Assembly: GCF_002355335.1 (NCBI RefSeq)
Contig: NZ_AP014946.1
Coordinates: forward strand, 1,689,501-1,753,500
Length of the DNA stretch: 64,000 nt
Direction of reading: 5' to 3'
From: Variibacter gotjawalensis
GTDB lineage: Bacteria > Pseudomonadota > Alphaproteobacteria > Rhizobiales > Xanthobacteraceae
In this document: positions 1-64,000 of the stretch, piece by piece
Layout of the letters: every line of letters begins with the position of its first letter
Position numbering within the stretch: the stretch's first letter is position 1
The notes under the pieces: generated by a model
Database searches by the model: none
Told to the model about the DNA's origin: nothing
The model's input: only the letters and a program-made list of their open reading frames with translations
Made by a program: the position numbers and the translations under genes

Positions 1-714
1 ACGCATATCGGCGCGTTTTTCAGCTACTTCGACCGGCTCGCGACGCTCGACACCGGCGCGCGTGTTTGGACAGACATCGCCGAGTGGTTCTGGGGCCTCA
101 AGAAGTGGTCGCTTTTGCTGCTCGACACGATGTTGATCGCCTATGTCGGCACTATTGTCGGCGCGCTCGGCGGCTTTCTTCTTTGTTTCGCGGCTTCTTC
201 GAACTTGATGCCGAATTGGTGGATCCGCAACGCGGTTAAGCGCTTCCTTGAATTCTGCCGCACCGTTCCGGAGATCGTCTTCGCGCTGATCTTCGTCATA
301 GCATTCGGCCTCGGCCCGATTCCAGGCGTGCTTGCCATCGCGATCCACACGGCAGGCGCTTTGGGTAAGCTCTATTCGGAAGTCGTCGAAAATATCGACA
401 TGAAGCCGGTCGAAGGCGCCGTCTCGAGCGGCGGTTCCTGGCCCGAGATGATCGGGTTTGCGGTTGTCCCGCAAGTGATCTCGAATTTCGCGAGCTACAC
501 TCTGCTGCGCTTTGAGATCAACGTGCGTGGCGCAGCCGTCATGGGCTTTGTCGGCGCCGGTGGGATCGGACAAGATCTGATCGAGGCCATCCGAAAATTC
601 TACTACTCGGACGTTTCGGCCATTCTGCTGCTGATCATCGGCACCGTCATGATCATCGATCTCGTGACGGAGCGCCTCCGCCATCGTCTGCTCGGAGCAG
701 GGGGGCAAACATGA
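1..714 (+). CDS. phnE: Phosphonate ABC transporter permease PhnE, first copy (5' truncated)
   Basis: Inner-membrane permease of the PhnCDE phosphonate importer. The frame is open from base 1 with no start codon in the window, so the first part of the gene lies upstream; 237 codons are visible. Several hydrophobic segments and the cytoplasmic coupling-loop region (EGAVSSGGSWPEMIGF) followed by GFVGAGGIGQ are typical of PhnE/BPD-type permeases. The stop overlaps the ATG of a second phnE by 4 bases (ATGA), showing translational coupling; two tandem permease genes are common in rhizobial phn loci. phnC and phnD are expected just upstream, outside the window. Confidence 0.93.
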   Translation, partial: THIGAFFSYFDRLATLDTGARVWTDIAEWFWGLKKWSLLLLDTMLIAYVGTIVGALGGFLLCFAASSNLMPNWWIRNAVKRFLEFCRTVPEIVFALIFVIAFGLGPIPGVLAIAIHTAGALGKLYSEVVENIDMKPVEGAVSSGGSWPEMIGFAVVPQVISNFASYTLLRFEINVRGAAVMGFVGAGGIGQDLIEAIRKFYYSDVSAILLLIIGTVMIIDLVTERLRHRLLGAGGQT

Positions 715-1583
715 GCCGGACCTCGCTGCGCGCTGTCGCCCTCGCCGATATGAATGGTCTTCGCACGCGCCACACGGCGGAGTTTGCCGTTCCACGCGAG
801 CGGGTCATCGCCATTGCAATCGTCGCCGCGATGATCGGTCTGTTCGCATTTGCACTTTATCGTTTCGAGTTCTCGCTAACGCGCATCATCAACGGTATTG
901 GCAATCTGGGCAGCTTCGTGCCGCTGATGTTCCCGCCAAGCCCCGGATCATGGCCGCGCGCGTGGCTCTTTCTCCACGCTTTGGCCGAGACGGTCGCGAT
1001 CGCTTTTCTGGGCACGCTGCTGGCCGCTATTCTGGCGTTTCCGCTCGGCTTCCTGGCGGCGCGCAACACGACAATCAATCGCGTCGTTCAGTTCATGTCG
1101 CGCCGCATGCTCGACAGTGTGCGCGGTGTCGATGCTCTGATTTGGGCGCTCATCTGGATCAACGTTGTAGGCTTGGGTCCGTTTGCCGGCGTCTTAGCCA
1201 TCATGTCGAGCGACATCGGCGCTTTCGGAAAACTGTTCTCGGAAGCCATCGAAGCGGCAGACAACAAGCCGGTTGAAGGTGTGACCTCGTCCGGCGGCTC
1301 GCATCTACAGCAGGTGCGATTTGGCGTTTTGCCGCAAGTCTTGCCGGTGATCGCCGGACAGATTCTCTATTATTTTGAATCCAACACGCGATCGTCGACG
1401 ATCATCGGTATCGTCGGCGCCGGCGGCATCGGGCTGCATCTCTCGGAGATGATCCGCACGCTCGAATGGCCATCGGTATCGTTCATCATCTGCTTGATCT
1501 TAGTGACTGTCGCGGTGATCGACGCCGTTTCGGGACGTATTCGCCGCGCCATCGTCGGGCCGGTGCCGCAAGACGCGCACTAA
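711..1583 (+). CDS. phnE: Phosphonate ABC transporter permease PhnE, second copy
   Basis: A 290-residue membrane permease, paralogous to the preceding gene: both carry the EGV/EGA..SSGGS coupling loop and a GIVGAGGIGL/GFVGAGGIGQ motif near the C-terminus. About six hydrophobic helices follow a 35-residue cytoplasmic N-terminus. It probably forms a heterodimer with the first PhnE to pass phosphonates to the C-P lyase enzymes encoded downstream. The stop codon overlaps the stop of the convergent phnF gene by a few bases, so no separate terminator fits between them. Confidence 0.92.
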   Translation: MSRTSLRAVALADMNGLRTRHTAEFAVPRERVIAIAIVAAMIGLFAFALYRFEFSLTRIINGIGNLGSFVPLMFPPSPGSWPRAWLFLHALAETVAIAFLGTLLAAILAFPLGFLAARNTTINRVVQFMSRRMLDSVRGVDALIWALIWINVVGLGPFAGVLAIMSSDIGAFGKLFSEAIEAADNKPVEGVTSSGGSHLQQVRFGVLPQVLPVIAGQILYYFESNTRSSTIIGIVGAGGIGLHLSEMIRTLEWPSVSFIICLILVTVAVIDAVSGRIRRAIVGPVPQDAH

Positions 1584-2332
1584 ACCTCGTCGATCACCGT
1601 CAACTCGATTCGGTCGGCTGCGAATGCCGATCGCACGACCAGCACCGGCACATTGTCAGCGTCCACATTGATGCCGTCGGTGGTCAGCACTGTACGCCCT
1701 GGCACCATTTCGAGCAGGCGGGCCTCTTCGTTGCCGGCCGTGCGCGCCGCAATGCGCGTTTCCTTTCGCCGATAATCCGAAACGCCGCAGGCGCGCAGCG
1801 CACGCGTGAGCGAGCCCGTTTTCCGGAAATGCTTGTCGAAGCCGGTGAAGCGCGGCAGCGGCAGCATGACGGTGCCGGCCGCGATAGGCGCGCCGTCCGC
1901 GCGCCGCAGAGTCCGCAGTTCGAGCAGAGGCGATCCGGTTTTGACGGCAAGTTGCTTTGCGGTTTTTGCGTCCGCGGTGATCTCGCGGACATCGACCAAC
2001 TCGCTTGAAGGTTCGCGTCCGGCGGAAGCGACCGATTCGGTAAATCGCGCGCGAGCCCCGATCGGGTAAGCGAGTGTTCTTGCTTCGACGAAAGTGCCGC
2101 GCCCTTGGGTCGCACGGAGCACGCCACGCGACGATAGCACCGCGATAGCGCGCCGAACCGTGTGCCGGTTTACGCCGAAGCGTTCGGCCAATTTGGTTTC
2201 CGGCGGGAGCTGCTCCCCTGCGACCAGTCGCCCGTTATCGATATCGGCCTCGATCCCGTCGGCTATTTTTCGCCACGCCGAGATGCCGTCGCGGTGTGTC
2301 AGCGATGTCTTGTTGCCGGTCTGTGAATTCAT
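1580..2332 (-). CDS. phnF: GntR/HutC-family phosphonate regulator PhnF
   Basis: A 250-residue repressor-type regulator. Residues about 15-85 form the GntR winged helix (ERFGVNRHTVRRAIAVLSSRG), and the rest matches a UTRA effector-binding domain. The ATG at 2332 was chosen over the longer open frame because upstream codons run into the operator region. The gene is divergent from phnG and convergent with phnE2, so it sits between the transport and lyase halves of the phn locus. A perfect inverted repeat lies 27 bp upstream of its start and is the obvious binding site. Known PhnF proteins repress phn genes under phosphate sufficiency; the effector here is not visible. Confidence 0.9.
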   Translation of the reverse strand: MNSQTGNKTSLTHRDGISAWRKIADGIEADIDNGRLVAGEQLPPETKLAERFGVNRHTVRRAIAVLSSRGVLRATQGRGTFVEARTLAYPIGARARFTESVASAGREPSSELVDVREITADAKTAKQLAVKTGSPLLELRTLRRADGAPIAAGTVMLPLPRFTGFDKHFRKTGSLTRALRACGVSDYRRKETRIAARTAGNEEARLLEMVPGRTVLTTDGINVDADNVPVLVVRSAFAADRIELTVIDEV

Positions 2333-2358
2333 CGCTGCTGTCACGCAAGGTTCATTTT

Positions 2359-2382
2359 GGTTGTCTATATCACTAGACAACC
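2359..2382. promoter_or_regulatory. Probable PhnF operator (9-bp inverted repeat)
   Basis: GGTTGTCTA-N6-TAGACAACC is a perfect 9-bp inverted repeat in the 77-bp divergent region between phnF and phnG. Its position suits control of both phnF and the phnGHIJKLMN operon by PhnF. Binding is inferred from position and symmetry. Confidence 0.7.
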
Positions 2383-2409
2383 GAGGAACCAAGACGCAAG
2401 ATAGCCAAC

Positions 2410-2859
2410 ATGGTCATTTCTAGTGACGAAACTTCCCGCAGGCGCGATGTAATGCGGCTCTGCGCTCACGCCGAGATGGCGGAGCTGATGGCAGCGCTCA
2501 CGCTCTGCAATGCTCCGTTGGCCGACGATATGCGCGCACCCGAAACCGGGTTGGTCATGGCGCGTGGGCGCATCGGCGGTGATGGCGCAGCTTTCAACGT
2601 CGGCGAAACGACCGTGACGCGTGCCGCCGTGACGTGCGAGGGCATTTCAGGTTTCGCTTATCACCTAGGCCGAGATAGCGCGAAGGCGCGCGCGGCCGCG
2701 ACGATCGACGCTCTCTGGCAGTCACCGTCGCATCGCGATGCTGTAGAAAACGCGATTGCGCCGATTGCGCACCGCTTGGCGACGGAAGGCGATGCGCGTG
2801 CGCGCCGGACGGCTGCGACACGGGTCAATTTCTTCACCATGGTGCGTGGGGAAGATTGA
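2410..2859 (+). CDS. phnG: C-P lyase subunit PhnG
   Basis: A 149-residue PhnG, a component of the PhnGHIJ core complex that with PhnI and PhnL makes ribose-phosphonate triphosphate from ATP and a phosphonate. The pattern ARGRIGGDGAAFNVGETTVTR followed by a YHLGRD motif is characteristic of PhnG. The ATG at 2410 has only a weak purine-rich upstream stretch; an alternative ATG at 2452 would remove 14 residues. It is first in the operon and overlaps phnH by one base (TGATG). Confidence 0.93.
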   Translation: MVISSDETSRRRDVMRLCAHAEMAELMAALTLCNAPLADDMRAPETGLVMARGRIGGDGAAFNVGETTVTRAAVTCEGISGFAYHLGRDSAKARAAATIDALWQSPSHRDAVENAIAPIAHRLATEGDARARRTAATRVNFFTMVRGED

Positions 2860-3458
2860 TGAACATCGCGGCACACAAGGGCTTTGCCGATCCGGTCATC
2901 GAGTCGCAGCGCGTTTTTCGCGCCGTGATGAATGCGCTGGCGCGCCCTGGATCAGTTCAAAGCCTGCAGACGAACCTTGCGGCACCATTTCCTTTGACGC
3001 CAACGCTTGCTGCCGTCGCTTTGGCGCTCGCCGATCAAGATGCGCCGGTGTGGCTCGATCAGCCGCTGCGGGAGACCAAGGCAGTAGCGGAGTTTCTCCG
3101 TTTCCACACCGGAGCGCCGATCGTCGATAACCCGAGCGAATCCGCATTCGCGCTTGTGTCAGCCGCCGATCGTCTGCCGCCGCTCGATCAATTTGCCTTC
3201 GGCACCCCGGCGTTTCCGGATCGCTCGACGACGATCGTTCTTCCGGTCGGTGCGCTTGGGCAAGGCGCCGCATGGATTTTGAGCGGCCCCGGCATTGCAG
3301 GCGAGACCGAACTGCGTGCAGGCCCGCTTCCCGATGATTTTGCCGAGCAGTGGACCGAAAACAACGCGCTGTTTCCGCGTGGCGTCGACCTAATCCTTGC
3401 GGCACCCGGCAGCGTCGCGGCGCTGTCGCGCACGACCAAGATCGTTCGGAGGGCCTGA
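2859..3458 (+). CDS. phnH: C-P lyase subunit PhnH
   Basis: A 199-residue PhnH, the non-catalytic homodimer-type subunit of the C-P lyase core complex. The N-terminal FADPVIESQRVFRAVMNALARPG block is typical of the family, and the C-terminus (FPRGVDLILAAPGSVAALSRTT) matches PhnH ends. The ATG at 2859 overlaps the phnG stop, and phnI starts at 3460 immediately after the phnH stop. This tight packing points to stoichiometric synthesis of the core complex. Confidence 0.92.
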   Translation: MNIAAHKGFADPVIESQRVFRAVMNALARPGSVQSLQTNLAAPFPLTPTLAAVALALADQDAPVWLDQPLRETKAVAEFLRFHTGAPIVDNPSESAFALVSAADRLPPLDQFAFGTPAFPDRSTTIVLPVGALGQGAAWILSGPGIAGETELRAGPLPDDFAEQWTENNALFPRGVDLILAAPGSVAALSRTTKIVRRA

Positions 3459-3459
3459 C

Positions 3460-4563
3460 ATGTATGTGGCGGTCAAAGGTGGCGAACGCGCGATCGAAAA
3501 TGCGCATCAGCTGCTTGCGCATAAGCGCCGCGGAGACGCATCAGTCCCCGAGCTATCCACAGCGCAAATCGAGCAACAGCTCGCGCTCGCGGTCGATCGC
3601 GTGATGGCGGAAGGCTCGCTCTACGATCGTGGTTTGGCTGCGCTCGCGATCAAACAAGCGCGCGGCGATCTGATCGAAGCGATCTTTCTGGTGCGCGCAT
3701 TTCGCACCACGCTGCCGCGCTTCGGCGCATCGCAGCCCGTCGACACCGGCAAGATGGACGTCGAACGCCGCATCTCGGCGACGTTCAAAGATATTCCGGG
3801 TGGTCAGGTTCTCGGCCCGACCTTCGACTATACGCACCGCTTGCTCGACTTCGCGCTCGCCGCAACCGGTGCCGAGCCGGAGGCCCCAAGCGAGAGCAAG
3901 AACACCGGCGAAGCAATGCCGCGCGTCACCGACCTGCTCGGCGGCGAGGACTTGATCGAACGCAACGCCGCCAACGATGCGGCGCCGGTCGGCGATCTCA
4001 CGCGCGACCCGCTGACATTCCCGGCTGACCGCGATCTACGCCTGCAGGCGCTCGCGCGCGGCGACGAAGGTTTTCTGCTCAGCCTCGGTTACTCGACGCA
4101 GCGTGGATATGGGCGCTCGCATCCCTTCGTCGGTGAAGTCCGCGTCGGAGAGGTCGATTTGGAATTCGTGCCGGAGGAACTAGGCTTTGCGGTGCCGCTC
4201 GGCAGCGTGCAGGTCACCGAGTGCCAGATGGTAAACCAGTTCAAAGGCTCGGCCGAAGCGCCACCGCAGTTCACGCGCGGCTATGGGCTCGTCTTTGGTC
4301 AAAGCGAACGCAAGGCGATGGCGATGTCGCTGGTCGATCGCGCGCTGAGGGCAGGCGAGCTTGGTGAAGAACGTGTCGCACCTGCGCAGGACGAAGAGTT
4401 TGTCTTGTCGCACTCCGACAACGTGCAAGCCACGGGCTTCGTCGAGCACTTGAAGCTTCCGCATTACGTCGATTTCCAGGCCGAACTCGAACTCGTACGC
4501 CGCATGCGTGCCGAGCACGCAGCGCAAAAAGCCGGCGGCCAATATCGCGAGGCCGCGGAATGA
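3460..4563 (+). CDS. phnI: C-P lyase subunit PhnI (nucleosidase)
   Basis: A 367-residue PhnI beginning MYVAVKGGERAI, the typical PhnI N-terminus, which fixes the start at 3460 although the frame is open further upstream. PhnI is the purine-nucleosidase component that, with PhnG, PhnH and PhnL, transfers the phosphonate to C1 of the ATP ribose. The segment LLSLGYSTQRGYGRSHPF and the region around SHSDNVQATGFVEHLKLPHY are strongly PhnI-like. Its stop overlaps the phnJ ATG by 4 bases. Length agrees with the family (about 350-370). Confidence 0.95.
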   Translation: MYVAVKGGERAIENAHQLLAHKRRGDASVPELSTAQIEQQLALAVDRVMAEGSLYDRGLAALAIKQARGDLIEAIFLVRAFRTTLPRFGASQPVDTGKMDVERRISATFKDIPGGQVLGPTFDYTHRLLDFALAATGAEPEAPSESKNTGEAMPRVTDLLGGEDLIERNAANDAAPVGDLTRDPLTFPADRDLRLQALARGDEGFLLSLGYSTQRGYGRSHPFVGEVRVGEVDLEFVPEELGFAVPLGSVQVTECQMVNQFKGSAEAPPQFTRGYGLVFGQSERKAMAMSLVDRALRAGELGEERVAPAQDEEFVLSHSDNVQATGFVEHLKLPHYVDFQAELELVRRMRAEHAAQKAGGQYREAAE

Positions 4564-5462
4564 CGCTGCATCAGCAAGGCTACAACTTCGCCTATCTCGA
4601 CGAGCAGACGAAGCGGATGATCCGCCGGGCCATCCTCAAGGCGATTGCGATACCAGGCTATCAAGTGCCGTTCGCGTCGCGCGAAATGCCGATGCCGTAT
4701 GGTTGGGGCACGGGAGGCGTTCAAGTTACGGCAGCGATCCTTGGTCCCGACGACAAACTCAAGGTTATCGATCAAGGCTCCGACGACACGACCAATGCCG
4801 TGTCCATCCGCAAATTCTTTCAGAAGACGGCGGGTGTCGAGACGACGACGGCGACACGCGACGCGACCGTTATCCAGACTCGTCACCGCGTGCCGGAAGC
4901 ATCGCTCGGTCCGCATCAGGTGCTTGTCTATCAGGTGCCGATCCCTGAGCCGCTTCGCTTCCTCGAGCCGCGTGAGACGGAGACGCGCAAGCTCCATGCG
5001 CTCGCAGAATACGGCCTAATGCACGTGAAACTGTATGAGGATATCGCCCGCCACGGCCACATCGCGACGACCTACGCGTACCCGGTCGAGGTCGCCGGCC
5101 GCTACGTGATGGACCCGTCGCCGATCCCGAAATTCGACAATCCAAAGCTCGACGATTGTCCGGCACTGCAGCTGTTCGGCGCCGGACGCGAGAAGCGCAT
5201 CTATGCGATCCCGCCGCACACGCGCGTCCGCAGTCTCGACTTCGAGGATCATCCCTTCCGCATTCAGACGTGGAAAGAGCCATGCGCGTTGTGTGGCGCC
5301 GAGGGGAGTTATCTCGACGAGGTGGTGCTCGACGATCGCGGCGGCCGCATGTTCGTCTGTTCGGACACCGACTTCTGCGAGGGCCGCAAGGCCGAGGGTC
5401 ATCGCGGAACCCTCGCGGGCGATGCGCCGTATTACGACGCGAAGACGGAGACGGCCGCATGA
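4560..5462 (+). CDS. phnJ: C-P lyase PhnJ (radical-SAM Fe-S enzyme)
   Basis: A 300-residue alpha-D-ribose 1-methylphosphonate 5-phosphate C-P lyase, the enzyme that breaks the carbon-phosphorus bond and releases the alkane (methane from methylphosphonate). The diagnostic Cys pattern C-X2-C-X21-C-X5-C is intact at C242, C245, C267 and C273. By homology with E. coli PhnJ the first three hold the 4Fe-4S cluster and the last forms the thiyl radical, so the enzyme should be active. The gene overlaps phnI by 4 bases and phnK by 4 bases. Confidence 0.97.
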   Translation: MTLHQQGYNFAYLDEQTKRMIRRAILKAIAIPGYQVPFASREMPMPYGWGTGGVQVTAAILGPDDKLKVIDQGSDDTTNAVSIRKFFQKTAGVETTTATRDATVIQTRHRVPEASLGPHQVLVYQVPIPEPLRFLEPRETETRKLHALAEYGLMHVKLYEDIARHGHIATTYAYPVEVAGRYVMDPSPIPKFDNPKLDDCPALQLFGAGREKRIYAIPPHTRVRSLDFEDHPFRIQTWKEPCALCGAEGSYLDEVVLDDRGGRMFVCSDTDFCEGRKAEGHRGTLAGDAPYYDAKTETAA

Positions 5463-6232
5463 CGACACCTTTGCTGTCCGCGCGCGGCCTGACGAAATTT
5501 TACGGCGCTCGGCTCGGCTGCGCCGATGTCAGCTTGGATCTCCATGAGGGCGAGGTGCTCGCTGTCGTCGGCGAGTCCGGCTCCGGCAAATCGACATTGC
5601 TGAGCCTCCTCGCGAGCGAGCTCGAGCCGGACGCCGGCCGCGTCGATTACCGCATGCGCGACGGCACGCTGCGCGATCTGTTCGCGCTCGGCGAAGCGGA
5701 GCGGCGTCTTCTGCTGCGCACCGACTGGGGCTTCATCCGGCAGGATGCGACGCAGGGGCTCCGCATGGGCGTCTCCGCCGGCGGCAACGTCGGCGAGCGC
5801 TTGATGGCCGTTGGTGCCCGTCACTATGGCAACATCCGGCGCACCTCCGGCGATTGGCTCGGCCGCGTCGAGATCGAACTCGACCGCATCGACGATACGC
5901 CGCGTCAGTTCTCCGGCGGCATGCGGCAGCGGCTTCAAATCGCGCGCAACCTCGTCAGCCGGCCGCGCCTCGTCTTCATGGACGAACCGACGTCGGGGCT
6001 CGATGTGTCGGTGCAGGCCCGATTGCTCGATCTTCTGCGCGGTTTGGTCAGCGAACTGGGGCTCGCCGTCGTCATCGTCACGCACGATCTCGCAGTCGCG
6101 CGGCTGTTGTCGCATCGCATGATGGTGATGCGGCAAGGCCGTGTCATCGAGAGCGGATTGACCGACCAGGTCCTCGACGATCCGCGCGAACCATATTCGC
6201 AACTCCTCGTGTCGTCGGTGATCGCAGCATGA
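5459..6232 (+). CDS. phnK: C-P lyase ABC-type ATPase PhnK
   Basis: A 257-residue ABC protein with Walker A GESGSGKST, signature FSGGMRQRLQIARNL and Walker B RLVFMDEPTSGLD, followed by the H-loop VTHD. PhnK docks on the PhnGHIJ core through PhnJ and is not a membrane transporter ATPase. The ATG at 5459 overlaps the phnJ stop; the open frame extends far upstream inside phnJ, but that part is only a shadow. The stop overlaps the phnL ATG. Confidence 0.94.
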   Translation: MTTPLLSARGLTKFYGARLGCADVSLDLHEGEVLAVVGESGSGKSTLLSLLASELEPDAGRVDYRMRDGTLRDLFALGEAERRLLLRTDWGFIRQDATQGLRMGVSAGGNVGERLMAVGARHYGNIRRTSGDWLGRVEIELDRIDDTPRQFSGGMRQRLQIARNLVSRPRLVFMDEPTSGLDVSVQARLLDLLRGLVSELGLAVVIVTHDLAVARLLSHRMMVMRQGRVIESGLTDQVLDDPREPYSQLLVSSVIAA

Positions 6233-6936
6233 CGACAAATGCGCTCATCGATCTGACGAATGTCGGCAAGACGTTCACGTTGCATCTTCGCGGCGGCACC
6301 AAGCTCGAAGTTGTGTCCGGCGTCACGTTTTCGGCCGAGCCGGGCGAATGCCTTGTGCTCGGAGGTCCGTCCGGCGCTGGGAAATCGTCGATCCTCAAGA
6401 TGATCTACGGCAACTACCGCTGCGATACCGGCACGATTCGCGTGCGAGATGGCGACGAGCTCGTCAACGTGGCCGATGCCGAGCCGCGCCGCATTCTCGG
6501 CTTGCGCCGCAGCGTCATGGGCTATGTCAGCCAATTCCTCCGCGTCATACCGCGCGTCGGCGCGCGCGACATCGTCGCGGCGGTCGCGCGCGAAAGCGGC
6601 ACCGCTCCTGAACTGGCGGACTCGCGCGCAAGAGACTTGTTGCACCGTCTCAACGTTCCGGAGCGCCTCTGGGAGCTGCCTCCGGCTACCTTTTCGGGTG
6701 GTGAGCAGCAGCGCGTCAACATCGCGCGCGGCTTGATATCGGACCTGCCTGTGCTCCTTCTCGACGAGCCGACCGCATCGTTGGACGCAACCAACCGGGC
6801 CGTCGTGGTCGAATTGATCGAAGCCAAGAAGGCGGCGGGCGTCGCCATTATTGGAATTTTTCACGACGAGGACGTGCGCGATGCCGTCGCGACGCGCGTC
6901 GTGAACGTCGCCGAATTTGGCAAGAAGGCCGCATGA
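6229..6936 (+). CDS. phnL: C-P lyase ABC-type ATPase PhnL
   Basis: A 235-residue ABC protein with Walker A GGPSGAGKSS, signature FSGGEQQRVNIARGL and Walker B VLLLDEPTASLD. PhnL pairs with PhnK on the C-P lyase core and is needed for formation of the ribosyl phosphonate. The start at 6229 overlaps the phnK stop (ATGA). The 10-bp gap to phnM keeps it in the same operon. Confidence 0.94.
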   Translation: MTTNALIDLTNVGKTFTLHLRGGTKLEVVSGVTFSAEPGECLVLGGPSGAGKSSILKMIYGNYRCDTGTIRVRDGDELVNVADAEPRRILGLRRSVMGYVSQFLRVIPRVGARDIVAAVARESGTAPELADSRARDLLHRLNVPERLWELPPATFSGGEQQRVNIARGLISDLPVLLLDEPTASLDATNRAVVVELIEAKKAAGVAIIGIFHDEDVRDAVATRVVNVAEFGKKAA

Positions 6937-6946
6937 GAGGGGCCGT

Positions 6947-8101
6947 ATGATGTTGCAGCTACGAGAGATGACTTTATCCAACGCGCGTGTCGTTCTGGCC
7001 GATCGCGTGATCGACAACGGATGGTTGACCATCGCGGACGGGATCATTGCCGATTTCGGCGAAGGCACCGCGCCGCGTGCTGGAGAAGATTGCGCGGGCG
7101 ATCTCGTGATGCCGGGATTGATCGAGCTGCACACGGATCATCTCGAAGCGCACTATCAGCCACGTCCGAAGGTTATGTGGGACCCGCTGTCTGCCGTTAT
7201 TTCCTACGACGCGCAGCTTGCGACGGCCGGCGTCACCACCGTTCTGGATTCGTTGCGTGTGTGGAGCGAGGAGTTGGAGGGGGTCGATGGAGACGCCAAG
7301 AAACTGCAGGCCGCCATCGAGCGCGCTCAAGACGCGAAACTGCTGCGCTCCAATCACTATCTTCATTTGCGCTGCGAGATTCCGACAGCATCGGTCGTCG
7401 ATCAATGCGCCGAACTCATCGGCAAGACCGAAGTGCGTCTCGTTTCCTTGATGGATCACACGCCGGGCCAGCGTCAGTTCCGCGACGCCGAAAAGCTTCG
7501 CGCTTATTACCGAGGCAAGCGCGGCGGCGTCACCGACGACGAACTCGATCACGTCTTCTCTGTGCGGCGCGATCTGCACGAGAAATACGCGGCAGCTAAT
7601 CGACGTGCACTGGTCGGACTCGCGCATCAGCACAGCGTACCGCTCGCAAGTCATGACGATACGACCCTAGAACACGTCGACGAGTCGGTGCAGGACAAAG
7701 TCGCGGTCGCGGAATTCCCGACGACGATGGAAGCCGCAGAAGCCTCTCACCGCGCCGGCATCAAGGTGATGATGGGCGCGCCGAATATCGTGCGGGGAGG
7801 TTCGCATTCCGGCAACGTCGCGGCGGCGGAACTCGCGCAAGCTGGCTTCCTCGACGTGCTGTCGTCCGACTACGTTCCGTCGAGTTTGCTCGACGCAGCG
7901 TTGCGATTGCCGCAGGTTGCGCCGTCGATCGATCTTGCGGCTGCGATCCGCACCGTGACGAGCGCGCCGGCTGAGGCGGTCGGCTTCGCGGATCGCGGCG
8001 AAATCGCGCGCGGCAAACGTGCGGACATCATTCGCGTCAACGTCGGAAGCGGGGTTCCGGTCGTTCGCTCCGTGCTGAACGGCGGGCGCCGCGTCGCATG
8101 A
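6947..8101 (+). CDS. phnM: PhnM, ribose-1-methylphosphonate 5-triphosphate diphosphatase
   Basis: A 384-residue amidohydrolase-superfamily enzyme that removes pyrophosphate from alpha-D-ribose 1-methylphosphonate 5-triphosphate, giving the PhnJ substrate. The metal-site motif PGLIELHTDHLEAHYQPR, the SLMDHTPGQRQF segment and the SHDDTTLEHV motif are all PhnM hallmarks. Two adjacent ATGs (6947 and 6950) can start it; 6947 follows a GAGGGG ribosome-binding-like stretch. The stop overlaps the phnN ATG by 4 bases. Confidence 0.95.
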   Translation: MMLQLREMTLSNARVVLADRVIDNGWLTIADGIIADFGEGTAPRAGEDCAGDLVMPGLIELHTDHLEAHYQPRPKVMWDPLSAVISYDAQLATAGVTTVLDSLRVWSEELEGVDGDAKKLQAAIERAQDAKLLRSNHYLHLRCEIPTASVVDQCAELIGKTEVRLVSLMDHTPGQRQFRDAEKLRAYYRGKRGGVTDDELDHVFSVRRDLHEKYAAANRRALVGLAHQHSVPLASHDDTTLEHVDESVQDKVAVAEFPTTMEAAEASHRAGIKVMMGAPNIVRGGSHSGNVAAAELAQAGFLDVLSSDYVPSSLLDAALRLPQVAPSIDLAAAIRTVTSAPAEAVGFADRGEIARGKRADIIRVNVGSGVPVVRSVLNGGRRVA

Positions 8102-8694
8102 TTGAGAAGATCGGACCGGGATATCTTGTGCTTATTGTCGGCCCCAGCGGCGCGGGCAAAGACACGGTGCTCAACATCGCGCGCGAGACGCTCGATCGCG
8201 AGAGCTTCCATTTCCCGGTCCGGATCGTGACGCGTCGCTCCGATGTGACAGAAGCGACTCAATACGTCACCAGCGACGACTTCGAGCGCGTGCAGCAACT
8301 CGGCGGCCTCAGCTTCGTGTGGCGCGCACACGGATTGTCCTACGGGCTTCCGAGGTCGATGGATGATGAGATCGGGGCCGGACGCAACGTCGTCTCGAAC
8401 GTATCGCGCGGCATCGTTAAGGACGCGCGCGAGCGATATCGGAATTGCTTTGTGATTTTGATCACGGCCAATGCGGCAACACGCGCCGAGCGCCTTGCGG
8501 CGCGAGGCCGAGAAAATCCGGATGAGCTTGCAGCGAGACTATCGCGCGAAACACTCGTGAGCGTCGACTTCGAGCCAGACGCAGTCATCGAAAACGAGAC
8601 GACGCCCGATCAGGCCGCGAGATCATTGGTGCAGCTTTTGGACGAATTGCGGCAGCCCGCGCTGGGCGCAACCGCAGCCGCCTACTCGCGGTGA
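8098..8694 (+). CDS. phnN: PhnN, ribose 1,5-bisphosphokinase
   Basis: A 198-residue guanylate-kinase-like P-loop enzyme (VGPSGAGKDTVLN) that phosphorylates ribose 1,5-bisphosphate to PRPP, returning the C-P lyase sugar to metabolism. The family motifs RIVTRR and FVWRAHGLSYGLP are present. It is the last gene of the phn operon here; the next gene starts 150 bp downstream and is unrelated. Confidence 0.93.
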   Translation: MIEKIGPGYLVLIVGPSGAGKDTVLNIARETLDRESFHFPVRIVTRRSDVTEATQYVTSDDFERVQQLGGLSFVWRAHGLSYGLPRSMDDEIGAGRNVVSNVSRGIVKDARERYRNCFVILITANAATRAERLAARGRENPDELAARLSRETLVSVDFEPDAVIENETTPDQAARSLVQLLDELRQPALGATAAAYSR

Positions 8695-8845
8695 GCGCTT
8701 GGCCAGTCTCAACCCAACGATGTACGTTTCGCCAGCCGGGATAAGTCATGTTGTTGAATGACATCGCAAGATGCTCTGGCATAGTTGACATCGCGCCAAG
8801 CGAATCATTCGTCGAAGCGCTTTAACGAAGGATGCGGCTAAGACT

Positions 8846-9235
8846 ATGGGAAAGCGTTATGCTGCTCTTCCTTTCAGACGCACCAAAAAGGGAGCGTCCG
8901 AAATTCTGCTCATTACGAGCCGAGACAGCGGACGTTGGATCATTCCTAAGGGTCGTCCGGAAAAACGGATGTCGGCCCATCGTGTCGCCGCGCGGGAAGC
9001 GCGCGAAGAGGCCGGCGTCGAAGGCTCGATTCAGAAGCGCTCGCTCGGAAGCTTCAAGGATGCAGGCGGGAAAGATCGCGTCGTCGTCTACGCGCTCAAG
9101 GTGAAGAAGGAGCTCAAGCGATGGCTCGAGCAGGGTGAGCGGAAGCAAAAGTGGCTCCCCATCCTGAAGGCGACGCGCAAGGTCGACCAGAAGGGCTTGA
9201 GGGCGATCATGCGGCAGGCCGCCAAGGCGCTTTAG
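8846..9235 (+). CDS. Nudix hydrolase
   Basis: A 129-residue Nudix protein. The box is centred on PKGRPEKRMSAHRVAAREAR followed by EEAGV; the REAREEAGV half with its metal-binding Glu residues is intact. The Glu usually found seven residues before the RE pair is Met here, as I recall for diphosphoinositol-polyphosphate-phosphohydrolase-like alphaproteobacterial members (PKGWPEKGM type). Substrate is unknown; members of this subgroup act on dinucleoside polyphosphates or similar compounds. The ATG at 8846 begins a basic N-terminus (MGKRYAALPFRR). Confidence 0.85.
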   Translation: MGKRYAALPFRRTKKGASEILLITSRDSGRWIIPKGRPEKRMSAHRVAAREAREEAGVEGSIQKRSLGSFKDAGGKDRVVVYALKVKKELKRWLEQGERKQKWLPILKATRKVDQKGLRAIMRQAAKAL

Positions 9236-9417
9236 CGCATCGCTCCCGAGCAAATCCGCTTCTACCCCGGCTGGGTTGAGAAATGGTCCTTCGATGCGCG
9301 TGATCGCGTGATGGTGCCTTCAACGCGCTTAGACGTCGGCGTCGCCCGCCTTACGCGCCTTTTCTCAGACGGAACACCCTGACGCGTAGACAGTTGAAGC
9401 TGCGCCGTGGGGATGAA

Positions 9418-9696
9418 ATGCAGCTTGAACCCGACCTTGAAACTAGCCGCGTACCGCTCGACTGGATTTTGGTCGTGAAGCTGATTGACGGCGGTCGAAA
9501 GCGACTGCGCGAAGTCGGTGAAGCCGCGGTGTATCTGCGCGAGACGCGCGCGACGGCCGGCATCACCGACGACCACTTCCACGAGTGCATCCAGATGCTG
9601 AAGCTCGGCATCGTCTTGCCGGATGGTGACTTGCTCCGCGAAGCTACCGAAGTCGTCGAGCGGCTTTTACGCCGCGACGGCATGCTCGTCGAATAG
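9418..9696 (+). CDS. Small hypothetical protein
   Basis: A 92-residue acidic/basic helical protein with no family that I recognise. The ATG at 9418 is preceded by GGGGAT at a suitable distance, which favours it over an upstream ATG at 9394. The mix of residues ([29 protein letters not shown]) looks like a folded protein, not a GC-driven shadow, and no better frame competes on either strand. Function is unknown. Confidence 0.4.
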
Positions 9697-9759
9697 CGTC
9701 ACGCACTTCGGCGTCCCCATTACTCGATCGTCTCACGATCGCGCCTGAACTGCGTCTAG

Positions 9760-9836
9760 TGGCGCACCCGACAGGAGTCGAACCTGTGACCTTTGCCTTC
9801 GGAGGGCAACGCTCTATCCAGCTGAGCTACGGGTGC
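9760..9836 (-). tRNA. tRNA-Arg (anticodon CCG)
   Basis: On the minus strand a 77-nt cloverleaf is visible. The acceptor GCACCCG (9836 down to 9830) pairs with CGGGTGC, followed by discriminator G and an encoded CCA ending at 9760. The D-arm contains AGCTCAGCTGGATAGAGC. The anticodon stem TTGCC/GGCAA encloses loop CTCCGAA, giving anticodon CCG (reads CGG). The T-loop is GGTTCGACTCC. No integrase gene or direct repeat was seen next to it. Confidence 0.96.
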
Positions 9837-9983
9837 GTGGCCGCCTGAATAGCCGATAGAGCGTGCCGCCGCAACGGCCGCCAAAAGACAACGGCGTCCG
9901 ACCGTTTCGGGTCAAACGCCGCCGTCCCCTCTGAAGCTGGTGCGATCTCGCGTCGCGTCCAGCGACGTTCTGTGGCCGGGCGG

Positions 9984-10763
9984 CTAAGCCGCCAATCGGC
10001 CGTGATGGCTGTGCAGCATGCCGGACAGCATGCGGCGGAACTCGTTGAAGTCGGGCGCGGAAACGTCGCGTGGGCGCGGCAGGTCGATTGCAATGTCGCT
10101 ATCGATGCGGCCGGGGCCGGGTGACATTACGATGCAGCGGTTGGAGAGGAAAATCGCTTCCTCGATCGAATGCGTGACGAACAGCACCGTGAGCTTCGTG
10201 CGCTCCCAAAGCTCGAGCAACTCGTCCTGCAGGCGTTCGCGCGTCATCGCATCGAGTGCGCCGAACGGCTCGTCCATCAGCACGACTTCCGCGTCATTCG
10301 CGAGCACGCGCGCGATGGCGACGCGCTGCTTCATGCCGCCGGAAAGCTGATGCGGGTAGACATCGGCGAATTTCTGCAGGCCGACGAGCTCGATATAGTG
10401 ATCGACCGTCTGCTTCACTTCTGATTTCGCGCGCCCGCGCGAGGCGGGACCGAAGCCGATGTTGCCGCGCACCGTCAGCCACGGGAACAGGCCGTAGTCT
10501 TGGAACACCATGCCGCGGCTCGGCGACGGGCCTTGGATGGGCATGCCCCACATCAACGCCTCGCCGGAGGTTGCTTCCTCGAAGCCCGCGACGATGCGGA
10601 GCAACGTCGACTTTCCGCAGCCCGATGCGCCGATGAGGCAGACGAACTCGCCGCGTTCGACTTCGAGGTTCGCGCCGCGCAAGGCTTCGATCTTGCCGCC
10701 GTTGACCGTGAAGCTCTTGCCGACATTCTTCAGCGAGAGAATGGGGACCGTGGGCTTAGACAT
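9984..10763 (-). CDS. ABC transporter ATP-binding protein (taurine/nitrate/sulfonate type)
   Basis: A 259-residue SsuB/TauB/NrtD-type ATPase with Walker A GASGCGKST, Q-loop VFQDYGLFPW, signature LSGGMKQRVAIARVL, Walker B VVLMDEPFGALD and H-loop VTHSIEEA. It is the last gene of a four-gene minus-strand operon (allophanate hydrolase, binding protein, permease, ATPase) and overlaps the permease gene by 8 bases. Substrate is not encoded in the ATPase; the context suggests an amide- or urea-derived nitrogen compound. Confidence 0.92.
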   Translation of the reverse strand: MSKPTVPILSLKNVGKSFTVNGGKIEALRGANLEVERGEFVCLIGASGCGKSTLLRIVAGFEEATSGEALMWGMPIQGPSPSRGMVFQDYGLFPWLTVRGNIGFGPASRGRAKSEVKQTVDHYIELVGLQKFADVYPHQLSGGMKQRVAIARVLANDAEVVLMDEPFGALDAMTRERLQDELLELWERTKLTVLFVTHSIEEAIFLSNRCIVMSPGPGRIDSDIAIDLPRPRDVSAPDFNEFRRMLSGMLHSHHGRLAA

Positions 10764-11634
10764 GGTTGGGGCTCCAAGCGAGGAGGCGGCGGCCGATCAG
10801 CATGACGATGCGGTCCGAGATGAAACCCGCGATGCCGATCGCGACCATGCCGCAGATGACGATTTCGGTGCGCGAGAGCTGCCGCGCTTCCATGATCATC
10901 GCGCCGAGGCCGGTCGGCACGCCGGTCATCTCGCCGATGACGATGACGACCCACGCGAAGCCGAGGCCGAGACGAAGACCCGTGAAGATCGCGGGCAGGG
11001 ATGCCGGCAGCACGACCTTGGCGAACTGCATTGAACCTTGGCAGCCGAGCATGCTGGCCGCTTCGAAGAGACGCGGCTCGACCGAGCGCACACCGAATAC
11101 CGTGTTGATAAGGATGGGGTAGAACGCGCCGAGGAAGACGAGAAAGAAGGCCGACTTCGGCCCGATGCCGAACAGGATCATCGCGAGCGGCAGCCACGCC
11201 GTGACCGGGATCGGCCGCAAAATCTGCAGCATCGGATCGAGCATCTGACGCACGAGCGGCACGCGTCCGATCATCAGCCCGAGCGGCAATGCGACGATGA
11301 GTGCGAGCGCAAACCCGCCATACACGCGGCTGACCGAGGCGAAGACGTGCGTCATCAGCGTTGAGCTAAACGCATCGTCGTTGATGCCGCCGAAAGCGAG
11401 ATCGTAGAGCGCTTTCGCAACATCGAGCGGCGGCGGGATCAGGCTGTAGGCTCGTCCCGTCGTCATCACGTGCCACGCGATGAGAATGAGGATCGGCAAC
11501 GTAACGGCGAGAACGGGTCCCTGCAGCCGTGACCAGCTGAACGCCGCTTTGCGCGCTGGCTCAGCTGCCGGCGGGTCCGCGGCTGCGGTGGAGATCGCCG
11601 CAGGCGCGTGACTGTTGTCGATGAGCATCGTCAT
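10756..11634 (-). CDS. ABC transporter permease (taurine/nitrate/sulfonate type)
   Basis: A 292-residue BPD-type permease of the SsuC/TauC family. A soluble N-terminus of about 35 residues is followed by roughly six hydrophobic helices, with the coupling-loop motif EAASMLGCQGSMQFAKVVLP (variant of EAA-G-P). It overlaps the binding-protein gene upstream by 4 bases and the ATPase gene downstream, consistent with one transcript and a matched transporter. Confidence 0.92.
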   Translation of the reverse strand: MTMLIDNSHAPAAISTAAADPPAAEPARKAAFSWSRLQGPVLAVTLPILILIAWHVMTTGRAYSLIPPPLDVAKALYDLAFGGINDDAFSSTLMTHVFASVSRVYGGFALALIVALPLGLMIGRVPLVRQMLDPMLQILRPIPVTAWLPLAMILFGIGPKSAFFLVFLGAFYPILINTVFGVRSVEPRLFEAASMLGCQGSMQFAKVVLPASLPAIFTGLRLGLGFAWVVIVIGEMTGVPTGLGAMIMEARQLSRTEIVICGMVAIGIAGFISDRIVMLIGRRLLAWSPNHV

Positions 11635-12584
11635 GCTTGCCGCGCAATTTCGTCGACGAAGCGTGTGTCGAAGAAGGCCGCGAAGTCGGGCAGCTGCTTG
11701 ATCTGCTTGAGCTCGAGCATGTGCTGCGCATAGGTCTTGGCTTGGCCGATCTCGGTGTCGCCGAACTTCCAGGTGAGATCGACGTTCGGTGCCGACTGCT
11801 CGATCGCTTCTTTCTTCTGGCCGAGCTTCGAGACCGCCATCGCGACCATCTCGGCACGGTTTGCCATCGCGAAGTCGGACGCCTTGCGGTGGATGCCGAG
11901 GATCACCTTCGTGATGTCAGGCTTCTGCGCCAGCGTCTCGCGATGCGCGCCGAACACCATGTTGAGCGAACCCATCGCGGTGCCGTAAGGATATTCGACG
12001 ATCTTGCCGATGCCGCTCGCGAGGCTGACACCCGGGCCCGGCTCCGCGCCGACGTAGGCGTCGACGTCGCCGCGCGCGAGTGCGAGATGCATTTCGCTGA
12101 ACGAGATGCGCACCGGCGTGATGTCCTTGATCGACATGCCTTCCATGCGCAGGCGCTCGAGGATGAAGACTTCCTGCGTCGAGCCCGGCCAGATCGCGAC
12201 ACGCTTGCCCTTGAGATCCTTGATCGAGGCAACCGGGCTATCCTTGCCGGCGACGACCGCCATGCCCTTATTGCAGGCCGATGCGATGACGACGATCGGC
12301 TCGTTGGCGGCAGCGCCAAGTAGCGCAGCCGCGATACCGAACATGCCGAAGTCGACCGACTTGGTGACGACCGCGTTCTTGCCTTCGGTCGGACTCTCGA
12401 ACGGCACGACCTCGACCTTGTAACCATCCGGCGTGAACTTCTCGTAGAAGTGTGGCGCGATGGAATGGATGAGCTTCAGCGCGCCCATGCGGATCGTGGT
12501 CGTCGATTGAGCGCGGACGAACGGAGCCTGCAGCGTGACGGCTGCAGCAGCACTGGCGGCGAGAAAATGGCGACGATGCAACAT
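11631..12584 (-). CDS. ABC transporter substrate-binding protein (NMT1/SsuA-like)
   Basis: A 317-residue periplasmic binding protein. The N-terminus MLHRRHFLAASAAAAVTLQA resembles a Tat-type signal (RRHFLA) with cleavage after VRA. The central blocks SVDFGMFGIAAALLGAA and DLKGKRVAIWPGSTQEVFIL fit NMT1/SsuA/TauA binding proteins. It follows the allophanate hydrolase gene by 26 bp. The ligand is unknown; given its partner enzyme, biuret, a urea derivative or a similar N-rich compound is plausible. Confidence 0.88.
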   Translation of the reverse strand: MLHRRHFLAASAAAAVTLQAPFVRAQSTTTIRMGALKLIHSIAPHFYEKFTPDGYKVEVVPFESPTEGKNAVVTKSVDFGMFGIAAALLGAAANEPIVVIASACNKGMAVVAGKDSPVASIKDLKGKRVAIWPGSTQEVFILERLRMEGMSIKDITPVRISFSEMHLALARGDVDAYVGAEPGPGVSLASGIGKIVEYPYGTAMGSLNMVFGAHRETLAQKPDITKVILGIHRKASDFAMANRAEMVAMAVSKLGQKKEAIEQSAPNVDLTWKFGDTEIGQAKTYAQHMLELKQIKQLPDFAAFFDTRFVDEIARQA

Positions 12585-12610
12585 GACGCTCTCCTTGTTT
12601 GGCGTGTTGT

Positions 12611-14443
12611 TCAGGCAGCTTGTTCGGGCAATTTTTCAGTCTTGCTTCCGGCGGCGAGATACGCGCGCCACCCCCCGAAAGCCGTGATGTCTTGGGCATT
12701 TGCGAGTGCATGGGCTTCGCAGAGGAAGCCTTTGACGGTGGTTCCGTCGGCTAGCGTCAACGTGCCGATGCCGAGCGGCGGCGGAATTTCCGCGACGAAA
12801 GAACCAAATGCGGCAGGCGACAGCGCCCAGAGTTCGAGTTCGATGCGGCCGGCGCCGCCGTCGCGGGCGAGGCCAGGCTTTGCCGGCGTCGTGCCGGAAA
12901 GCGCGTAGAGGCTATAGCCCGCGTCGGTCTGCGCGGCGCTCAAGAAGCGCGCGTTGCGCGATGTCAGCTGATGATTGAGCGGCTGACCACGCAGGTGTGC
13001 TCCGACGACCGCGAGGACAATCTCGTTGCTGCGCGCGGGCGCGACGGCGGCGGCGGCAGCTAGTGGAACGTCAGTCGCGGCAAGCATTGCGTTTGCGTCC
13101 GCGCGATGCAGCGCATCGCCGAGGCGCGCCAGCATACCGTCACTGAACGCACGGCCGACCAGCGTGACGCCGACCGGCATTCCGTTGGCAAATCCCGCCG
13201 GCACCGCGAGCGCGGCCAGATCCATCAGGTTGACGAAATTCGTGAAGAGGCCGAGCCGCGAATTGGCGCCGATCGGGTCGGCGAGCATCGCCTCGATGGT
13301 CGGATGCTCCGGCGCGGTCGGCACCAGCAGCACGTCGACCTTGTCCCACACATGCGCGACCGCACGCGTGAGAGCCGCCAAGCGATACTGACCCTCGAAG
13401 GCGTCGACTGCGTCGAAACTCTCGCCGCCGAGCACGATCTCGCGCACGACCGGATGAATGGCTTCGGCATCGCGCGCGGCAAAGTCCTTGATAGCCGCAA
13501 GACGCTCGGCCACCCAAGGGCCGTTGTAGAGAAGGCGCGCTGCGTCCTCGAACGGCGTGTAGTTGACCAGCACAGGCGTGCCGCCGAGCGCTTCGAGTTT
13601 CGTGATGCTGCGCGCATACGCGCCGAGCACGTCCGGCGAGCAGCGCGACAATACGTCCGCGCCGACGACACCGAAGCGCAGAGCGGGCGGTACATCTCGT
13701 GCCCAAAGATCGTCCGGCGCTTTGCGCGAATACGCGTCGGCCGCATCGAAACCCGCCGCGACCGATGCGACGAGCTGCGCGTCCGCGACGCTGGCAGCGA
13801 AGATCGAGACGCAATCGAGCGTGCGACAAGCCGGCACCATGCCGGTGTTGCTGAGCAGCCCGCGCGTCGGCTTGAGGCCGACCAGATTGTTGAACATCGC
13901 GGGCACGCGGCCGGAGCCGGCCGTGTCGGTGCCGAGCGCGAACGGTATCAGGCCGCTGGCGACTGCGACCGCGGAGCCGGAGCTGGAGCCGCCCGAGATG
14001 TGTGCGTCACTGAAGACACTGCTCGACAGCCCATAAGGCGAGCGGCAACCGCTCAATCCGGTGGCAAATTGGTCGAGATTCGCCTTGGCGACCGGGATCG
14101 CGCCGGCTGCGATCAACCGGGCGACGACCGTCGCATCGGCATCCGGCTGGAACGCGAAAGCCGGGCAGGCGGCCGTCGTCGCGACGCCGGCGACGTCGAT
14201 GTTGTCTTTGACCGCGAACGGAATGCCGAAAAGTAGGAGTTTTTCGCCGTTGTGGCGTCGAGCGGCTGCGATCGCCAGAAGTTTTAGCGCACGTTCACGC
14301 GGCACCAGCGCGAGCAAGGCCGGAAACGCCGCTCCGGTCTCCAACCGGTCGTAAAGAGCCTCGAGATCGGCCCGCGCATCGCGTCCAGCCTCGTAGGCCG
14401 CGACCCGTGCCGGGATGTCCGCAAAAATGAGAGGTTCGGTCAC
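12611..14443 (-). CDS. atzF: Allophanate hydrolase (AtzF-like)
   Basis: A 610-residue amidase-signature enzyme with the extra C-terminal domain of allophanate hydrolases. The catalytic triad is readable: K79 (FAVKDN), the GGSSSGSA block at 151-158 holding the cis-Ser, and nucleophile S177 in GTDTAGSGR. The C-terminal part from about residue 470 (VVGAHLRGQPLNHQL, and later FGSFVAEIPPPLGIGT) matches the AtzF C-terminal domain, absent from plain amidases. It converts allophanate to ammonia and CO2. No urea carboxylase, biuret hydrolase or cyanuric acid hydrolase gene is beside it; instead it leads an ABC importer operon. A LysR gene is divergent. Confidence 0.92.
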   Translation of the reverse strand: MTEPLIFADIPARVAAYEAGRDARADLEALYDRLETGAAFPALLALVPRERALKLLAIAAARRHNGEKLLLFGIPFAVKDNIDVAGVATTAACPAFAFQPDADATVVARLIAAGAIPVAKANLDQFATGLSGCRSPYGLSSSVFSDAHISGGSSSGSAVAVASGLIPFALGTDTAGSGRVPAMFNNLVGLKPTRGLLSNTGMVPACRTLDCVSIFAASVADAQLVASVAAGFDAADAYSRKAPDDLWARDVPPALRFGVVGADVLSRCSPDVLGAYARSITKLEALGGTPVLVNYTPFEDAARLLYNGPWVAERLAAIKDFAARDAEAIHPVVREIVLGGESFDAVDAFEGQYRLAALTRAVAHVWDKVDVLLVPTAPEHPTIEAMLADPIGANSRLGLFTNFVNLMDLAALAVPAGFANGMPVGVTLVGRAFSDGMLARLGDALHRADANAMLAATDVPLAAAAAVAPARSNEIVLAVVGAHLRGQPLNHQLTSRNARFLSAAQTDAGYSLYALSGTTPAKPGLARDGGAGRIELELWALSPAAFGSFVAEIPPPLGIGTLTLADGTTVKGFLCEAHALANAQDITAFGGWRAYLAAGSKTEKLPEQAA

Positions 14444-14478
14444 GCCATCCGTCCGTCTTGCTTGATTGCAACCAATGC

Positions 14479-14502
14479 TAGACGTATGCCTGTTGACGTC
14501 TA
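14479..14502. promoter_or_regulatory. Probable LysR-regulator operator
   Basis: TAGACGT-N10-ACGTCTA is a perfect 7-bp inverted repeat in the 104-bp divergent region between atzF and the LysR gene, with CAA and TTG flanking it symmetrically after small gaps. The position fits an autoregulatory site of a LysR activator. The role is inferred. Confidence 0.55.
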
Positions 14503-14547
14503 TTGCTGTTTTTTGACCAGGCTGTTGCCAAAAAGGAAACAGGCGCC

Positions 14548-15450
14548 ATGCGGCACATGAAAGTGCTGGAAGCCATTCGCGACGTCGCCGAGAGCGGGTC
14601 GATCCGCCGCAGCGCCGAGCGGCTGGCGATCACGCCGTCAGCCCTCACCCGAAAGATCCAGGACTTCGAACAGGAGATCGGGACGACGGTGTTCGAGCGG
14701 TTGCCACAGGGGATGCGGCTCAATTCGGCCGGCGAACTCCTGCTACGGCATATCCGCGATCAGCTTGCCGATTTCGATCGCCTGCGTTCGCAGATCGCCG
14801 ATCTCTCCGGCGTCCGTCGTGGCCACGTCGCGATCGCCTGCAGCCAGGCTTTCGCGCACGAGCTGATTCCGAACGAAATCGAAGCCTATCGCGCGCAGCA
14901 CCCGCTTGTGTCGTTCACCGTGCTGGTGCGCGATCACACTTTCGCGGTCGAAGCGCTGACGTCGTTCGAGGCCGATCTTGCGGTCGTTCTGCAGCCGCCG
15001 CCCGCGCCCGAATTGCAGCCGCTGCAAATCCTCGCGCAGCCGCTCTGCGCGCTGATGGGGCCGGGTCATCCCCTCGCGAAACGCAAGACCGTGCGTTTGC
15101 GCGATTGCCTGCAATACAGCATCGCAATGCCGGGGGCCGGGCTCGCCATTCGCCATCTGTTGCAAGGTGCGATCGTGAAAGCATCGATCCCGATGCGCAT
15201 CGCGATCGAGTCGGATTCCTTTGAGGTGCTGCGCAGCTACGCCGTGCGCGAAGAGGTTATCTCGTTCCAGATCCGCGCCGGTATTCCGCACGACAGCCCG
15301 GACCTGGTCGCCGTTGAGATCGACGGCCGCGACTTACCGCATGCGCAGGTGGTGCTCGGCCAGCTTCACGGACGCAGGCTGTCGGTGGCGGCATCCAAGT
15401 TCGTCGACCAGATCGGCCGTACGTTGACCTCGCGCTACGCCAGCGAATAA
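14548..15450 (+). CDS. LysR-family transcriptional regulator
   Basis: A 300-residue LysR protein. Residues about 5-64 form the winged helix-turn-helix (SGSIRRSAERLAITPSALTR, then KIQDFEQEIGTTVFERLPQG), followed by a periplasmic-binding-like effector domain. The ATG at 14548 is preceded by AAAGGAAA. It is divergent from the allophanate hydrolase/ABC operon and is the likely regulator of that operon, as AtzR regulates atzDEF in Pseudomonas; that assignment is by context. Confidence 0.88.
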   Translation: MRHMKVLEAIRDVAESGSIRRSAERLAITPSALTRKIQDFEQEIGTTVFERLPQGMRLNSAGELLLRHIRDQLADFDRLRSQIADLSGVRRGHVAIACSQAFAHELIPNEIEAYRAQHPLVSFTVLVRDHTFAVEALTSFEADLAVVLQPPPAPELQPLQILAQPLCALMGPGHPLAKRKTVRLRDCLQYSIAMPGAGLAIRHLLQGAIVKASIPMRIAIESDSFEVLRSYAVREEVISFQIRAGIPHDSPDLVAVEIDGRDLPHAQVVLGQLHGRRLSVAASKFVDQIGRTLTSRYASE

Positions 15451-15538
15451 CAGCACTGCGTCGGCGGGCTTGTCCTCCGCGCTATGCGCCGTGCAAAATG
15501 CCCGCCCAACAAGAACAAAAAAATTCGGGAGTGGTTTG

Positions 15539-16771
15539 ATGTTGAGTTCTGCACGCGCCTCCGTTGCGGGCGCGGTCTTGTGTCTCTCTCTTTCGTTGAC
15601 CGGCGCGGCGCTGGCGCAGCAGCCGCTGAAGACCCTCAAGGTCGGCGTCCTCACCGACCTCAGCGGTTTCGCGGCAGACCCGACCGGCATGGGTTCGGTC
15701 ACGTCAGCGAAACTCGCGATCGAAGATTTCAAAGCCGAGCGTCCGGATATCGCGGTCGAGCTGGTACAGGCCGATCATCAAAACAAGCCGGACATCGGCG
15801 GCGGCATTGCGCGCCGCTGGATCGAAGTCGAGAAGGTCGACGCGATCCTCGACGTGCCGTTCTCGTCGGTCGCACTCGCCGTCAATGAAATCGTGCGCGG
15901 TTCGAAAGGCGCGTTGATCGCGTCCGGCCCCGGCACGTCTTTGCTGTCGGGCGAAAAGTGTTCGCCGAACACCGTGCAGTTCACCTACGACACGTGGTCG
16001 CTCTCGCACGTCACCGCGCTCGCTTTGCTCAAGAGCAAAAAGGATACGTGGTTCTTCATCACGGCCGACTACGCGTTCGGCCACTCGCTGGAAAAAGATG
16101 CCGCCGACGTCATCAAGGCGGCACCCGGCGGCAAGGTGCTCGGCGCGGTGCGTCATCCGCCGGCCTCCGCGTCGGTCGACTACTCGTCGTTCCTGCTGCA
16201 GGCGCAGGCGAGCAAGGCAAAGGTCGTCGCCTTCGCTAACGCGGGCGGCGACACGACCAACTCGATCAAGCAGGCTGCGGAGTTCGGTCTGCAGGCCGGC
16301 GGCCAAGAGCTCGCCGCGTTGCTATTGCAGGAGACCGACGTTCACGCGCTCGGCCTCAGCGTCGCGAAGGGTCTCTACCTTTCCGCCGCGTTCTACTGGG
16401 ATCTGAACGACGACACGCGCAAATTCGCCAATCGTTTTTCCGCGATGATGAACGGAAAGCGGCCGACGATGATTCAAGCGGGCGTCTATGCCGGCACGAT
16501 TCATTATCTCCGCGCCGCCGCTGCCGCGAATACGTCTGACGGCGCGCAGGTTATTGCGAAAATGAAAGAGATGAAGTCGAACGATCCGATCTTCGGCGAA
16601 GGCTTCGTGCGCGAAGACGGCCGCCACGTGCACAAGATGTATCTCTTCCAGGTGAAGACGCCGGCCGAATCGAAAGGCCCGTGGGACTATTACAAGGTCA
16701 TCGAGACCGTGCCGTCCGAGCAGGCCGTGCGCCCGCTCGCCGAGGGTAATTGCCCGATGGTGAAAAAGTAG
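15539..16771 (+). CDS. Branched-chain-amino-acid-type ABC substrate-binding protein
   Basis: A 410-residue LivK/AmiC-type periplasmic binding protein. A Sec signal (hydrophobic SVAGAVLCLSLSLTGAALA, cleavage before QQPLKTLKVGVLTDL) precedes a two-lobed Peripla_BP_6 domain with LKVGVLTDLSGFAADPTG at its start. The ATG at 15539 has CGGGAG upstream. No livHMGF permease or ATPase genes are adjacent, so it is an orphan that must share a transporter encoded elsewhere. Ligand unknown. Confidence 0.85.
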   Translation: MLSSARASVAGAVLCLSLSLTGAALAQQPLKTLKVGVLTDLSGFAADPTGMGSVTSAKLAIEDFKAERPDIAVELVQADHQNKPDIGGGIARRWIEVEKVDAILDVPFSSVALAVNEIVRGSKGALIASGPGTSLLSGEKCSPNTVQFTYDTWSLSHVTALALLKSKKDTWFFITADYAFGHSLEKDAADVIKAAPGGKVLGAVRHPPASASVDYSSFLLQAQASKAKVVAFANAGGDTTNSIKQAAEFGLQAGGQELAALLLQETDVHALGLSVAKGLYLSAAFYWDLNDDTRKFANRFSAMMNGKRPTMIQAGVYAGTIHYLRAAAAANTSDGAQVIAKMKEMKSNDPIFGEGFVREDGRHVHKMYLFQVKTPAESKGPWDYYKVIETVPSEQAVRPLAEGNCPMVKK

Positions 16772-16790
16772 TCCACGAACGATTCCTCAT

Positions 16791-16900
16791 ACTCCGCTCA
16801 CTCCCGCGAAAGCGGGAGTCCAGCCAGCGCGCATCTGCGCGCGTAAGAACTTCTTAAGTTTCGCGACCTGCCGGTCGCGGACTGGATACTCGCGGGAGTT
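16791..16900. repeat. Palindromic intergenic repeat, family A copy 1
   Basis: Begins ACTCCGCTCACTCCCGCGAA and ends with an inverted counterpart (GACTGGATACTCGCGGGAGT). The same arms occur at 51669-51815 and 55571-55690. The interior holds smaller stems (GCGCGCATCTGCGCGC, GCGACCTGCCGGTCGC). It lies in the 260-bp gap after the Liv-type binding protein; I see nothing else there. Confidence 0.75.
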
Positions 16901-17031
16901 TATCCTCGACGCGATCGGGGACGGGTATGAGTGGAGGATGACGCGATCGCGATCGTGTTAACCGGTTCCTGACGGCTCACCGCCACACTCACGCATGTGA
17001 TTCGTTCCCTCCCGCGTGCCGTGAGCGTGTT

Positions 17032-17247
17032 ATGTGCCAGGTTCTTGAGTTCCGTCGTCCCGTTGCTGCCGTCGCCGTCGAGACGCATGAGTATGTCGAT
17101 CTCGACCTTCTTTCGGCCGTCGATTTCGCGTTACGCGATCTTGCCGACATCGCCCGGCACATCACTGTGCCGGCCGCGCGCGAGCAAGCCGAAGCTTGTC
17201 GCGAGATGCTGCAGGCCGCTTTCAGCGCTGCACTGAGCCGCGTCTAA
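17032..17247 (+). CDS. Small hypothetical protein
   Basis: A 71-residue frame with a plausible helical composition (YVDLDLLSAVDFALRDLADI) and no recognised family. Its stop overlaps the stop of the convergent metallopeptidase gene by about 4 bases. The ribosome-binding site is weak (GTGAGCG). It may be real, but coding support is limited. Confidence 0.35.
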   Translation: MCQVLEFRRPVAAVAVETHEYVDLDLLSAVDFALRDLADIARHITVPAAREQAEACREMLQAAFSAALSRV

Positions 17248-18143
17248 ATTCGCCCCTGGAACGTATTGCATTCCGAGACCTTGCCGCTCGTCAGGCCGGT
17301 CTTGAACCAGCGCATGCGTTGCTCGGACGAACCGTGCGTGAATGAGTCGGGCACGACGCGTCCCTGCATCTTTCGTTGCATCGCGTCGTCGCCGATCGCG
17401 CTCGCGGTTTGCAACGCGGCTTCGACATCGCCGGGCTCGATGAAGTTCAGTTTTTTCTGCGCTTGATTCGCCCAGACGCCGGCGAAGCAATCCGCCTGCA
17501 GTTCCACCATCACCTGAAGCTTGTTCGATTCCGATTCGTCGAGCTGCTGCTGGAGCTGTTGCACCTTCGGCAGAATGCCGAGCTGCATCTGCACGTGATG
17601 TCCGATCTCGTGCGCGATCACATACGCGGCGGAGAACTGGCACGCCTTGCCGGAGCAGCCGCGGAAACGTTTCTCGAGCTCGGTGAAGAAATCCGTGTCG
17701 AGATAAACTTTCTGATCGTTCGGGCAGTAGAACGGACCCATCTGCGAATTCGCGCCGCCGCAGGCCGAGCGTGTCGCGCCGTCATACATCACGAGGCCCG
17801 GCGCTTTGTACGAACGCCCGGCCTGTTGGAAGATATCCTTCCAGCGATCCTCGGTGTCGCCGAGAACCCCCGAGACGAATTTGCCCATCTCGTCGTTCGG
17901 GGCGCCGCGCCGCGTTTGCTGCGTCGGCGCTTGCTGCGTCTGGCTCGGCCGGTTTTGCGTAAAGATCTCGGCCCCGCCGATGAGGACGCGCGGGTCGATA
18001 CCGAGCGCCCAGCCGATCAGGCCGAGGATGAGAATTGTTCCGATGCCGAGGCCGCTGCGGCCGCCCGGAATGCGTGGCCCACCACCGGGCTCACCACGGC
18101 GGTCTTCGACATTCTCGCTTCGTCGAAAATCTTCCCAACGCAC
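17244..18143 (-). CDS. Neutral zinc metallopeptidase (YpfJ family)
   Basis: A 299-residue membrane-anchored putative metallopeptidase of the YpfJ/Zn_peptidase_2 family. Order: a charged, Gly/Pro-rich N-terminus (MRWEDFRRSENVEDRRGEPG), one membrane segment at about 31-49 (GLGIGTILILGLIGWALGI), a Gln/Thr-rich linker, then the catalytic domain. The zinc motif HEIGHH is at 178-183. Further family blocks include SACGGANSQMGPFYCPND with paired Cys and ELQADCFAGVWA with the third ligand region. Physiological substrate unknown. It is transcribed alone. Confidence 0.9.
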   Translation of the reverse strand: MRWEDFRRSENVEDRRGEPGGGPRIPGGRSGLGIGTILILGLIGWALGIDPRVLIGGAEIFTQNRPSQTQQAPTQQTRRGAPNDEMGKFVSGVLGDTEDRWKDIFQQAGRSYKAPGLVMYDGATRSACGGANSQMGPFYCPNDQKVYLDTDFFTELEKRFRGCSGKACQFSAAYVIAHEIGHHVQMQLGILPKVQQLQQQLDESESNKLQVMVELQADCFAGVWANQAQKKLNFIEPGDVEAALQTASAIGDDAMQRKMQGRVVPDSFTHGSSEQRMRWFKTGLTSGKVSECNTFQGRI

Positions 18144-18217
18144 CGGCTTGCCTCCAGCATGAACCGGGCTTTTTGCTTATGCGGCGGAGCGGCCGCGAAC
18201 CCGTCACGCCTAGGTAA

Positions 18218-19363
18218 TCACATCGGTGCGGGCGCTGTCACGCGCGGCGCGGGCGAAGGAACATCCTTCGCCTTCGTCCAAGGCTCGGATTTGAACACTT
18301 TCGCGATCGCAGCCGCAGCAACGACACCGCCAAGCCCCGCGAGATTGACCAGCGCGACGACAAGGTACCCGGTGCCCCAAAGGTCGAGCGCGATACCGGC
18401 GATCCAGGCGAGTGCCGTGCAGGCGAGAAACGCCGGCAGCGATTGCGTGCCGACCAGCGTCAGCACTTTCGCGGGCTGCGTATCGAGAAGCCAGCGCGCT
18501 TTGTCGAGTAGCGACAGCGTCAGATACGCGAGTGCGAGAAAATGGATGATCCGTACCGGATGCACATTCGTCCACGTATTGAGCGGTAGCGCGCGGGCCT
18601 GCCAATCGATCAGCGCCGGGAAGGCGTCCGTGAAAGCCCAGAAATTGAACGGCACCGACACGATCACGATCACGGCCGCGAGCCAAACAAGCCAACGCTT
18701 GTTGAGCGCGGGCGGCGTCCACCAGCCGAGGCCGATAGCATAACCCATGAAGAACAGAAGCTGCCACGCGAACGGATTGAAGAACCACGGGCCGCCGTTG
18801 TTGCTGTGGCCCGGCATTGCAAGGCCGAAGAGGAACGTCGCCGCGTAAAGCGCTGCCGACAGCGCGAACGGCGCCACCGGATGAAGGCGGCGCGCCGCCA
18901 TCATCACGGGTACCAACGCCAGCACGACGATGTAGAGCGGCAAAATGTCGAGCAGTGCCGGCACGAAGGTCAGCGTCACGAGCCCCGCGACGGCCGCGCC
19001 CGGCGCGGACATGAGATAGCTGATCGCTTGCGCGGCGTGACTGCCTTCCGGCGCGATGAGCACCGAGATGCCGGCGAGCACGACGAACAGCGCGATATGC
19101 GCCCAGTAAAGCTGCCAGATGCGATAGGCGATCCGCAACGTGCCGTTCCAAAATCCGGAGCGCGTGAAAGTCCCGCCGAACGCTACCGCGCTCGCAAAGC
19201 CCGAACCGAAAACGAAAAGTTCCGTCGCGGACGAGAAGCCGAAGCGGGCCGGAATCCAGGCCAGCCAAGGATTGGCCGGCGTGTGCGCGATGAAGATGAT
19301 GAGCATGCAGAGTCCACGAAACACGTCGAGGCGCTTATCGCGCGGGCGTTTGACAGGCTGCAT
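18218..19363 (-). CDS. OpgC-domain membrane protein (acyltransferase-like)
   Basis: A 381-residue polytopic protein with about ten hydrophobic helices. The start VKRPRDKRLDVFRGLCMLIIF is the typical OpgC/acyltransferase-3 opening (RLDVFRG). OpgC proteins add succinyl groups to osmoregulated periplasmic glucans; no opgGH genes are next to it, so the exact acceptor is uncertain. The stop lies about 75 bp upstream of the metallopeptidase gene start, on the same strand. Confidence 0.82.
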   Translation of the reverse strand: MQPVKRPRDKRLDVFRGLCMLIIFIAHTPANPWLAWIPARFGFSSATELFVFGSGFASAVAFGGTFTRSGFWNGTLRIAYRIWQLYWAHIALFVVLAGISVLIAPEGSHAAQAISYLMSAPGAAVAGLVTLTFVPALLDILPLYIVVLALVPVMMAARRLHPVAPFALSAALYAATFLFGLAMPGHSNNGGPWFFNPFAWQLLFFMGYAIGLGWWTPPALNKRWLVWLAAVIVIVSVPFNFWAFTDAFPALIDWQARALPLNTWTNVHPVRIIHFLALAYLTLSLLDKARWLLDTQPAKVLTLVGTQSLPAFLACTALAWIAGIALDLWGTGYLVVALVNLAGLGGVVAAAAIAKVFKSEPWTKAKDVPSPAPRVTAPAPM

Positions 19364-19497
19364 ACGTCCTCCTGTCTAAGCTCTACGCATCAGCGGCCGG
19401 AACGTTACCGGCCGTGGCCGAATTATTTCGCCCCCCGCGTAACGTCGCAGCTCCGCCCGCCGAAGAGCCATCAACGTCACGCTTGGAGGGCTTCCGC

Positions 19498-20001
19498 ATG
19501 ACCGCTAGCAGCCTCGTCACCGATCGGCCACGCATTATCGGCATCGCGATCCCGACCGCGTGGGAACTCTGGGCGCTTGCCATCGGCGGGCTAGCGGGCC
19601 TCTGCCTTTGGGAAATCTGGGCCAATGTTCCGACGCCGTATGTCGCGGGCGGTCCGCTCGAACCGCCGACGCTGATCAAGGCGCTGTTTCAGCGTCAGAT
19701 CGGCTGGGAGCCGTCGACCGAGATCGCCAAGTCATTGCACTATTTCACGGGCGTCATCGGCTACCCGCTCGGCTATTTCCTGCTGACGCGCAATGGCGTC
19801 TCGGTCGGCCGCAACGTCGACGGGTGGATCTGGGGCGCGTTCACGACCTTCATCGCGCTCGGCCTCTTTGCGGTGCTCGCCGGCCTGCCGTTCATGCTGT
19901 GGGCGTGGGGCGGCCAGCTCACCATCATGAGCACGATTGGTCACACGCTGTATGGCGGTCTCGCAGCCTACGTCGCCGAATTCATGATCGCGCGCCGCTA
20001 G
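19498..20001 (+). CDS. Hypothetical membrane protein, four helices
   Basis: A 167-residue integral membrane protein. Four hydrophobic stretches are visible (ELWALAIGGLAGLCLWEIWA; GVIGYPLGYFLL; AFTTFIALGLFAVLAGLPFM; IGHTLYGGLAAYVAEFM). The ATG at 19498 follows GGAGGG at good spacing and is preferred to an upstream ATG-like start at 19414 that would add 28 polar residues. No family recognised with certainty; it resembles uncharacterised rhizobial membrane proteins. tenA starts 55 bp downstream. Confidence 0.7.
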   Translation: MTASSLVTDRPRIIGIAIPTAWELWALAIGGLAGLCLWEIWANVPTPYVAGGPLEPPTLIKALFQRQIGWEPSTEIAKSLHYFTGVIGYPLGYFLLTRNGVSVGRNVDGWIWGAFTTFIALGLFAVLAGLPFMLWAWGGQLTIMSTIGHTLYGGLAAYVAEFMIARR

Positions 20002-20056
20002 ATTTGCGGCGTCTCACGAAGCGTGATTTGGTCCCGCGACTTTGCGGGAACGCGAT

Positions 20057-20713
20057 ATGGATATCTTCGAACGCTTCAAGACTGCGGCGCGCGCCGATTG
20101 GGACAGCTATGTCGATCATGCATTCGTTCGACAGATGGCTGACGGCACGCTTCCGCAGCCGGCGTTCCGAGAATATCTCGTCCAGGATTATCTCTTTCTG
20201 ATTCAGTTCGCCCGCGCCAACGCGCTCGCGATCTACAAGAGCCGCACGCTCGCCGACATGCGCAAGGCGCAGTCTGCGGTGTCCGCAATCCTCGATGTCG
20301 AGATGGACTTGCACGTGCGCCTCTGCGCGCGTTGGGGCATCTCCGCGCAGGAACTCGAAGCAACGCCCGAACACGCCGCGACGGTGGCCTATACGCGCTT
20401 CGTGCTCGATCGTGGCGCCGCCGGCGATCTCCTCGAACTCAACGTCGCACTCTCGCCCTGCGTGATCGGTTACGCGGAAATCGGGCGGACGCTGCTGCCA
20501 AAGATCTCGCCGGATCATCCTTACGCCGAGTGGATCGGTGAGTATGGCGGCGACGCGTATCAAGAGATCGCCGCGAATGCGCGCGCCTATCTCGACGATC
20601 TCGCCCGCCGCTTCATGCCCGCAAACCGCTTCGACGAACTCGCATCTCTGTTCGCCGCCGCCTCCCGCCTCGAAGCCGACTTTTGGCAGATGGGGTTGGA
20701 CGCGAAAGATTGA
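20057..20713 (+). CDS. tenA: TenA-family thiaminase II
   Basis: A 218-residue all-helical TenA protein that hydrolyses aminopyrimidine breakdown products of thiamine for salvage of HMP. The conserved Cys is C135 in LSPCVIGYAEIG, the same number as in B. subtilis TenA; DVEMDLHV and the C-terminal EADFWQMG Glu-bearing segment are also family features. The ATG at 20057 follows GGGAACG. No TPP riboswitch pattern was seen upstream. It ends 2 bp before the operator of the next module. Confidence 0.9.
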   Translation: MDIFERFKTAARADWDSYVDHAFVRQMADGTLPQPAFREYLVQDYLFLIQFARANALAIYKSRTLADMRKAQSAVSAILDVEMDLHVRLCARWGISAQELEATPEHAATVAYTRFVLDRGAAGDLLELNVALSPCVIGYAEIGRTLLPKISPDHPYAEWIGEYGGDAYQEIAANARAYLDDLARRFMPANRFDELASLFAAASRLEADFWQMGLDAKD

Positions 20714-20714
20714 C

Positions 20715-20737
20715 TATATACGGCATTGCCGTATATA
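20715..20737. promoter_or_regulatory. Toxin-antitoxin operator palindrome
   Basis: TATATACGGCA-T-TGCCGTATATA is a perfect 11-bp inverted repeat with a single central base, 6 bp before the toxin ATG. It is AT-rich at the flanks and should contain or overlap the promoter of the toxin-antitoxin pair; the HigA/XRE-type antitoxin is the expected binder. Confidence 0.75.
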
Positions 20738-20743
20738 AGATCG

Positions 20744-21118
20744 ATGCACGGCGTCGTTACAACATCAGTTTTTGAGAGTGACGCTGCGCGTGCAGGACTA
20801 ACGGAAGCCGAGATCTCCGAAATCGTTGTTTGGCTCGCCTCCAATCCGCTGGCGGGTGACATCATCTCCGGCACTGGCGGAGCGCGAAAGGTGCGTTTTG
20901 CCGGAAAGGGTAAGGGGAAGAGCGGAGGCTACAGGACGATCCATTATTTCGCCGGCGACGACGTTCCGTTGTTTCTCTTGGCGCTGATCGACAAAGGCGA
21001 GCGAGCCAACTTGTCGAAAGCCGAGCGAAACGCTCTAGCAGTCGAGCTTACCTGCCTAGCCAAAGACTATCGCGAAGGGCGAGCAGAACGACCTCGCGGC
21101 CTGACGAGGAGAAAATAA
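20744..21118 (+). CDS. RelE/HigB-type toxin
   Basis: A 124-residue toxin of the RelE/HigB superfamily, YgjM/NadS-associated type. Features: an N-terminal strand, then EISEIVVWLASNPLAGDIIS, followed by GGARKVRFAGKGKGKSGGYR (typical basic core K/R and GYR), then TIHYFAGDDVPLFLLALIDK and SKAERNAL. The ATG at 20744 directly follows the operator; an in-frame ATG at 20726 lies inside the palindrome and is less likely. The toxin gene precedes the antitoxin, as in higBA-type modules. mRNA interferase activity is expected from the family, not proven. Confidence 0.88.
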   Translation: MHGVVTTSVFESDAARAGLTEAEISEIVVWLASNPLAGDIISGTGGARKVRFAGKGKGKSGGYRTIHYFAGDDVPLFLLALIDKGERANLSKAERNALAVELTCLAKDYREGRAERPRGLTRRK

Positions 21119-21120
21119 CA

Positions 21121-21417
21121 ATGAGCAAACTCGGCGAACGATTGATCCGCAGCGCGAAAGAAGCGCGAGCCATCGCGCGCGGCAAAGTAAAGCCTCCGCG
21201 CGAATTCGTGCCGCCTTCATCGATCGACGTGGCGGCTATCCGCAAGCGATCAGGATTGTCTCAGGATATGTTCGCGAAGCGCTACGGCTTCTCGGCCGCT
21301 GCCGTCCGCGATTGGGAGCAACAGCGCCGCACGCCGGAAGCTGCAGCGCGGACATTGCTGATCGTCATCGAGAAAGAACCCGCGGCCGTCGATCGGGCGT
21401 TGGCCGCGAGTTCGTGA
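21121..21417 (+). CDS. XRE/HigA-type antitoxin
   Basis: A 98-residue antitoxin with a C-terminal helix-turn-helix at about residues 38-75 (AAIRKRSGLSQDMFAKRYGF, SAAAVRDWEQQRRTPEAAAR), characteristic of NadS/HigA-like proteins that pair with RelE-like toxins. The basic N-terminal arm (LGERLIRSAKEARAIARGKV) probably covers the toxin. It starts 2 bp after the toxin stop and should autorepress through the palindrome upstream of the toxin. Its stop is 3 bp from the convergent RND gene stop. Confidence 0.88.
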   Translation: MSKLGERLIRSAKEARAIARGKVKPPREFVPPSSIDVAAIRKRSGLSQDMFAKRYGFSAAAVRDWEQQRRTPEAAARTLLIVIEKEPAAVDRALAASS

Positions 21418-21420
21418 TGC

Positions 21421-24400
21421 CTACTCCGCCGGTTGCGGCAGAGGCTCAGCGGCGGCTTTGCGTTCGGCGCGGCTGAACAGTTTCGTCACGCCGACGAAAA
21501 ACACCGGAACGAACAGCAGCGCCAGAATGACGACGGAGATCATGCCGCCCATCACGCCGGTGCCGAGCGCCTGCTGACTCTTGCCGGCCGCACCGTAGGC
21601 GATGACCATCGGCGCGACGCCGCAGATGAAGGCGAGGCCAGTCATCAAAATAGGACGGAAGCGCAGGTAACACGCTTCCACCGTCGCTTCGATGAGCGGC
21701 TTGCCTTGCGCGCGCAGATCCTTGGCGAACTCGATGATCAGGATCGCGTCCTTCGCCGCTAGTCCGATGATCGTGATCAACCCGATCGTGAAATACACAT
21801 CGTTCGGGAAGCCGCGCAGACTTGCCGCGATAACGGCGCCGAGCATGCCGAGCGGCACGGTGAGCAACACCGCAATCGGAATCGTCCAGCTTTCGTAAAG
21901 CGCCGCGAGACAGAGGAACACGACGAGCGCCGACAACGCGAGCAGGAAGCCGGCTTGCGAGCCCGCGAGTTTTTCCTGCAGCGATTGACCGGTCCATTCG
22001 TATCCGAAGCCGCGCGGCAACTGGCCGGACAGTTTCTCCATTTCGGCGATGGCGTCGCCTGAGGTGAAGCCCGGTTTTGCCGAACCCGAGATACGCACCG
22101 ACGGGTAGTAGTTGAAGCCCGCGATCTGCGTTGGGCCGACCGCCCATTGCACGGTTGCGAAGGACGAGAATGGCACCAACTCGCCGCGCGAATTGCGCAC
22201 GTTGTAGTTCAAAATGTGCTCGGCTTGCATGCGGCGATCGTTGTCGGATTGCACGATCACGCGCTGCATGCGCCCGCGGTTCGGGAAGTCGTTGATGTAG
22301 TTTGAACCGAGGTTGGTCGAGATCGTGTTGTTGATGTCCTCGAAGGTAAGGCCGAAAGCGGCCGCTTTTTCGCGATCGATCATCAGCTGTACTTGTGCGG
22401 CCGGCGGGAGACCTTCGACGTAAACGTCTTGCAGGACAGGGCTTTTCGCCGCGAGCGCGAGCAGCTGATCCTTCGCCTGCATCAGCGCGTCGTAGCCGCG
22501 TTGTCCGCGATCCTGCAGACGGAACGAGAAACCCGACGAGTTGCCGAGGTTATCGATTGGCGGCGGCTGCAGAGCCGAAAACTTTGCGTCCGGATACTGG
22601 CCGAGCGCCTTGTTGATGTCGGCAACGATCGCTTCGGCCGAATCTTTCGAGCCGCGCTCCGACCAGTGCTTGAGCGTGATAAACGCCTGCGCGGTGTTCT
22701 GGCCTTGGCCGAGGAACGAGAAGCCGGTGAGGAACGTGTAAGCCTGGATGCCGTCGCGGGTTTTCAGATAGTCCTCGACCTTCTTCACGGCGTCGAGCGT
22801 GCGGCCGAACGAGGCGTCTGCGGGCGTCTGCACGTCGGTCGTGATGAAGCCTTGATCGTCGACCGGCAAGAAGCCGGCCGGCATGCGCGTGAAGGCCCAG
22901 CCGAGGCCGACGAGCAGCACGATGTAGATGAGCATGTAGCGGCCGGTGCGCAGGATCATGCGGTTGACGAGACCCGCATAGCCTTTCTTCGTCTTCTCGA
23001 TCGAGCGGTTGAACCAGCCGAACAGGCCGCGCCGCTCGTGATGATGTCCGGCCTGAACCGGCTTGAGCAGCGTCGCGCAGAGCGCCGGCGTGAGAGACAG
23101 CGCCATCAAGGCCGAGAAGCCGATGGCGGCGACCATCGTCACCGAGAACTGCTTGTAGATGATGCCGACCGAGCCCGGGAAGAATGCCATCGGGATGAAC
23201 ACCGCAATGAGCACCAGCGTGATGCCGACGATAGCGCTCGTAATCTGGCCCATCGCTTTGCGTGTCGCCTCCTTCGGTGGAAGCCCTTCCTCACTCATGA
23301 TGCGCTCGACATTCTCGACGACGACGATCGCGTCGTCGACCAAGATGCCGATCGCAAGCACCATCGCGAATAGCGTCAGCATATTGATCGAGAAGCCAAG
23401 CAGCAGCAACGCCGTACATGCACCGAGCAGCGCGACCGGCACGACGATCGTTGGAATGAGCGTGTAGCGGAAGTTCTGCAGAAATAGGAACATCACGAGG
23501 AAGACGAGGACGACGGCTTCGACGAGCGTCACCAACACCTTCTGGATCGAGGCCTCGACCACCGGCGTGACGTTGTAGGGAATGTCGTACTTGATGTTGG
23601 ACGGGAAGAAGCGGGCGAGTTCGTCCATCTTCTTCTTCACGGCCGTCGCGGTGGCGAGCGCGTTGCCGGTCGGCGCCATCATGACCGACAAACCGGCAAC
23701 TGGCTCGCCGTTCTGCCGCGTCGTGAACTGATAGCTCATGCCGCCGATTTCGATGCGCGCGACGTCGCGGATGCGCACCGTCGAGCCGTCCGGATTGGCG
23801 CGCAGAACGATCGCGCCGAATTCGTCCGGCGATGACAGCTGGCCTTTCACCAGCACCATAGCGGATGTGCGCTGGCCTTTCTGCGCCGGTTCTGCGCCGA
23901 TTGAGCCCGACGCGACCTGCGCGTTCTGCGCCGTGATAGCGCGCGTCACGTCGTCGGCCGTCATGTTGTAGCCGACGAGTTTGTCGCTATCGAGCCAGAC
24001 GCGCAGCGAGCGCTCCGTCGAATAGAGGAACGCGCGGCCGACGCCGGGGATACGGCGGATTTCGCCGAGAATGTTGCGCACCATGAAGTCGCCGAGCGCG
24101 ACTTCGTCGAGCGTGCCGTCGGTCGAACGCAGCGTGATGATCTGCAGAACCGCGCTCGAGGCTTCTTCGACCAGAATGCCTTGCTGAATGACGGCGCGCG
24201 GTAGGCGCGGCTCGACACGCTTCAGGCGGTTCTGCACTTCGACCGAGGCGAGCGCCGAGTCGGTGCCCGGCACGAAGTTCGCGATAATTTCGACTTGGCC
24301 GAGCGAGTCCGAGGTCGACTCGAAGTTCAGAATGCCGCTCGCGCCGTTGAGCTCTTCTTCGATCAGCCGAGTGACGCTGTTGTAGAGATTTTCGGGCGAA

Positions 24401-24555
24401 GCGCCCGGATAGCTAGTCGAGATCGAGATCGATGGCGGCGCAATGATCGGATACTGCGCGATCGGCAGAAACGGCAGCGAAAGCACGCCGCCAAGACAAA
24501 TGAAGAGGGCCACCACCCACGCGAAAACGGGGCGGTCAATAAAAAATGAGGGCAT
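21421..24555 (-). CDS. RND multidrug efflux pump inner-membrane protein (HAE1/AcrB type)
   Basis: A 1044-residue trimeric proton-driven exporter. The N-terminus MPSFFIDRPVFAWVVALFIC is typical of AcrB/MexB/MexF. The proton-relay pair D407/D408 (GILVDDAIVVVENVER) has the same numbering as AcrB. Large periplasmic loops and 12 membrane helices fit the family, and length is normal. It is co-transcribed behind its adaptor gene (10-bp gap). No outer-membrane factor or TetR regulator gene is beside it, so the tripartite pump must borrow an OprM/TolC-type channel. Confidence 0.95.
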   Translation of the reverse strand: MPSFFIDRPVFAWVVALFICLGGVLSLPFLPIAQYPIIAPPSISISTSYPGASPENLYNSVTRLIEEELNGASGILNFESTSDSLGQVEIIANFVPGTDSALASVEVQNRLKRVEPRLPRAVIQQGILVEEASSAVLQIITLRSTDGTLDEVALGDFMVRNILGEIRRIPGVGRAFLYSTERSLRVWLDSDKLVGYNMTADDVTRAITAQNAQVASGSIGAEPAQKGQRTSAMVLVKGQLSSPDEFGAIVLRANPDGSTVRIRDVARIEIGGMSYQFTTRQNGEPVAGLSVMMAPTGNALATATAVKKKMDELARFFPSNIKYDIPYNVTPVVEASIQKVLVTLVEAVVLVFLVMFLFLQNFRYTLIPTIVVPVALLGACTALLLLGFSINMLTLFAMVLAIGILVDDAIVVVENVERIMSEEGLPPKEATRKAMGQITSAIVGITLVLIAVFIPMAFFPGSVGIIYKQFSVTMVAAIGFSALMALSLTPALCATLLKPVQAGHHHERRGLFGWFNRSIEKTKKGYAGLVNRMILRTGRYMLIYIVLLVGLGWAFTRMPAGFLPVDDQGFITTDVQTPADASFGRTLDAVKKVEDYLKTRDGIQAYTFLTGFSFLGQGQNTAQAFITLKHWSERGSKDSAEAIVADINKALGQYPDAKFSALQPPPIDNLGNSSGFSFRLQDRGQRGYDALMQAKDQLLALAAKSPVLQDVYVEGLPPAAQVQLMIDREKAAAFGLTFEDINNTISTNLGSNYINDFPNRGRMQRVIVQSDNDRRMQAEHILNYNVRNSRGELVPFSSFATVQWAVGPTQIAGFNYYPSVRISGSAKPGFTSGDAIAEMEKLSGQLPRGFGYEWTGQSLQEKLAGSQAGFLLALSALVVFLCLAALYESWTIPIAVLLTVPLGMLGAVIAASLRGFPNDVYFTIGLITIIGLAAKDAILIIEFAKDLRAQGKPLIEATVEACYLRFRPILMTGLAFICGVAPMVIAYGAAGKSQQALGTGVMGGMISVVILALLFVPVFFVGVTKLFSRAERKAAAEPLPQPAE

Positions 24556-24564
24556 CGGACTATC

Positions 24565-25779
24565 TTATCGAATGACGACCGGGGCGACGTCCGCGCGCTG
24601 CGCGGGGTTCGCCGTGGCCGGTTGGGTCCAAGGAATCGGCGTGACTTTGATTCCCGCCGTGATCTTCTGAAAACCTTCGACGACGACGCGGTCGCCTTTC
24701 TTTAAGCCTTCGGTGATGAGCCGCTGGCCTTCGATGATTCCACCGACACGCACGGGCTGCGCGATCACGACGTTGTCGTCGCGAATGACGTAGACTTCGC
24801 TGTTGCCGCTGAAGTTGCGCTGAATCGCTTGGCTCGGCACCGCGATTGCGTCCGAGTCGATGCCTTGCTCGAGCTGCACGCGAACGTACATGCCGGGCAG
24901 CAATTCCTGCTTCGGATTCGGGAATTCGCCGCGCAGCGTCACCTTGCCGGTCGAGGGCTCGACCTGCGCGCCGGAGAACAGCAGCTTGCCGGGGTGGATG
25001 TAGATCGAGCCGTCGTCGAGCACGAGCCGCACCTTCGCGGTTTCCGGCGCGACTTGTTCGATGTCGCCACGTTCGAGATCGCGGCGCAGCTGGCTGAGCT
25101 CCGTGATCGATTGCGTGAAGTCGGCATAGATCGGATCGAGCTGCTGCACCGTAGTGAGGTGCGTCGCTTCATTCTGGCCGACCAGCGCGCCTTCCGTCAC
25201 GAGAGCCCCGCCGACACGGCCGTTGATCGGCGAACGCACTGTCGCGTATTCGAGATTGAGCCGCGCGCGCTGAACGTCGGCGGTGCGCGCCTGGAAGTCG
25301 GCTTCGGCCTGGCGGTTCGCCGAAACGGCTTGCTCAAGCTGCGCCTGCGAGGCGGACTTGCCCTGGAAGAGCGTTTCGATGCGCTTCGCCTGCTGATGCG
25401 CCTGTTCGAGCATTGCGGCTGCCTTGGCCATCGCGGCCTCCTGCAATTGCAGTTCAACCTCGAACGGCTTCGGATCGATCCGGTAGAGAACGTCGCCGGC
25501 TTTGACTTCGCTGCCCTGCAGGAAGGCGCGCTCGATAACGATACCGGAGACACGGGCGCGGACCTCGGCGATCCGGGTCGGCGCTGTCCGGCCGGGCAAT
25601 TCGCGAACGATCGGCCGCGACTGCGGCTCCATGATCAGGAAGCTGATTTCGGGGACCTCTTGCGCCGCCGGTGCGGCCGTCTGTGCGTCTTTGCACCCCG
25701 TCAGTCCGAGCGCCAGGACGGCGCCGAGTGCAGCGAATTTCAGGGGGGAGGACGTGAGTGCCAATGCCTTAGGCTCCAT
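24565..25779 (-). CDS. RND efflux periplasmic adaptor (membrane fusion lipoprotein)
   Basis: A 404-residue AcrA/MexA-type adaptor. A lipoprotein signal with lipobox LTGC places the lipidated Cys near residue 29, anchoring it to the inner membrane. Order: beta-barrel strand and lipoyl half (RVSGIVIERAFLQGSEVKAG), helical hairpin (AAAMLEQAHQQAKRIETLFQ), second lipoyl half (ATVRSPINGRVGGALVTEG), beta-barrel and membrane-proximal domain. ATG 25779 is chosen; a TTG four codons upstream is possible. First gene of the two-gene efflux operon. Confidence 0.93.
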   Translation of the reverse strand: MEPKALALTSSPLKFAALGAVLALGLTGCKDAQTAAPAAQEVPEISFLIMEPQSRPIVRELPGRTAPTRIAEVRARVSGIVIERAFLQGSEVKAGDVLYRIDPKPFEVELQLQEAAMAKAAAMLEQAHQQAKRIETLFQGKSASQAQLEQAVSANRQAEADFQARTADVQRARLNLEYATVRSPINGRVGGALVTEGALVGQNEATHLTTVQQLDPIYADFTQSITELSQLRRDLERGDIEQVAPETAKVRLVLDDGSIYIHPGKLLFSGAQVEPSTGKVTLRGEFPNPKQELLPGMYVRVQLEQGIDSDAIAVPSQAIQRNFSGNSEVYVIRDDNVVIAQPVRVGGIIEGQRLITEGLKKGDRVVVEGFQKITAGIKVTPIPWTQPATANPAQRADVAPVVIR

Positions 25780-26120
25780 TGCGACGTGCAAAAGTAATGG
25801 TCACCGGCGCCGCGTTGTCTTCGGCACTGGATGATGATTCCCGGAAAACGATTGTCGTTAAATGAACGTACCTTCAGCTTTGGGTGCGGCGCAACCAAGC
25901 TTGGCTGCGGCCGAAAGGCGCGCCAAACGGGCGCCAAAAAGCCTCAAATTCGCGCTACACGACACTCATCCGCCCAAGAGATACCGGTTTGGTTCCGTCA
26001 AACGGAACAATTTGCGCCGCCTATGACCCTTTCGGGGTGCGCGGCAGCGTACTCTCACGGCCATTTGATGAATCGGATTGCTGCGGCGCAGCACGCATGG
26101 CTGCCGGTTAAACCCGGCGG
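25780..26120. other. Intergenic region, no gene seen
   Basis: A 341-bp gap upstream of the RND operon and downstream of the MBL-fold gene. Base composition is less GC-biased than the flanks. The one plus-strand open frame here has no plausible ribosome-binding site and an unlikely residue mix. It presumably holds the efflux operon promoter; no clear palindrome for a TetR-type repressor was found. Confidence 0.5.
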
Positions 26121-26756
26121 CTAGCGGAGGAAGGGGTTGGTCGCCCGCTCACGCCCGATCGTGCTGACCGGACCGTGCCCGCAGATGAACGTCACGTCGT
26201 CTTCCAACGGCAGTAGCTTTTCCTTGATCGAGCGGATGAGCGTGTCGTGATCGCCGCCCGGAAGATCGCTCCGGCCGACCGAACCGGCGAACAGCACATC
26301 GCCGACCAGCGCGAATTTCTGCTCTTCGTTGATGAAGACGACGCTGCCGGGTGAGTGGCCCGGGCAATGCCGGATTTTGAACGTGACCCCGGCGGCCTCG
26401 ACCGTGTCGCCATCCTCCAGCCAGCGATCCGGCGTCACCGGCCGGGCCGGGATGCCGTATTGAACGCCTTGCTTGTCGAGATTGGCGAGCATGATCGCTT
26501 CGGCCTTATGCGGGCCTTCGATCGGCACGTTGAGGCGCTCTTTGAGTTCAGCCGCCGCGCCCGCATGGTCGATATGCCCATGGGTGAGCAAGATCTTGTC
26601 GATCGTGATCTGGTTCTCTTCGATCGCGGCCAAGATCTGGTCGATATCGCCGCCCGGATCGACGACGACGCCGTGATCCGTTTCCTTGTCCCATAGCAGG
26701 GTGCAGTTCTGCTGAAAGAGCGTGACCGGCACGATGGCGGCTTGAATCTTCGGCAA
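26121..26756 (-). CDS. MBL-fold metallohydrolase (glyoxalase II-like, YcbL type)
   Basis: A 211-residue metallo-beta-lactamase-fold enzyme. The metal motif THGHIDHAG gives H59, H61, D63 and H64; further ligands are in RHCPGHSPGSVVF and GDVLFAGSVGR, and the C-terminal FICGHGPVSTIGRE supplies the last His. The TLFQQNCTLLWDKET opening and overall length match YcbL-like type II glyoxalases. Probable hydroxyacylglutathione or similar thioester hydrolase; substrate inferred from family only. Single gene. Confidence 0.88.
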   Translation of the reverse strand: MPKIQAAIVPVTLFQQNCTLLWDKETDHGVVVDPGGDIDQILAAIEENQITIDKILLTHGHIDHAGAAAELKERLNVPIEGPHKAEAIMLANLDKQGVQYGIPARPVTPDRWLEDGDTVEAAGVTFKIRHCPGHSPGSVVFINEEQKFALVGDVLFAGSVGRSDLPGGDHDTLIRSIKEKLLPLEDDVTFICGHGPVSTIGRERATNPFLR

Positions 26757-26954
26757 AGGCGTCTCCTGGCGTCAGCCCCTTAAAATCGGCATCGCATCAT
26801 TCACGCAGGATCGCAAATCGAAAGGCCGGTATTCCGCATTTTTGCTGGCCTTTGCGACCTTTTCTTCCTACACGTCGCGCCGACAACCGGCGGTTTGCGG
26901 TCACGGGAACCCGCGCCTATGCTGGCCGGAAATGCGGTCTTAGGGAGAGTTTGA

Positions 26955-28172
26955 ATGTCACAGGCCATGGATATGCGCGAGGCGCGCCACGCCAAAGGCG
27001 GCAAGGATGTCTTCAATTGGGAAGACCCGCTCGATCTCGAAGGCGAGTTGACCGAAGAAGAGCGCATGGTCCGCGACACCGCGAAAGGCTACGCGCAGGA
27101 CAAGCTGATGCCGCGCGTGAAGTCGGCCTACCGCGAAGAGCGCTTCGACCGCGAAATCATGAGCGAGATGGGCGAGCTCGGCCTGCTCGGCGCGACGATC
27201 CCGGAACAGTATGGCGGCGCCGGCCTCGGCTACACGGCCTATGGTCTGATCGCGCGCGAAGTCGAGCGTGTTGACTCAGGTTATCGCTCCGCGATGTCGG
27301 TGCAGTCCTCGCTCGTGATGCACCCGATCTACGCTTACGGCTCCGAAGAGCATCGCAAGAAGTATCTGCCGAAGCTCTCGACCGGCGAGTGGGTCGGTTG
27401 CTTCGGCCTCACCGAACCGGATCACGGTTCAGACCCGGGTTCGATGGTCACGCGCGCGACGAAAGTCGCGGGCGGCTACAGCCTCACCGGCGCGAAGACC
27501 TGGATCACCAACGCGCCGATCGCCGATGTCGCCGTCGTCTGGGCGAAGCTCGATGACGTTATCCGCGGCTTCGTCGTCGAACGTGGCACCAAGGGTTTCT
27601 CGACGCCGAAGATCGAGGGCAAGCTCTCGCTCCGCGCATCGGTGACGGGCGAGATCGTGCTCGAAAACGCCGTCGTGCCGGAAGAGAATCTGCTGCCGAA
27701 TGCACGCGGCCTCGGCGGCCCGTTCGGCTGTCTTAACCGCGCCCGCTACGGCATTGCCTGGGGCGCGATGGGCGCCGCGGAATTCTGCTGGCATGCCGCG
27801 CGCCAATACACGCTCGACCGCAAGCAGTTCGGCCGTCCGCTCGCCGCCAATCAGCTGGTGCAGAAGAAGCTCGCCGATATGCAGACCGAGATCACGCTCG
27901 GCTTGCACGCCGCGCTCCGCCTCGGGCGCATGTTCGACGATCACCGCGAAGTACCGCCGGCAATCTCGATGCTCAAGCGCAATAACTGCGGCAAAGCGCT
28001 CGACATCGCGCGCGTTGCCCGCGACATGCACGGCGGCAACGGCATCTCGGACGAGTATCACGTGATGCGTCACGTTTCGAACCTCGAGACCGTCAACACC
28101 TACGAGGGCACGCACGACATTCACGCGCTGATCCTCGGTCGCGCACAGACCGGCATCCAGGCGTTTATGTAA
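26955..28172 (+). CDS. gcdH: Glutaryl-CoA dehydrogenase (acyl-CoA dehydrogenase family)
   Basis: A 405-residue FAD enzyme that oxidatively decarboxylates glutaryl-CoA to crotonyl-CoA in lysine, tryptophan and aromatic degradation. N-terminal helical domain, then the [19 protein letters not shown]/substrate motif and KTWITNAP, then the C-terminal helical domain. The catalytic Glu is E384 in [16 protein letters not shown], the form seen in GcdH. GRVFDW-like opening ([18 protein letters not shown]) also matches GcdH. A strong terminator follows 20 bp after the stop. Confidence 0.93.
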
Positions 28173-28192
28173 CGCGCTTCGATGCGCTAACG

Positions 28193-28223
28193 AAAAAGCC
28201 CGCGAGCGATCGCGGGCTTTTTT
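28193..28223 (+). terminator. Rho-independent terminator after gcdH
   Basis: AAAAAGCCCGCGA-GCGA-TCGCGGGCTTTTTT forms a GC-rich stem with a four-base loop and a T-run. It is nearly symmetric and could also end transcription coming from the minus strand (pyrE). Confidence 0.9.
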
Positions 28224-28235
28224 GTTTGGGTGAAG

Positions 28236-28343
28236 CGTCATTGCGAGGAGCGGCGAAGCCGCGACGTGGCAATCCAGAAGCCAAGTAGAAAGTACTGGAT
28301 TGCTTCGTCGCTCCTGCTTCGCAGCGCGCTCCTCGCAATGACG
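28236..28343. repeat. Palindromic intergenic repeat, family B
   Basis: A 108-bp inverted repeat: CGTCATTGCGAGGAGC at one end and GCTCCTCGCAATGACG at the other, with internal GCAATCCAG/CTGGATTGC arms. This form is widespread in Bradyrhizobium-related genomes as I recall. It lies between the gcdH terminator and the pyrE stop. Confidence 0.85.
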
Positions 28344-28366
28344 GCGGAGGCGCTGAGCGCCGAGTC

Positions 28367-28954
28367 TCAATCCTTCAAAAACACATCGGCGGTCAGCACC
28401 GACCGGAACGGTAGCTTCTCGGCCGCAAAAGTTTCTTCCGCGCCTTCCTGACGATCGACGATCGTGATGACGAGAACCACGTTCGCGCCTTCTTCGCGCA
28501 GCACTTGAACGGCCTGCATCGCGGAGCCGCCCGATGTCGTCGTGTCCTCGACGACCAGCACATTCTTGCCCTTGAGCGTCTGCCCCTTCGGCAATCCTTC
28601 GACCAACTTGCGGGTGCCGTAATTCTTCTCGGCCTTACGCACGAAGAATGCGCCGATATTGCCGCCGCGCTGATAGCTCGCGATCGCAACCGCGGTGGCG
28701 ATCGGGATCGCGCCCATCGCGAGACCACCGACATACTCGATGTCGAGGTCCTTGATCATGTCGACGACGAGTTCGCCGATATAGGCAGCGCCGGCCGGAT
28801 GCAGCGCGGTCGGCCGCAGGTCGAAATAGAAATCGCTCTCTCGGCCGGAGGCGAGGGTAATCTTGCCGCGCCCGAACGAGCGCTCCTTGATCAGGGCGAT
28901 CAGCCCTTCGCGGGCGTTGGCGTGCGCGGGCTCCGCGCGTCGCAGCGGCTGCAT
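28367..28954 (-). CDS. pyrE: Orotate phosphoribosyltransferase
   Basis: A 195-residue PRTase that makes OMP from orotate and PRPP in pyrimidine synthesis. The PRPP loop is VLVVEDTTTSGGSAMQAVQV; the N-terminal KITLASGRESDFYFDLRPTA is the orotate-site block. The ATG at 28954 was chosen because it follows ACGAGGA at good spacing; the frame stays open about 44 codons further upstream without a better site. It is transcribed alone. Confidence 0.93.
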   Translation of the reverse strand: MQPLRRAEPAHANAREGLIALIKERSFGRGKITLASGRESDFYFDLRPTALHPAGAAYIGELVVDMIKDLDIEYVGGLAMGAIPIATAVAIASYQRGGNIGAFFVRKAEKNYGTRKLVEGLPKGQTLKGKNVLVVEDTTTSGGSAMQAVQVLREEGANVVLVITIVDRQEGAEETFAAEKLPFRSVLTADVFLKD

Positions 28955-29176
28955 TCCGTATCCTCGTGTAATGGCGTTGCGGCAGTATAGCGGGGTAAGG
29001 GCGGCGGGTGCACCCGCCTGATGAAACATTCCGGAAATAATCCAAGACATTTGGACGAAACGAATCGCCCGTAAAACGTCGATCAATCGAGGTTAGACAG
29101 ACCGCCGCCGCCTACGGTGATCTGTCAGACGGGCGGCACAGACCTTGGGTCCGTGCTGCCCGTTCTCGTTTCCGGG

Positions 29177-30397
29177 CTACTTTTCCGGTCCCGCCACCAC
29201 CTTTTGGTCGTGCAGTTTGCCGATCTCGCCCGACGACAGTCCGAGCACACCCGAGAGCACTTCATCCGTGTGCTGCCCGAGCTTCGGCGCGGACCCGGCC
29301 GCGCCGCGATCGAGCCCGAGGAAGCTCGGGGCAGGGCCCGATGTCGGATACGTATGGCCGCTCGGATGGCTCGCCTCCGCGAACAGCGGGCTGTTCTTGA
29401 AATGCGGACCTTCCGTCACCGCCTCGTGGACGCTCTGATACGGCCCCCAGCAGATATCCGACTCGTCGAACAGTTTTCCGCATTCGGCCTGCGTGCGCGT
29501 CGCAATCGCAGCCTCGATCAGCGGGAACAGGCGATGGCGATGCGCGAAGCGAATGCCTTCGTCTTTCGCGAAGGTGACGCCGAGTTCGGCCTCCAGCGCC
29601 GCGACCTTCTCGGTGAGGCCGAAGCCCTTCAGCATCCCGGTCCACTGCCGCGGCGTGATCGCGACCACCATCACGCGCTTGCCGTCGCGCGTGAGAAAAT
29701 CGCGGCCGAACGCGCCGAAAATGTCGTTGCCCATGCGCGGACGATCGGCGCCGGACGTCAGCACTTCGGCGACTTGTCCGAGATGGCTGAGTGTCGCCAT
29801 CGCGACATCGCCGAGCGGCAGCCGTACTTCCTGACCCTTGCCGGTCTCGCGGCGATAGCGCTCGGCGGCGAGCAGCGAATACGCCGCGGACGCGCCGGTG
29901 AGCAGATCCCACGACGGCATGATGTGGTTGACGGGCGCGGTCTGATCCGATGGGCCGGTGAGATACGGATAACCGAACGCGGCGTTGACCGTGTAGTCGA
30001 CGCCCGTGGTGCCGTCGGCCCAGCCCATCACGCGCACCGAGATCATATCTGCGCGCCGCGCCGCGAGCTTGTCATGCGCGAGGAATCCGCCGACCGGGAA
30101 ATTCGTGAGGAAGATGCCGCCGTCCTTGCCGGGCGCCGTCGCGAGCGTCACCGCGAGCTCGCGGCCCTCGGGGCGCGTGAGATCGATTGCGATCGACTTC
30201 TTTCCCTTGTTGAGGCCTTCCCAGTAGAAGCTTAGGCCGTTCGGCGCGAGCGGCCAGCGGCGAAAGTCCGGACCGCCGCCGATATTGTCGAAACGGATTA
30301 CTTCCGCGCCGAGCTGCAGCAGATGCAAACCGCACGACGGCGCTGCGATGAACGATGACCCTTCGACGATGCGCAGGCCTTTGAGCAAGTCATACAT
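29177..30397 (-). CDS. CaiB/BaiF (class III) CoA-transferase
   Basis: A 406-residue class III CoA-transferase. The opening YDLLKGLRIVEGSSFIAAPS, then LHLLQLGAEVIRFDNIGGGPDFRRWP and NKGKKSIAIDLTRPEGRELA, are the standard motifs, and the catalytic Asp is expected near the loop preceding SFYWEGLNKGKKS or in the following domain. The C-terminal half GPAPSFLGLDRGAAGSAPKLGQHTDEVL fits family ends. It is upstream of nothing on its strand; the next gene upstream (M20 hydrolase) ends 33 bp before its start, so the two may be co-transcribed. Substrates unknown. Confidence 0.87.
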   Translation of the reverse strand: MYDLLKGLRIVEGSSFIAAPSCGLHLLQLGAEVIRFDNIGGGPDFRRWPLAPNGLSFYWEGLNKGKKSIAIDLTRPEGRELAVTLATAPGKDGGIFLTNFPVGGFLAHDKLAARRADMISVRVMGWADGTTGVDYTVNAAFGYPYLTGPSDQTAPVNHIMPSWDLLTGASAAYSLLAAERYRRETGKGQEVRLPLGDVAMATLSHLGQVAEVLTSGADRPRMGNDIFGAFGRDFLTRDGKRVMVVAITPRQWTGMLKGFGLTEKVAALEAELGVTFAKDEGIRFAHRHRLFPLIEAAIATRTQAECGKLFDESDICWGPYQSVHEAVTEGPHFKNSPLFAEASHPSGHTYPTSGPAPSFLGLDRGAAGSAPKLGQHTDEVLSGVLGLSSGEIGKLHDQKVVAGPEK

Positions 30398-30430
30398 ACG
30401 GAACGTTTCCCGATCTTGTTTTGATTGGTC

Positions 30431-31669
30431 TTAGCCGACGTGCATCAGCGCGTCGAGCAGCACGCGAGCACCGGCATCCGCGTCGCTCGCCGCGACGGTT
30501 TCGAGCGGCGAATGGCTGATGCCGCCGTTGCCGCACCGCACGAACAACATTCCGATATCGCAGACACCGTTGAACACCATCGCGTCGTGCCCGGCGCCGC
30601 TGAGCAGCGTATGCGCGCGATATCCGGCGCGCTTCACCGCATCGGCAAAAACCAGTTGCAGGCGCGGCGCGCATGGCGCTGCGGCCGAGTTCATCACTTC
30701 GCGGCTTTCGATCGTCACGCCACGGCGCGCCGCGATCGCCGCGCATTCCGCCGTGATGTCGTCGATCGCGGAATCGCGCGTCGCATTGTCTCCGGCGCGA
30801 ATATCGAGCGAGAGTTCGCAGCGACCCGGGATCGTATTGATTGCGCCTTGCGGAACATTGAGCTGCCCGACGGTTCCGACCAGCGTATCGCCGCGCGAGC
30901 AGCGTTGCTCGACGAACAGAACGATCTCGGCCGCGGCCGCGGCCGCATCGTGACGCCCGAGCATCGGCACGGTCCCGGCATGACCGGTCTGGCCCGTGAC
31001 CGTCAGCACTTGCCGCCGCGCGCCAGCGATTGCGCTGACGATACCGACCGGTAGGTCTTCGCGGAGCAGCACCGGGCCTTGCTCGATGTGAACTTCGAGA
31101 TAGCCGAGCAACGACGCGGGATCGCGCGCGAGCGATGGAATTTTCTTCAGGTCGAGCCCGGCCTCCATCATCACTTCGAACAGATGCAGGCCTGCGCGAT
31201 CCGTGCGTTCGAGAATGGCCGTATCAAACTTGCCGACGATCGCGTGAGAGCCGATGAACGGCGTCGCGAACCGCACGCCTTCTTCTTCTGAGAACGCGAT
31301 CAGCTCAACGTTGAACGGCAGCTCTGCGCCGACGCGAATGAGGTGCTCGAGCACGACGAGGCCCGTCAGAATGCCGAGCCGCCCGTCGTATTTTCCGGCG
31401 TTGCGCACCGTGTCGTAGTGAGAGCCGATGATGAGCGTCTTCGCGCCAGGCATTACGCTCGGCAGACGGCCGACGACATTCGCGGTTGCGTCGATCTCGG
31501 CCTTAAGTCCGGCCTGCCGCATCCAGTGCAGCAGCAGGCTCGCCGCCGCGTGATGCGCGGGCGTGAGATACGTGCAGGTGAGATTGTCGCCGGCTTCCGA
31601 ATGGCGCGCGATTTCGTCGGCGAGGGCGAGGATGCGTTCACCGAACACACCGCGGGCGGGAAGAGACAT
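30431..31669 (-). CDS. Zn-dependent N-carbamoyl/ureido hydrolase (M20, allantoate amidohydrolase/HyuC family)
   Basis: A 412-residue member of the M20 hydantoinase/carbamoylase family. Metal ligands are readable: H84 in IGSHYDTV, D95 in GKYDGRLG, and E128-E130 in FSEEEGVRF; HIEQGPVL supplies a further ligand, and GHDAMVFN with ISHSPLE completes the C-terminal site. Family members include allantoate amidohydrolase, N-carbamoyl-L-amino acid hydrolase and beta-ureidopropionase. With a dihydropyrimidinase encoded 700 bp away, beta-ureidopropionase or carbamoylase activity is the likeliest; the sequence alone does not decide. Confidence 0.86.
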   Translation of the reverse strand: MSLPARGVFGERILALADEIARHSEAGDNLTCTYLTPAHHAAASLLLHWMRQAGLKAEIDATANVVGRLPSVMPGAKTLIIGSHYDTVRNAGKYDGRLGILTGLVVLEHLIRVGAELPFNVELIAFSEEEGVRFATPFIGSHAIVGKFDTAILERTDRAGLHLFEVMMEAGLDLKKIPSLARDPASLLGYLEVHIEQGPVLLREDLPVGIVSAIAGARRQVLTVTGQTGHAGTVPMLGRHDAAAAAAEIVLFVEQRCSRGDTLVGTVGQLNVPQGAINTIPGRCELSLDIRAGDNATRDSAIDDITAECAAIAARRGVTIESREVMNSAAAPCAPRLQLVFADAVKRAGYRAHTLLSGAGHDAMVFNGVCDIGMLFVRCGNGGISHSPLETVAASDADAGARVLLDALMHVG

Positions 31670-31755
31670 TGGGCTCCGGTCCTGGACTTCTTGACGATAC
31701 GTCTGCCATGTTGCGCGCGTCGCGCCAAGCAGGGCGTTTCGTCACGGAAAACCGC

Positions 31756-32139
31756 ATGGAAATCGATCGTCCGGATGTCGTCGCGGAAGTAGAGGCCGCG
31801 TTCGCGCGCTATGAGGCGGCGTTGGTCGCCAACGATACCGCAGCACTCGACGCACTGTTCCATCCGGATGCGCGCACGATCCGTTACGGCATCGGCGAAA
31901 ACCTCTACGGCATCGATGAGATCAGAGCGTTTCGGACCGCGCGCTCCCCGGTTGGTCTCGCGCGCCGTCTCGACCGCACGCAGATCACGGCCTATGGCAA
32001 CGATCTCGCCATCGCGGCGACGCTGTTCTACCGCGACAGCATACCCGGCAAGGTCGGGCGCCAGATGCAGACGTGGGCGCGCTTTGCGGACGGCTGGCGT
32101 GTCGTTGCCGCGCATGTGAGCGTGATCGACGCGAAGTAA
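31756..32139 (+). CDS. HpxZ/AtzH-like DUF3225 protein (SnoaL fold)
   Basis: A 127-residue NTF2-fold protein of the AtzH/HpxZ type. The block EAAFARYEAALVANDTAALD, then LFHPDARTIRYGIGENLYGI, is very characteristic. HpxZ proteins accompany oxalurate/oxamate catabolism, and AtzH accompanies the carboxybiuret amidase AtzE. It is divergent from the ureido hydrolase gene and next to the hydantoinase gene. ATG 31756 is preferred (GGAAAA upstream). Its exact reaction is not established from sequence. Confidence 0.85.
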   Translation: MEIDRPDVVAEVEAAFARYEAALVANDTAALDALFHPDARTIRYGIGENLYGIDEIRAFRTARSPVGLARRLDRTQITAYGNDLAIAATLFYRDSIPGKVGRQMQTWARFADGWRVVAAHVSVIDAK

Positions 32140-32168
32140 TCGCTCGGCGATTGAAATTGGGCTCTCTC

Positions 32169-32313
32169 CGTCATGGTGAGGAGCCGCTACGGCGTAGCCG
32201 ATAGCGGCGTCTCGAACCACGACGGCCAATGCGATGCCGCTAGCTCCCGGGCCGTCGTCCTTCGAGACGCATCGGCGTCGGCTTCGCCGACCGCGATGCT
32301 CCTCAGGATGACG
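32169..32313. repeat. Palindromic intergenic repeat, family C copy 1
   Basis: Starts CGTCATGGTGAGGAGC and ends GCTCCTCAGGATGACG, with internal CGTCTCGAACC and CCTTCGAGACGC arms, giving two nested hairpins. Related arms occur at 42914-42955 and 56990-57124. It fills most of the 190-bp gap between the HpxZ-like and hydantoinase genes. Confidence 0.8.
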
Positions 32314-32329
32314 GATTAAGGTGCGTCGC

Positions 32330-33754
32330 TCAGAACATCCCCGTGCCGCTCGGTGTCGCCAACGGAGACTTGTCGCGCGATACATATTCGCCGTCGCCTT
32401 TCGCGCCCGTGAGCTTGCCGTCGCGCACGACGAAGCGGCCGCGCACCATCGTCGACACCGGCCAACCCGTAACCTCGATGCCTTCATACGGTGTGTAGTC
32501 GACGTTGTGATGCATCAGCGACTGCGAGATCGTCACGCTGCGGTCCGGATCCCAGATCGCGATGTCCGCATCGGCGCCGACCGCGATCGTGCCCTTCTTC
32601 GGATAGAGCCCGTAAGTCTTCGCATGATTGGTCGAGCTCAGCGCGACGAATTCGTTGAGGCTGATGCGACCCTTCTTCACGCCTTCCGAAAACAGGATTG
32701 GCAGCCGCGTCTCGACGCCCGGAATTCCATTCGGCACCCAACGGAAACTCGTGCGCCCTTTCGGCGTCAATTTGCCTTGCGGGTCGTCGTAACGGAACGG
32801 GCAGTGGTCCGACGAGAACACCGAGAAAACGCCTTGCTGCAGGCCTTTCCAGCATTCCGATTGGCTCTTCTTGTCGCGCGGCGGCGGCGAGCAGACATAC
32901 TTCGCGCCTTCCATGTTGAGGCCTTCGAGGTCCTGCTCGGTCAGCACCAGATATTGCGGACACGTCTCGCCATAGACCTTGAGCCCCTTCTGCTGCGCGC
33001 GGCGGATTTCCTCCATCGCTTCGCCGTTGGAGACGTGCACGATCATCACCGGCACATCGACAAGCTCGGCGAGCGAAATCGCGCGATGCGTTGCCTCGCG
33101 CTCGATTGGGATCGGACGCGACGGCCCGTGGAAGAACGGCGCCGTCTTTCCAGCACGTTCGAGCCGGTCAGTGAGGAAGCGGATCGCGTCGTAGTTCTCC
33201 GCGTGCACCATGACGAGCGCGCCGGTCTCGCGCGCGACCGCCATGACGTTCAGCATCTCCATGTCGGAGAGCGCCATGCCCTCATACGTCATGAACACCT
33301 TGAACGACGTGTAGCCGTCGTTCACGAGAGCCGGGAGTTCCTGGCCGAGCACACGCTCGCTCGTATCGACGATGACGAGATGAAACGAGACGTCGACGTA
33401 GCAGTTGCCGTCAGCCTTCGCGTGATAGTCCTTCACGACCTGGCGCAACGACTCGCCCTTCTGCTGAACCGCGAAAGGCAGCACCATCGTGTTGCCGCCG
33501 AACGCGGCCGAGCGGGTGCCGGATTCGAAATCGTCCGCCATCACGATGCCGGGGCCGGAGGGCTGCGCGAAATGCACGTGACTGTCGATGCCGCCTGGCA
33601 GCACCAAGTGGCCGGTGGCGTCGACGATCTCGCGCGCCTCGCCCAAATTCGCGCCGAGCGCCGTGATCTTGCCGCCTTGAATCCCGACGTCGCATTTGAC
33701 CGTATCGGCCGCCGTCGCGATGGTTCCACCGCGGATAATCGTGTCAAACGTCAC
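32330..33754 (-). CDS. Dihydropyrimidinase / D-hydantoinase
   Basis: A 474-residue amidohydrolase-superfamily cyclic amidase. Metal ligands H59 and H61 are in GGIDSHVHF, the carbamylated Lys is K152 in SFKVFMTYEG, and GGNTMVLPF and PCTNDH-type regions follow (VFSSDHCPF). It opens dihydropyrimidines or hydantoins to N-carbamoyl amino acids, the substrates of the M20 enzyme nearby. The GTG at 33754 follows GAGGG and is preferred over a TTG five codons upstream. No dihydropyrimidine dehydrogenase gene is in the window. Confidence 0.9.
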   Translation of the reverse strand: MTFDTIIRGGTIATAADTVKCDVGIQGGKITALGANLGEAREIVDATGHLVLPGGIDSHVHFAQPSGPGIVMADDFESGTRSAAFGGNTMVLPFAVQQKGESLRQVVKDYHAKADGNCYVDVSFHLVIVDTSERVLGQELPALVNDGYTSFKVFMTYEGMALSDMEMLNVMAVARETGALVMVHAENYDAIRFLTDRLERAGKTAPFFHGPSRPIPIEREATHRAISLAELVDVPVMIVHVSNGEAMEEIRRAQQKGLKVYGETCPQYLVLTEQDLEGLNMEGAKYVCSPPPRDKKSQSECWKGLQQGVFSVFSSDHCPFRYDDPQGKLTPKGRTSFRWVPNGIPGVETRLPILFSEGVKKGRISLNEFVALSSTNHAKTYGLYPKKGTIAVGADADIAIWDPDRSVTISQSLMHHNVDYTPYEGIEVTGWPVSTMVRGRFVVRDGKLTGAKGDGEYVSRDKSPLATPSGTGMF

Positions 33755-33883
33755 TCTGAGGGCCCTCAAACACTTTGAAACGGAAGCTGGAGTGTGCCAC
33801 CTCTAGCAAAGGTGCCGGGGACACAATACGACAAAGCGACGCCCGGCAAACAGGGCAGCGCCAAAGGACAGGGCCAGGGAACC

Positions 33884-34942
33884 GTGAACGCGTCCGAACT
33901 CGATACTCCCGCCGTCACGATCGATCTCGATGTGGTCGACCGCAATATCCGGCGCGTACAGGAGCAACTGGACGCGTTCGGCGTCGCCAACCGGCCGCAT
34001 ATCAAGACGCACAAAATCCCTTGGCTGGCTGAGCGCCAGCGCGCCGCCGGAGCCAAAGGCATAACGTGCCAGAAGATAGGCGAGGCCGAAGTCTTCGCCG
34101 ATGCCGGCTTCGACGACATCATGCTCACCTTCAACATCTTGGGTGACGCCAAGACCGAGCGCCTCGCCGCGCTGGCGCGCCGGCTGAAAAAGCTGACCGT
34201 GGTGCTCGACAATGACGTCGTCGCGCGCGGACTGTCGGAGGCCGGCAAGCGCCACGACGTCGATTTCCGTTTCCTGATCGAATGCGACACCGGCTTTCAC
34301 CGCAACGGCGTGCAGACGCCGCAGGAAGCGCTCGATCTTGCGCAGGCCGCGCTTACGATGCCGCGCCTGCAGTTCGACGGCCTGATGACCTATCCGAAAG
34401 GCAACCTCGACAAGCAGCGCGATTTCTTCCAGCGCTCAGTCCAGCTGTTCGGCGGCGCCGGGATTCCGCTGCCGGTGATTTCGTCCGGCGGCTCCGCCAC
34501 GGTGCCGAATGTCGGCGAACTCCCGATGGTCACCGAGCATCGCGCCGGCACATACATCTACAACGATCGCATGATGGTCGCGGCCGGCGTTGCGACGTGG
34601 GACGATTGCGCGATGCGCATCCGCGCGACCGTCGTCAGTCGCCCGACCGACGACCGTGCAATCCTCGATACGGGATCGAAGGTACTCACCGCCGATCTCG
34701 GCGGGCTCACCGGCTACGGCCGCATCGTCGAATATCCGGACGCTGTGATCGATCGGCTCTCCGAAGAACACGGCATGGTCGATCTGTCCCGCGCGGTGGA
34801 GCGGCCGAAGATCGGCGAGATTGTCCACATCATTCCGAACCACACTTGCGTGGTGACGAACATGTTCGACGAAGTCTACGCCGTGCGCGAAGGCAAAGTC
34901 GAAGCCGTCATGCCGGTCGCGGCGCGCGGAAAGGTGCGCTGA
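33884..34942 (+). CDS. D-threonine aldolase / 3-hydroxy-D-aspartate aldolase-like PLP enzyme
   Basis: A 352-residue fold-type III PLP enzyme (alanine-racemase-like barrel, DSD1 family). The PLP Lys is K41 in RPHIKTHKIP, and the C-terminal metal motif PNHTC provides the His/Cys pair typical of D-threonine aldolases and 3-hydroxyaspartate aldolases. The GTG at 33884 follows AGGGA and begins the conserved ELDTPAVTIDLDVVDRN block; the open frame further upstream has low-complexity Gly/Gln residues and is less likely. It overlaps the TetR gene by one base (TGATG), so both are co-expressed. Confidence 0.86.
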   Translation: MNASELDTPAVTIDLDVVDRNIRRVQEQLDAFGVANRPHIKTHKIPWLAERQRAAGAKGITCQKIGEAEVFADAGFDDIMLTFNILGDAKTERLAALARRLKKLTVVLDNDVVARGLSEAGKRHDVDFRFLIECDTGFHRNGVQTPQEALDLAQAALTMPRLQFDGLMTYPKGNLDKQRDFFQRSVQLFGGAGIPLPVISSGGSATVPNVGELPMVTEHRAGTYIYNDRMMVAAGVATWDDCAMRIRATVVSRPTDDRAILDTGSKVLTADLGGLTGYGRIVEYPDAVIDRLSEEHGMVDLSRAVERPKIGEIVHIIPNHTCVVTNMFDEVYAVREGKVEAVMPVAARGKVR

Positions 34943-35601
34943 TGGATGCACCGACGCCGCCGGATCGTAAACGCACGGCGGTGACGCGCGATCCCGAGCG
35001 CACGCGCCGATCGATCCTCGATGCGGCGACTGTCGAGTTCACGGCGAAGGGCCTGAACGGCGCGCGCGTCGACGATATCGCGGCGCGCGCGGGCGCCAAC
35101 AAGCGCATGATCTACCACTACTTCGGCGACAAAGAGGGGCTTTACCTCGCGGCGCTGGAAGAGACCTATGTCGCGATCCGCGCTGCCGAAATTCAACTGA
35201 AATTCACCGAGCGCGACCCGGTCGAAGGCATTCGCGAGCTCATCCACTTCACGTGGCGCTATTTCGTCGAGCATCCCGAATTCCTCAGCATGCTCGGCAC
35301 CGAAAACCTGCATCGGGCGCGCTTCCTCCGGCAGTCGAAGCGCATCCGCGAACTGCATTCGCCGCTGATCGGCATGCTGTCGGACTTGCTGACGCGCGGC
35401 GCGGCCGCAGGCACGTTCCGCCCGAACGTCGATCCGGTGCAGCTTTACATTTCGATCGCCGGCCTCGGCTTTTTCTACATGTCGAACCGCCACACGCTGT
35501 CGACGATCTTCGGCCGCGAGCTCGACGCCACCGACGCGCTTACCGAACGCGGCGACCACATCGCCGACGTGATCTTGAGTTATCTCCAGCGAAAGCCGTA
35601 G
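34942..35601 (+). CDS. TetR-family transcriptional regulator
   Basis: A 219-residue TetR regulator. The N-terminal helix-turn-helix is at about residues 20-66 (RRSILDAATVEFTAKGLNGA, RVDDIAARAGANKRMIYHYF), followed by an all-helical ligand domain with FTWRYFVEHPEFLSMLG, resembling the RutR/YcdC-like TetR_C class. It is translationally coupled to the aldolase gene. A TetR-like palindrome lies 770 bp downstream in front of the Gfo/Idh operon, so that operon may be its target. Confidence 0.9.
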   Translation: MDAPTPPDRKRTAVTRDPERTRRSILDAATVEFTAKGLNGARVDDIAARAGANKRMIYHYFGDKEGLYLAALEETYVAIRAAEIQLKFTERDPVEGIRELIHFTWRYFVEHPEFLSMLGTENLHRARFLRQSKRIRELHSPLIGMLSDLLTRGAAAGTFRPNVDPVQLYISIAGLGFFYMSNRHTLSTIFGRELDATDALTERGDHIADVILSYLQRKP

Positions 35602-35607
35602 AACGCG

Positions 35608-36240
35608 TCAGCGTCGCGCTTCGGTCGCCATGCGCACGGCGAGGGCGGCCAGCACCGTTCCCATCAGCCAGCGCTGCACGACGATCCACTTCGGCCGCGT
35701 CACGAGGAACGCCGCGATCGAGCCTGCCGCGATGGCGATGATTGCATTCACCGAGACGCTGATTGCGATCTGTACCGAGCCGAGAACGAGCGCCTGCGTC
35801 AGCACGCTGCCGTGCTCCGGCGTGATGAACTGCGGAAGCAGCGAAAGATACATCACGGCGATCTTCGGATTGAGCAGATTGGTCAGAAAACCCATCATGA
35901 AGAGCTTGCGCGGACTATCGGCCGGCAGGTCGCGCACCTGAAACGGCGAGCGTCCGCCCGGGCGCACCGCCTGCCACGCGAGCCAGAGCAAATAAATCGC
36001 ACCGCCGAAGCGGAGCGCGTCATACGCATACGGAATTGCGAGTACGATGGCCGTGATGCCGAAGGCCGCGCAGAACATGTAGAAGACGAACCCGAGCGCG
36101 ACGCCGCCGAGCGAGATGAGCCCCGCCAGACGCCCCTGACAGATGGAGCGCGAGATCAGGTAGATCATGTTCGGCCCGGGCGTCAGCACCATGCCGAGCG
36201 CGATCAGTGCGAAGGCAGCGAGACTGGCGAAATCCGGCAT
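35608..36240 (-). CDS. LysE/RhtB-family amino-acid exporter
   Basis: A 210-residue inner-membrane translocator with about six helices. The opening FALIALGMVLTPGPNMIYLI carries the LTPGPN family motif, and GFLTNLLNPKIAVMYLSLLP is the second conserved block. LysE-family proteins export amino acids or homoserine-lactone-like molecules. The ATG at 36240 was chosen over a longer frame that reads upstream regulatory DNA. The gene is convergent with TetR (6-bp gap) and divergent from the Gfo/Idh operon. Confidence 0.9.
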   Translation of the reverse strand: MPDFASLAAFALIALGMVLTPGPNMIYLISRSICQGRLAGLISLGGVALGFVFYMFCAAFGITAIVLAIPYAYDALRFGGAIYLLWLAWQAVRPGGRSPFQVRDLPADSPRKLFMMGFLTNLLNPKIAVMYLSLLPQFITPEHGSVLTQALVLGSVQIAISVSVNAIIAIAAGSIAAFLVTRPKWIVVQRWLMGTVLAALAVRMATEARR

Positions 36241-36371
36241 GGCGAACTCCAAAACGCGGGGTGCGCGCTGTCTAACTCTCGAACCGCCCGGCGACAAGTG
36301 ACGAGAGCGTTGGTAGCATCCGATCCGCGCTGCAATTTCCGCGCTTGACTCTGGTCGCGCTCTCCTCCACT

Positions 36372-36389
36372 AGTAACCAGTCAGTTACT
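36372..36389. promoter_or_regulatory. Probable TetR-type operator
   Basis: AGTAAC-CAGTCA-GTTACT is a perfect 6-bp inverted repeat separated by 6 bases, in the 202-bp divergent region between the LysE and Gfo/Idh genes, 54 bp before the Gfo/Idh start. The form (TAAC...GTTA) resembles sites bound by many TetR regulators. Its owner is most likely the TetR encoded at 34942-35601. Confidence 0.5.
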
Positions 36390-36442
36390 TAAGCCATGCG
36401 GCATGCTCGATAAGAGGCGTGCCCCGCGGGAGGAGAAGCGAA

Positions 36443-37597
36443 GTGGCGACGAAGCGTCTCGGCATCATCATGCACGGCATCACCGGCCGCATGGGGCTCA
36501 ATCAGCATCTCGTGCGATCGATCGTGGCGATCCGCCAGCAGGGCGGCGTCGTGCTGCCGAACGGCGACCGCGTGATGCCGGACCCGATCCTCGTCGGCCG
36601 CAACGCGGAAAAGATCGCGGCTCTCGGCAAGCAATACGGCATCGAACGCACGACGACCGATCTCAATGCTGCGCTTGCCAACAAGAACGACACGCTGTTT
36701 TTCGATGCCGCAACGACGCAGATGCGCGCCGAATTGCTCACGCGCGCGATCGAAGCTGGCAAGGACGTCTACTGCGAGAAACCTATCGCGGACGATCTCT
36801 CGAAAGCGCTCGCGGTCGCCAAGCTAGCGAAGAAGAACAAGATCAAGAACGGCGTCGTGCAGGACAAGCTCTCGCTGCCTGGTCTCCGCAAGATCGCGAT
36901 GCTCAACGAGTCCGGCTTCTTCGGAAAAATCCTCTCGGTGCGCGGCGAGTTCGGTTACTGGGTGTTCGAAGGCGATTGGGGCCAGCCCGCACAACGCCCG
37001 AGCTGGAATTATCGCCTGAAAGACGGCGGCGGCATCATCCTCGACATGCTGTGCCACTGGCGTTACGTGCTCGACAATCTGTTCGGCAACGTGAAGGCCG
37101 TGAGCTGTCTCGGCGCGACGCATATTCCAAAGCGCGTTGACGAGAACGGCAAAACCTACACGGCTGACGCAGACGATGCGGCTTATGCGACGTTCGAGCT
37201 TGAAGGCGGCGTCATCGCGCAGCTCAACTCGTCGTGGGCCGTGCGCGTGCGCCGCGACGATCTCGTCACCTTCCAAGTTGACGGCACGCATGGCTCGGCC
37301 GTCGCGGGTCTTACGCGTTGCTACACGCAGCATCGCGTGAATACGCCGCGCCCTGTGTGGAATCCGGACGTTCCGCAGACGATGAACTTCCTCAATCAGT
37401 GGGAAGAGGTGCCGGATAACGTCACGTACGAGAACGGCTTCAAGCTGCAGTGGGAGGATTTCATCCGACACATGTTCGCGGGCACGCCGTGGAAGTACGA
37501 CTTGCTGGAAGGTGCGAAGGGTGTTCAGCTTGCCGAGCTCGGCCTCGAAAGCTGGAAGAAGCGCCGCTGGCTCGACGTGCCGGCTCTGAAAATCTGA
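36443..37597 (+). CDS. Gfo/Idh/MocA-family oxidoreductase
   Basis: A 384-residue NAD(P)-dependent dehydrogenase. The N-terminal Rossmann opening is LGIIMHGITGRMGLN, followed by the substrate-domain motif DVYCEKPIADDL (EKP catalytic Lys) and a C-terminal alpha/beta domain with DGGGIILDMLCHW. GTG 36443 is preceded by GGGAGGAG at correct spacing. It is the first gene of a six-gene operon; relatives oxidise hydroxyl groups of sugars, inositols or sugar acids. The natural substrate cannot be read from sequence. Confidence 0.88.
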   Translation: MATKRLGIIMHGITGRMGLNQHLVRSIVAIRQQGGVVLPNGDRVMPDPILVGRNAEKIAALGKQYGIERTTTDLNAALANKNDTLFFDAATTQMRAELLTRAIEAGKDVYCEKPIADDLSKALAVAKLAKKNKIKNGVVQDKLSLPGLRKIAMLNESGFFGKILSVRGEFGYWVFEGDWGQPAQRPSWNYRLKDGGGIILDMLCHWRYVLDNLFGNVKAVSCLGATHIPKRVDENGKTYTADADDAAYATFELEGGVIAQLNSSWAVRVRRDDLVTFQVDGTHGSAVAGLTRCYTQHRVNTPRPVWNPDVPQTMNFLNQWEEVPDNVTYENGFKLQWEDFIRHMFAGTPWKYDLLEGAKGVQLAELGLESWKKRRWLDVPALKI

Positions 37598-37608
37598 GGG
37601 ACAAACAG

Positions 37609-38775
37609 ATGGCGACGATCTCTCTGCCGACCACGAGCGGCCGCTTCGAGAATTACACGACGGGCGAACCGATCAAGCTGCCGCCGAAGGGCAAGCCGCC
37701 GGTGTTTAACCGCGTTGCATATGGCGCAGCGCATGTCGTCGCCGATCCGCTTGCCGACAACGATCCGTGGCTCGATGTCGCGATCGATTGGGACAAGACG
37801 ATCGATTTCCGTCACTACATGTGGGACCTCGGTCTTGGCGTTGCCGAGGCGATGGATACCGCGCAACGCGGCATGGGCCTCGATTGGAACGGCGCGAAGG
37901 AACTCGTCCGCCGCGCGCTCGAAGCCGCGAAATCGCGCGACGGCGCGCTGATCGCAAGCGGCGTCGGCACCGAGCACCTGACGCCCGGTCCGGACGTGAA
38001 GATCGACGACGTCATCCGCGCTTACGAAGAACAGGTCGAGGCGATCGAAGGCATGGGTGGCCGCATCATCCTGATGGCGAGCCGTGCGCTGGTGAAAGCC
38101 GCGAAGTCGCCGGAAGACTACGCCAAGGTTTACGGCCGCATTCTGCGTCAGGTGAAGGAGCCCGTGATTCTGCACTGGCTCGGCGAAATGTTCGACCCGG
38201 CACTCGAAGGCTATTGGGGCTCGCCCGATCATAACGCCGCGATGGATATCTGCCTTGGCATCATCGAGGAGCACGCTGCGAAGATCGACGGCATCAAGAT
38301 CTCGCTGCTGTCGAAGGAGAAGGAGATCTCCATGCGCCGCCGTCTGCCGGCGAGCGTGAAGATGTATACGGGCGACGACTTCAACTACGCCGAACTCATC
38401 GCGGGCGATGAAGAAGGCTACTCGCACGCACTGCTCGGCATTTTCGACGGCATCGCCCCGGCGGCGTCCGAAGGTCTCGCGCGCCTCGCCAAGGGCGACG
38501 TGCAGGGCTTCCACGGCGTGCTCGAGCCGACTGTGCCGCTCTCGCGTCACATCTTCAAAGCGCCGACGCGCTTCTACAAAACCGGCCTCGTGTTCCTCGC
38601 GTGGCTCAACGGCAAGCAGGACCATTTCACGATGGTCGGCGGCCAGCAGAGCGCGCGTTCGCTGCAGCATCTCGCAGAACTCTTCCGCCTCGCCGACAAG
38701 GCGCGCGTGCTGCACGATCCGGATCTTGCGGCGGGCCGCATGAAGCAACTGATGGCGGTGCACGGCTACGCCTGA
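37609..38775 (+). CDS. DUF993 / dihydrodipicolinate-synthase-like protein
   Basis: A 388-residue protein of the DUF993 family, distantly related to the DHDPS/aldolase TIM barrels. A 25-residue N-terminal arm precedes PPVFNRVAYGAAHVVADPLA, then WDKTIDFRHYMWDLGLGVAE, GGRIILMASRALVKAAKSPE, and GIKISLLSKEKEISMRRRLP, where the Lys in DGIKIS sits where DHDPS-like enzymes carry the Schiff-base Lys. No member has a function I can cite. The gene starts 12 bp after the Gfo/Idh gene. Confidence 0.82.
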   Translation: MATISLPTTSGRFENYTTGEPIKLPPKGKPPVFNRVAYGAAHVVADPLADNDPWLDVAIDWDKTIDFRHYMWDLGLGVAEAMDTAQRGMGLDWNGAKELVRRALEAAKSRDGALIASGVGTEHLTPGPDVKIDDVIRAYEEQVEAIEGMGGRIILMASRALVKAAKSPEDYAKVYGRILRQVKEPVILHWLGEMFDPALEGYWGSPDHNAAMDICLGIIEEHAAKIDGIKISLLSKEKEISMRRRLPASVKMYTGDDFNYAELIAGDEEGYSHALLGIFDGIAPAASEGLARLAKGDVQGFHGVLEPTVPLSRHIFKAPTRFYKTGLVFLAWLNGKQDHFTMVGGQQSARSLQHLAELFRLADKARVLHDPDLAAGRMKQLMAVHGYA

Positions 38776-38820
38776 CCGCCAAATCAAAAAAGACATAACG
38801 AAAAAACGGGAGGATCATCG

Positions 38821-39825
38821 ATGAAGAAACTAGTGCTCGCGGCCTCGGCCGTGCTCGCGCTGACCCAAACGGCCGGCGCGCAAAATTATCCCTGGAAGCC
38901 TGAAAGGCCGGTGACGATCATCGTGCCGTGGGCAGCCGGGGGTTCGACCGACCAAGTGACGCGCGTCGCCGCAGCGGAAGTGGAGAAGAAGCTCGGCCAG
39001 AAGATTGTCATCGTGAACCAGCCCGGCGCTTCGGGCTCGATCGGCACGCGCAACGCGCTGCAGGCGCCGAAGGACGGCTACACCTGGACGGCGGGCGCCG
39101 CAAAAGACATCGGCACCTATGTCGTGAGCGGCTTGCTCGACACGAAGATTACCGACTGGCGTCTCTATCTCAGCGTCATCAACGTGTCGGTGCTCGGCGC
39201 CAACAACAACACGCCGTACAAATCCGCCGCCGATCTCGTCGCCGCAATGAAGGCGAAGCCGGGTCACGTCTCGGTCGCGACTGCCGGCATCAACTCGTCG
39301 GGCCATTCCGGTATCGAGTCGTTCACGCGCGCGCTCGGCATCACCTACAAGCACGTCTCCTATGACGGCGGAAATCCGGCCGTGATCGCGACGGTCGCGG
39401 GTGAGACGGAGTTGACGACACAGCTCGCTGTCGAGCAGGCCAACATGATCCGCGCCAAGCGTCTGAAAGCGCTCGCAGTGCTCTCCGACAAGCCGCTCGA
39501 ACTCGAGGGCTACGGCACGATCCCGGCCGTGACGAAGGAAATCCCGGCCTACAAGCCGGAAGCGAATTACTTCGGCATCTTCGTTCCGAAGGACTCGCCG
39601 CCGGAAGTCATCAAGACGCTGGACATGATCTGGGCCGACCTCGGTAAGAACGAAGCGCTGAAGAAGTATGCGACGCAGAACGGCGCGATCCTCGATCCGT
39701 CGTTTGGCGACGATGCTCTGAAGGCGGCGATGCCGGCGATCACGGCTGCGGCTTGGCTGCTGCACGAAGGCGGCAAGGCGAAGGTCTCGCCCGACACCGT
39801 CGGCATTCCGAAGCCGACGAATTGA
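38821..39825 (+). CDS. Bug/TctC-family substrate-binding protein
   Basis: A 334-residue periplasmic solute receptor of the tripartite tricarboxylate transporter (TTT) system. A Sec signal (KKLVLAASAVLALTQTAGA, cut before QNYPW) is followed by the Bug hallmark PERPVTIIVPWAAGGSTD and VNQPGASGSIGTRNAL. It pairs with TctB and TctA downstream, giving a complete TTT importer. Bug ligands are mostly carboxylates, though some bind sugars or cyclic amides; identity here is unknown. Preceded by GGGAGG. Confidence 0.92.
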   Translation: MKKLVLAASAVLALTQTAGAQNYPWKPERPVTIIVPWAAGGSTDQVTRVAAAEVEKKLGQKIVIVNQPGASGSIGTRNALQAPKDGYTWTAGAAKDIGTYVVSGLLDTKITDWRLYLSVINVSVLGANNNTPYKSAADLVAAMKAKPGHVSVATAGINSSGHSGIESFTRALGITYKHVSYDGGNPAVIATVAGETELTTQLAVEQANMIRAKRLKALAVLSDKPLELEGYGTIPAVTKEIPAYKPEANYFGIFVPKDSPPEVIKTLDMIWADLGKNEALKKYATQNGAILDPSFGDDALKAAMPAITAAAWLLHEGGKAKVSPDTVGIPKPTN

Positions 39826-39857
39826 GTCGTTACGCGGCATGCCGCGCATTCGGCGCT

Positions 39858-39982
39858 CCACCTCTCCCTTTGGGAGAGGTCGGATTGCGCAGCAATCCGG
39901 GTGAGGGGTTAAGGCCTATCGTTAGCCACCATCCCCTCACCCGCCGCGCTTCGCGCGTCGACCTCTCCCCATGGGAGAGGTG
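39858..39982. repeat. Palindromic repeat inside operon, family D copy 1
   Basis: Starts CCACCTCTCCCTTTGGGAGA and ends CCTCTCCCCATGGGAGAGGTG, with GGGTGAGGGG and CCCCTCACCC inner arms, so it can fold as two outer hairpins plus a long stem. It lies between the Bug and tctB genes, inside the operon. A relative lies at 47561-47705. Confidence 0.8.
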
Positions 39983-40013
39983 ATCCGAGCAAGACCGAAC
40001 GCTGAAGTTTGCA

Positions 40014-40514
40014 ATGACCGACCACGCTTCATCTCCGACCCCGAGCTTCTGGCACGCCGATCGTATCGGCGGGCTGATCTGGGTCATTCTCGGCGGCGCC
40101 ATCGTCTACGGCTCCTGGACGATGGATCGTCTCGAAGGCCGCATCGAAACGCCGCTCGCCGCGCCGGGTCTGGTGCCGGGCTTGCTCGGCCTCGGACTGA
40201 TCATCTTCGGTGCGATCCTGCTCGCCCGGCGCATCCCGATTGGCGCGAGCGATGCAGAGGAAGCGTCGTGGCTGCGTGTCGTGGTCAGCTGGGCGCTCTG
40301 CTTCACCTATGCCGGTTTGCTACTCGGCCGCGGCGTTCCCTATATCGCGTTGACCGCTGCGTTTCTCTTCGCGCATCTCGTGCTGATCGGCGAACAGACG
40401 CTCGGCAAATGGCCCGAGAAGCGGCGGCTGATCACGATCATCTTGGTCGTCGCGATCGTGCCGGTGCTGGTCGGCTCGATCTTCCAATACGTTTTCCTCG
40501 TACGGCTCCCGTGA
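40014..40514 (+). CDS. tctB: TctB, small membrane subunit of TTT importer
   Basis: A 166-residue four-helix membrane protein of the TctB family, the small and poorly conserved subunit of tripartite tricarboxylate transporters. Helices: GGLIWVILGGAIVYGSWTM; PGLVPGLLGLGLIIFGAILL; VVVSWALCFTYAGLLLGRGV; LITIILVVAIVPVLVGSIFQ. It stands between the receptor and TctA genes, 10 bp before tctA, which settles the assignment. Confidence 0.88.
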   Translation: MTDHASSPTPSFWHADRIGGLIWVILGGAIVYGSWTMDRLEGRIETPLAAPGLVPGLLGLGLIIFGAILLARRIPIGASDAEEASWLRVVVSWALCFTYAGLLLGRGVPYIALTAAFLFAHLVLIGEQTLGKWPEKRRLITIILVVAIVPVLVGSIFQYVFLVRLP

Positions 40515-40524
40515 GGCGATAGGC

Positions 40525-42063
40525 ATGCTTCAGGGATTGGAAATGCTTGGGGCTTCGATCGGCGATTTCCTCACGCCGACGTCGATCGCACTCGCCTTCG
40601 GCGCCACGCTGTTCGGCATCCTCGCCGGCTGCCTTCCGGGCCTGAGCGCAACACTCGTCATCACACTGCTGACGACGCTGACGCTTAAGATGCCGTCGAA
40701 CCTCGCGATCCTCGTTCTGGTCTGCGCCTACAACGGCGCGATCTACGGCGGCTCGCGCACCGCGATCCTGCTCAACATTCCGGGCACCGCCGCCAACGCT
40801 GCCGCATGCCTCGACGGTTACCAGCTCGCACGCCAAGGCCAAGCCGGCCGCGCGATGGGCATCGCCACCACCGGCTCGGTGATCGGCACGCTGTTCGGCA
40901 TTCTCTGCCTCGCGATCTTCACGCCGCTGCTCGGCGAAGTCGCGCTGTCCTTCGGCGCCTACGAATTTTTCTGGCTCGCGCTGCTTGGCGTCGTCACTTC
41001 GGGCAACATCGTCGGCGCCGATCCGATCAAGGGTTGGATCGCGGGTTTCCTCGGGCTGTTCGTCGCCTGCATCGGGCAGGAGGGCATGTACGCTTACGAG
41101 CGCTTCTCCTTCGGCAATGCCGATCTTGCGGGCGGCTTTCAACTGATCCCGGTTCTCGTCGGCGCCTTTGGTTTCTCCGAAGTGCTCACCGTGATGAGCG
41201 AGCGCCTTGCGCGCCCGAAGATCACGGAGTTTGGTTCGGCGTGGCCGAAGCCGAGCGACATCATACAATATTGGCGCACGATGCTGCGCTCCGGCATCAT
41301 CGGCGTGTGGATCGGCATTCTTCCGGGCGTCGGCGAGGACATGGCCGCATGGTCGTCCTACGCCGCCGCGAAGCGTCTCTCGAAGGAGCCGGAAAAATAC
41401 GGCAAGGGCTCGATCGAAGGCCTGATGGCCGCCGAAACCGGCGATAACGCGTCCGTCCCGGGCGGCATCATTCCGGCGCTCGCGCTCGCAATTCCGGGCT
41501 CTGCGCCATGCGCCGTGTTGCTCGCCGCGATGATCATTCACGGCGTTCAGCCCGGCCCGATGCTGATGGTCGAGCAACCGAAGTTTGTCTACGACGTCGT
41601 CGTGATGCTGCTGTTCGCCACGATCGGCATCCTGTTTTTTGGCCTGTTCTTCATCAAGCCGCTGCTGAAGATCATTCAGATCCCCCGCTCGATCTTGATG
41701 CCGATCATCTTCGTGCTCTGCGTGATGGGATCCTACGCGCTGTCGTCGCGCATGTTCGATGTCCAAACGATGCTCGGCTTCGGCACACTGATCTTCGTCA
41801 TGCGTCGTTACGGTTATCCGGCCGCGCCTTTCGTGCTTGGTCTCGTGCTTGGCGATATTCTCGATAAGAATTTGCGCCGCGCGCTCATTCTGAGTGACGG
41901 CGATATGCTGCCGTTTATCTCGCGCCCGCTCAGCGCGATCCTCGCGATATTGGTCGTATGGACCTTTATCACCAACGTGCAGTCGATCAACGATTGGCAG
42001 ACGCGCCAGCGCGCGCGATTGACAGAATGGATTTTCTCGCTGCTGCGCCGCAAGCAGGCCTGA
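40525..42063 (+). CDS. tctA: TctA, large membrane subunit of TTT importer
   Basis: A 512-residue permease with about 12 helices. Family motifs include GCLPGLSATLVITLLTTLTL, YNGAIYGGSRTAILLNIPGT (the TctA signature), and GILPGVGEDMAAWSSYAAAK followed by EAETGDNASVPGGIIPAL-like sequence, the repeat of the first motif. It drives uptake of the ligand delivered by the Bug protein. The gene follows tctB by 10 bp and precedes the isomerase by 12 bp. Confidence 0.95.
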   Translation: MLQGLEMLGASIGDFLTPTSIALAFGATLFGILAGCLPGLSATLVITLLTTLTLKMPSNLAILVLVCAYNGAIYGGSRTAILLNIPGTAANAAACLDGYQLARQGQAGRAMGIATTGSVIGTLFGILCLAIFTPLLGEVALSFGAYEFFWLALLGVVTSGNIVGADPIKGWIAGFLGLFVACIGQEGMYAYERFSFGNADLAGGFQLIPVLVGAFGFSEVLTVMSERLARPKITEFGSAWPKPSDIIQYWRTMLRSGIIGVWIGILPGVGEDMAAWSSYAAAKRLSKEPEKYGKGSIEGLMAAETGDNASVPGGIIPALALAIPGSAPCAVLLAAMIIHGVQPGPMLMVEQPKFVYDVVVMLLFATIGILFFGLFFIKPLLKIIQIPRSILMPIIFVLCVMGSYALSSRMFDVQTMLGFGTLIFVMRRYGYPAAPFVLGLVLGDILDKNLRRALILSDGDMLPFISRPLSAILAILVVWTFITNVQSINDWQTRQRARLTEWIFSLLRRKQA

Positions 42064-42075
42064 TCGGAGATCTCA

Positions 42076-42903
42076 GTGAAGACCGAAGGATTGTCGATCA
42101 ATCTCGCGACCGTGCGCGAACAGTGGAACCTGCGCGAGGCCGTCGAAGCCTGCGCGCGCCAAGGCATTCGGGCGATCGATCCCTGGCGCGATCAAGTCGC
42201 CAAGATCGGCCTTGAAGAGTCGGCGCGCGTCATCCGCGATCACGGCATGCAGGTGACGGGCTATTGTCGCGGCGGCATGTTCACGGCGGCGGATGACGCC
42301 GGCCGCAAAGCTGCGATCGAGGAGAATATCCGCGCCATCGACGAAGCCGTCGCGCTTGGCGCCGATTGTCTCGTCTTCGTCGTCGGCGGCCTGCCGCAAG
42401 GCTCGCGCGATATCGCGGGCGCGCGCAGCCAAGTGCGCGACGGGCTCGGCGCCGTGCTCAATCACGCGCGAAAGGTGAAGATGCCGCTCGCGATCGAGCC
42501 GCTGCATCCGATGTATGCGGCGGACCGCGCCTGCGTGAACACACTCGGCCAGTCGCTCGATCTCGCCGACGAGCTAGGGCAGGGCGTCGGCGTCGCGATC
42601 GATGTCTACCACGTGTGGTGGGACCCGGATGTCGAGCGCGAAATCGCGCGTGCCGGCAAAGCGAAGCAGATTTTCGCCTATCACATTTGCGATTGGCTGG
42701 TGCCGACGAAGGATTTACTGCTCGACCGCGGCATGATGGGCGACGGGGTGATCGACCTAAAGCGCCTCCACGGCCTCATCACGCAGGCCGGTTTTCACGG
42801 GCCGCAGGAGGTCGAGATTTTTTCTGCGAACGATTGGTGGAAGCGCCCGGGCGACGACGTCATCCGCACCTGCATCGAGCGGTATAACGCGGTTTGTCTC
42901 TGA
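42076..42903 (+). CDS. TIM-barrel sugar-phosphate isomerase/epimerase-like enzyme
   Basis: A 275-residue AP-endonuclease-2-fold (IolE/hydroxypyruvate-isomerase/xylose-isomerase-like) enzyme. Typical metal-site acids are seen in AIEPLHPMYAADRA (Glu), GVAIDVYHVWWDPD (Asp and His), and QEVEIFSANDWW (Glu). GTG 42076 has CGGAGA upstream. As the last gene of the Gfo/Idh-DUF993-TTT operon it probably isomerises or epimerises an intermediate made by the dehydrogenase or DUF993 enzyme. Confidence 0.87.
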   Translation: MKTEGLSINLATVREQWNLREAVEACARQGIRAIDPWRDQVAKIGLEESARVIRDHGMQVTGYCRGGMFTAADDAGRKAAIEENIRAIDEAVALGADCLVFVVGGLPQGSRDIAGARSQVRDGLGAVLNHARKVKMPLAIEPLHPMYAADRACVNTLGQSLDLADELGQGVGVAIDVYHVWWDPDVEREIARAGKAKQIFAYHICDWLVPTKDLLLDRGMMGDGVIDLKRLHGLITQAGFHGPQEVEIFSANDWWKRPGDDVIRTCIERYNAVCL

Positions 42904-42913
42904 GGCCCCTCGC

Positions 42914-42955
42914 CGTCATCCTGACGCGACCTCACGGTCGCTCCTCAGGATGACG
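42914..42955. repeat. Palindromic intergenic repeat, family C copy 2 (short)
   Basis: CGTCATCCTGA at the left and TCAGGATGACG at the right form a perfect 11-bp stem around a GCGACC/GGTCGC inner stem. It sits between the ends of convergent operons and may act as a bidirectional terminator. Confidence 0.8.
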
Positions 42956-42973
42956 ATAGAGGTGGAGCGTTCG

Positions 42974-43948
42974 CTAAGCCGCCACGACTTCCTTCACCTT
43001 GCGGCAGCGGGCGAAACGGCCCGGCCCGAGCGGCTCATTCGGAATGACGCCTTCCGTGCACAGCGCATCGCCATACTTGCAGCGCGGCGCGAAGGAGCAG
43101 CCGTCCGGCAGCTTGTCGAGCTGCGGCGGCGCGCCCGGAATGGCCTCGAGCTTCGTGCCCTTCGGCACACCATGGATCGTCGACGACAAAAGCCCGCGCG
43201 TATACGGATGCGCCGGGTGGCTGACGACATCGCCGAGGCCACCGAGTTCGATGATCTTGCCCGCATACATCACGGCGATGCGGTCGGAGATTTCCACCGC
43301 GACGCCGATGTCATGCGTGACGAAGATCATCGTCATGCCGAGTTCGCGCTGCAGCTCACGCAGCAGCAACAAAATTTGGATCTGCACCGTGGCGTCGAGC
43401 GCGGTCGTCGGCTCGTCGGCGAGAAGAATCTTCGGATTGCATGAGAGCGCCAGCGCGATCATCGCACGCTGCCGCATGCCGCCCGACATTTCGTGCGGAT
43501 ATGCATCGAGGCGGCGCTTCGCCGAGGGAATGCGCACGTTCTCGAGACATTCGAGTGCGCGCTTGCGCCCTTCCGCATGGCTTTTGCCCTGATGCCGCGC
43601 AACCGTCTCGGCGATCTGATCGCCGATCGTGTAAACGGGATCGAGCGCGAGCATCGGCTCCTGGAAAATCATCGACACTGTCGTGCCGCGAAAGTCTTCG
43701 AGTTCGGGCTCCGACATCGCCAGAACGTCGCGGCCATCGACGGTGATGGATCCGTCGATCTTGGTGCGATGCGGCGGATGCGTGCGCAGCAGCGCCCGCA
43801 ACGTCACGCTCTTGCCGGAGCCGGACTCGCCGAGCAGCCCGACGACTTCGCCGGGCGCGATCGAGAGGTCGACGCCGTTCAGAGCGTGAACGATGCGATT
43901 GCCGCTGAAGCGGACGTGCAGGTTTTTGATGTCGATCATCGGTGTCAT
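42974..43948 (-). CDS. Dpp/Opp-type ABC ATPase (DppD)
   Basis: A 324-residue ATPase of oligopeptide-type importers: Walker A GESGSGKS, signature MSGGMRQRAMIALAL, Walker B ILLADEPTTALD, and a C-terminal oligo_HPY extension with four Cys-like region (CSFAPRCKYGDALC). ATG 43948 has a GGAG site upstream. It is the last gene of the operon and is separated from its partner ATPase by an amidase and a small gene, an unusual order. Confidence 0.93.
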   Translation of the reverse strand: MTPMIDIKNLHVRFSGNRIVHALNGVDLSIAPGEVVGLLGESGSGKSVTLRALLRTHPPHRTKIDGSITVDGRDVLAMSEPELEDFRGTTVSMIFQEPMLALDPVYTIGDQIAETVARHQGKSHAEGRKRALECLENVRIPSAKRRLDAYPHEMSGGMRQRAMIALALSCNPKILLADEPTTALDATVQIQILLLLRELQRELGMTMIFVTHDIGVAVEISDRIAVMYAGKIIELGGLGDVVSHPAHPYTRGLLSSTIHGVPKGTKLEAIPGAPPQLDKLPDGCSFAPRCKYGDALCTEGVIPNEPLGPGRFARCRKVKEVVAA

Positions 43949-43977
43949 GTTCAAACTCCGCACGCCGCTCGCTTCCG

Positions 43978-45384
43978 TCACGAGGGCATTGGCGCCTTTC
44001 TGTGAAAGTCCGTCTCGTCCTGGAATGCCCGGCCGAACGCGATGGTCGTCTCGTCGCCGTACGGGCGTCCCATGATCTGCAGGCCGATCGGCATGCCGGC
44101 AGCCGTGTGTGCGACCGGAATCACCGTGACCGGAATGCCGAGGTAATTCACCGGACGCATGAAGCGCGTGACTTGCTGGATGATCGCTTCGGCGTCGAGC
44201 GCGCCGCCGACATCGGTCTCCGCGATCGTCGGCGCGACAGCGCGGGACGCCGGCGCGAGGATGACATCGGCTTTGCCCATCGCGGCGAGATGCTGCGCGA
44301 TCGCGGCGCTGCGCCAGCGCAGCGCTTCGAGATACTGCACGCCCGTATAACCGAGGCCGTTCTCGAGACGATTGCGCACCTGCGCGCCGTAGTCGTCCGG
44401 CCGCGTGCGCAGCCAGTGTGCATGCGTGGCGGCGGCTTCGACCGCGAGCGTCATCACGGCGGCGGCCGAGACCATCATCTGGTCGGGCAGCTTAACCTTG
44501 ACGACTTTGGCGCCGAGTTTCTTGAACGTCTTGATCGTTTGATCGAGCGCTTTGGCGACATCGCTTTCGAGATCGTCGACGTAGAAGTTGCTCGGCACGC
44601 CGATCGTCAGGCCCTTGATCGAGCGCTTCGCCGCCTTCGTGTTCCACGCGGGTGCCGCGAGCGTCGTCGGATCGAGTGGATCCGGCCCCGAGATGATCGA
44701 CTGAATGAGCCCGCCGTCTTTCGCCGACAGGGCCAGCGGGCCGACCGTATCGAGCGAGAATGACAGCGGCATCGCGTTGGCGCGGCTGACGCGGCTCCAC
44801 GTCGGCTTCACGCCGGTGACGCCGCAGAAGTGCGCGGGCAAACGGATCGAGCCGCCGGTGTCGGAGCCGAGCGCGACATACGTCGTGCGCGCTGCGACCG
44901 CCGTCGCCGAACCGGAGGACGAGCCGCCCGTGATGCGCTCCTTGTCCCAGGCATTGCGTGCCGGGCCGAGATGTTCGTTGTGGCCGGTTGGGCCATACGC
45001 AAACTCGACCATATGCAGCGCGCCGACATGGATCGCACCGGCTGCTTCGAGACGCTGCACCGCCGTCGCGGTTTCTTTCGGCCGATAGCCTTTGCGGATT
45101 TTCGAACCGCATTCGGCGAGTTTCCCCGCCATATAATACATGTCCTTGTGCGCCATCGGCACGCCATGCAGCGGACCGACGTCCTTGCTGCGCGCGAGCT
45201 CGCGATCGGCTGCTTTCGCGGCTTTCAGTGCGCCTTCTTCGTCGACGCGGACATAGGCATTCGTGTGCGGCTGCCAGCGCTTGATACGCGCGAGCATCGC
45301 CTTGGTGACTTCGACGGACGAAATTTTCTTCTTCCGGATCGCGCTCGCGACCTCGGTGAGGGTCATGTTCGACGGATCGATCAT
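43978..45384 (-). CDS. Amidase-signature hydrolase in Dpp-type operon
   Basis: A 468-residue amidase. The triad is readable: K80 (PMAHKDMYYMAG), GGSSSGSA at 153-160 with the cis-Ser, and nucleophile S179 in GSDTGGSIRLPA. Length and layout fit AtzE/GatA-type enzymes without the allophanate hydrolase C-terminal domain. Its start overlaps the stop of a 66-residue gene (ATGA), as AtzE genes follow AtzG. It lies inside an ABC importer operon, so it presumably hydrolyses the imported amide in the cytoplasm. Confidence 0.9.
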   Translation of the reverse strand: MIDPSNMTLTEVASAIRKKKISSVEVTKAMLARIKRWQPHTNAYVRVDEEGALKAAKAADRELARSKDVGPLHGVPMAHKDMYYMAGKLAECGSKIRKGYRPKETATAVQRLEAAGAIHVGALHMVEFAYGPTGHNEHLGPARNAWDKERITGGSSSGSATAVAARTTYVALGSDTGGSIRLPAHFCGVTGVKPTWSRVSRANAMPLSFSLDTVGPLALSAKDGGLIQSIISGPDPLDPTTLAAPAWNTKAAKRSIKGLTIGVPSNFYVDDLESDVAKALDQTIKTFKKLGAKVVKVKLPDQMMVSAAAVMTLAVEAAATHAHWLRTRPDDYGAQVRNRLENGLGYTGVQYLEALRWRSAAIAQHLAAMGKADVILAPASRAVAPTIAETDVGGALDAEAIIQQVTRFMRPVNYLGIPVTVIPVAHTAAGMPIGLQIMGRPYGDETTIAFGRAFQDETDFHRKAPMPS

Positions 45385-45581
45385 TGTTTGATCTCCCGCA
45401 TCGAAACGACGACGAATGTCGACGGCTCGACTTCCATCTCGAGCTTCATCTTCTCTTCGTGGAAGCGCGTCACGGTCGGCGTGATGGCGCGTGCGATGCG
45501 CGCGGCCGCATCGGGCCGCAACGGAATGTGGTCGGCTGCCGCCATCTCGCTGATGCGTGCGGCCTTAACGTCGTCTGGCAT
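45381..45581 (-). CDS. 66-residue protein, possible AtzG-like partner of amidase
   Basis: Encodes MPDDVKAARISEMAAADHIP through VVVSMREIKQ. It overlaps the amidase start by 4 bases and begins 5 bp after the dppF stop, so it is part of the operon and translationally coupled. Its size and place before an amidase gene match AtzG (DUF4089), the small subunit that stabilises AtzE; sequence identity to AtzG could not be confirmed by eye. The frame is open further upstream within dppF but ATG 45581 fits the operon spacing. Confidence 0.65.
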   Translation of the reverse strand: MPDDVKAARISEMAAADHIPLRPDAAARIARAITPTVTRFHEEKMKLEMEVEPSTFVVVSMREIKQ

Positions 45582-45586
45582 TGCTC

Positions 45587-46642
45587 TTAGACTCCCGGCG
45601 TCGGTGGTTTCGCCTTCGTGTGACCGGAGGCTGGGTTCACCATGTGGCACGCCGTAAAGTGCATCTCGTTGCCGGTCTCGGCAAGCGGGGGTTTGGTCGA
45701 TGAGCAGACGGCTTCCGCGAACGGGCAGCGCGTATGGAAGCGGCATCCCGAAGGCGGATCGATCGGGTTCGGCGGATCGCCGGTGATCGGCGCTTCTTTC
45801 GTCCGATTGGCCGGATCGAGCGACGGCATCGCGGCGAGCAGCGCGCGCGTATAGGGGTGCCGCGCATCTTTGAACAGCGTCTCGGCTGGGCCGGATTCGA
45901 CCACCTCGCCGAGATACATCACCATGATGCGGTCGGAGATGAAACGCACGACGTTGAGATCGTGCGAAATGAAGATGTAGGTGAGTCCCAGCGCTTCCTT
46001 GAGCTCGATCAGCAGATTGAGCACCTGCGCTTCGACCGATTTGTCGAGCGCCGATACGGCTTCGTCGAGCAGGACGAGACGCGGCTGCAGCGCGAGCGCG
46101 CGCGCGATGTTGATGCGCTGACGCTGACCACCCGAGAGTTCGTGCGGATAACGCCCGGCGAAATATTTCGGCTCGAGGCCGACACGGCGCAGAAGATCGT
46201 GCGCGCGTGCACGCGCTTGTTCGGCCGGCAATCCGTGGATGCGGGGCGCGAACGAAATCGAATCTTCGATGGTGAGGCGCGGGTTCAGCGACGCATAGCT
46301 GTCCTGAAACACCATCTGCACCTGGCGCCGCAATTCGCGCAGCGTCAGCTTGCCGCCGACCGCTTCGCCGTCGAGCAGGATTTCGCCTTTGTCCGGCGTG
46401 ATCAGATCGATCATCAGCCGCGCGGTCGTCGACTTGCCGCAGCCGGATTCGCCGACGATGCCGAGCACTTCGCCTTTCGCGACGTTGAAGCTAACGTCGT
46501 CGACGGCGCGGACGACGCCAGCTTTATTGCGGAATGTGCCGCCGACTTTGAAGTGCTTGGTCAGGCTGCGGACTTCCAGCATCGGCTGTGCCGGGCCGCC
46601 GCGGTCCGTCATTTCGGCGTTATAGGCGTCAGCCACGGACAT
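45587..46642 (-). CDS. Dpp/Opp-type ABC ATPase (DppF)
   Basis: A 351-residue ATPase with Walker A GESGCGKST, signature LSGGQRQRINIARAL, Walker B LVLLDEAVSALD (Glu-Ala in place of Glu-Pro, common in DppF) and the oligo_HPY C-terminal region (GCRFHTRCPFAEAVC). ATG 46642 has AGGAG eight bases upstream and overlaps the permease gene by 14 bases; an internal ATG at 46612 is an alternative. It pairs with the DppD encoded at 42974-43948. Confidence 0.92.
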   Translation of the reverse strand: MSVADAYNAEMTDRGGPAQPMLEVRSLTKHFKVGGTFRNKAGVVRAVDDVSFNVAKGEVLGIVGESGCGKSTTARLMIDLITPDKGEILLDGEAVGGKLTLRELRRQVQMVFQDSYASLNPRLTIEDSISFAPRIHGLPAEQARARAHDLLRRVGLEPKYFAGRYPHELSGGQRQRINIARALALQPRLVLLDEAVSALDKSVEAQVLNLLIELKEALGLTYIFISHDLNVVRFISDRIMVMYLGEVVESGPAETLFKDARHPYTRALLAAMPSLDPANRTKEAPITGDPPNPIDPPSGCRFHTRCPFAEAVCSSTKPPLAETGNEMHFTACHMVNPASGHTKAKPPTPGV

Positions 46643-47516
46643 CCATTGCACTCCTTATGCCGTCGCTGAGCAGATTGAAGCAGATCGAGACCATGAAGAT
46701 CATCACGCCCGGCAGAGCAGCGACCCACGGATTCGTGTAGATCGCGGTGCGCAACGTGTTGAGCATCAGGCCCCATTCCGGCTCCGGCGGCTTGGTGCCG
46801 AGACCAAGGAACGAGAGCCCGGCCGCAAGGATCATGCAGACGCTGATGAGACCGGTCGCATAGACGAAGATCGGGCCGAGCACGTTGCCGAACACATGCA
46901 CGCGCATGATTGTCATCGGCCCCGCACCGGATGCGCGCGCCGCATCGACGAAGTCGAGATTGCGCACGCTCGTCGTCACGCTCTCGGCGACACGCACGAT
47001 GGGCGGAATGAAAACGATCGTCAGCGATACGATACTGTTGAGGATGCCAGCGCCGAGCGCGCCCGAAATCGCGATGGCGAGCAGCACGGACGGGAACGCG
47101 TAGAAGACGTCCACGGTGCGCATGATGATCTGGTTGACGAAGCCGCCAGCGTAACCCGCGAGGACGCCGAGTGTCGCGCCGATGCTGAACGCGATGACCA
47201 CCGGCAGCAGACCAATGACCAGCGACAGCCGTCCCCCGTAGATCAAGCGCGCGAACATGTCGCGGCCTTGCTCGTCGGTGCCGAGAGGATAACCCGCCGT
47301 TCCGATCCAGCGCAGGCGGCGGACCATGCTGCCCTGATACGGGCTCGACAACCCGAGATACGGCGCGAAGATCGCGGCGAGCGCGATGCAGATGATGACG
47401 AAGGCGCAGAACATCGCGACCTTGTCGCGGATCAGGCGCCGTCCGACGTTGCCCCAATAGCCCCGCGTCTTCTCGATCTTGGCGATTTCGACGATGTGTT
47501 CCGCAATTGCGCTCAT
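46629..47516 (-). CDS. Dpp/Opp-type ABC permease (DppC)
   Basis: A 295-residue permease of the DppC/OppC family with about six helices; RDKVAMFCAFVIICIALAAI is the first, and the family's PLGTDEQGRDMFARLIYGGR block follows the first periplasmic loop. EAA-loop: FVDAARASGAGPMTIMRVHV. ATG 47516 has GAGGAAC upstream. A palindromic repeat separates it from dppB, which may lower expression of downstream genes. Confidence 0.93.
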   Translation of the reverse strand: MSAIAEHIVEIAKIEKTRGYWGNVGRRLIRDKVAMFCAFVIICIALAAIFAPYLGLSSPYQGSMVRRLRWIGTAGYPLGTDEQGRDMFARLIYGGRLSLVIGLLPVVIAFSIGATLGVLAGYAGGFVNQIIMRTVDVFYAFPSVLLAIAISGALGAGILNSIVSLTIVFIPPIVRVAESVTTSVRNLDFVDAARASGAGPMTIMRVHVFGNVLGPIFVYATGLISVCMILAAGLSFLGLGTKPPEPEWGLMLNTLRTAIYTNPWVAALPGVMIFMVSICFNLLSDGIRSAMDVRG

Positions 47517-47560
47517 GTGTTCCTCGCGAGTGCAATGCAAACGGTGGAGCTTGCTCGGAC

Positions 47561-47705
47561 ACCCTCCCCTGGAGGGGGAGGGTCGCTCGCACCGCGAGCG
47601 GGGTGGGGTGATTTTTCAAGGCGCGCTTCGCGCGTCACCCCCACCCGGATTGCGGCTCGCTGCGCGAGCAGCCGCAATCCGACCTCCCCCCTCCAGGGGG
47701 AGGTG
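47561..47705. repeat. Palindromic repeat inside operon, family D copy 2
   Basis: Begins ACCCTCCCCTGGAGGGGGAG and ends CCTCCCCCCTCCAGGGGGAG-like sequence, with GGGTGGGGTGA/TCACCCCCACCC and GCGCGCTTCGCGCG inner stems. Lies between dppB and dppC on an otherwise continuous operon. Confidence 0.8.
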
Positions 47706-47738
47706 TGGAATGCGTGGCGTCTTTTCGTTTTCATCGCG

Positions 47739-48680
47739 TTACGCCCGCTTGATGCGCGGGTCGATCGCGGCTTGGATCACATCGACCACCAGGTTGAGGC
47801 AAACGAAGAACAGCGCGAGCACGAGGATCGTGCCTTGCAGCAGCGGAAGATCGCGCTGGAAAATTGCGTTGTTGAGGAGAAGGCCCGTACCGGGCCACGA
47901 AAATACGGTCTCGATCAGGATCGAACCGCCGAGCAGATAGCCGAGCTGCAGGCCCATCACGGCGATCGCGGTCGGCGCGGCATTTTTCACGATGTGAACG
48001 AACACGCGCTTCTTGGTGAGGCCCTTAGCGCGCAGCGCCGTAACGAATTCGTTCGACAGGAGGTCGCTCACCAGCGCGCGGATCGTGCGCGTCACGATGC
48101 CCATCGGGATCACCGACATGGTGACGGCGGGCAGAATAAGATTGCGGATATACTCCCAGTTCCAACCGGCGCCCGATGGCGCGGAGTAAACCGCCGGCAG
48201 CCAGTTGAGCTGTACCGAGAAGATGATGACGAGCACCATGCCGAGCCAGTAGTGCGGCATCGACACGCCCGTGATCGAGATGATCGTGACGAGCCGGTCG
48301 ATCCAGGTGTCGCGGAAATAGCCTGCAAGACACCCGAACAGGCAGCCGAAAAAGAAGCCGATGAACGATGCGAACAGCGCCAGCGTCACCGTGTTGCCGA
48401 CGGCTCGGCTGACTTCTTCGATGACGGAACGGCCCGTCGCGATCGAGGTGCCGAGATTGCCGTGCACGGCGTTCCAGACCCAGATGCCGAATTGCACCGG
48501 CAACGGACGATCGAAGCCGTAGGCCTTCTTCAGCTGTTCGGCGAGCGCAGCCGATGCATCCGGCGGAAGCACGGCGGTCAACGGATCGCCGGAGAGATGC
48601 ACGAGCAGGAAGCACACCAGCGCGACCGCGAAGATCACCGGTATGACGAGAACGATCCGCTTGGCGACATATAAGAGCAT
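47739..48680 (-). CDS. Dpp/Opp-type ABC permease (DppB)
   Basis: A 313-residue permease with the family opening MLLYVAKRIVLVIPVIFAVA, then the periplasmic Asp/Pro-rich region (YGFDRPLPVQFGIWVWNAVH) and GDLGTS-like (GNLGTSIATGRSV). The EAA-type loop is LRAKGLTKKRVFVHIVKNAA. It follows the binding-protein gene by about 140 bp and forms the channel with DppC. Confidence 0.93.
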   Translation of the reverse strand: MLLYVAKRIVLVIPVIFAVALVCFLLVHLSGDPLTAVLPPDASAALAEQLKKAYGFDRPLPVQFGIWVWNAVHGNLGTSIATGRSVIEEVSRAVGNTVTLALFASFIGFFFGCLFGCLAGYFRDTWIDRLVTIISITGVSMPHYWLGMVLVIIFSVQLNWLPAVYSAPSGAGWNWEYIRNLILPAVTMSVIPMGIVTRTIRALVSDLLSNEFVTALRAKGLTKKRVFVHIVKNAAPTAIAVMGLQLGYLLGGSILIETVFSWPGTGLLLNNAIFQRDLPLLQGTILVLALFFVCLNLVVDVIQAAIDPRIKRA

Positions 48681-48818
48681 GCGTCCTGCGTGCGGCGAGA
48701 ATGAAAGCGGAGGGGAGCGAAACGAGCGCCCTGCGGTGAATTCGAGTTAGACGATTTCGAAATTATCTCTAGCAACAGTTGTGCCGCGCACACCGAAGGC
48801 ATGCGCGGCACGGTGTCG

Positions 48819-50465
48819 TTAGTTGATGGTCATCGACGAGAAGTCGACGAACCAGCTCTTCGGCTGCACGAAGCCCTTGATCTTCGGGCTGAGCGCGCGC
48901 GGACCGACGTCATGCGCGACCCACAGGAACGCGGCCTGATCGACCGAACGTTCGTGCAGAGCAGCAAGCGCCTTGTCGCGCGCTGCCGGCTCGAACGCGA
49001 CGCGCACGTCGGCGACGAGCTTGTCGTATTCGGGTTCGTTGTTGAAACCCCAGTTGTTCGACGTCGGCGGAGCCATCTTCGAATCGAGGAAGCGGATCAT
49101 CGCGAAGAACGGGTCCATCGCGGCGTAAGTCACGTTGGTCGCGTGGGCACCGCGTGCCGACTCGTCCTTCGCGCCCTTGCGCCAGTTGGTGAACAGCGTG
49201 TTCCACTCGATGACGTCGAGTTCGACATCGAAGAAGCATTCGGCGAGCGATTGCTGGATGAACTCGTTCATCGGCAGCGGCAGCATCTGGCCGGAGCCCG
49301 AAGCCGACGTCTGTGTTTTCACCTTCAGCTTCTTGGAGGCGGAGAAACCGGCTTCCGTCATCAGCTTCTTGGCTTCCGCTAGGTCATACTTGATCGCGAA
49401 TTTCGGGCTGCCGCGCCACGGATGGCCGGGCTCGAACGTGCCGGTCGCTGCGACCATCAGACCGCCAAGCAGGCCGTCCTTCATCGCGTTGCGATCGATG
49501 CAGAGATTCGCGGCCTTGCGGACGCGAATGTCGTTCCAGGGCGAACCCTCGATGCGCGAGAACTGCCACGGCCAGACGTGCGGCTGCTCGTTCTGATAGA
49601 TGACGAAACCGCGCTGTTTCACCTGCGGCAGAGCGTCCGGCGCCGGGTTCTCGATCCAGTCGACCTGGTTGGCGAGAAGGGCGGCCGTGCGCGCATTCGG
49701 CTCGGGCATCGGCAGAAGGATCAAGCGATCGACCTTCGGCACGCGATCCTTGTTCCAATAGTCCGCGTTCTTCACGACTTCGAGCCGCTCGCGCGGAACG
49801 AACTTGTCCATCTTCCACGGACCGGTGCCGGAGGCAGCGCGCGCAAAGCCGTCCCATGCCTGCTTCGCCTTCTCCTTAGGATCGCTCGCGCTCGAAGCGT
49901 CGAAAAGCTTCTTCCACGCGGCCGGCGAGGCCATGTAGAGGTTGGTGAGGTTGATCGGCAGCAGCGCATCCGGCGAAGCCGTGGTGAGTTCGACCGTCAT
50001 CTTATCGATGACTTTCGCGCTGCGCAGGTTCGGCATGCGCGACGCCGTCACGCCAACCTGGCTGGCGTCGAAATGCGGTGCGTCCTGCTTGAGCACCTTC
50101 TCGACGTTCCAGACGACGGCTTCCGCATCGAACTCGGAGCCGTCATGGAATTTGACGCCCGGTCGCAGCTTGAAGACCCACTTGGTCTGATCGCTCGGCG
50201 AGACAGCCCATTCGGTCGCTAGGCCGGGGATCACCGTGCTGGCTTTGTCGGCCGACGAGAGATCCCATGCCGTGAGGCCGTCATACATCGTGTTGCCGGT
50301 GAAGCGATTGCCTTCAAAGCCCTGGTCGGGCTGGCCGACCGTCTTCGGAATATCTCCGGCCGTCATGCCGATGCGAACGACCGATTGCGCTGAGGCCGGT
50401 ATGGCGGCACTCGCGTAAAGCGCGGCAGCCGCACCCAGAACACTCAACATAAAACCCGACTTCAT
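48819..50465 (-). CDS. Dpp/Opp-type substrate-binding protein
   Basis: A 548-residue SBP_bac_5 family receptor. A Sec signal (MLSVLGAAAALYASAAIPAS, cleaved before QSVVRIG) is followed by NTMYDGLTAWDL and the family signature WVFKLRPGVKFHDGSEFDAE. ATG 50465 is preceded by CCGGAGGG. It heads the ABC operon that contains the amidase. Ligand could be a peptide, hydantoin or other amide; not readable from sequence. Confidence 0.92.
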   Translation of the reverse strand: MKSGFMLSVLGAAAALYASAAIPASAQSVVRIGMTAGDIPKTVGQPDQGFEGNRFTGNTMYDGLTAWDLSSADKASTVIPGLATEWAVSPSDQTKWVFKLRPGVKFHDGSEFDAEAVVWNVEKVLKQDAPHFDASQVGVTASRMPNLRSAKVIDKMTVELTTASPDALLPINLTNLYMASPAAWKKLFDASSASDPKEKAKQAWDGFARAASGTGPWKMDKFVPRERLEVVKNADYWNKDRVPKVDRLILLPMPEPNARTAALLANQVDWIENPAPDALPQVKQRGFVIYQNEQPHVWPWQFSRIEGSPWNDIRVRKAANLCIDRNAMKDGLLGGLMVAATGTFEPGHPWRGSPKFAIKYDLAEAKKLMTEAGFSASKKLKVKTQTSASGSGQMLPLPMNEFIQQSLAECFFDVELDVIEWNTLFTNWRKGAKDESARGAHATNVTYAAMDPFFAMIRFLDSKMAPPTSNNWGFNNEPEYDKLVADVRVAFEPAARDKALAALHERSVDQAAFLWVAHDVGPRALSPKIKGFVQPKSWFVDFSSMTIN

Positions 50466-50922
50466 TGTTTTCCCTCCGGAATGGACGACCTTTGGAATCA
50501 AAGTCTGTGCCAGCCGTCCGAATTGTTGTTTTTGGTCGCTTCTTGGTCGCCTGAGCCGATTCCCCTGCGTAGGGGCCCGCCACAATCCGTGGTTGCTCCT
50601 CCCACTCGCATAGGATGCTTAGAAACTAGGCAAGATCAATCGGAAGCGTGCTGCATCACGCGATTTTATCCGCCGAGCGGTATGGCGCGCGCGGTGAAAA
50701 CCCTGCGCGGCCCGTCAGGTGCGACAATCGGCAGCACGCCGCGCAGGGTGCGGCCGCAAACTCGGAGTAAGGCCAAGACATCGCCATATCAGTCGTCATG
50801 GCCCGGCTTGTCCGGGCCATCCACGACTTTCTTTCTTGATCGCAGGAAGCAAGACGTGGATGGCCCGCATGAAGCGGGCCATGACGGAGTTTGAGTGGTG
50901 GCGAGCGGACTCGCGGCAAACG
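50466..50922. other. 457-bp intergenic region with promoter area and repeat
   Basis: Separates the Dpp-type operon from the racemase gene. It should carry the promoter of the binding-protein gene; no clear operator palindrome was recognised close to the start. The racemase-proximal half holds a long hairpin repeat (50794-50886). No convincing coding frame was seen. Confidence 0.55.
50794..50886. repeat. Palindromic intergenic repeat (CGTCATGGCCCGG type)
   Basis: CGTCATGGCCCGGCTTGTCC plus GGGCCATCCACG at the left is mirrored by CGTGGATGGCCCGC and GCGGGCCATGACG at the right, forming a long stem around a short AT-richer centre. This type is common between genes in Bradyrhizobiaceae as I recall. 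Confidence 0.85.
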
Positions 50923-51657
50923 TCAGCGCGGCGAGAAGTCCGCCAGCGGCCCGGAAAAGCGTTTTGCGCCCGGCGAGGCATAGCCGCCGCGCTTTGACGT
51001 CGTGATGCCGAGCTGGGCCATTGCCTCGGCCTGTGTGATGGCTGCCGCAACACCGTCGATCACCGGCACTTGGTACTCTTCGCTCAGCGACGCCGCGAGA
51101 TCCGCCATGCCGGCGCAGCCGAGCACGATGGCTTCCGCATGATCGTCGCTGAGCGCGCGTTCGATCTCGTTACCGATCTTCTGCCGCGCGCCGGATTTCG
51201 GATCTTCGAGCGCAAGCACCGGAATGTCGGTCGCCCGTACGCGCGCGCAGCGGCGATCGAACCCGTAGCGCAACAGATTGTTCTCGATCACCGGCACCGA
51301 GCGCGACAGCGTCGTGATCACCGAGAAGCGATGCGCGATATACATCGCGGCGTGATAGGCCGCTTCGCCGATACCGATCACCGGCCGCATCGCGAGCGCG
51401 CGCGCCGCATCGAGCCCTGTATCGTCGAAGCACGCGATCACATGCGCGGCCGCGCCTTCTGCTTCGCCTTCGCTGATGCGCACGAGAAGCCCGGGCACAG
51501 CGAACGCATCGTCATACGCGCCTTCGATCGACGGCGGCCCGAATGCGGAGGAGACCGCGCGGATACGCGTTCCGGCGCGCGCGACCTTCTCGGCGGCAGC
51601 GCCGATCGTGCGCGTCATTGAGTCCGTGGTGTTTCCGTTGACGACGTTGATGAGCAT
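50923..51657 (-). CDS. Asp/Glu/hydantoin racemase family protein
   Basis: A 244-residue cofactor-independent racemase-type enzyme. N-terminal LINVVNGNTTDSMTRTI resembles the HyuE opening (NPNTT). The two catalytic Cys are visible: one in VIACFDDTG, the other in VLGCAGMADLA. Hydantoin racemases equilibrate D- and L-5-substituted hydantoins; Asp/Glu or maleate-type activity is an alternative. It lies upstream of the Dpp operon on the same strand. With the hydantoinase and carbamoylase-type genes 17-20 kb away it would complete a hydantoin pathway. Confidence 0.83.
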   Translation of the reverse strand: MLINVVNGNTTDSMTRTIGAAAEKVARAGTRIRAVSSAFGPPSIEGAYDDAFAVPGLLVRISEGEAEGAAAHVIACFDDTGLDAARALAMRPVIGIGEAAYHAAMYIAHRFSVITTLSRSVPVIENNLLRYGFDRRCARVRATDIPVLALEDPKSGARQKIGNEIERALSDDHAEAIVLGCAGMADLAASLSEEYQVPVIDGVAAAITQAEAMAQLGITTSKRGGYASPGAKRFSGPLADFSPR

Positions 51658-51668
51658 TAGCCACCCCA

Positions 51669-51815
51669 AACTCCGCTCACCCCCGCGAAAGCGGGGGTCC
51701 AGCAAGCGTGCGGACGCACGCTCGAAGACGATTCTTAAAATCCAGATTGCTTGAAGTTTTATGCCTGCGCTACCGCGCCGGCTGGATTCCCGCTTTCGCG
51801 GGAATGAGCGGAGTT
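51669..51815. repeat. Palindromic intergenic repeat, family A copy 2
   Basis: AACTCCGCTCACCCCCGCGA at one end and TTTCGCGGGAATGAGCGGAG at the other. The right end reaches the stop codon of the ArsR gene (TAA at 51814-51816). Same family as 16791-16900 and 55571-55690. Confidence 0.82.
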
Positions 51816-52173
51816 ATTTCGCGGGCTCCATCGGCGGACAAAACGCCTTATGCAGCGCGCCGATGATCTCGATCACCTCCGGCCGCGTGAGCGAGTAATA
51901 GATGTTCTTCCCGTCTCTGCGCGTCTCGACGAGGTTGTCGGCGCGCAGACGCGCAAGCTGTTGCGAGACCGCAGGCTGCCGTAGCTCCAGCATGCCCTCG
52001 AGTTCCGACACCGATTTCTCGCCGTCGACCAGAAGGCACAGGATCAACAGGCGCGTCTCATGCGACAGCGCCTTGAGAAACTCCGACGCATCACGCGCGC
52101 TCGCGAGCAGGATATCGCGATCCATCGGCAGCTGCGCGGCCGGCCGTTCGAGGGTTTTTGTCGCGTCCTTCAC
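51814..52173 (-). CDS. ArsR-family regulator beside sox genes
   Basis: A 119-residue winged-helix repressor. Helix-turn-helix region: KALSHETRLLILCLLVDGEK, SVSELEGMLELRQPAVSQQL, then the wing TRRDGKNIYYSL. The Cys in ILCLLV and the one near the C-terminus (AFCPP) match the pair used by persulfide-sensing BigR/SqrR/SoxR-type ArsR proteins, as inferred by eye. Divergent from soxW and the sox operon, so it is the probable regulator of sulfur oxidation. Confidence 0.87.
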   Translation of the reverse strand: MKDATKTLERPAAQLPMDRDILLASARDASEFLKALSHETRLLILCLLVDGEKSVSELEGMLELRQPAVSQQLARLRADNLVETRRDGKNIYYSLTRPEVIEIIGALHKAFCPPMEPAK

Positions 52174-52212
52174 GCCCGAAACCTAGCACTTGCGGCGAAA
52201 ACCGCCTAGATT

Positions 52213-52234
52213 ACATTTGCAGCATCTTGAATGT
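52213..52234. promoter_or_regulatory. Weak inverted repeat, possible sox-operon operator
   Basis: ACATT-N12-AATGT in the 68-bp divergent gap between the ArsR and soxW-like genes, AT-richer than surroundings. Such repeats are used by ArsR-type sulfur regulators. Short arms make this tentative. Confidence 0.25.
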
Positions 52235-52241
52235 TTGGCCC

Positions 52242-52829
52242 ATGCCGACACGCCGTTTGATCCTCGCCGCCGCAGCGTCCGCCGTGCTCGTGCGCCCCGC
52301 ACGGGCTGAACTCGTGCGGCTCGATGGCGGCAATTTCACGCAATCCTGGTTCGTGGACACTTTCCTCGAACTCGGCAGCGATGTCGCGGAGGCGACGCAG
52401 AAGGGCAAGCGCCTCGCCATCATGTGGGACCTCAACGGCTGCCCGTATTGCCGACGCACCCACACCGAGGGCTTCGCCGACGACTCCGTTGCGTCCTTCG
52501 TGCGCGAGCGCTTCGATGTGATGCAGCTCAACCTGCAAGGCTCCCGCGAGGTGACCGACTTGGACGGCGAGAAGCTCACCGAAAAGCGCTTCGCCGCAAA
52601 ATACGGCGTGCGCTTCGCGCCGACATTCCAGTTCTTTCCGGAGACGACCGAGGGCCTCGCGGCAAAGAAGCCGGCGGCACGCGAAGCCGCGCGTGCCGAA
52701 GGCTATTTCGAGCCGCTGCGCTTGAAGCGTGTCTTCGCCTTCGTCGCCGAGAAAGCTTATGCGAAGCAGAGCCTCAACGACTATCTCGGCACGCCGAACG
52801 CGGCTCCGACTGGTTCGCAAACTCAGTGA
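52242..52829 (+). CDS. soxW: SoxW-like periplasmic thioredoxin
   Basis: A 195-residue thioredoxin-fold protein. Signal-like N-terminus MPTRRLILAAAASAVLVRPA with ARA cleavage; the redox motif is C67-P-Y-C70 (WDLNGCPYC), and the cis-Pro is in RFAPTFQFF. SoxW proteins keep the SoxY carrier Cys reduced. Position at the head of the sox genes and divergent from the ArsR gene supports the name. The membrane partner SoxV/CcdA is not in the window. Confidence 0.8.
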   Translation: MPTRRLILAAAASAVLVRPARAELVRLDGGNFTQSWFVDTFLELGSDVAEATQKGKRLAIMWDLNGCPYCRRTHTEGFADDSVASFVRERFDVMQLNLQGSREVTDLDGEKLTEKRFAAKYGVRFAPTFQFFPETTEGLAAKKPAAREAARAEGYFEPLRLKRVFAFVAEKAYAKQSLNDYLGTPNAAPTGSQTQ

Positions 52830-52928
52830 GCCTAGCCTCGCTGGCCATTGACAAAATCGGCCGCTCCGCTTTACTTGCAGAAACTTGAATACGTTCACCC
52901 GCCCGCGAGGCGGGAGGGGAGCCTAGGG

Positions 52929-53378
52929 ATGACGATTCCGATCAGCCGGCGAAGTGCGCTGGTTTTGGCAGCCGGCGCGGGCGTCGCCGCGGTGCTGCCG
53001 GCACAGAGCTTCGCTCAGGCTGCCAAGAATAATTCGGCCGATCTGATCAAGGCCTTCACGGGCGGCAAGACCGCCGCCGCCGCCAAGATCAAGATGGACC
53101 TTCCCGAGATCGCCGAGAACGGCAACACGGTTCCGATGACGGTGTCGGTCGAAGGCACAAAGGACCTTTACGCCACGGACCTGCTCATCGTCGCCGACGC
53201 CAACCCGCAAGGCGGCGTCATGACGGTTCACTTCTCACCGGAATCGGTCGCCGAAGTGAACACGCGCATCCGCTGCGCCGAAACGCAGAACATCATCGCG
53301 GTCGCCAAGATGTCCGATGGATCCTTCGTCACGGCGCAACGCGAGGTGAAGGTGACCATCGGCGGCTGCGGCGGCTAA
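52929..53378 (+). CDS. soxY: SoxY, sulfur-carrier subunit
   Basis: A 149-residue sulfur-oxidation carrier. The C-terminal swinging arm ends VTIGGCGG with the carrier Cys at 147, which holds thiosulfate-derived sulfane sulfur. A Tat-like signal (TIPISRRSALVLAAGAGVAA) exports it with SoxZ. ATG 52929 is preceded by GGGGAG-type bases (GGAGGGGAGCC). Core blocks KIKMDLPEIAENGNTVPMTV and CAETQNIIAVAKMSDGSF are typical. Confidence 0.95.
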   Translation: MTIPISRRSALVLAAGAGVAAVLPAQSFAQAAKNNSADLIKAFTGGKTAAAAKIKMDLPEIAENGNTVPMTVSVEGTKDLYATDLLIVADANPQGGVMTVHFSPESVAEVNTRIRCAETQNIIAVAKMSDGSFVTAQREVKVTIGGCGG

Positions 53379-53391
53379 GGGGGAAAAAGAT

Positions 53392-53727
53392 ATGTCCGAT
53401 GCAAAACCCCGTCCGCGCGTCCGTCTCGACAAAAAGGAAGTCAAGAAGGGCGAGACGATCGAGCTCAAGACGCTGATCCAGCACACGATGGAATCCGGCC
53501 AGCGCAAGGATGCGTCCGGCAACACCATTCCGCGCAAGATCATCAAGCAGTTCACGGCCGAGCTGAACGGCAAGACCGTGTTCTCCTGCGATCTCGAGCC
53601 CGCAATTTCGGCGAACCCCTACATGCAGTTCCGCATTCGCCCCGATGCTTCGGGCACGCTGAAGCTGACGTGGCTCGACGACGACGGCTCTAAGATCGAG
53701 CACTCGGAAGAGATCAAGGTCGTGTAA
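53392..53727 (+). CDS. soxZ: SoxZ, carrier-complex subunit
   Basis: A 111-residue SoxZ, the partner that holds SoxY for the other Sox enzymes. It has no signal peptide and is expected to be exported bound to SoxY. PRVRLDKKEVKKGETIELKT and ISANPYMQFRIRPDASGTLK are family blocks. It follows soxY by 13 bp. The usual next gene, soxA, is missing; a 150-bp gap leads straight to soxB. Confidence 0.95.
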   Translation: MSDAKPRPRVRLDKKEVKKGETIELKTLIQHTMESGQRKDASGNTIPRKIIKQFTAELNGKTVFSCDLEPAISANPYMQFRIRPDASGTLKLTWLDDDGSKIEHSEEIKVV

Positions 53728-53877
53728 CGGCGCGGCGCGCTTCGTTCGCGGCGCGCAAAGCGCGCTGCGCGAACCGCGCTGCTTCGGTTTCATTTTAGTC
53801 ACGCGCCGCAAGGTGCGAGCGATCCTGTGCGCAGCGATGCGCGCAACCGGTAGAACTTTGTCCGAGGAAAGTGCCGC

Positions 53878-55563
53878 ATGACAACCCGCCGCGAATTTCT
53901 CGCCGCAGCCGCAGCATTGGCGGCAGCCGTTCCGGGCGGAAGCTTCTCGCGTGCGCTGGCGCAGCAGCGCTTCACGCAGGACGACATCACGCGCTTCGAG
54001 CCGCTCGGCAACGTGACGCTCGTGCACCTCGCCGACCTCCACGCGCAACTCAATCCGCTCTACTTCCGCGAAGCCGCCGTCAATCTCGGCGTCGGCGATG
54101 CGAAGGGGAAAATCCCTCACATCACCGGCGAAGCGTATCGGCAGCGCTACGGCGTGCCGCCGAACTCGGCCGGCGCTTACGCGCTGACGGCAGATAATTT
54201 CGCAGCGCTCGCGAAAGACTTCGGCCGCATGGGCGGCCTCGATCGCATCGCGACGGTGGTGAAACAAATCCGCGGCGAGCGCGCCGACCGCATGCTGTTT
54301 CTCGACGGCGGCGACACGTGGCAAGGCAGCTACACAGCACTGAAAACAAAAGCCGCCGACATCGTCGACTGCATGAAGCTGATCAAGCCCGACGCGATGG
54401 TCGGCCATTGGGAATTCACTTACGGCGCCGACCGCGTGAAGGAGATCGTCGACGATCTCGGCTTCCCGTTCCTCGGCCAAAATATCCGCGACACCGAATG
54501 GAACGAACAAGCATTTGAGCCGACCGCGATGTTCGAACGCGGTGGCGTGAAGATCGCCGTGATCGGGCAAGCGTTTCCATACACACCGATTTCGAATCCG
54601 CGTTGGATGTTTCCGAATTGGACCTTCGGCATCCGCGAGGAGGATCTGCAGAAGAATATCGACAAGGCACGCCGCGACGGCGCTGGCCTCGTCGTTCTCC
54701 TGTCGCACAACGGCTTCGACGTCGATCGCAAACTCGCGACGCGCGTGAAAGGCATCGACGTGATCCTCACGGCGCACACGCACGATGCGTTGCCGGAAGC
54801 CGAACATGTCGGCAAAACGCTGCTCATCGCGGGCGGCAGCCATGGCAAATTCATCACGCGCCTCGATCTCGATGTGCAGGGCGGCGAGATCAAGAACTAC
54901 CGCTTCAAGCTGATGCCGATCTTCTCCGACATCATCGCGCCGGACGCCGAGATGGCAGCGAAGATTAAGGAAGTCCGCGCACCGCACGAAGCGCATTTGC
55001 GCCAAGTCGTCGGCCGCAGCGAAACGCTGCTCTACCGGCGCGGCAACTTCAACGGCACTTTCGATGACGTCATCTGCGATGCGCTGCTCTCCGAACGCGA
55101 CGCCGAGATTGCGCTGTCGCCCGGCGTTCGCTGGGGCACATCGGTGCTGCCGGGACAGGACATCACGCGCGAGGATATCTACAACGCGACCGCGATCACG
55201 TATCCGAACGCTTACCGCATCAAGATGGCCGGCGAGCGCATCAAGCTCGCGCTCGAGGACGTTGCCGATAACATCTTCAACGCCGATCCCTACTACCAAG
55301 GCGGCGGCGACATGGTGCGCGTCGGCGGCCTCTCGTTCTCGATCGCGCCGGCCGGCACGATCGGCAACCGCATCTCCGACCTTACGGTGACGAAGACCGG
55401 CAAGCCGCTCGAAGCCGCAAAAGAATACACGGTCGCGGGTTGGGCCAGCGTCAACGAGGGCACCGAAGGCCCGCCGATCTGGGATGTGGTCGCGAGCCAC
55501 ATCGCGAAGGTGAAAATCGTCGCGCCGAAAGAAGACTCGCGCGTCAAAGTCGTCGGCATGTGA
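53878..55563 (+). CDS. soxB: SoxB, thiosulfohydrolase
   Basis: A 561-residue dinuclear-manganese thiosulfohydrolase that releases sulfate from SoxY-bound thiosulfonate. Tat signal TTRREFLAAAAAL; metal-site motifs VTLVHLADLHAQL, LDGGDTWQGS, GHWEFTYG, VLLSHNGFDVD and ILTAHTHDAL are all present, plus the C-terminal 5'-nucleotidase domain with NATAITYPNAYRI. Normal length. It stands between soxZ and soxC without soxA and therefore depends on SoxXA encoded elsewhere to load its substrate. Confidence 0.96.
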   Translation: MTTRREFLAAAAALAAAVPGGSFSRALAQQRFTQDDITRFEPLGNVTLVHLADLHAQLNPLYFREAAVNLGVGDAKGKIPHITGEAYRQRYGVPPNSAGAYALTADNFAALAKDFGRMGGLDRIATVVKQIRGERADRMLFLDGGDTWQGSYTALKTKAADIVDCMKLIKPDAMVGHWEFTYGADRVKEIVDDLGFPFLGQNIRDTEWNEQAFEPTAMFERGGVKIAVIGQAFPYTPISNPRWMFPNWTFGIREEDLQKNIDKARRDGAGLVVLLSHNGFDVDRKLATRVKGIDVILTAHTHDALPEAEHVGKTLLIAGGSHGKFITRLDLDVQGGEIKNYRFKLMPIFSDIIAPDAEMAAKIKEVRAPHEAHLRQVVGRSETLLYRRGNFNGTFDDVICDALLSERDAEIALSPGVRWGTSVLPGQDITREDIYNATAITYPNAYRIKMAGERIKLALEDVADNIFNADPYYQGGGDMVRVGGLSFSIAPAGTIGNRISDLTVTKTGKPLEAAKEYTVAGWASVNEGTEGPPIWDVVASHIAKVKIVAPKEDSRVKVVGM

Positions 55564-55570
55564 TGCGTCA

Positions 55571-55690
55571 AACTCCGCTCATTCCCGCGAAAACGGGAAT
55601 CCAGTCTTTTGGATGGTTGGACGAACGAAGTGTTTTTGCGTGCTGACGCACGCTGACTGGACTCCCGCTTTCGCGGGAGTGAGCGGAATT
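55571..55690. repeat. Palindromic intergenic repeat, family A copy 3
   Basis: AACTCCGCTCATTCCCGCGA to TTTCGCGGGAGTGAGCGGAA; same arms as 16791 and 51669 copies. Located between soxB and soxC, within the operon. Confidence 0.83.
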
Positions 55691-55706
55691 CTGGGCGAGG
55701 AAGAAA

Positions 55707-56975
55707 ATGAAACGAGAAAACGAAAGCTCAGCTTCGCGCCGCTTCTTTCTCAAAGGCGGCGCGCTCATCGCAGCAGCGGCCGCGAGCGGATCGAGCGCGA
55801 TCGCCGCCAAGCCCGAAAATCAAGCGCCGAATGTGCCCGATTGGTCGAAAACCCTCGGCGATGGCGTCGCGGTGCGCGCTTACGGCAAGCCGTCGAAATA
55901 CGAAGCGCATGTCGTGCGCCGCGATGTCGAATGGCTCACCGCATCGCGCGAAAGCTCGGTGAGCTTCACGCCTTTGCACGAGATCGAAGGCCCGATCACG
56001 CCGAACTCGCTCTGCTTCGAGCGTCACCACGGCGGCATTGCCGAGATCGATCCGGCGGACCATCAGCTGATGATCCACGGCCTCGTCGACAAGCCGCTGA
56101 TCTACACGCTCGCGGATTTAAAGCGCATGCCGCGCGTCAACCGTGTCTACTTCGCCGAATGCGCGGCGAATTCCGGCATGGAATGGCGCGGCGCGCAGCT
56201 CAATGGCTGCCAGTACACGCACGGCATGATTCACAGCCTGATGTATACGGGCGTGCCGCTGAAAGTTTTGCTCGAGCAAGCAGGCCTGAAGAACAACGCG
56301 AAGTGGCTGCTGCTCGAAGGGGCGGATGCGTCCGGCATGACGCGATCGCTGCCGCTCGCCAAAGCGCTCGACGACGTTCTCATCGCCTATAAGATGAATG
56401 GCGAAGCGCTGCGCCCCGAGAATGGCTATCCGATGCGCGCCGTGATCCCGGGCTGGGAAGCCAACATGTGGGTGAAATGGATTCGCCGCATCAAGGTCGG
56501 CGACGAGCCGTGGCATCACCGCGAGGAAACGTCGAAATACACGGACCTGTTGGAGAACGGCACGGCGCGCCGCTTCACCTACATCATGGATGCAAAGTCC
56601 GTGATCACGAATCCATCGCCGCAGGCGCCGCTGACGCATCGAAAGGGTTTCACGGTGTTGTCCGGCATCGCGTGGTCCGGGCGAGGCAAGGTCGCGCGCG
56701 TCGACATCTCGCTCGACGGCGGGCGCAACTGGCGCGCCGCGCGGCTCGACGGTCCCGTGTGGAATAAAGCGGTGACGCGCTTCTACTACGAGTTCGATTG
56801 GGACGGCAGCGAGCTGCTGCTGCAGTCGCGCGCGCAGGACGACACCGGCTACGTGCAGCCGACGAAAGTCGCGCTGCGTAAGGTGCGCGGCGTCAACTCG
56901 ATCTACCACAACAACGGCATCCAGACCTGGCAGGTCCGCCCAAACGGGGAGGTCGAGAATGTCGAAGTGGGTTGA
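55707..56975 (+). CDS. soxC: SoxC, sulfane dehydrogenase molybdenum subunit
   Basis: A 422-residue sulfite-oxidase-family protein. Tat signal with RRFFLKGG; Moco-binding Cys is C152 in YFAECAANSGMEW. SoxC with SoxD oxidises the SoxY-bound sulfane sulfur so that thiosulfate goes fully to sulfate without sulfur globules. C-terminal dimer domain contains TVLSGIAWSGRGKVARVDIS. ATG 55707 follows GAGGAAG. Its stop overlaps the soxD start region by 17 bases. Confidence 0.95.
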   Translation: MKRENESSASRRFFLKGGALIAAAAASGSSAIAAKPENQAPNVPDWSKTLGDGVAVRAYGKPSKYEAHVVRRDVEWLTASRESSVSFTPLHEIEGPITPNSLCFERHHGGIAEIDPADHQLMIHGLVDKPLIYTLADLKRMPRVNRVYFAECAANSGMEWRGAQLNGCQYTHGMIHSLMYTGVPLKVLLEQAGLKNNAKWLLLEGADASGMTRSLPLAKALDDVLIAYKMNGEALRPENGYPMRAVIPGWEANMWVKWIRRIKVGDEPWHHREETSKYTDLLENGTARRFTYIMDAKSVITNPSPQAPLTHRKGFTVLSGIAWSGRGKVARVDISLDGGRNWRAARLDGPVWNKAVTRFYYEFDWDGSELLLQSRAQDDTGYVQPTKVALRKVRGVNSIYHNNGIQTWQVRPNGEVENVEVG

Positions 56976-57777
56976 TGCGAATGGGCCTGCATCCTTCGAG
57001 ACGCGCGGTTTCACCGCGCTCCTCAGGATGAGGGGAGAGTTTGGTTTTCCGGCGTTTTTCCGCCCTCATCCAGAGGAGCGGCAGGTTGGCGGAGCCAACC
57101 CGGCCGCGTCTCGAAGGACGAGGGCGGCCCTCGCTATCATCGCCTTTTCCATCGGCTTCGCGACTCTCGCCAACGCGCAGCAGAAACCGCCGCCGCTCGG
57201 AATCGGCCGCGAAGCGACGCAGCATGAAATTGCCGGTTGGGACATCGATGTCCGGCCGGACGGGCAGGGGCTTCCGCACGGCAAGGGGACCGTGAAGCAA
57301 GGCGAAGAGATTTACGTCAATCAATGCTCGGCGTGTCACGGCGAATTCGGCGAGAGCGCAGGGCGGTGGCCAATCCTTTCCGGCGGCGCCGGCACGCTGA
57401 AAAGCCATGACCCGGTGAAGTCGGTCGGCTCTTATTGGCCTTACGCGTCGACGCTGTTCGATTACATCCGCCGCGCCATGCCCTACGGCAATGCACAGTC
57501 GTTATCGAACGACGAACTCTACGCCGTCACGGCGTATGTGCTCTATCTCAACGACATCATTCGCGATGAGGATTTCGAACTCAGCGAGAAGACTTTCAAA
57601 ACCATCAAACTGCCGAACCAAGCTTTCCACGACGACGATCGCGAAACGACCGAAAAGCATTTTTGGCAGAAGACGCCGTGCATGAAAGATTGCACGCCGG
57701 GCGCGGTGAAAGTCACCGGCCGCGCGCGTGTGCTCGATGTGACGCCGGAAGCCGGTAAGGGACCGAAGGTGGACTAA
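56959..57777 (+). CDS. soxD: SoxD-like cytochrome c subunit
   Basis: A monoheme c-type cytochrome of 272 residues from the first ATG. Heme motif C123-S-A-C126-H127 (NQCSACHGEFGESAGRWPIL), a likely axial Met in RRAMPYGNAQSL, and a C-terminal CMKDC pair. The Sec signal core is at about 56-73 (AALAIIAFSIGFATLANA). Residues about 11-55 are a translated palindromic repeat (see 56990-57124); the alternative start is ATG 57028 inside the repeat. Classical SoxD has two hemes and about 380 residues, so this is a short form. It overlaps soxC. Confidence 0.87.
   Translation: MSKWVDANGPASFETRGFTALLRMRGEFGFPAFFRPHPEERQVGGANPAASRRTRAALAIIAFSIGFATLANAQQKPPPLGIGREATQHEIAGWDIDVRPDGQGLPHGKGTVKQGEEIYVNQCSACHGEFGESAGRWPILSGGAGTLKSHDPVKSVGSYWPYASTLFDYIRRAMPYGNAQSLSNDELYAVTAYVLYLNDIIRDEDFELSEKTFKTIKLPNQAFHDDDRETTEKHFWQKTPCMKDCTPGAVKVTGRARVLDVTPEAGKGPKVD
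56990..57124. repeat. Palindromic repeat, family C copy 3, inside soxD 5' end
   Basis: CATCCTTCGAGACGCGC and GCTCCTCAGGATGAGG on the left are mirrored by CCTCATCCAGAGGAGC and GCGTCTCGAAGGACGAGGG on the right. It is open in the soxD frame and lies between the first ATG (56959) and the hydrophobic signal-peptide core. It shares arms with 32169-32313. Confidence 0.85.
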
Positions 57778-57839
57778 CGTGCCGCGTTTCGCTCTACTCT
57801 TGTGAAAACAAGGGCGAGGAAACGAGGGGCGAGAATCGA

Positions 57840-58628
57840 TTGGCCGGGCGAAAAGCGCTCGTCACCGGCGGCGCGCGCGGGCTTGGCAAAGCCGCAGCCG
57901 AAGCGTTGGCGAAAGCCGGCGCCGATGTGATGATCTCGGACATTCTCACCGACCTCGGCCGCGACACCGCGGCGGAGATCGCACGGATCGGCGTCAAGGC
58001 ATCGTTCGTCGCACACGACGTGACGGACGATGCAGCGTGGGAGAAAGCCGCCGCTGCAACAGTCGCCGAACTCGGCGGCTTCGACATTCTCATCAACAAC
58101 GCGGGCATCATCGTCGCCTCGCCGCTGATCGACATGAAGGCCGACGACATTCGCCGCCTCAACGACGTGAACATTCTCGGCGTCGCGCTCGGCATCAAGC
58201 ATGCGTTCCGCTCTATGCGCCCAGGTGGTGCCGCTGGCAAAGGCGGCGCCGTCGTCAATCTCTCTTCACTCGCCGCGCTGACGGCGCCCGCGATGGTCGG
58301 CGTCTACGCGGCGACGAAATCGGCGGTCGATCGGTTGACGCGTGTCGGCGCCGTCGAGTCCGGGCGCTTCGGCTACGGCGTTCGTGTCAATTGCGTTTAT
58401 CCGAGCCTGATCCAGACCGACATGGGCCGCAATCTCGCGCAGGATTACGCGACGCTCGGCCTGTTCAAGGACAAAGAAGCGGCTCTCGCATCGAGCGCCG
58501 GCCGCTCGCATATCGGCGGCCTTGCCGAACCTCGCGATGTCGCCAATGCGATCGTCTTTCTGTGTTCGGACGAGGCGCGCTTCATCACCGGGTCCGGCAT
58601 TCCGGTGGAGGGCGGCGCGGGAACGTGA
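57840..58628 (+). CDS. SDR-family oxidoreductase
   Basis: A 262-residue short-chain dehydrogenase. NAD(P) motif VTGGARGLG, NNAG at about 86-89, catalytic Ser about 142, Tyr156 and Lys160 (YAATK). The first codon is probably TTG at 57840, preceded by GAGGGGCGAG; no ATG lies upstream in frame, which makes the start unusual but credible because the family begins GRKALVTGGARGLG. The C-terminal FITGSGIPVEGGAGT is standard. Substrate unknown. Starts 62 bp after soxD and may be co-transcribed. Confidence 0.85.
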   Translation: MAGRKALVTGGARGLGKAAAEALAKAGADVMISDILTDLGRDTAAEIARIGVKASFVAHDVTDDAAWEKAAAATVAELGGFDILINNAGIIVASPLIDMKADDIRRLNDVNILGVALGIKHAFRSMRPGGAAGKGGAVVNLSSLAALTAPAMVGVYAATKSAVDRLTRVGAVESGRFGYGVRVNCVYPSLIQTDMGRNLAQDYATLGLFKDKEAALASSAGRSHIGGLAEPRDVANAIVFLCSDEARFITGSGIPVEGGAGT

Positions 58629-58723
58629 ACGGCCGCGGGTTTGCCCGCGCGACTCCAGCCTCTATATACGGCCCCGGGACCATGACATTGCGCGCCATAT
58701 GAAGCGCGCTCGGGGGCGAGCTG

Positions 58724-60556
58724 GTGGCTGCAGAAACGGGCTTTGGAATTGAGACGGCGGTCGCGCTGTTGGGTGCGGGCGTTGTCGCCGTGCCGATTTT
58801 TCGCAAAGCAGGTCTCGGCTCCGTGCTCGGCTATCTCGCGGCCGGGCTTGCCATCGGTCCATTCGGGCTGCGTGTCGTCTCCGATCCGCTGACGCTATTG
58901 CATGTCGGCGAACTCGGCGTCGTGCTGTTTCTCTTCGTCATCGGCCTCGAGATGCGGCCATCGAAGCTATGGAATCTGCGCGGCGAGATTTTCGGTCTCG
59001 GCGTCGCGCAGGTGGTGACGTGCAGCCTGCTGCTCACCGGCCTCGCGCATTATGTCTTCGGCCTATCGTGGGCGATCGCGGCGGTCGGCGCCGCCGGTTT
59101 CGTTCTGTCGTCGACTGCCGTGATCATGCAGATGCTCGACGAAACCAACGAGCTTAGCGAACCATCCGGCCAGCGCGCCGTTTCGATCCTTCTCCTCGAA
59201 GATCTCGCCATCGTGCCGCTGCTTGCCGCCGTCGCCGTATGGGCGGCGCTGAACGGCAAGGCGGACGCAAACGCGATGCCGGTGTGGCAGAGCGTCGGTC
59301 TCGCCGGCGTCACGGTCGCGCTCGTCATTGCGGCGGGGCGCTGGCTGCTCGATCCATTCTTCGCGCTGCTGGCACGCGCGGGTGCGCGCGAAGTCATGAC
59401 GGCGGCGGCGTTGCTGGTGGTTCTCGGCACGGCCGTCTTGATGCAGCGTGGCGGCCTCTCGATGGCGATGGGCGCATTCCTCGCCGGCGTGCTGCTGTCG
59501 GAGTCGACGTTCCGGCACCAGCTCGAGGTCGACATCGAGCCGTTTCGCGGCATTCTGCTGGGACTGTTCTTCATCAGCGTCGGCATGGCGCTTGATCTGT
59601 CGGTCGTCGTCAACGAGTGGAAGCTCGTCATCGCTGGCGTTCTCTCGTTCATGATCGTCAAGGCGCTCGGCATCTTCGGTGTCGCGCGCCTCTTCGGCGC
59701 GACGAACGATGAATCGCTGCGGCGCTCCGCGCTGTTCGCGCAAGGCGGCGAGTTCGCCTTCGTGCTGTACGCCTCCGCGCTCGCGGTAGGCATGATCGAT
59801 CAGCGTAACGCCGCGGTGCTCTCCGCCATCGTCATTCTCTCCATGGCGCTGACGCCGCTGGTGCTCATCGCGGAACGCAAGCTCGTCAAGCCGCCGGCGC
59901 CGTCGATGGACGGCATAGACCGCGCCGACGGCCTCAAGGGTCGCGTGCTCGTGATCGGCTTCGGACGCTTCGCGCAGATCGCCGCGCAGGCGTTGCTGAC
60001 GCAGAAGGTCGAGGTCTCGCTCATCGAAACCGACGTCGAGATGATCAGGGCCGCCGGGCGCTTCGGCTTCAAAGTGCATTACGGCGACGGCACGCGGCTC
60101 GACGTGCTGCGTGCCTCAGGCGCGGAGACGGCCGAGGCCATTCTCGTCTGCGTCGACAAGCCGGACGCGGCCGATCACATCGTCGAACTCGTGCGCGCGG
60201 AATTCCCGCACGCCAAGCTGTTCGTCCGCGCTTTCGATCGCGGACATTCGCTGCGCCTCATCAAGGCCGGCGTCGAATTCCAGGTGCGCGAGACCTTCGA
60301 GTCCGCGCTTACTTTCGGCCGCACGGTGCTGACGCAGCTCGGTGTGACGGAAGAGGAAGCCGACGACATTGTCGCCGACGTTCGCCGCCGCGACGAGGAG
60401 CGTCTCGAACTTCAAGTCGTCAGCGGCATCGAAGCCGGCCGATCGCTCATCCGCGGCAATATGCCGACGCCGGTGCCGGAGCCCTTCGTCAAGCCGCGCG
60501 TCGACGCATCGAAGGCGTCGCCGGATGCTGCGCTCGCGGCCGCTTCGGACAGCTGA
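58724..60556 (+). CDS. CPA2 monovalent cation:proton antiporter (Kef type)
   Basis: A 610-residue inner-membrane exchanger with about 12 helices and a cytoplasmic TrkA-N domain from roughly residue 405 (GRVLVIGFGRFAQIAAQALL, a Rossmann NAD-binding motif), as in KefB/KefC potassium efflux systems. The family motif GLFFISVGMALDL is present, and LFVIGLEMRPSKLW is the early helix block. A disordered Ala/Pro-rich tail ends the protein. GTG 58724 is used. No KefF/KefG ancillary gene is adjacent. Confidence 0.92.
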   Translation: MAAETGFGIETAVALLGAGVVAVPIFRKAGLGSVLGYLAAGLAIGPFGLRVVSDPLTLLHVGELGVVLFLFVIGLEMRPSKLWNLRGEIFGLGVAQVVTCSLLLTGLAHYVFGLSWAIAAVGAAGFVLSSTAVIMQMLDETNELSEPSGQRAVSILLLEDLAIVPLLAAVAVWAALNGKADANAMPVWQSVGLAGVTVALVIAAGRWLLDPFFALLARAGAREVMTAAALLVVLGTAVLMQRGGLSMAMGAFLAGVLLSESTFRHQLEVDIEPFRGILLGLFFISVGMALDLSVVVNEWKLVIAGVLSFMIVKALGIFGVARLFGATNDESLRRSALFAQGGEFAFVLYASALAVGMIDQRNAAVLSAIVILSMALTPLVLIAERKLVKPPAPSMDGIDRADGLKGRVLVIGFGRFAQIAAQALLTQKVEVSLIETDVEMIRAAGRFGFKVHYGDGTRLDVLRASGAETAEAILVCVDKPDAADHIVELVRAEFPHAKLFVRAFDRGHSLRLIKAGVEFQVRETFESALTFGRTVLTQLGVTEEEADDIVADVRRRDEERLELQVVSGIEAGRSLIRGNMPTPVPEPFVKPRVDASKASPDAALAAASDS

Positions 60557-60681
60557 CCAGCGCCGCCAAAATAAGCACGACAACAACTCGCTCTCATTGT
60601 TAATTTCGACGTGGCCGCTTGAATTAAAAGCGGTCCTTTAATTGCTGCATCTATTTCGAAGTTCAAATTTGTGAGTGAGAC

Positions 60682-61248
60682 ATGTTCACATCGAGACAGT
60701 TTCGTTTCGTGGCGACGCTCGCCGCGACCTGCACAGCGTTAACGGCGGCCGCAGCCGCGCAAGAGACCGACACCGGCCATTGGAAGATTCAAAGCGTTGC
60801 GGCACGGCCTTCCGACCAGCCCTTCAACGTCGCGTTTCTCGAAGGCGATGGATGGAACGACGGCAGGCGGGCGCGCCTCGCGGTTTACTGCCCGACCGGC
60901 CAATTCGGTCGCGGCGCTACCATCTCGATGGTGCTCGGCAAGAATGTCTACCGTGATCGGGTCTGGGTCCGCTATTCGGTCGACAACAATCGCAGCGTCC
61001 TCCAGGACATTCGGCTTGCCGGTTTCCGCGCCGTCGTGTTGTCAGGCAAGCGCTTCGAGGAAGAACTGGCGCAAGGCAAAACGCTGAATGTCGAACTCGG
61101 CATTCCGGGCGAAGCGACGCTGCGATACGCGTTTGACATCGCAGGCAGCGGAAACATGATGAGCGCGCTCGATTGCGCCGGCAGCCAGAGCGCACAAGAA
61201 ACGACCGCTACGGTGCCCGACGCCGCGCTGAAATCGCGAAAGCGCTGA
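60682..61248 (+). CDS. Hypothetical secreted protein
   Basis: A 188-residue protein with a clear Sec signal (FVATLAATCTALTAAAAA, cleaved near AAAQE). The mature part is a single domain with two Cys (VYCPTGQFG and SALDCAGS) that may form a disulfide, and a beta-rich pattern (WVRYSVDNNRSVLQDI). It resembles IalB/invasion-associated or similar periplasmic beta proteins only loosely, so no function is assigned. Single gene. Confidence 0.7.
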   Translation: MFTSRQFRFVATLAATCTALTAAAAAQETDTGHWKIQSVAARPSDQPFNVAFLEGDGWNDGRRARLAVYCPTGQFGRGATISMVLGKNVYRDRVWVRYSVDNNRSVLQDIRLAGFRAVVLSGKRFEEELAQGKTLNVELGIPGEATLRYAFDIAGSGNMMSALDCAGSQSAQETTATVPDAALKSRKR

Positions 61249-61328
61249 TAATTGCGGCAACGGCAACTCTTTCGGAAACCATCGGGCGCGCCGCGCATTA
61301 GCGGCTCGCCGGGTGACCCGAGGGAGAA

Positions 61329-61910
61329 ATGACCGAACAAGCCAGCCAAACGTCGCGCCTCGGCGCAGAAGATTTTCGCATTCCGTCGATCCTGCTCACC
61401 GGCGCGGTCGACTACGACATGTATCGCGCCTTTCGCCAGCAGATCGATGGCTCTGAGGGGAAGCTCGTCATCATCGAGCTATCGACGCTCGGCGGCGATC
61501 CGGAAGTCGCGCGCATGATGGGCGAAGACATTCGCTTCCTCACAGAGATGTCGCCGGACCGCCGCTTCGTGTTTCTCGGCAAAGCCGCGATCTATTCCGC
61601 CGGCACGACATTCATGAGCTTCTTTGCGCGCGAGAACCGCTACCTGACGCGCGGCACGCGCCTGATGGTGCACGAGCGCAAGATGCTCAAGACAGTCTCG
61701 ATCAGTGGGCCGCTGACGACATGCCTCGCTACCGTGAAGGCGTTGCTCAATGAGCTCGAAAGCTCGATCGATATCCAGAACGAGGGCTTCGCCAACTTAG
61801 TTCAGGGGACCAATGTCACGCTCGACGACGTTATCGAGAAAGCGACGTCCGATTGGTACATCGAAGCCAACGAAGCGGTGTCGCTCGGCCTCGTCGAAGC
61901 AGTCATCTAG
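61329..61910 (+). CDS. ClpP-like serine peptidase
   Basis: A 193-residue ClpP/crotonase-fold protein. The nucleophile appears as S90 in AAIYSAGTTFM and the His as H115 in RLMVHERKM, with STLGGDPEVARMMGEDIRFL matching the ClpP NSPGG-loop position but divergent (TLGGD). Length (193) is like ClpP. It lacks the usual PSxGG strictness, so it belongs to the diverged 'ClpP-like' group in alphaproteobacteria; whether it associates with a ClpA/X ATPase is unknown. No clpX is adjacent. Confidence 0.72.
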   Translation: MTEQASQTSRLGAEDFRIPSILLTGAVDYDMYRAFRQQIDGSEGKLVIIELSTLGGDPEVARMMGEDIRFLTEMSPDRRFVFLGKAAIYSAGTTFMSFFARENRYLTRGTRLMVHERKMLKTVSISGPLTTCLATVKALLNELESSIDIQNEGFANLVQGTNVTLDDVIEKATSDWYIEANEAVSLGLVEAVI

Positions 61911-62021
61911 CGAATCGGCATCAGCGAGCACGATCCCATGGCGACGAGGTGCGACGGCTTACAAGCTGATCGAAGGCGGCATCGATTCTCTTGGTGACGG
62001 CGGCGCGGGGCTCAACGAAGC

Positions 62022-62213
62022 TTAAGTGGCTTCGGTCTCCGGCCTGATCTCGACATACTTGCCGGAGTCAGCAAGCGCCGCCGCCAGTTCGGTCGCGCTA
62101 TGCAGTGCGAAATCGTAGCTGCTGAAGCTGCCGTGGATCCGAGACTCTTGCGACACGATCCAGTCGTCGCTCATTCCGCGCCGCACCGAGATGACGATGA
62201 GATCTGACGACAT
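62022..62213 (-). CDS. Small hypothetical protein
   Basis: A 63-residue protein (DLIVISVRRGMSDDWIVSQE, then ESRIHGSFSSYDFALHSATE). The pattern of hydrophobic and charged residues and ending ELAAALADSGKYVEIRPE suggests a small alpha/beta protein; function unknown. It is the first of four short orphan genes in 62-63 kb. Confidence 0.5.
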   Translation of the reverse strand: MSSDLIVISVRRGMSDDWIVSQESRIHGSFSSYDFALHSATELAAALADSGKYVEIRPETEAT

Positions 62214-62335
62214 TGTCCCTTAGAGTCGTCGATAGGGTGCTTAAAGTCTTCACCCATTTGAGGCATGCGCGAGTTTTAAAGTTGCGCGACAACCATTCCG
62301 TTACGGACGATTCGGCGCTGGGAGGCGCCTTGGCG

Positions 62336-62572
62336 ATGACGGGAATGTGTGCGCAAGCACGGAAAGCCTGGGACAAAGCCGCGATCGTGCCAGGGCTCGA
62401 TGAAGACCTTTGGCGTATGGCCATTTGCGGTCAGCCGGTGTCGCGCGACGCATTTCAGTCCGCTGATTCAGATTGCGGCTGGCGTATTGCCGGATCGCAC
62501 ATCATTGCTCTCGCGCCGCTCGGAAGCAGGAAGCACGTCGAGCCGGTTCTCCGGCTCGCACTCGCAAGCTAG
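62336..62572 (+). CDS. Small protein related to a degenerate HNH-type domain
   Basis: A 78-residue protein. AWDKAAIVPGLDEDLWRMAI then SDCGWRIAGSHIIALAPLGS and KHVEPVL resembles the small HNH-like proteins of rhizobia (vWeKA..pGkdP..yR.d.cG..I.R..yG...s..GWeiDHi.P...GG.d...NLqpL). The DH of the active motif is replaced here (AGSH), so nuclease activity may be lost. ATG 62336 follows GGAGG at about 10 bases; the frame extends upstream to a TTG with weak support. Confidence 0.42.
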   Translation: MTGMCAQARKAWDKAAIVPGLDEDLWRMAICGQPVSRDAFQSADSDCGWRIAGSHIIALAPLGSRKHVEPVLRLALAS

Positions 62573-62766
62573 CCCTCAAGCGCCTTCGCCTTTTCGAGCC
62601 ACGACGCTGCCTCGCGCAACAAGCGCGCTTTTTCCAACACGCTTTCGGTGCCGTCGGCCTGAAGCATGAGGTCGCGCGCCTTCTGCCGGCATTCCTCGGC
62701 CGTCATTTTGCCGGCAGGCGTCGGGAAGCGCACGACGTTACCTTTGTCGTTATCGTCTGAAATCAT
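62569..62766 (-). CDS. Small hypothetical protein
   Basis: A 65-residue charged helical protein. NVVRFPTPAGKMTAEECRQK and a C-terminal LLREAASWLEKAKALEG amphipathic helix are visible. The conserved RFPxP-like start is seen in other rhizobial small proteins as I recall. Function unknown; convergent with the preceding gene (stops overlap by 4 bases). Confidence 0.55.
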   Translation of the reverse strand: MISDDNDKGNVVRFPTPAGKMTAEECRQKARDLMLQADGTESVLEKARLLREAASWLEKAKALEG

Positions 62767-62901
62767 TTCGAAACTCGCCCGTCGTCACCCCAACTGTGTC
62801 TCTACGCTTCCAACGCGAAACAGTTTCGCGCGCATAGCGTCCCCGTGATGGGAACAGACTTGCTTGACAAGCGTCATACTCATCACAGCGGAGTATTATT
62901 G

Positions 62902-63069
62902 ATGCAGCCCTCTCGGGATGGTGACGACCGCGACAACACAATCCAAGAGTATGTGCGAGAGGCGGAACGCTGCGAGCTTTACGCAAGCCGTGCCGATCCT
63001 GGAGATCGCCAAGTGTGGCTCGACCTCGCAGATCGATGGCGCGCGTTAGCGGCAACATTCCGTAAATAG
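62902..63069 (+). CDS. Small hypothetical protein
   Basis: A 55-residue protein (DRDNTIQEYVREAERCELYA, then LDLADRWRALAATFRK). It looks like a short amphipathic two-helix protein of a rhizobial orphan family. ATG 62902 has GCGGAG nine bases upstream; an upstream ATG at 62845 would add 19 residues of unlikely composition. Confidence 0.55.
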   Translation: MQPSRDGDDRDNTIQEYVREAERCELYASRADPGDRQVWLDLADRWRALAATFRK

Positions 63070-63222
63070 GTACGGAGCTAAGCCTCGGCTGGCCGATGAG
63101 TTCCAAACATGAGGAACTTTTCATGTAACCAACAAGTTAGGCGGGTGTCCAAACGCCGGACACCGCGATACCATCGTTCTCCGGCATAAGGAAATAACAA
63201 AAAGGCATCGAGGTCCGTCTGC

Positions 63223-64000
63223 GTGTCCACGACCACAACTGAACAAAACGCCGCCGCGCGAGACGCCGAAGCCAGATACCGTTTCCTCTTCGATGCAATC
63301 GACGAGGGATTCTGCGTCATCGAGTTTTTCGATGGACCGCACGGACCGCTGAGCGATTACCGACACATCGAAGCCAACGCGGCATACGCTCGGCATGCCG
63401 GCATCCCGAATGTCGTCGGCCAGAATGTGCGCGAGATGGTGCCGGGCGAAGCCGATGGATGGGTCGAACTTTACGGCGGTGTTCTGCGCACCGGCGAGCC
63501 AATCCGCTTTCAGCGCGAACTTGTCGCAACAGGGCGCCATCTCGAATTATCGGCGCTGCGCATCGAGCCGCCGAGCCTCAAACAAGTCGCTGTCCTCTTC
63601 CAAGACATCACGGCGCGCAAATCGGCAGAACTTGCGCTCGAGAAACTGAACGCAACGCTCGAGGACGAAGTCGAGAAACGTTCGCGCGATTTGCTGAGCG
63701 CCGAAGAAGCGTTGCGCCAGGCGCAGAAGATGGAAGCTGTCGGCCAGCTGACCGGTGGCCTCGCGCATGACTTCAACAATCTGCTCGCGGGCATTTCCGG
63801 CAATCTCGAATTGCTGCTGAAGCGGGTCTCGCAGGGCCGGGTTCACGAAATCGAACGCTACGCGATCGCAGCGCAAGGCGCGGTGCGCCGCGCCACAGCG
63901 CTCACGCATCGCTTGCTCGCCTTCTCGCGACGGCAGACGCTCGATCCGAAGCTCACGGACATCAATCGGCTTGTCTCCGGCATGGGCGATTTGGTCCGCC
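63223..64000 (+). CDS. PAS-domain sensor histidine kinase (3' truncated)
   Basis: Open to the window edge (259 codons visible). GTG 63223 with GAGG upstream. Residues about 15-125 form a PAS domain (FLFDAIDEGFCVIEFFDGPH; VAVLFQDITARKSAE). A coiled coil follows (LEKLNATLEDEVEKRSRDLL), then the H-box MEAVGQLTGGLAHDFNNLL with the phospho-acceptor His. This is the HWE-free classical HisKA form often followed by HATPase and receiver domains beyond the window. Ligand and partner regulator unknown. Confidence 0.9.
   Translation, partial: MSTTTTEQNAAARDAEARYRFLFDAIDEGFCVIEFFDGPHGPLSDYRHIEANAAYARHAGIPNVVGQNVREMVPGEADGWVELYGGVLRTGEPIRFQRELVATGRHLELSALRIEPPSLKQVAVLFQDITARKSAELALEKLNATLEDEVEKRSRDLLSAEEALRQAQKMEAVGQLTGGLAHDFNNLLAGISGNLELLLKRVSQGRVHEIERYAIAAQGAVRRATALTHRLLAFSRRQTLDPKLTDINRLVSGMGDLVR

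Follow-up and report, generated by a model that had tools for sequence, protein, structure and literature searches.

What pathway is served by an operon which combines a complete importer, a dehydrogenase and an isomerase with a protein of the DUF993 family? This is the question raised by positions 36443–42903 of the window (the whole 64 kb stretch of DNA analysed here). The initial annotation could cite no reaction for DUF993, and in the open-access literature which we searched for DUF993, PF06187, SMc04130 and 4DNH, we likewise found neither a reaction nor an assignment. What computation does show is a set of genes in conserved association, a varying importer, a recurrent palindrome, and the fold and conserved residues of the enzymes.

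Gene content and organisation

Profile searches confirmed the positions and identities of all six plus-strand genes originally proposed, with family scores exceeding the cut-offs (gene starts and gaps were taken directly from the DNA). The first gene encodes a Gfo/Idh/MocA-type NAD(P)-dependent dehydrogenase (36443–37597, GTG start; PF22725, 82.3 bits with a cut-off of 27, with PF02894 and PF01408 also over cut-off), and is followed after 11 bp by the DUF993 gene (37609–38775, ATG start; PF06187, E 1.6e-186), which is the single DUF993 copy in the 4.59 Mb genome. The importer begins 45 bp further on with the TctC (Bug-type) periplasmic binding protein (38821–39825; PF03401, 104.2 bits, cut-off 27) and continues, after a gap of 188 bp containing two inverted repeats, with the TctB small membrane subunit (40014–40514; PF07331, 42.4 bits, cut-off 29.1) and, 10 bp later, the TctA large membrane subunit (40525–42063; PF01970, 448.8 bits, cut-off 28.9), and as all three score above their family cut-offs it is complete, as had been claimed. 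The last gene lies 12 bp after TctA and encodes a xylose-isomerase-like TIM barrel (AP_endonuc_2; 42076–42903, GTG start; PF01261, 131.9 bits, cut-off 31.1). Purine-rich ribosome-binding stretches were recognised by eye before the dehydrogenase (GGAGGAG), TctC (GGGAGGA) and isomerase (CGGAG) genes, with weaker ones before DUF993, TctB and TctA. A sigma-70 promoter scan returned no sites where 1.3 were expected, and terminator-like sites numbered two with 6.6 expected, so that neither scan was informative.

Conservation of the enzyme set

The recurrence of Gfo/Idh and isomerase genes beside DUF993, on which the initial annotation had staked its pathway, was found in a set of 132 fetched loci, in which families were defined as single-linkage clusters of genes predicted by a codon-usage caller. 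DUF993 was present in 128 of these (the caller missed it in L069, L077, L186 and L195), the isomerase family in 116, Gfo in 113 and TetR in 90; this set includes the duplicates L057/L122 and L075/L139, and both L111 and L112 are Sinorhizobium meliloti pSymA. Of the 128 loci in which the caller found DUF993, 107 also contained both the Gfo and isomerase families, and in 90 these were on the same strand and within 500 bp of it.

The association was also seen in 99 same-family genomes, of which 36 had a Gfo orthologue (560 bits or more) as well as full-length DUF993, five DUF993 only, four Gfo only and 54 neither (Fisher p 3.9e-17, uncorrected for kinship), with the corresponding numbers for isomerase orthologues (at least 320 bits) being 34, 7, 8 and 50. 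Fragmentary rows are omitted from these tables, namely three for Gfo (two from G071 and one from G055), two for the isomerase (G029 and G055) and those for DUF993 in G035, G055 and G029; the fragments from G055, one of those from G071 and that from G029 do adjoin DUF993. G071, with Gfo fragments at contig ends, is one of the five DUF993 genomes having no Gfo orthologue at the cut-off. DUF993 was adjoined by 35 of the 40 Gfo orthologues and by none of the 13 lower-scoring full Gfo homologues. Three genes upstream of the operon, encoding a hydantoinase (32330–33769), a D-threonine-aldolase-like protein (33794–34942) and a LysE protein (35608–36297), were rejected as cassette partners, since at E 1e-25 none of them was found in any of the 142 loci searched.

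The operon had been described as self-contained, which overlooks both the regulatory elements described below and the enolase-superfamily enzyme and second isomerase found inside the same operon in relatives (L120 and L052). The enolase-superfamily gene occurs in 61 of the 132 loci, including 60 of the 128 with a called DUF993 gene. In the source genome, the enolase and second isomerase are located 260 kb from the operon beside an MFS transporter (L217), and as the palindrome is absent there, we make no claim that this locus shares the regulon. We also sought remnants of both genes at 30001–46000 of the window using 80 proteins, and the only two matches at E 0.001 fell within the hydantoinase and isomerase genes.

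DUF993 does not appear to be an unavoidable core of the cassette, since five other genomes (G036, G052, G078, G099 and G247) have clusters that keep the dehydrogenase, isomerase, enolase and second isomerase without it. (A further genome, G328, has a Gfo orthologue but is without a match to DUF993, and was not assigned to this group because no gene was called in its locus L227.) Thus either the pathway may have a way around the DUF993 step, or an equivalent function may be provided by the enolase and second isomerase. DUF993 and the extra pair might then be alternative branches after a shared oxidation, with species differing in the stereoisomers or related substrates they use, and the many clusters, including that in the window, with DUF993 but neither enolase nor second isomerase would fit this, as would the variation in importers. 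We consider this somewhat unlikely, as the joint presence of DUF993 and enolase in the 60 loci noted above indicates that they are not mutually exclusive. We note that such branching would be compatible with the pathway that we prefer below.

The TetR regulator and a recurrent palindrome

The TetR-family gene (34942–35601, plus strand, start from the translation; PF00440 and PF17938, the latter with 151.8 bits) lies outside 36443–42903, with the LysE gene on the opposite strand sitting between it and the operon, and its ATG shares 1 nt with the stop codon of the gene before it. This family is a conserved partner of the cassette, being found in 90 of the fetched loci. An operator-like palindrome, GTAACCAGTCAGTTAC (GTAAC-N6-GTTAC), is located at 36373–36388, 54 bp upstream of the dehydrogenase start, and is the sole exact match in the window. 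Across the 132 related loci there were 78 exact matches, all of them intergenic, and in 38 cases Gfo followed within 400 bp downstream; by comparison, ten shuffles gave 0–1 matches and other spacers of 2–12 between GTAAC and GTTAC gave 0–3. The relaxed palindrome was absent from 42 of the 107 loci with both Gfo and isomerase, many of them from Bradyrhizobium, and when 17 Bradyrhizobium-type loci were searched for a replacement operator, none emerged (the best palindrome occurred in four). We infer from these sequence patterns that the TetR protein may bind GTAAC-N6-GTTAC as a candidate operator, and the palindrome may flag regulon members in other genomes.

Importers and the nature of the substrate

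Carboxylates are a common cargo of tripartite tricarboxylate (TTT) importers, and a carboxylated or polyhydroxylated compound had been proposed for the operon. Reading a carboxylated substrate from the importer could not be sustained, as the cassette importers are of three unrelated kinds (TTT, NMT1/TauC-type and Ugp-type ABC) which differ even among close relatives, and the importer type therefore does not identify the substrate. Importer type was labelled from genes lying no more than 8 kb from DUF993, irrespective of strand, and 44 of 125 rows had no such gene. On a DUF993 tree that was built quickly and carried long-branch warnings, parsimony gave 14 changes of type, and the types were also more clustered than chance labelling would give, with 31 changes needed for four groups and a mean of 62.8 after shuffling. 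Ugp-type genes were also found further out in two of the 20 fetched TTT loci (Devosia L144 and L147), and so the gain of an importer is not always separable from its replacement. Furthermore, the nearest solved binding-protein structures score no more than 95.1 bits with TctC, which is too distant for ligand transfer. As one enzyme set is served by three unrelated types, we would caution against deducing substrate class from the importer. The usual cargo of TTT importers would suit an ordinary uptake of a citrate-like carboxylate with unrelated enzymes located nearby by chance; this is extremely improbable, as chance adjacency is refuted by an association conserved in more than 100 loci, and the palindrome still precedes the enzyme genes in loci with a different importer.

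Predicted fold and active site of the DUF993 protein

An AlphaFold2 model of the DUF993 protein (pLDDT 85.4, pTM 0.86) could be superimposed on dihydrodipicolinate synthase (DHDPS) using VIA-align 2 with a Z score of 27.8 and an rmsd of 2.6 over 286 residues at 12% identity, and the protein is on this model predicted to have the (β/α)8 DHDPS fold. The sequence itself has no PF00701 match, with only PF06187 found at E 0.001 (the four PF00701 matches in the source genome are other genes). A homologue in the PDB is 4dnh (SMc04132; 596.9 bits, 66% identity in the structural alignment). K233 (counted from 37600, and residue 230 from the ATG) is invariant in 24 and in 30 DUF993 sequences and lies on barrel strand six (229–235 in the model), and with equivalence to the DHDPS lysine assigned by strand count, we regard it as a candidate Schiff-base lysine. 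A profile alignment also pairs K233 with the DapA lysine, although this was not significant (probability 0.4%).

The DHDPS catalytic tyrosine is located on strand 5. The fifth strand of the DUF993 model (189–194) carries an invariant H192-W193, and segment 188–200 of the window protein has no tyrosine. The GxxGE motif of pyruvate-type enzymes in this superfamily follows strand 2, and is present in the source genome's own PF00701 proteins; in DUF993 the strand at 80–83 is followed by DTAQRG (86–91), and there is no GxxGE.

DHDPS-fold enzymes also catalyse hydration, dehydration and decarboxylation, and KdgD is one enzyme of this fold with such non-aldolase chemistry. It is conceivable, though we think it quite unlikely, that DUF993 likewise uses its Schiff base for dehydration, hydration or decarboxylation rather than as an aldolase, with the route passing through a deoxy-keto intermediate. 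The shared fold and lysine would allow this, and the enolase superfamily, a member of which is added in 61 loci, includes many sugar-acid dehydratases. The missing GxxGE motif argues against it, as do neighbouring glycerate kinases, which suggest a C3 product.

Of 25 plasmid regions with annotation, 10 list such a kinase near DUF993, including four of the 11 such regions with Gfo in the same gene run, and these kinases belong to two unrelated families, PF02595 (L113, and L230 from the other context) and PF13660/PF05161 (L118, L231 and L233). A single PF13660-type query, which would miss other glycerate kinase families, matched eight of 142 loci at E 1e-25, with L063 the only non-plasmid record, and from these searches glycerate kinase appears rare outside the plasmids chosen.

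The dehydrogenase and isomerase

E112-K113-P114 (the EKP motif), D201 and H205 are conserved in an alignment of 111 dehydrogenases, and a PDB homologue (3oqb, 623.9 bits) is titled just 'Oxidoreductase'. The best NCBIfam model, levoglucosan dehydrogenase, gave 64.2 bits with a cut-off of 650, and inositol 2-dehydrogenase 62.1 bits with a cut-off of 355. In the isomerase, E141, D176, H203 and E247 are at least 97% conserved (115 rows) and are presumably a Glu-Asp-His-Glu metal site, with E141 and E247 being what we take to be the acidic pair expected of a ketose epimerase. The E141-P-L-H144 sequence is conserved to the same degree. PDB homologues 3qc0 and 3ju2 (SMc04130) score about 419 bits, and among the NCBIfam isomerase and epimerase equivalogs, including IolO and XylA, the best reached 30.5 bits with a cut-off of 300.

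These enzymes could instead act on a glycoside, with a sugar unit first oxidised by the dehydrogenase to its 3-keto form, the aglycone then released through β-elimination by the TIM barrel, and DUF993 processing the keto sugar. The levoglucosan match, the conserved E141-P-L-H144, and the presence in some cassettes of additional Gfo/Idh genes and of ABC importers of the sugar type are consistent with this, but the match is far under its cut-off, this operon has no second dehydrogenase, and the isomerase keeps the presumed epimerase pair. Oxidation and elimination of this kind are described for the levoglucosan operon (PMC7676230), which pairs a Gfo/Idh-type dehydrogenase with 'sugar phosphate isomerase' genes and in which the TIM barrel LgdB1 acts by β-elimination, and for the Agrobacterium GlycDH/OGE operon (PMC10628242), where a dehydrogenase is accompanied by TIM-barrel proteins of this type and AtOGE is the eliminating one. 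As far as these descriptions go, both known operons lack an enzyme of the DHDPS fold and finish with a reduction that gives glucose, and overall we find the glycoside route improbable.

A proposed catabolic pathway

The reading that we prefer, to which we give a probability of roughly 45%, is a TetR-controlled catabolic cassette for a polyhydroxylated compound with dehydrogenase, isomerase and DUF993 steps and a glycerate outlet; here we infer every reaction, the reaction order, the substrate and the outlet. The importer (TTT in this case) would take up the compound, one hydroxyl of which would be oxidised to a ketone by the Gfo/Idh enzyme with NAD(P), and the keto compound would then be isomerised or epimerised by the metal-dependent TIM barrel. 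The sixth-strand lysine of DUF993 may form a Schiff base with the ketone before C–C cleavage (retro-aldol), and a three-carbon product would enter central metabolism, probably via glycerate; aldol cleavage feeding glycerate is the most likely Schiff-base step for DUF993. Repression by TetR would take place at the GTAAC-N6-GTTAC site preceding the dehydrogenase gene, and would be lifted once the regulator is bound by the compound or a product. This reading is weakened by the five genomes without DUF993, by the DUF993 genomes with no Gfo (five) or isomerase (seven) orthologue at the cut-off, by the 42 loci without the palindrome, by the rarity of glycerate kinase beyond the selected plasmids, by the non-significant DapA alignment and by the other reactions of the DHDPS fold.

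The cassette is found in the Pseudomonadota, with at least one full copy in the Actinomycetota. More tentatively, it may represent an undescribed and widespread pathway whose DHDPS-fold enzyme, with its active site rebuilt and lying outside the families that use pyruvate, cleaves a polyhydroxy compound, once oxidised and isomerised, to yield a glycerate precursor, and in which the enzymes and TetR operator are kept while importers are exchanged. DUF993, an unassigned family with a solved structure (4dnh), can thereby be linked to defined partners, to a regulator and to an operator-like sequence that recurs, and its chemistry becomes testable.

Comparison with known systems

TctC, TctB and TctA are all present as in other tripartite tricarboxylate transporters, but TTT is here only one of the three importer types of the cassette. 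DUF993 shares the predicted barrel fold and sixth-strand lysine of the DHDPS/N-acetylneuraminate lyase superfamily (PF00701), and differs in its low (12%) identity, in having histidine for tyrosine on strand 5, and DTAQRG for GxxGE. The levoglucosan operon lgdA-lgdB1-lgdB2-lgdC (PMC7676230) is similar in having a dehydrogenase adjoining a TIM-barrel 'sugar phosphate isomerase', whereas its description includes no DHDPS-fold enzyme and its product is glucose. The Agrobacterium GlycDH/AtOGE operon (PMC10628242), likened here by its description, also combines a dehydrogenase with metal-dependent TIM-barrel proteins, but it has two of the latter and a second oxidoreductase, and DUF993 is not mentioned in that description.

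A further close system is S. meliloti 1021 SMc04130–SMc04133, with the same DUF993 (SMc04132) and isomerase (SMc04130) families, for which structures have been solved and no assigned function was found in the open-access literature searched; in one published table, SMc04132 is listed as an uncharacterised protein and SMc04133 as a putative oxidoreductase (PMC12542648). The S. meliloti Ak57 pSymB record (L107) has the order TetR, Gfo/Idh, DUF993, mandelate racemase and isomerase, and differs from the window in having additional Gfo/Idh genes and an ABC importer of the Ugp type. The presence of these genes in S. meliloti makes them amenable to knockouts and growth screens.

The operon and its nearest relatives

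All six genes of the plus-strand operon (Gfo/Idh dehydrogenase, DUF993 (PF06187), TctC, TctB, TctA and a xylose-isomerase-like TIM barrel) are found at 36443–42903 as initially annotated, with every Pfam score over its cut-off, and the gaps taken from the DNA (11, 45, 188, 10 and 12 bp) agree with the 10–190 bp spacing described for it. The 4,586,237-base genome has a single DUF993 gene, and the closest named relatives of its product, among the best 80 of 593 listed, share 73–76% identity and come from Pseudolabrys, Rhodopseudomonas and Xanthobacteraceae MAGs. Solved relatives of DUF993 (4dnh; SMc04132, S. meliloti), the dehydrogenase (3oqb) and the isomerase (3qc0 and 3ju2 (SMc04130)) are all structures without a named function. 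Two inverted-repeat elements, CCTCTCCC..GGGAGAGG, at 39861–39981 within the 188-bp TctC–TctB gap may be members of a dispersed intergenic repeat family.

Recurrence of the gene partnership

Among 100 same-family genomes, 44 contain DUF993, as do 25/289 in the class sample and 36/398 in the phylum sample (the samples overlap and each includes our own genome); none of 14 named controls does. Across 132 loci (40 from genomes, 12 from plasmid records and the best 80 of 593 named-genome scan matches) we counted DUF993 in 128, the isomerase in 116, the dehydrogenase in 113, TetR in 90, an ABC ATPase in 79, an enolase-superfamily protein in 61, TctC in 37, TctA in 21 and a second isomerase in 20. Dehydrogenase and isomerase were both present in 107 of the 128 DUF993 loci, and in 90 both share the strand of DUF993 and are at most 500 bp from it. 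When 99 same-family genomes were scored for full-length DUF993 and for a dehydrogenase orthologue (560 bits or more), 36 had both, five DUF993 only, four the dehydrogenase only and 54 neither (Fisher p = 3.9e-17, kinship ignored); the corresponding isomerase table was 34/7/8/50. Thirty-five of the 40 orthologues adjoin DUF993 and one more lies on another contig of the same genome, while none of 13 lower-scoring full homologues adjoins it. The gene partnership is solid, and the cassette is real and conserved.

Of the partners proposed to recur with DUF993, the dehydrogenase and isomerase did so, and the importer varies, the TctC/TctB/TctA (TTT) type being one of three. A quick tree built from 122 DUF993 proteins needs 14 parsimony changes of importer label (TTT 21, NMT1/TauC-type 38 and Ugp-type 19 rows). 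The labels are nevertheless more clustered than chance, so an importer type is kept in a lineage for some time before it changes. The 12-row clade containing the window protein (99*) mixes TTT and NMT1 cassettes (for example, loci L052 and L120 versus L053, L059 and L121, with NMT1-type genes inside the cassette in the latter three). Because importers vary between relatives, the TTT importer is no proof of a carboxylate substrate; the TctC binding protein scores at most 95 bits to any solved relative.

TetR and a recurrent palindrome

The TetR gene at 34942–35601, overlooked initially, is part of the conserved set (90/132 loci). In many relatives TetR is directly 5' of the dehydrogenase, whereas here a minus-strand LysE-type exporter gene (35608–36297) lies in between. 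TetR may be co-expressed with a D-threonine-aldolase-like gene (33794–34942) that scores 195 bits to BhcC against a cut-off of 690, since the two overlap by 1 nt at the start of TetR; at E 1e-25, none of 142 loci had a homologue of this gene beside DUF993.

The dehydrogenase is preceded by GTAACCAGTCAGTTAC (36373–36388), the sole exact GTAAC-N6-GTTAC in the window. This palindrome has 78 copies in the 132 loci, all intergenic, compared with 0–1 in ten Markov shuffles, 0–3 for other spacers and 0–1 for five control palindromes, and as a sequence fact its recurrence is very strong. A dehydrogenase gene follows within 400 bp in 38 cases, and genes downstream of the others include TetR (10), TctC (9), an NMT1 binding protein (8) and a second dihydrodipicolinate synthase (DHDPS)-like gene (7); even a relaxed form was absent from 42 of the 107 loci with both dehydrogenase and isomerase. 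The palindrome is very probably the operator of this TetR group, and the cassette is probably catabolic and TetR-regulated.

DUF993 as a probable Schiff-base enzyme

The structure model of the window DUF993 (pLDDT 85.4, pTM 0.86) matches 4dnh with Z 49.8 and DHDPS structures with Z 27.8 (rmsd 2.6 over 286 residues, 12% identity), and the fold assignment is solid. Invariant K233 (numbering starts at 37600; subtract 3 for ATG numbering) is on barrel strand six, the strand that carries the lysine of DHDPS. When its profile was aligned to those of the genome's four PF00701 proteins, K233 paired with their lysine, but the alignment was not significant. H192 on strand five occupies the place of the DHDPS tyrosine, and strand two is followed by DTAQRG instead of GxxGE. 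On this model DUF993 probably acts like a Schiff-base enzyme of the DHDPS fold, but as it fails tested features of the pyruvate-type family it should not be filed there.

Second isomerase and enolase genes

The operon had been described as self-contained, which does not hold, as the TetR gene and palindrome were missed and relatives' operons hold a second isomerase and an enolase-superfamily gene. A Pseudolabrys operon (L120) is ordered TetR–Gfo–DUF993–TctC–TctB–TctA–second isomerase–enolase–isomerase, whereas the window operon lacks the pair. In our genome a D-psicose-3-epimerase-like second isomerase and divergent enolase-superfamily gene, 50% identical to the relatives' pair, are side by side at 1463541–1465753 (L217:8039–10296), 260 kb from the operon and adjoining an MFS transporter; the palindrome is absent at this locus. 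The pair may form a branch alternative to DUF993: four same-family genomes (G036, G052, G078, where the set spans two contigs, and G099) and one of the same class (G247) combine the dehydrogenase and isomerase with the enolase and second isomerase, and nothing in these genomes matches DUF993. The co-occurrence of enolase and DUF993 in 60/128 loci counts against exclusive branches. By sequence the enolase-type protein is divergent, one member having no PDB match at E 0.001 and another weak matches only (best E 0.0002). Loci L042 and L229 contain ABC importer parts, an enolase-superfamily gene and DUF993, with the dehydrogenase and isomerase families absent from the fetched stretch.

Other contexts and a possible glycerate outlet

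In some plasmid relatives SDR and acyl-CoA dehydrogenase genes take the place of the adjacent dehydrogenase (L112, L116, L117, L200, L204), several adding CoA-transferase, enoyl-CoA hydratase, ETF and glycerate kinase, and the palindrome is found upstream of acyl-CoA dehydrogenase in L111, L112, L116 and L117. Given this second context, DUF993 chemistry probably serves more than one route. A second DHDPS-like gene adjoins the cassette in L049, L066, L071, L075 and L078, with the palindrome among these genes, and several such loci include NMT1-type ABC importer, PhyH-type dioxygenase or GNAT genes. A Streptomyces DUF993 gene (L114:8004–9191) stands immediately upstream of a gene for a type I polyketide synthase, where the family may serve biosynthesis.

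Glycerate as the pathway outlet is a lead rather than a result. Of 25 annotated plasmid regions chosen for diversity out of 147 records, three further regions being unannotated, 10 have a glycerate kinase annotated close to DUF993 (L112, L113, L118, L204–L207, L230, L231, L233). Four of these ten are among the 11 regions with the dehydrogenase in the DUF993 gene run (L107–L110, L113, L118, L199, which was confirmed separately, L203, L231–L233). Five tested kinases belong to PF02595 (L113, L230) or PF13660/PF05161 (L118, L231, L233), so two unrelated families have been recruited. Against this outlet, one PF13660-type query matched only 8/142 loci at E 1e-25, seven of them plasmid loci. Our genome has a PF13660-type kinase elsewhere (292768–294018).

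Comparison with known systems

No function assignment for DUF993, PF06187, SMc04130 or 4DNH was found in the open-access papers searched. A table in a PhaR study lists SMc04132 as an uncharacterised protein, SMc04133 as a putative oxidoreductase and SMc04135 as an ABC binding protein (PMC12542648). The cassette chemistry is a proposal to which we give slightly less than an even chance (about 0.45). The window dehydrogenase scores far under the levoglucosan and inositol model cut-offs; dehydrogenases are paired with TIM-barrel proteins in the operons described for levoglucosan (PMC7676230) and for Agrobacterium O-glycosides (PMC10628242).
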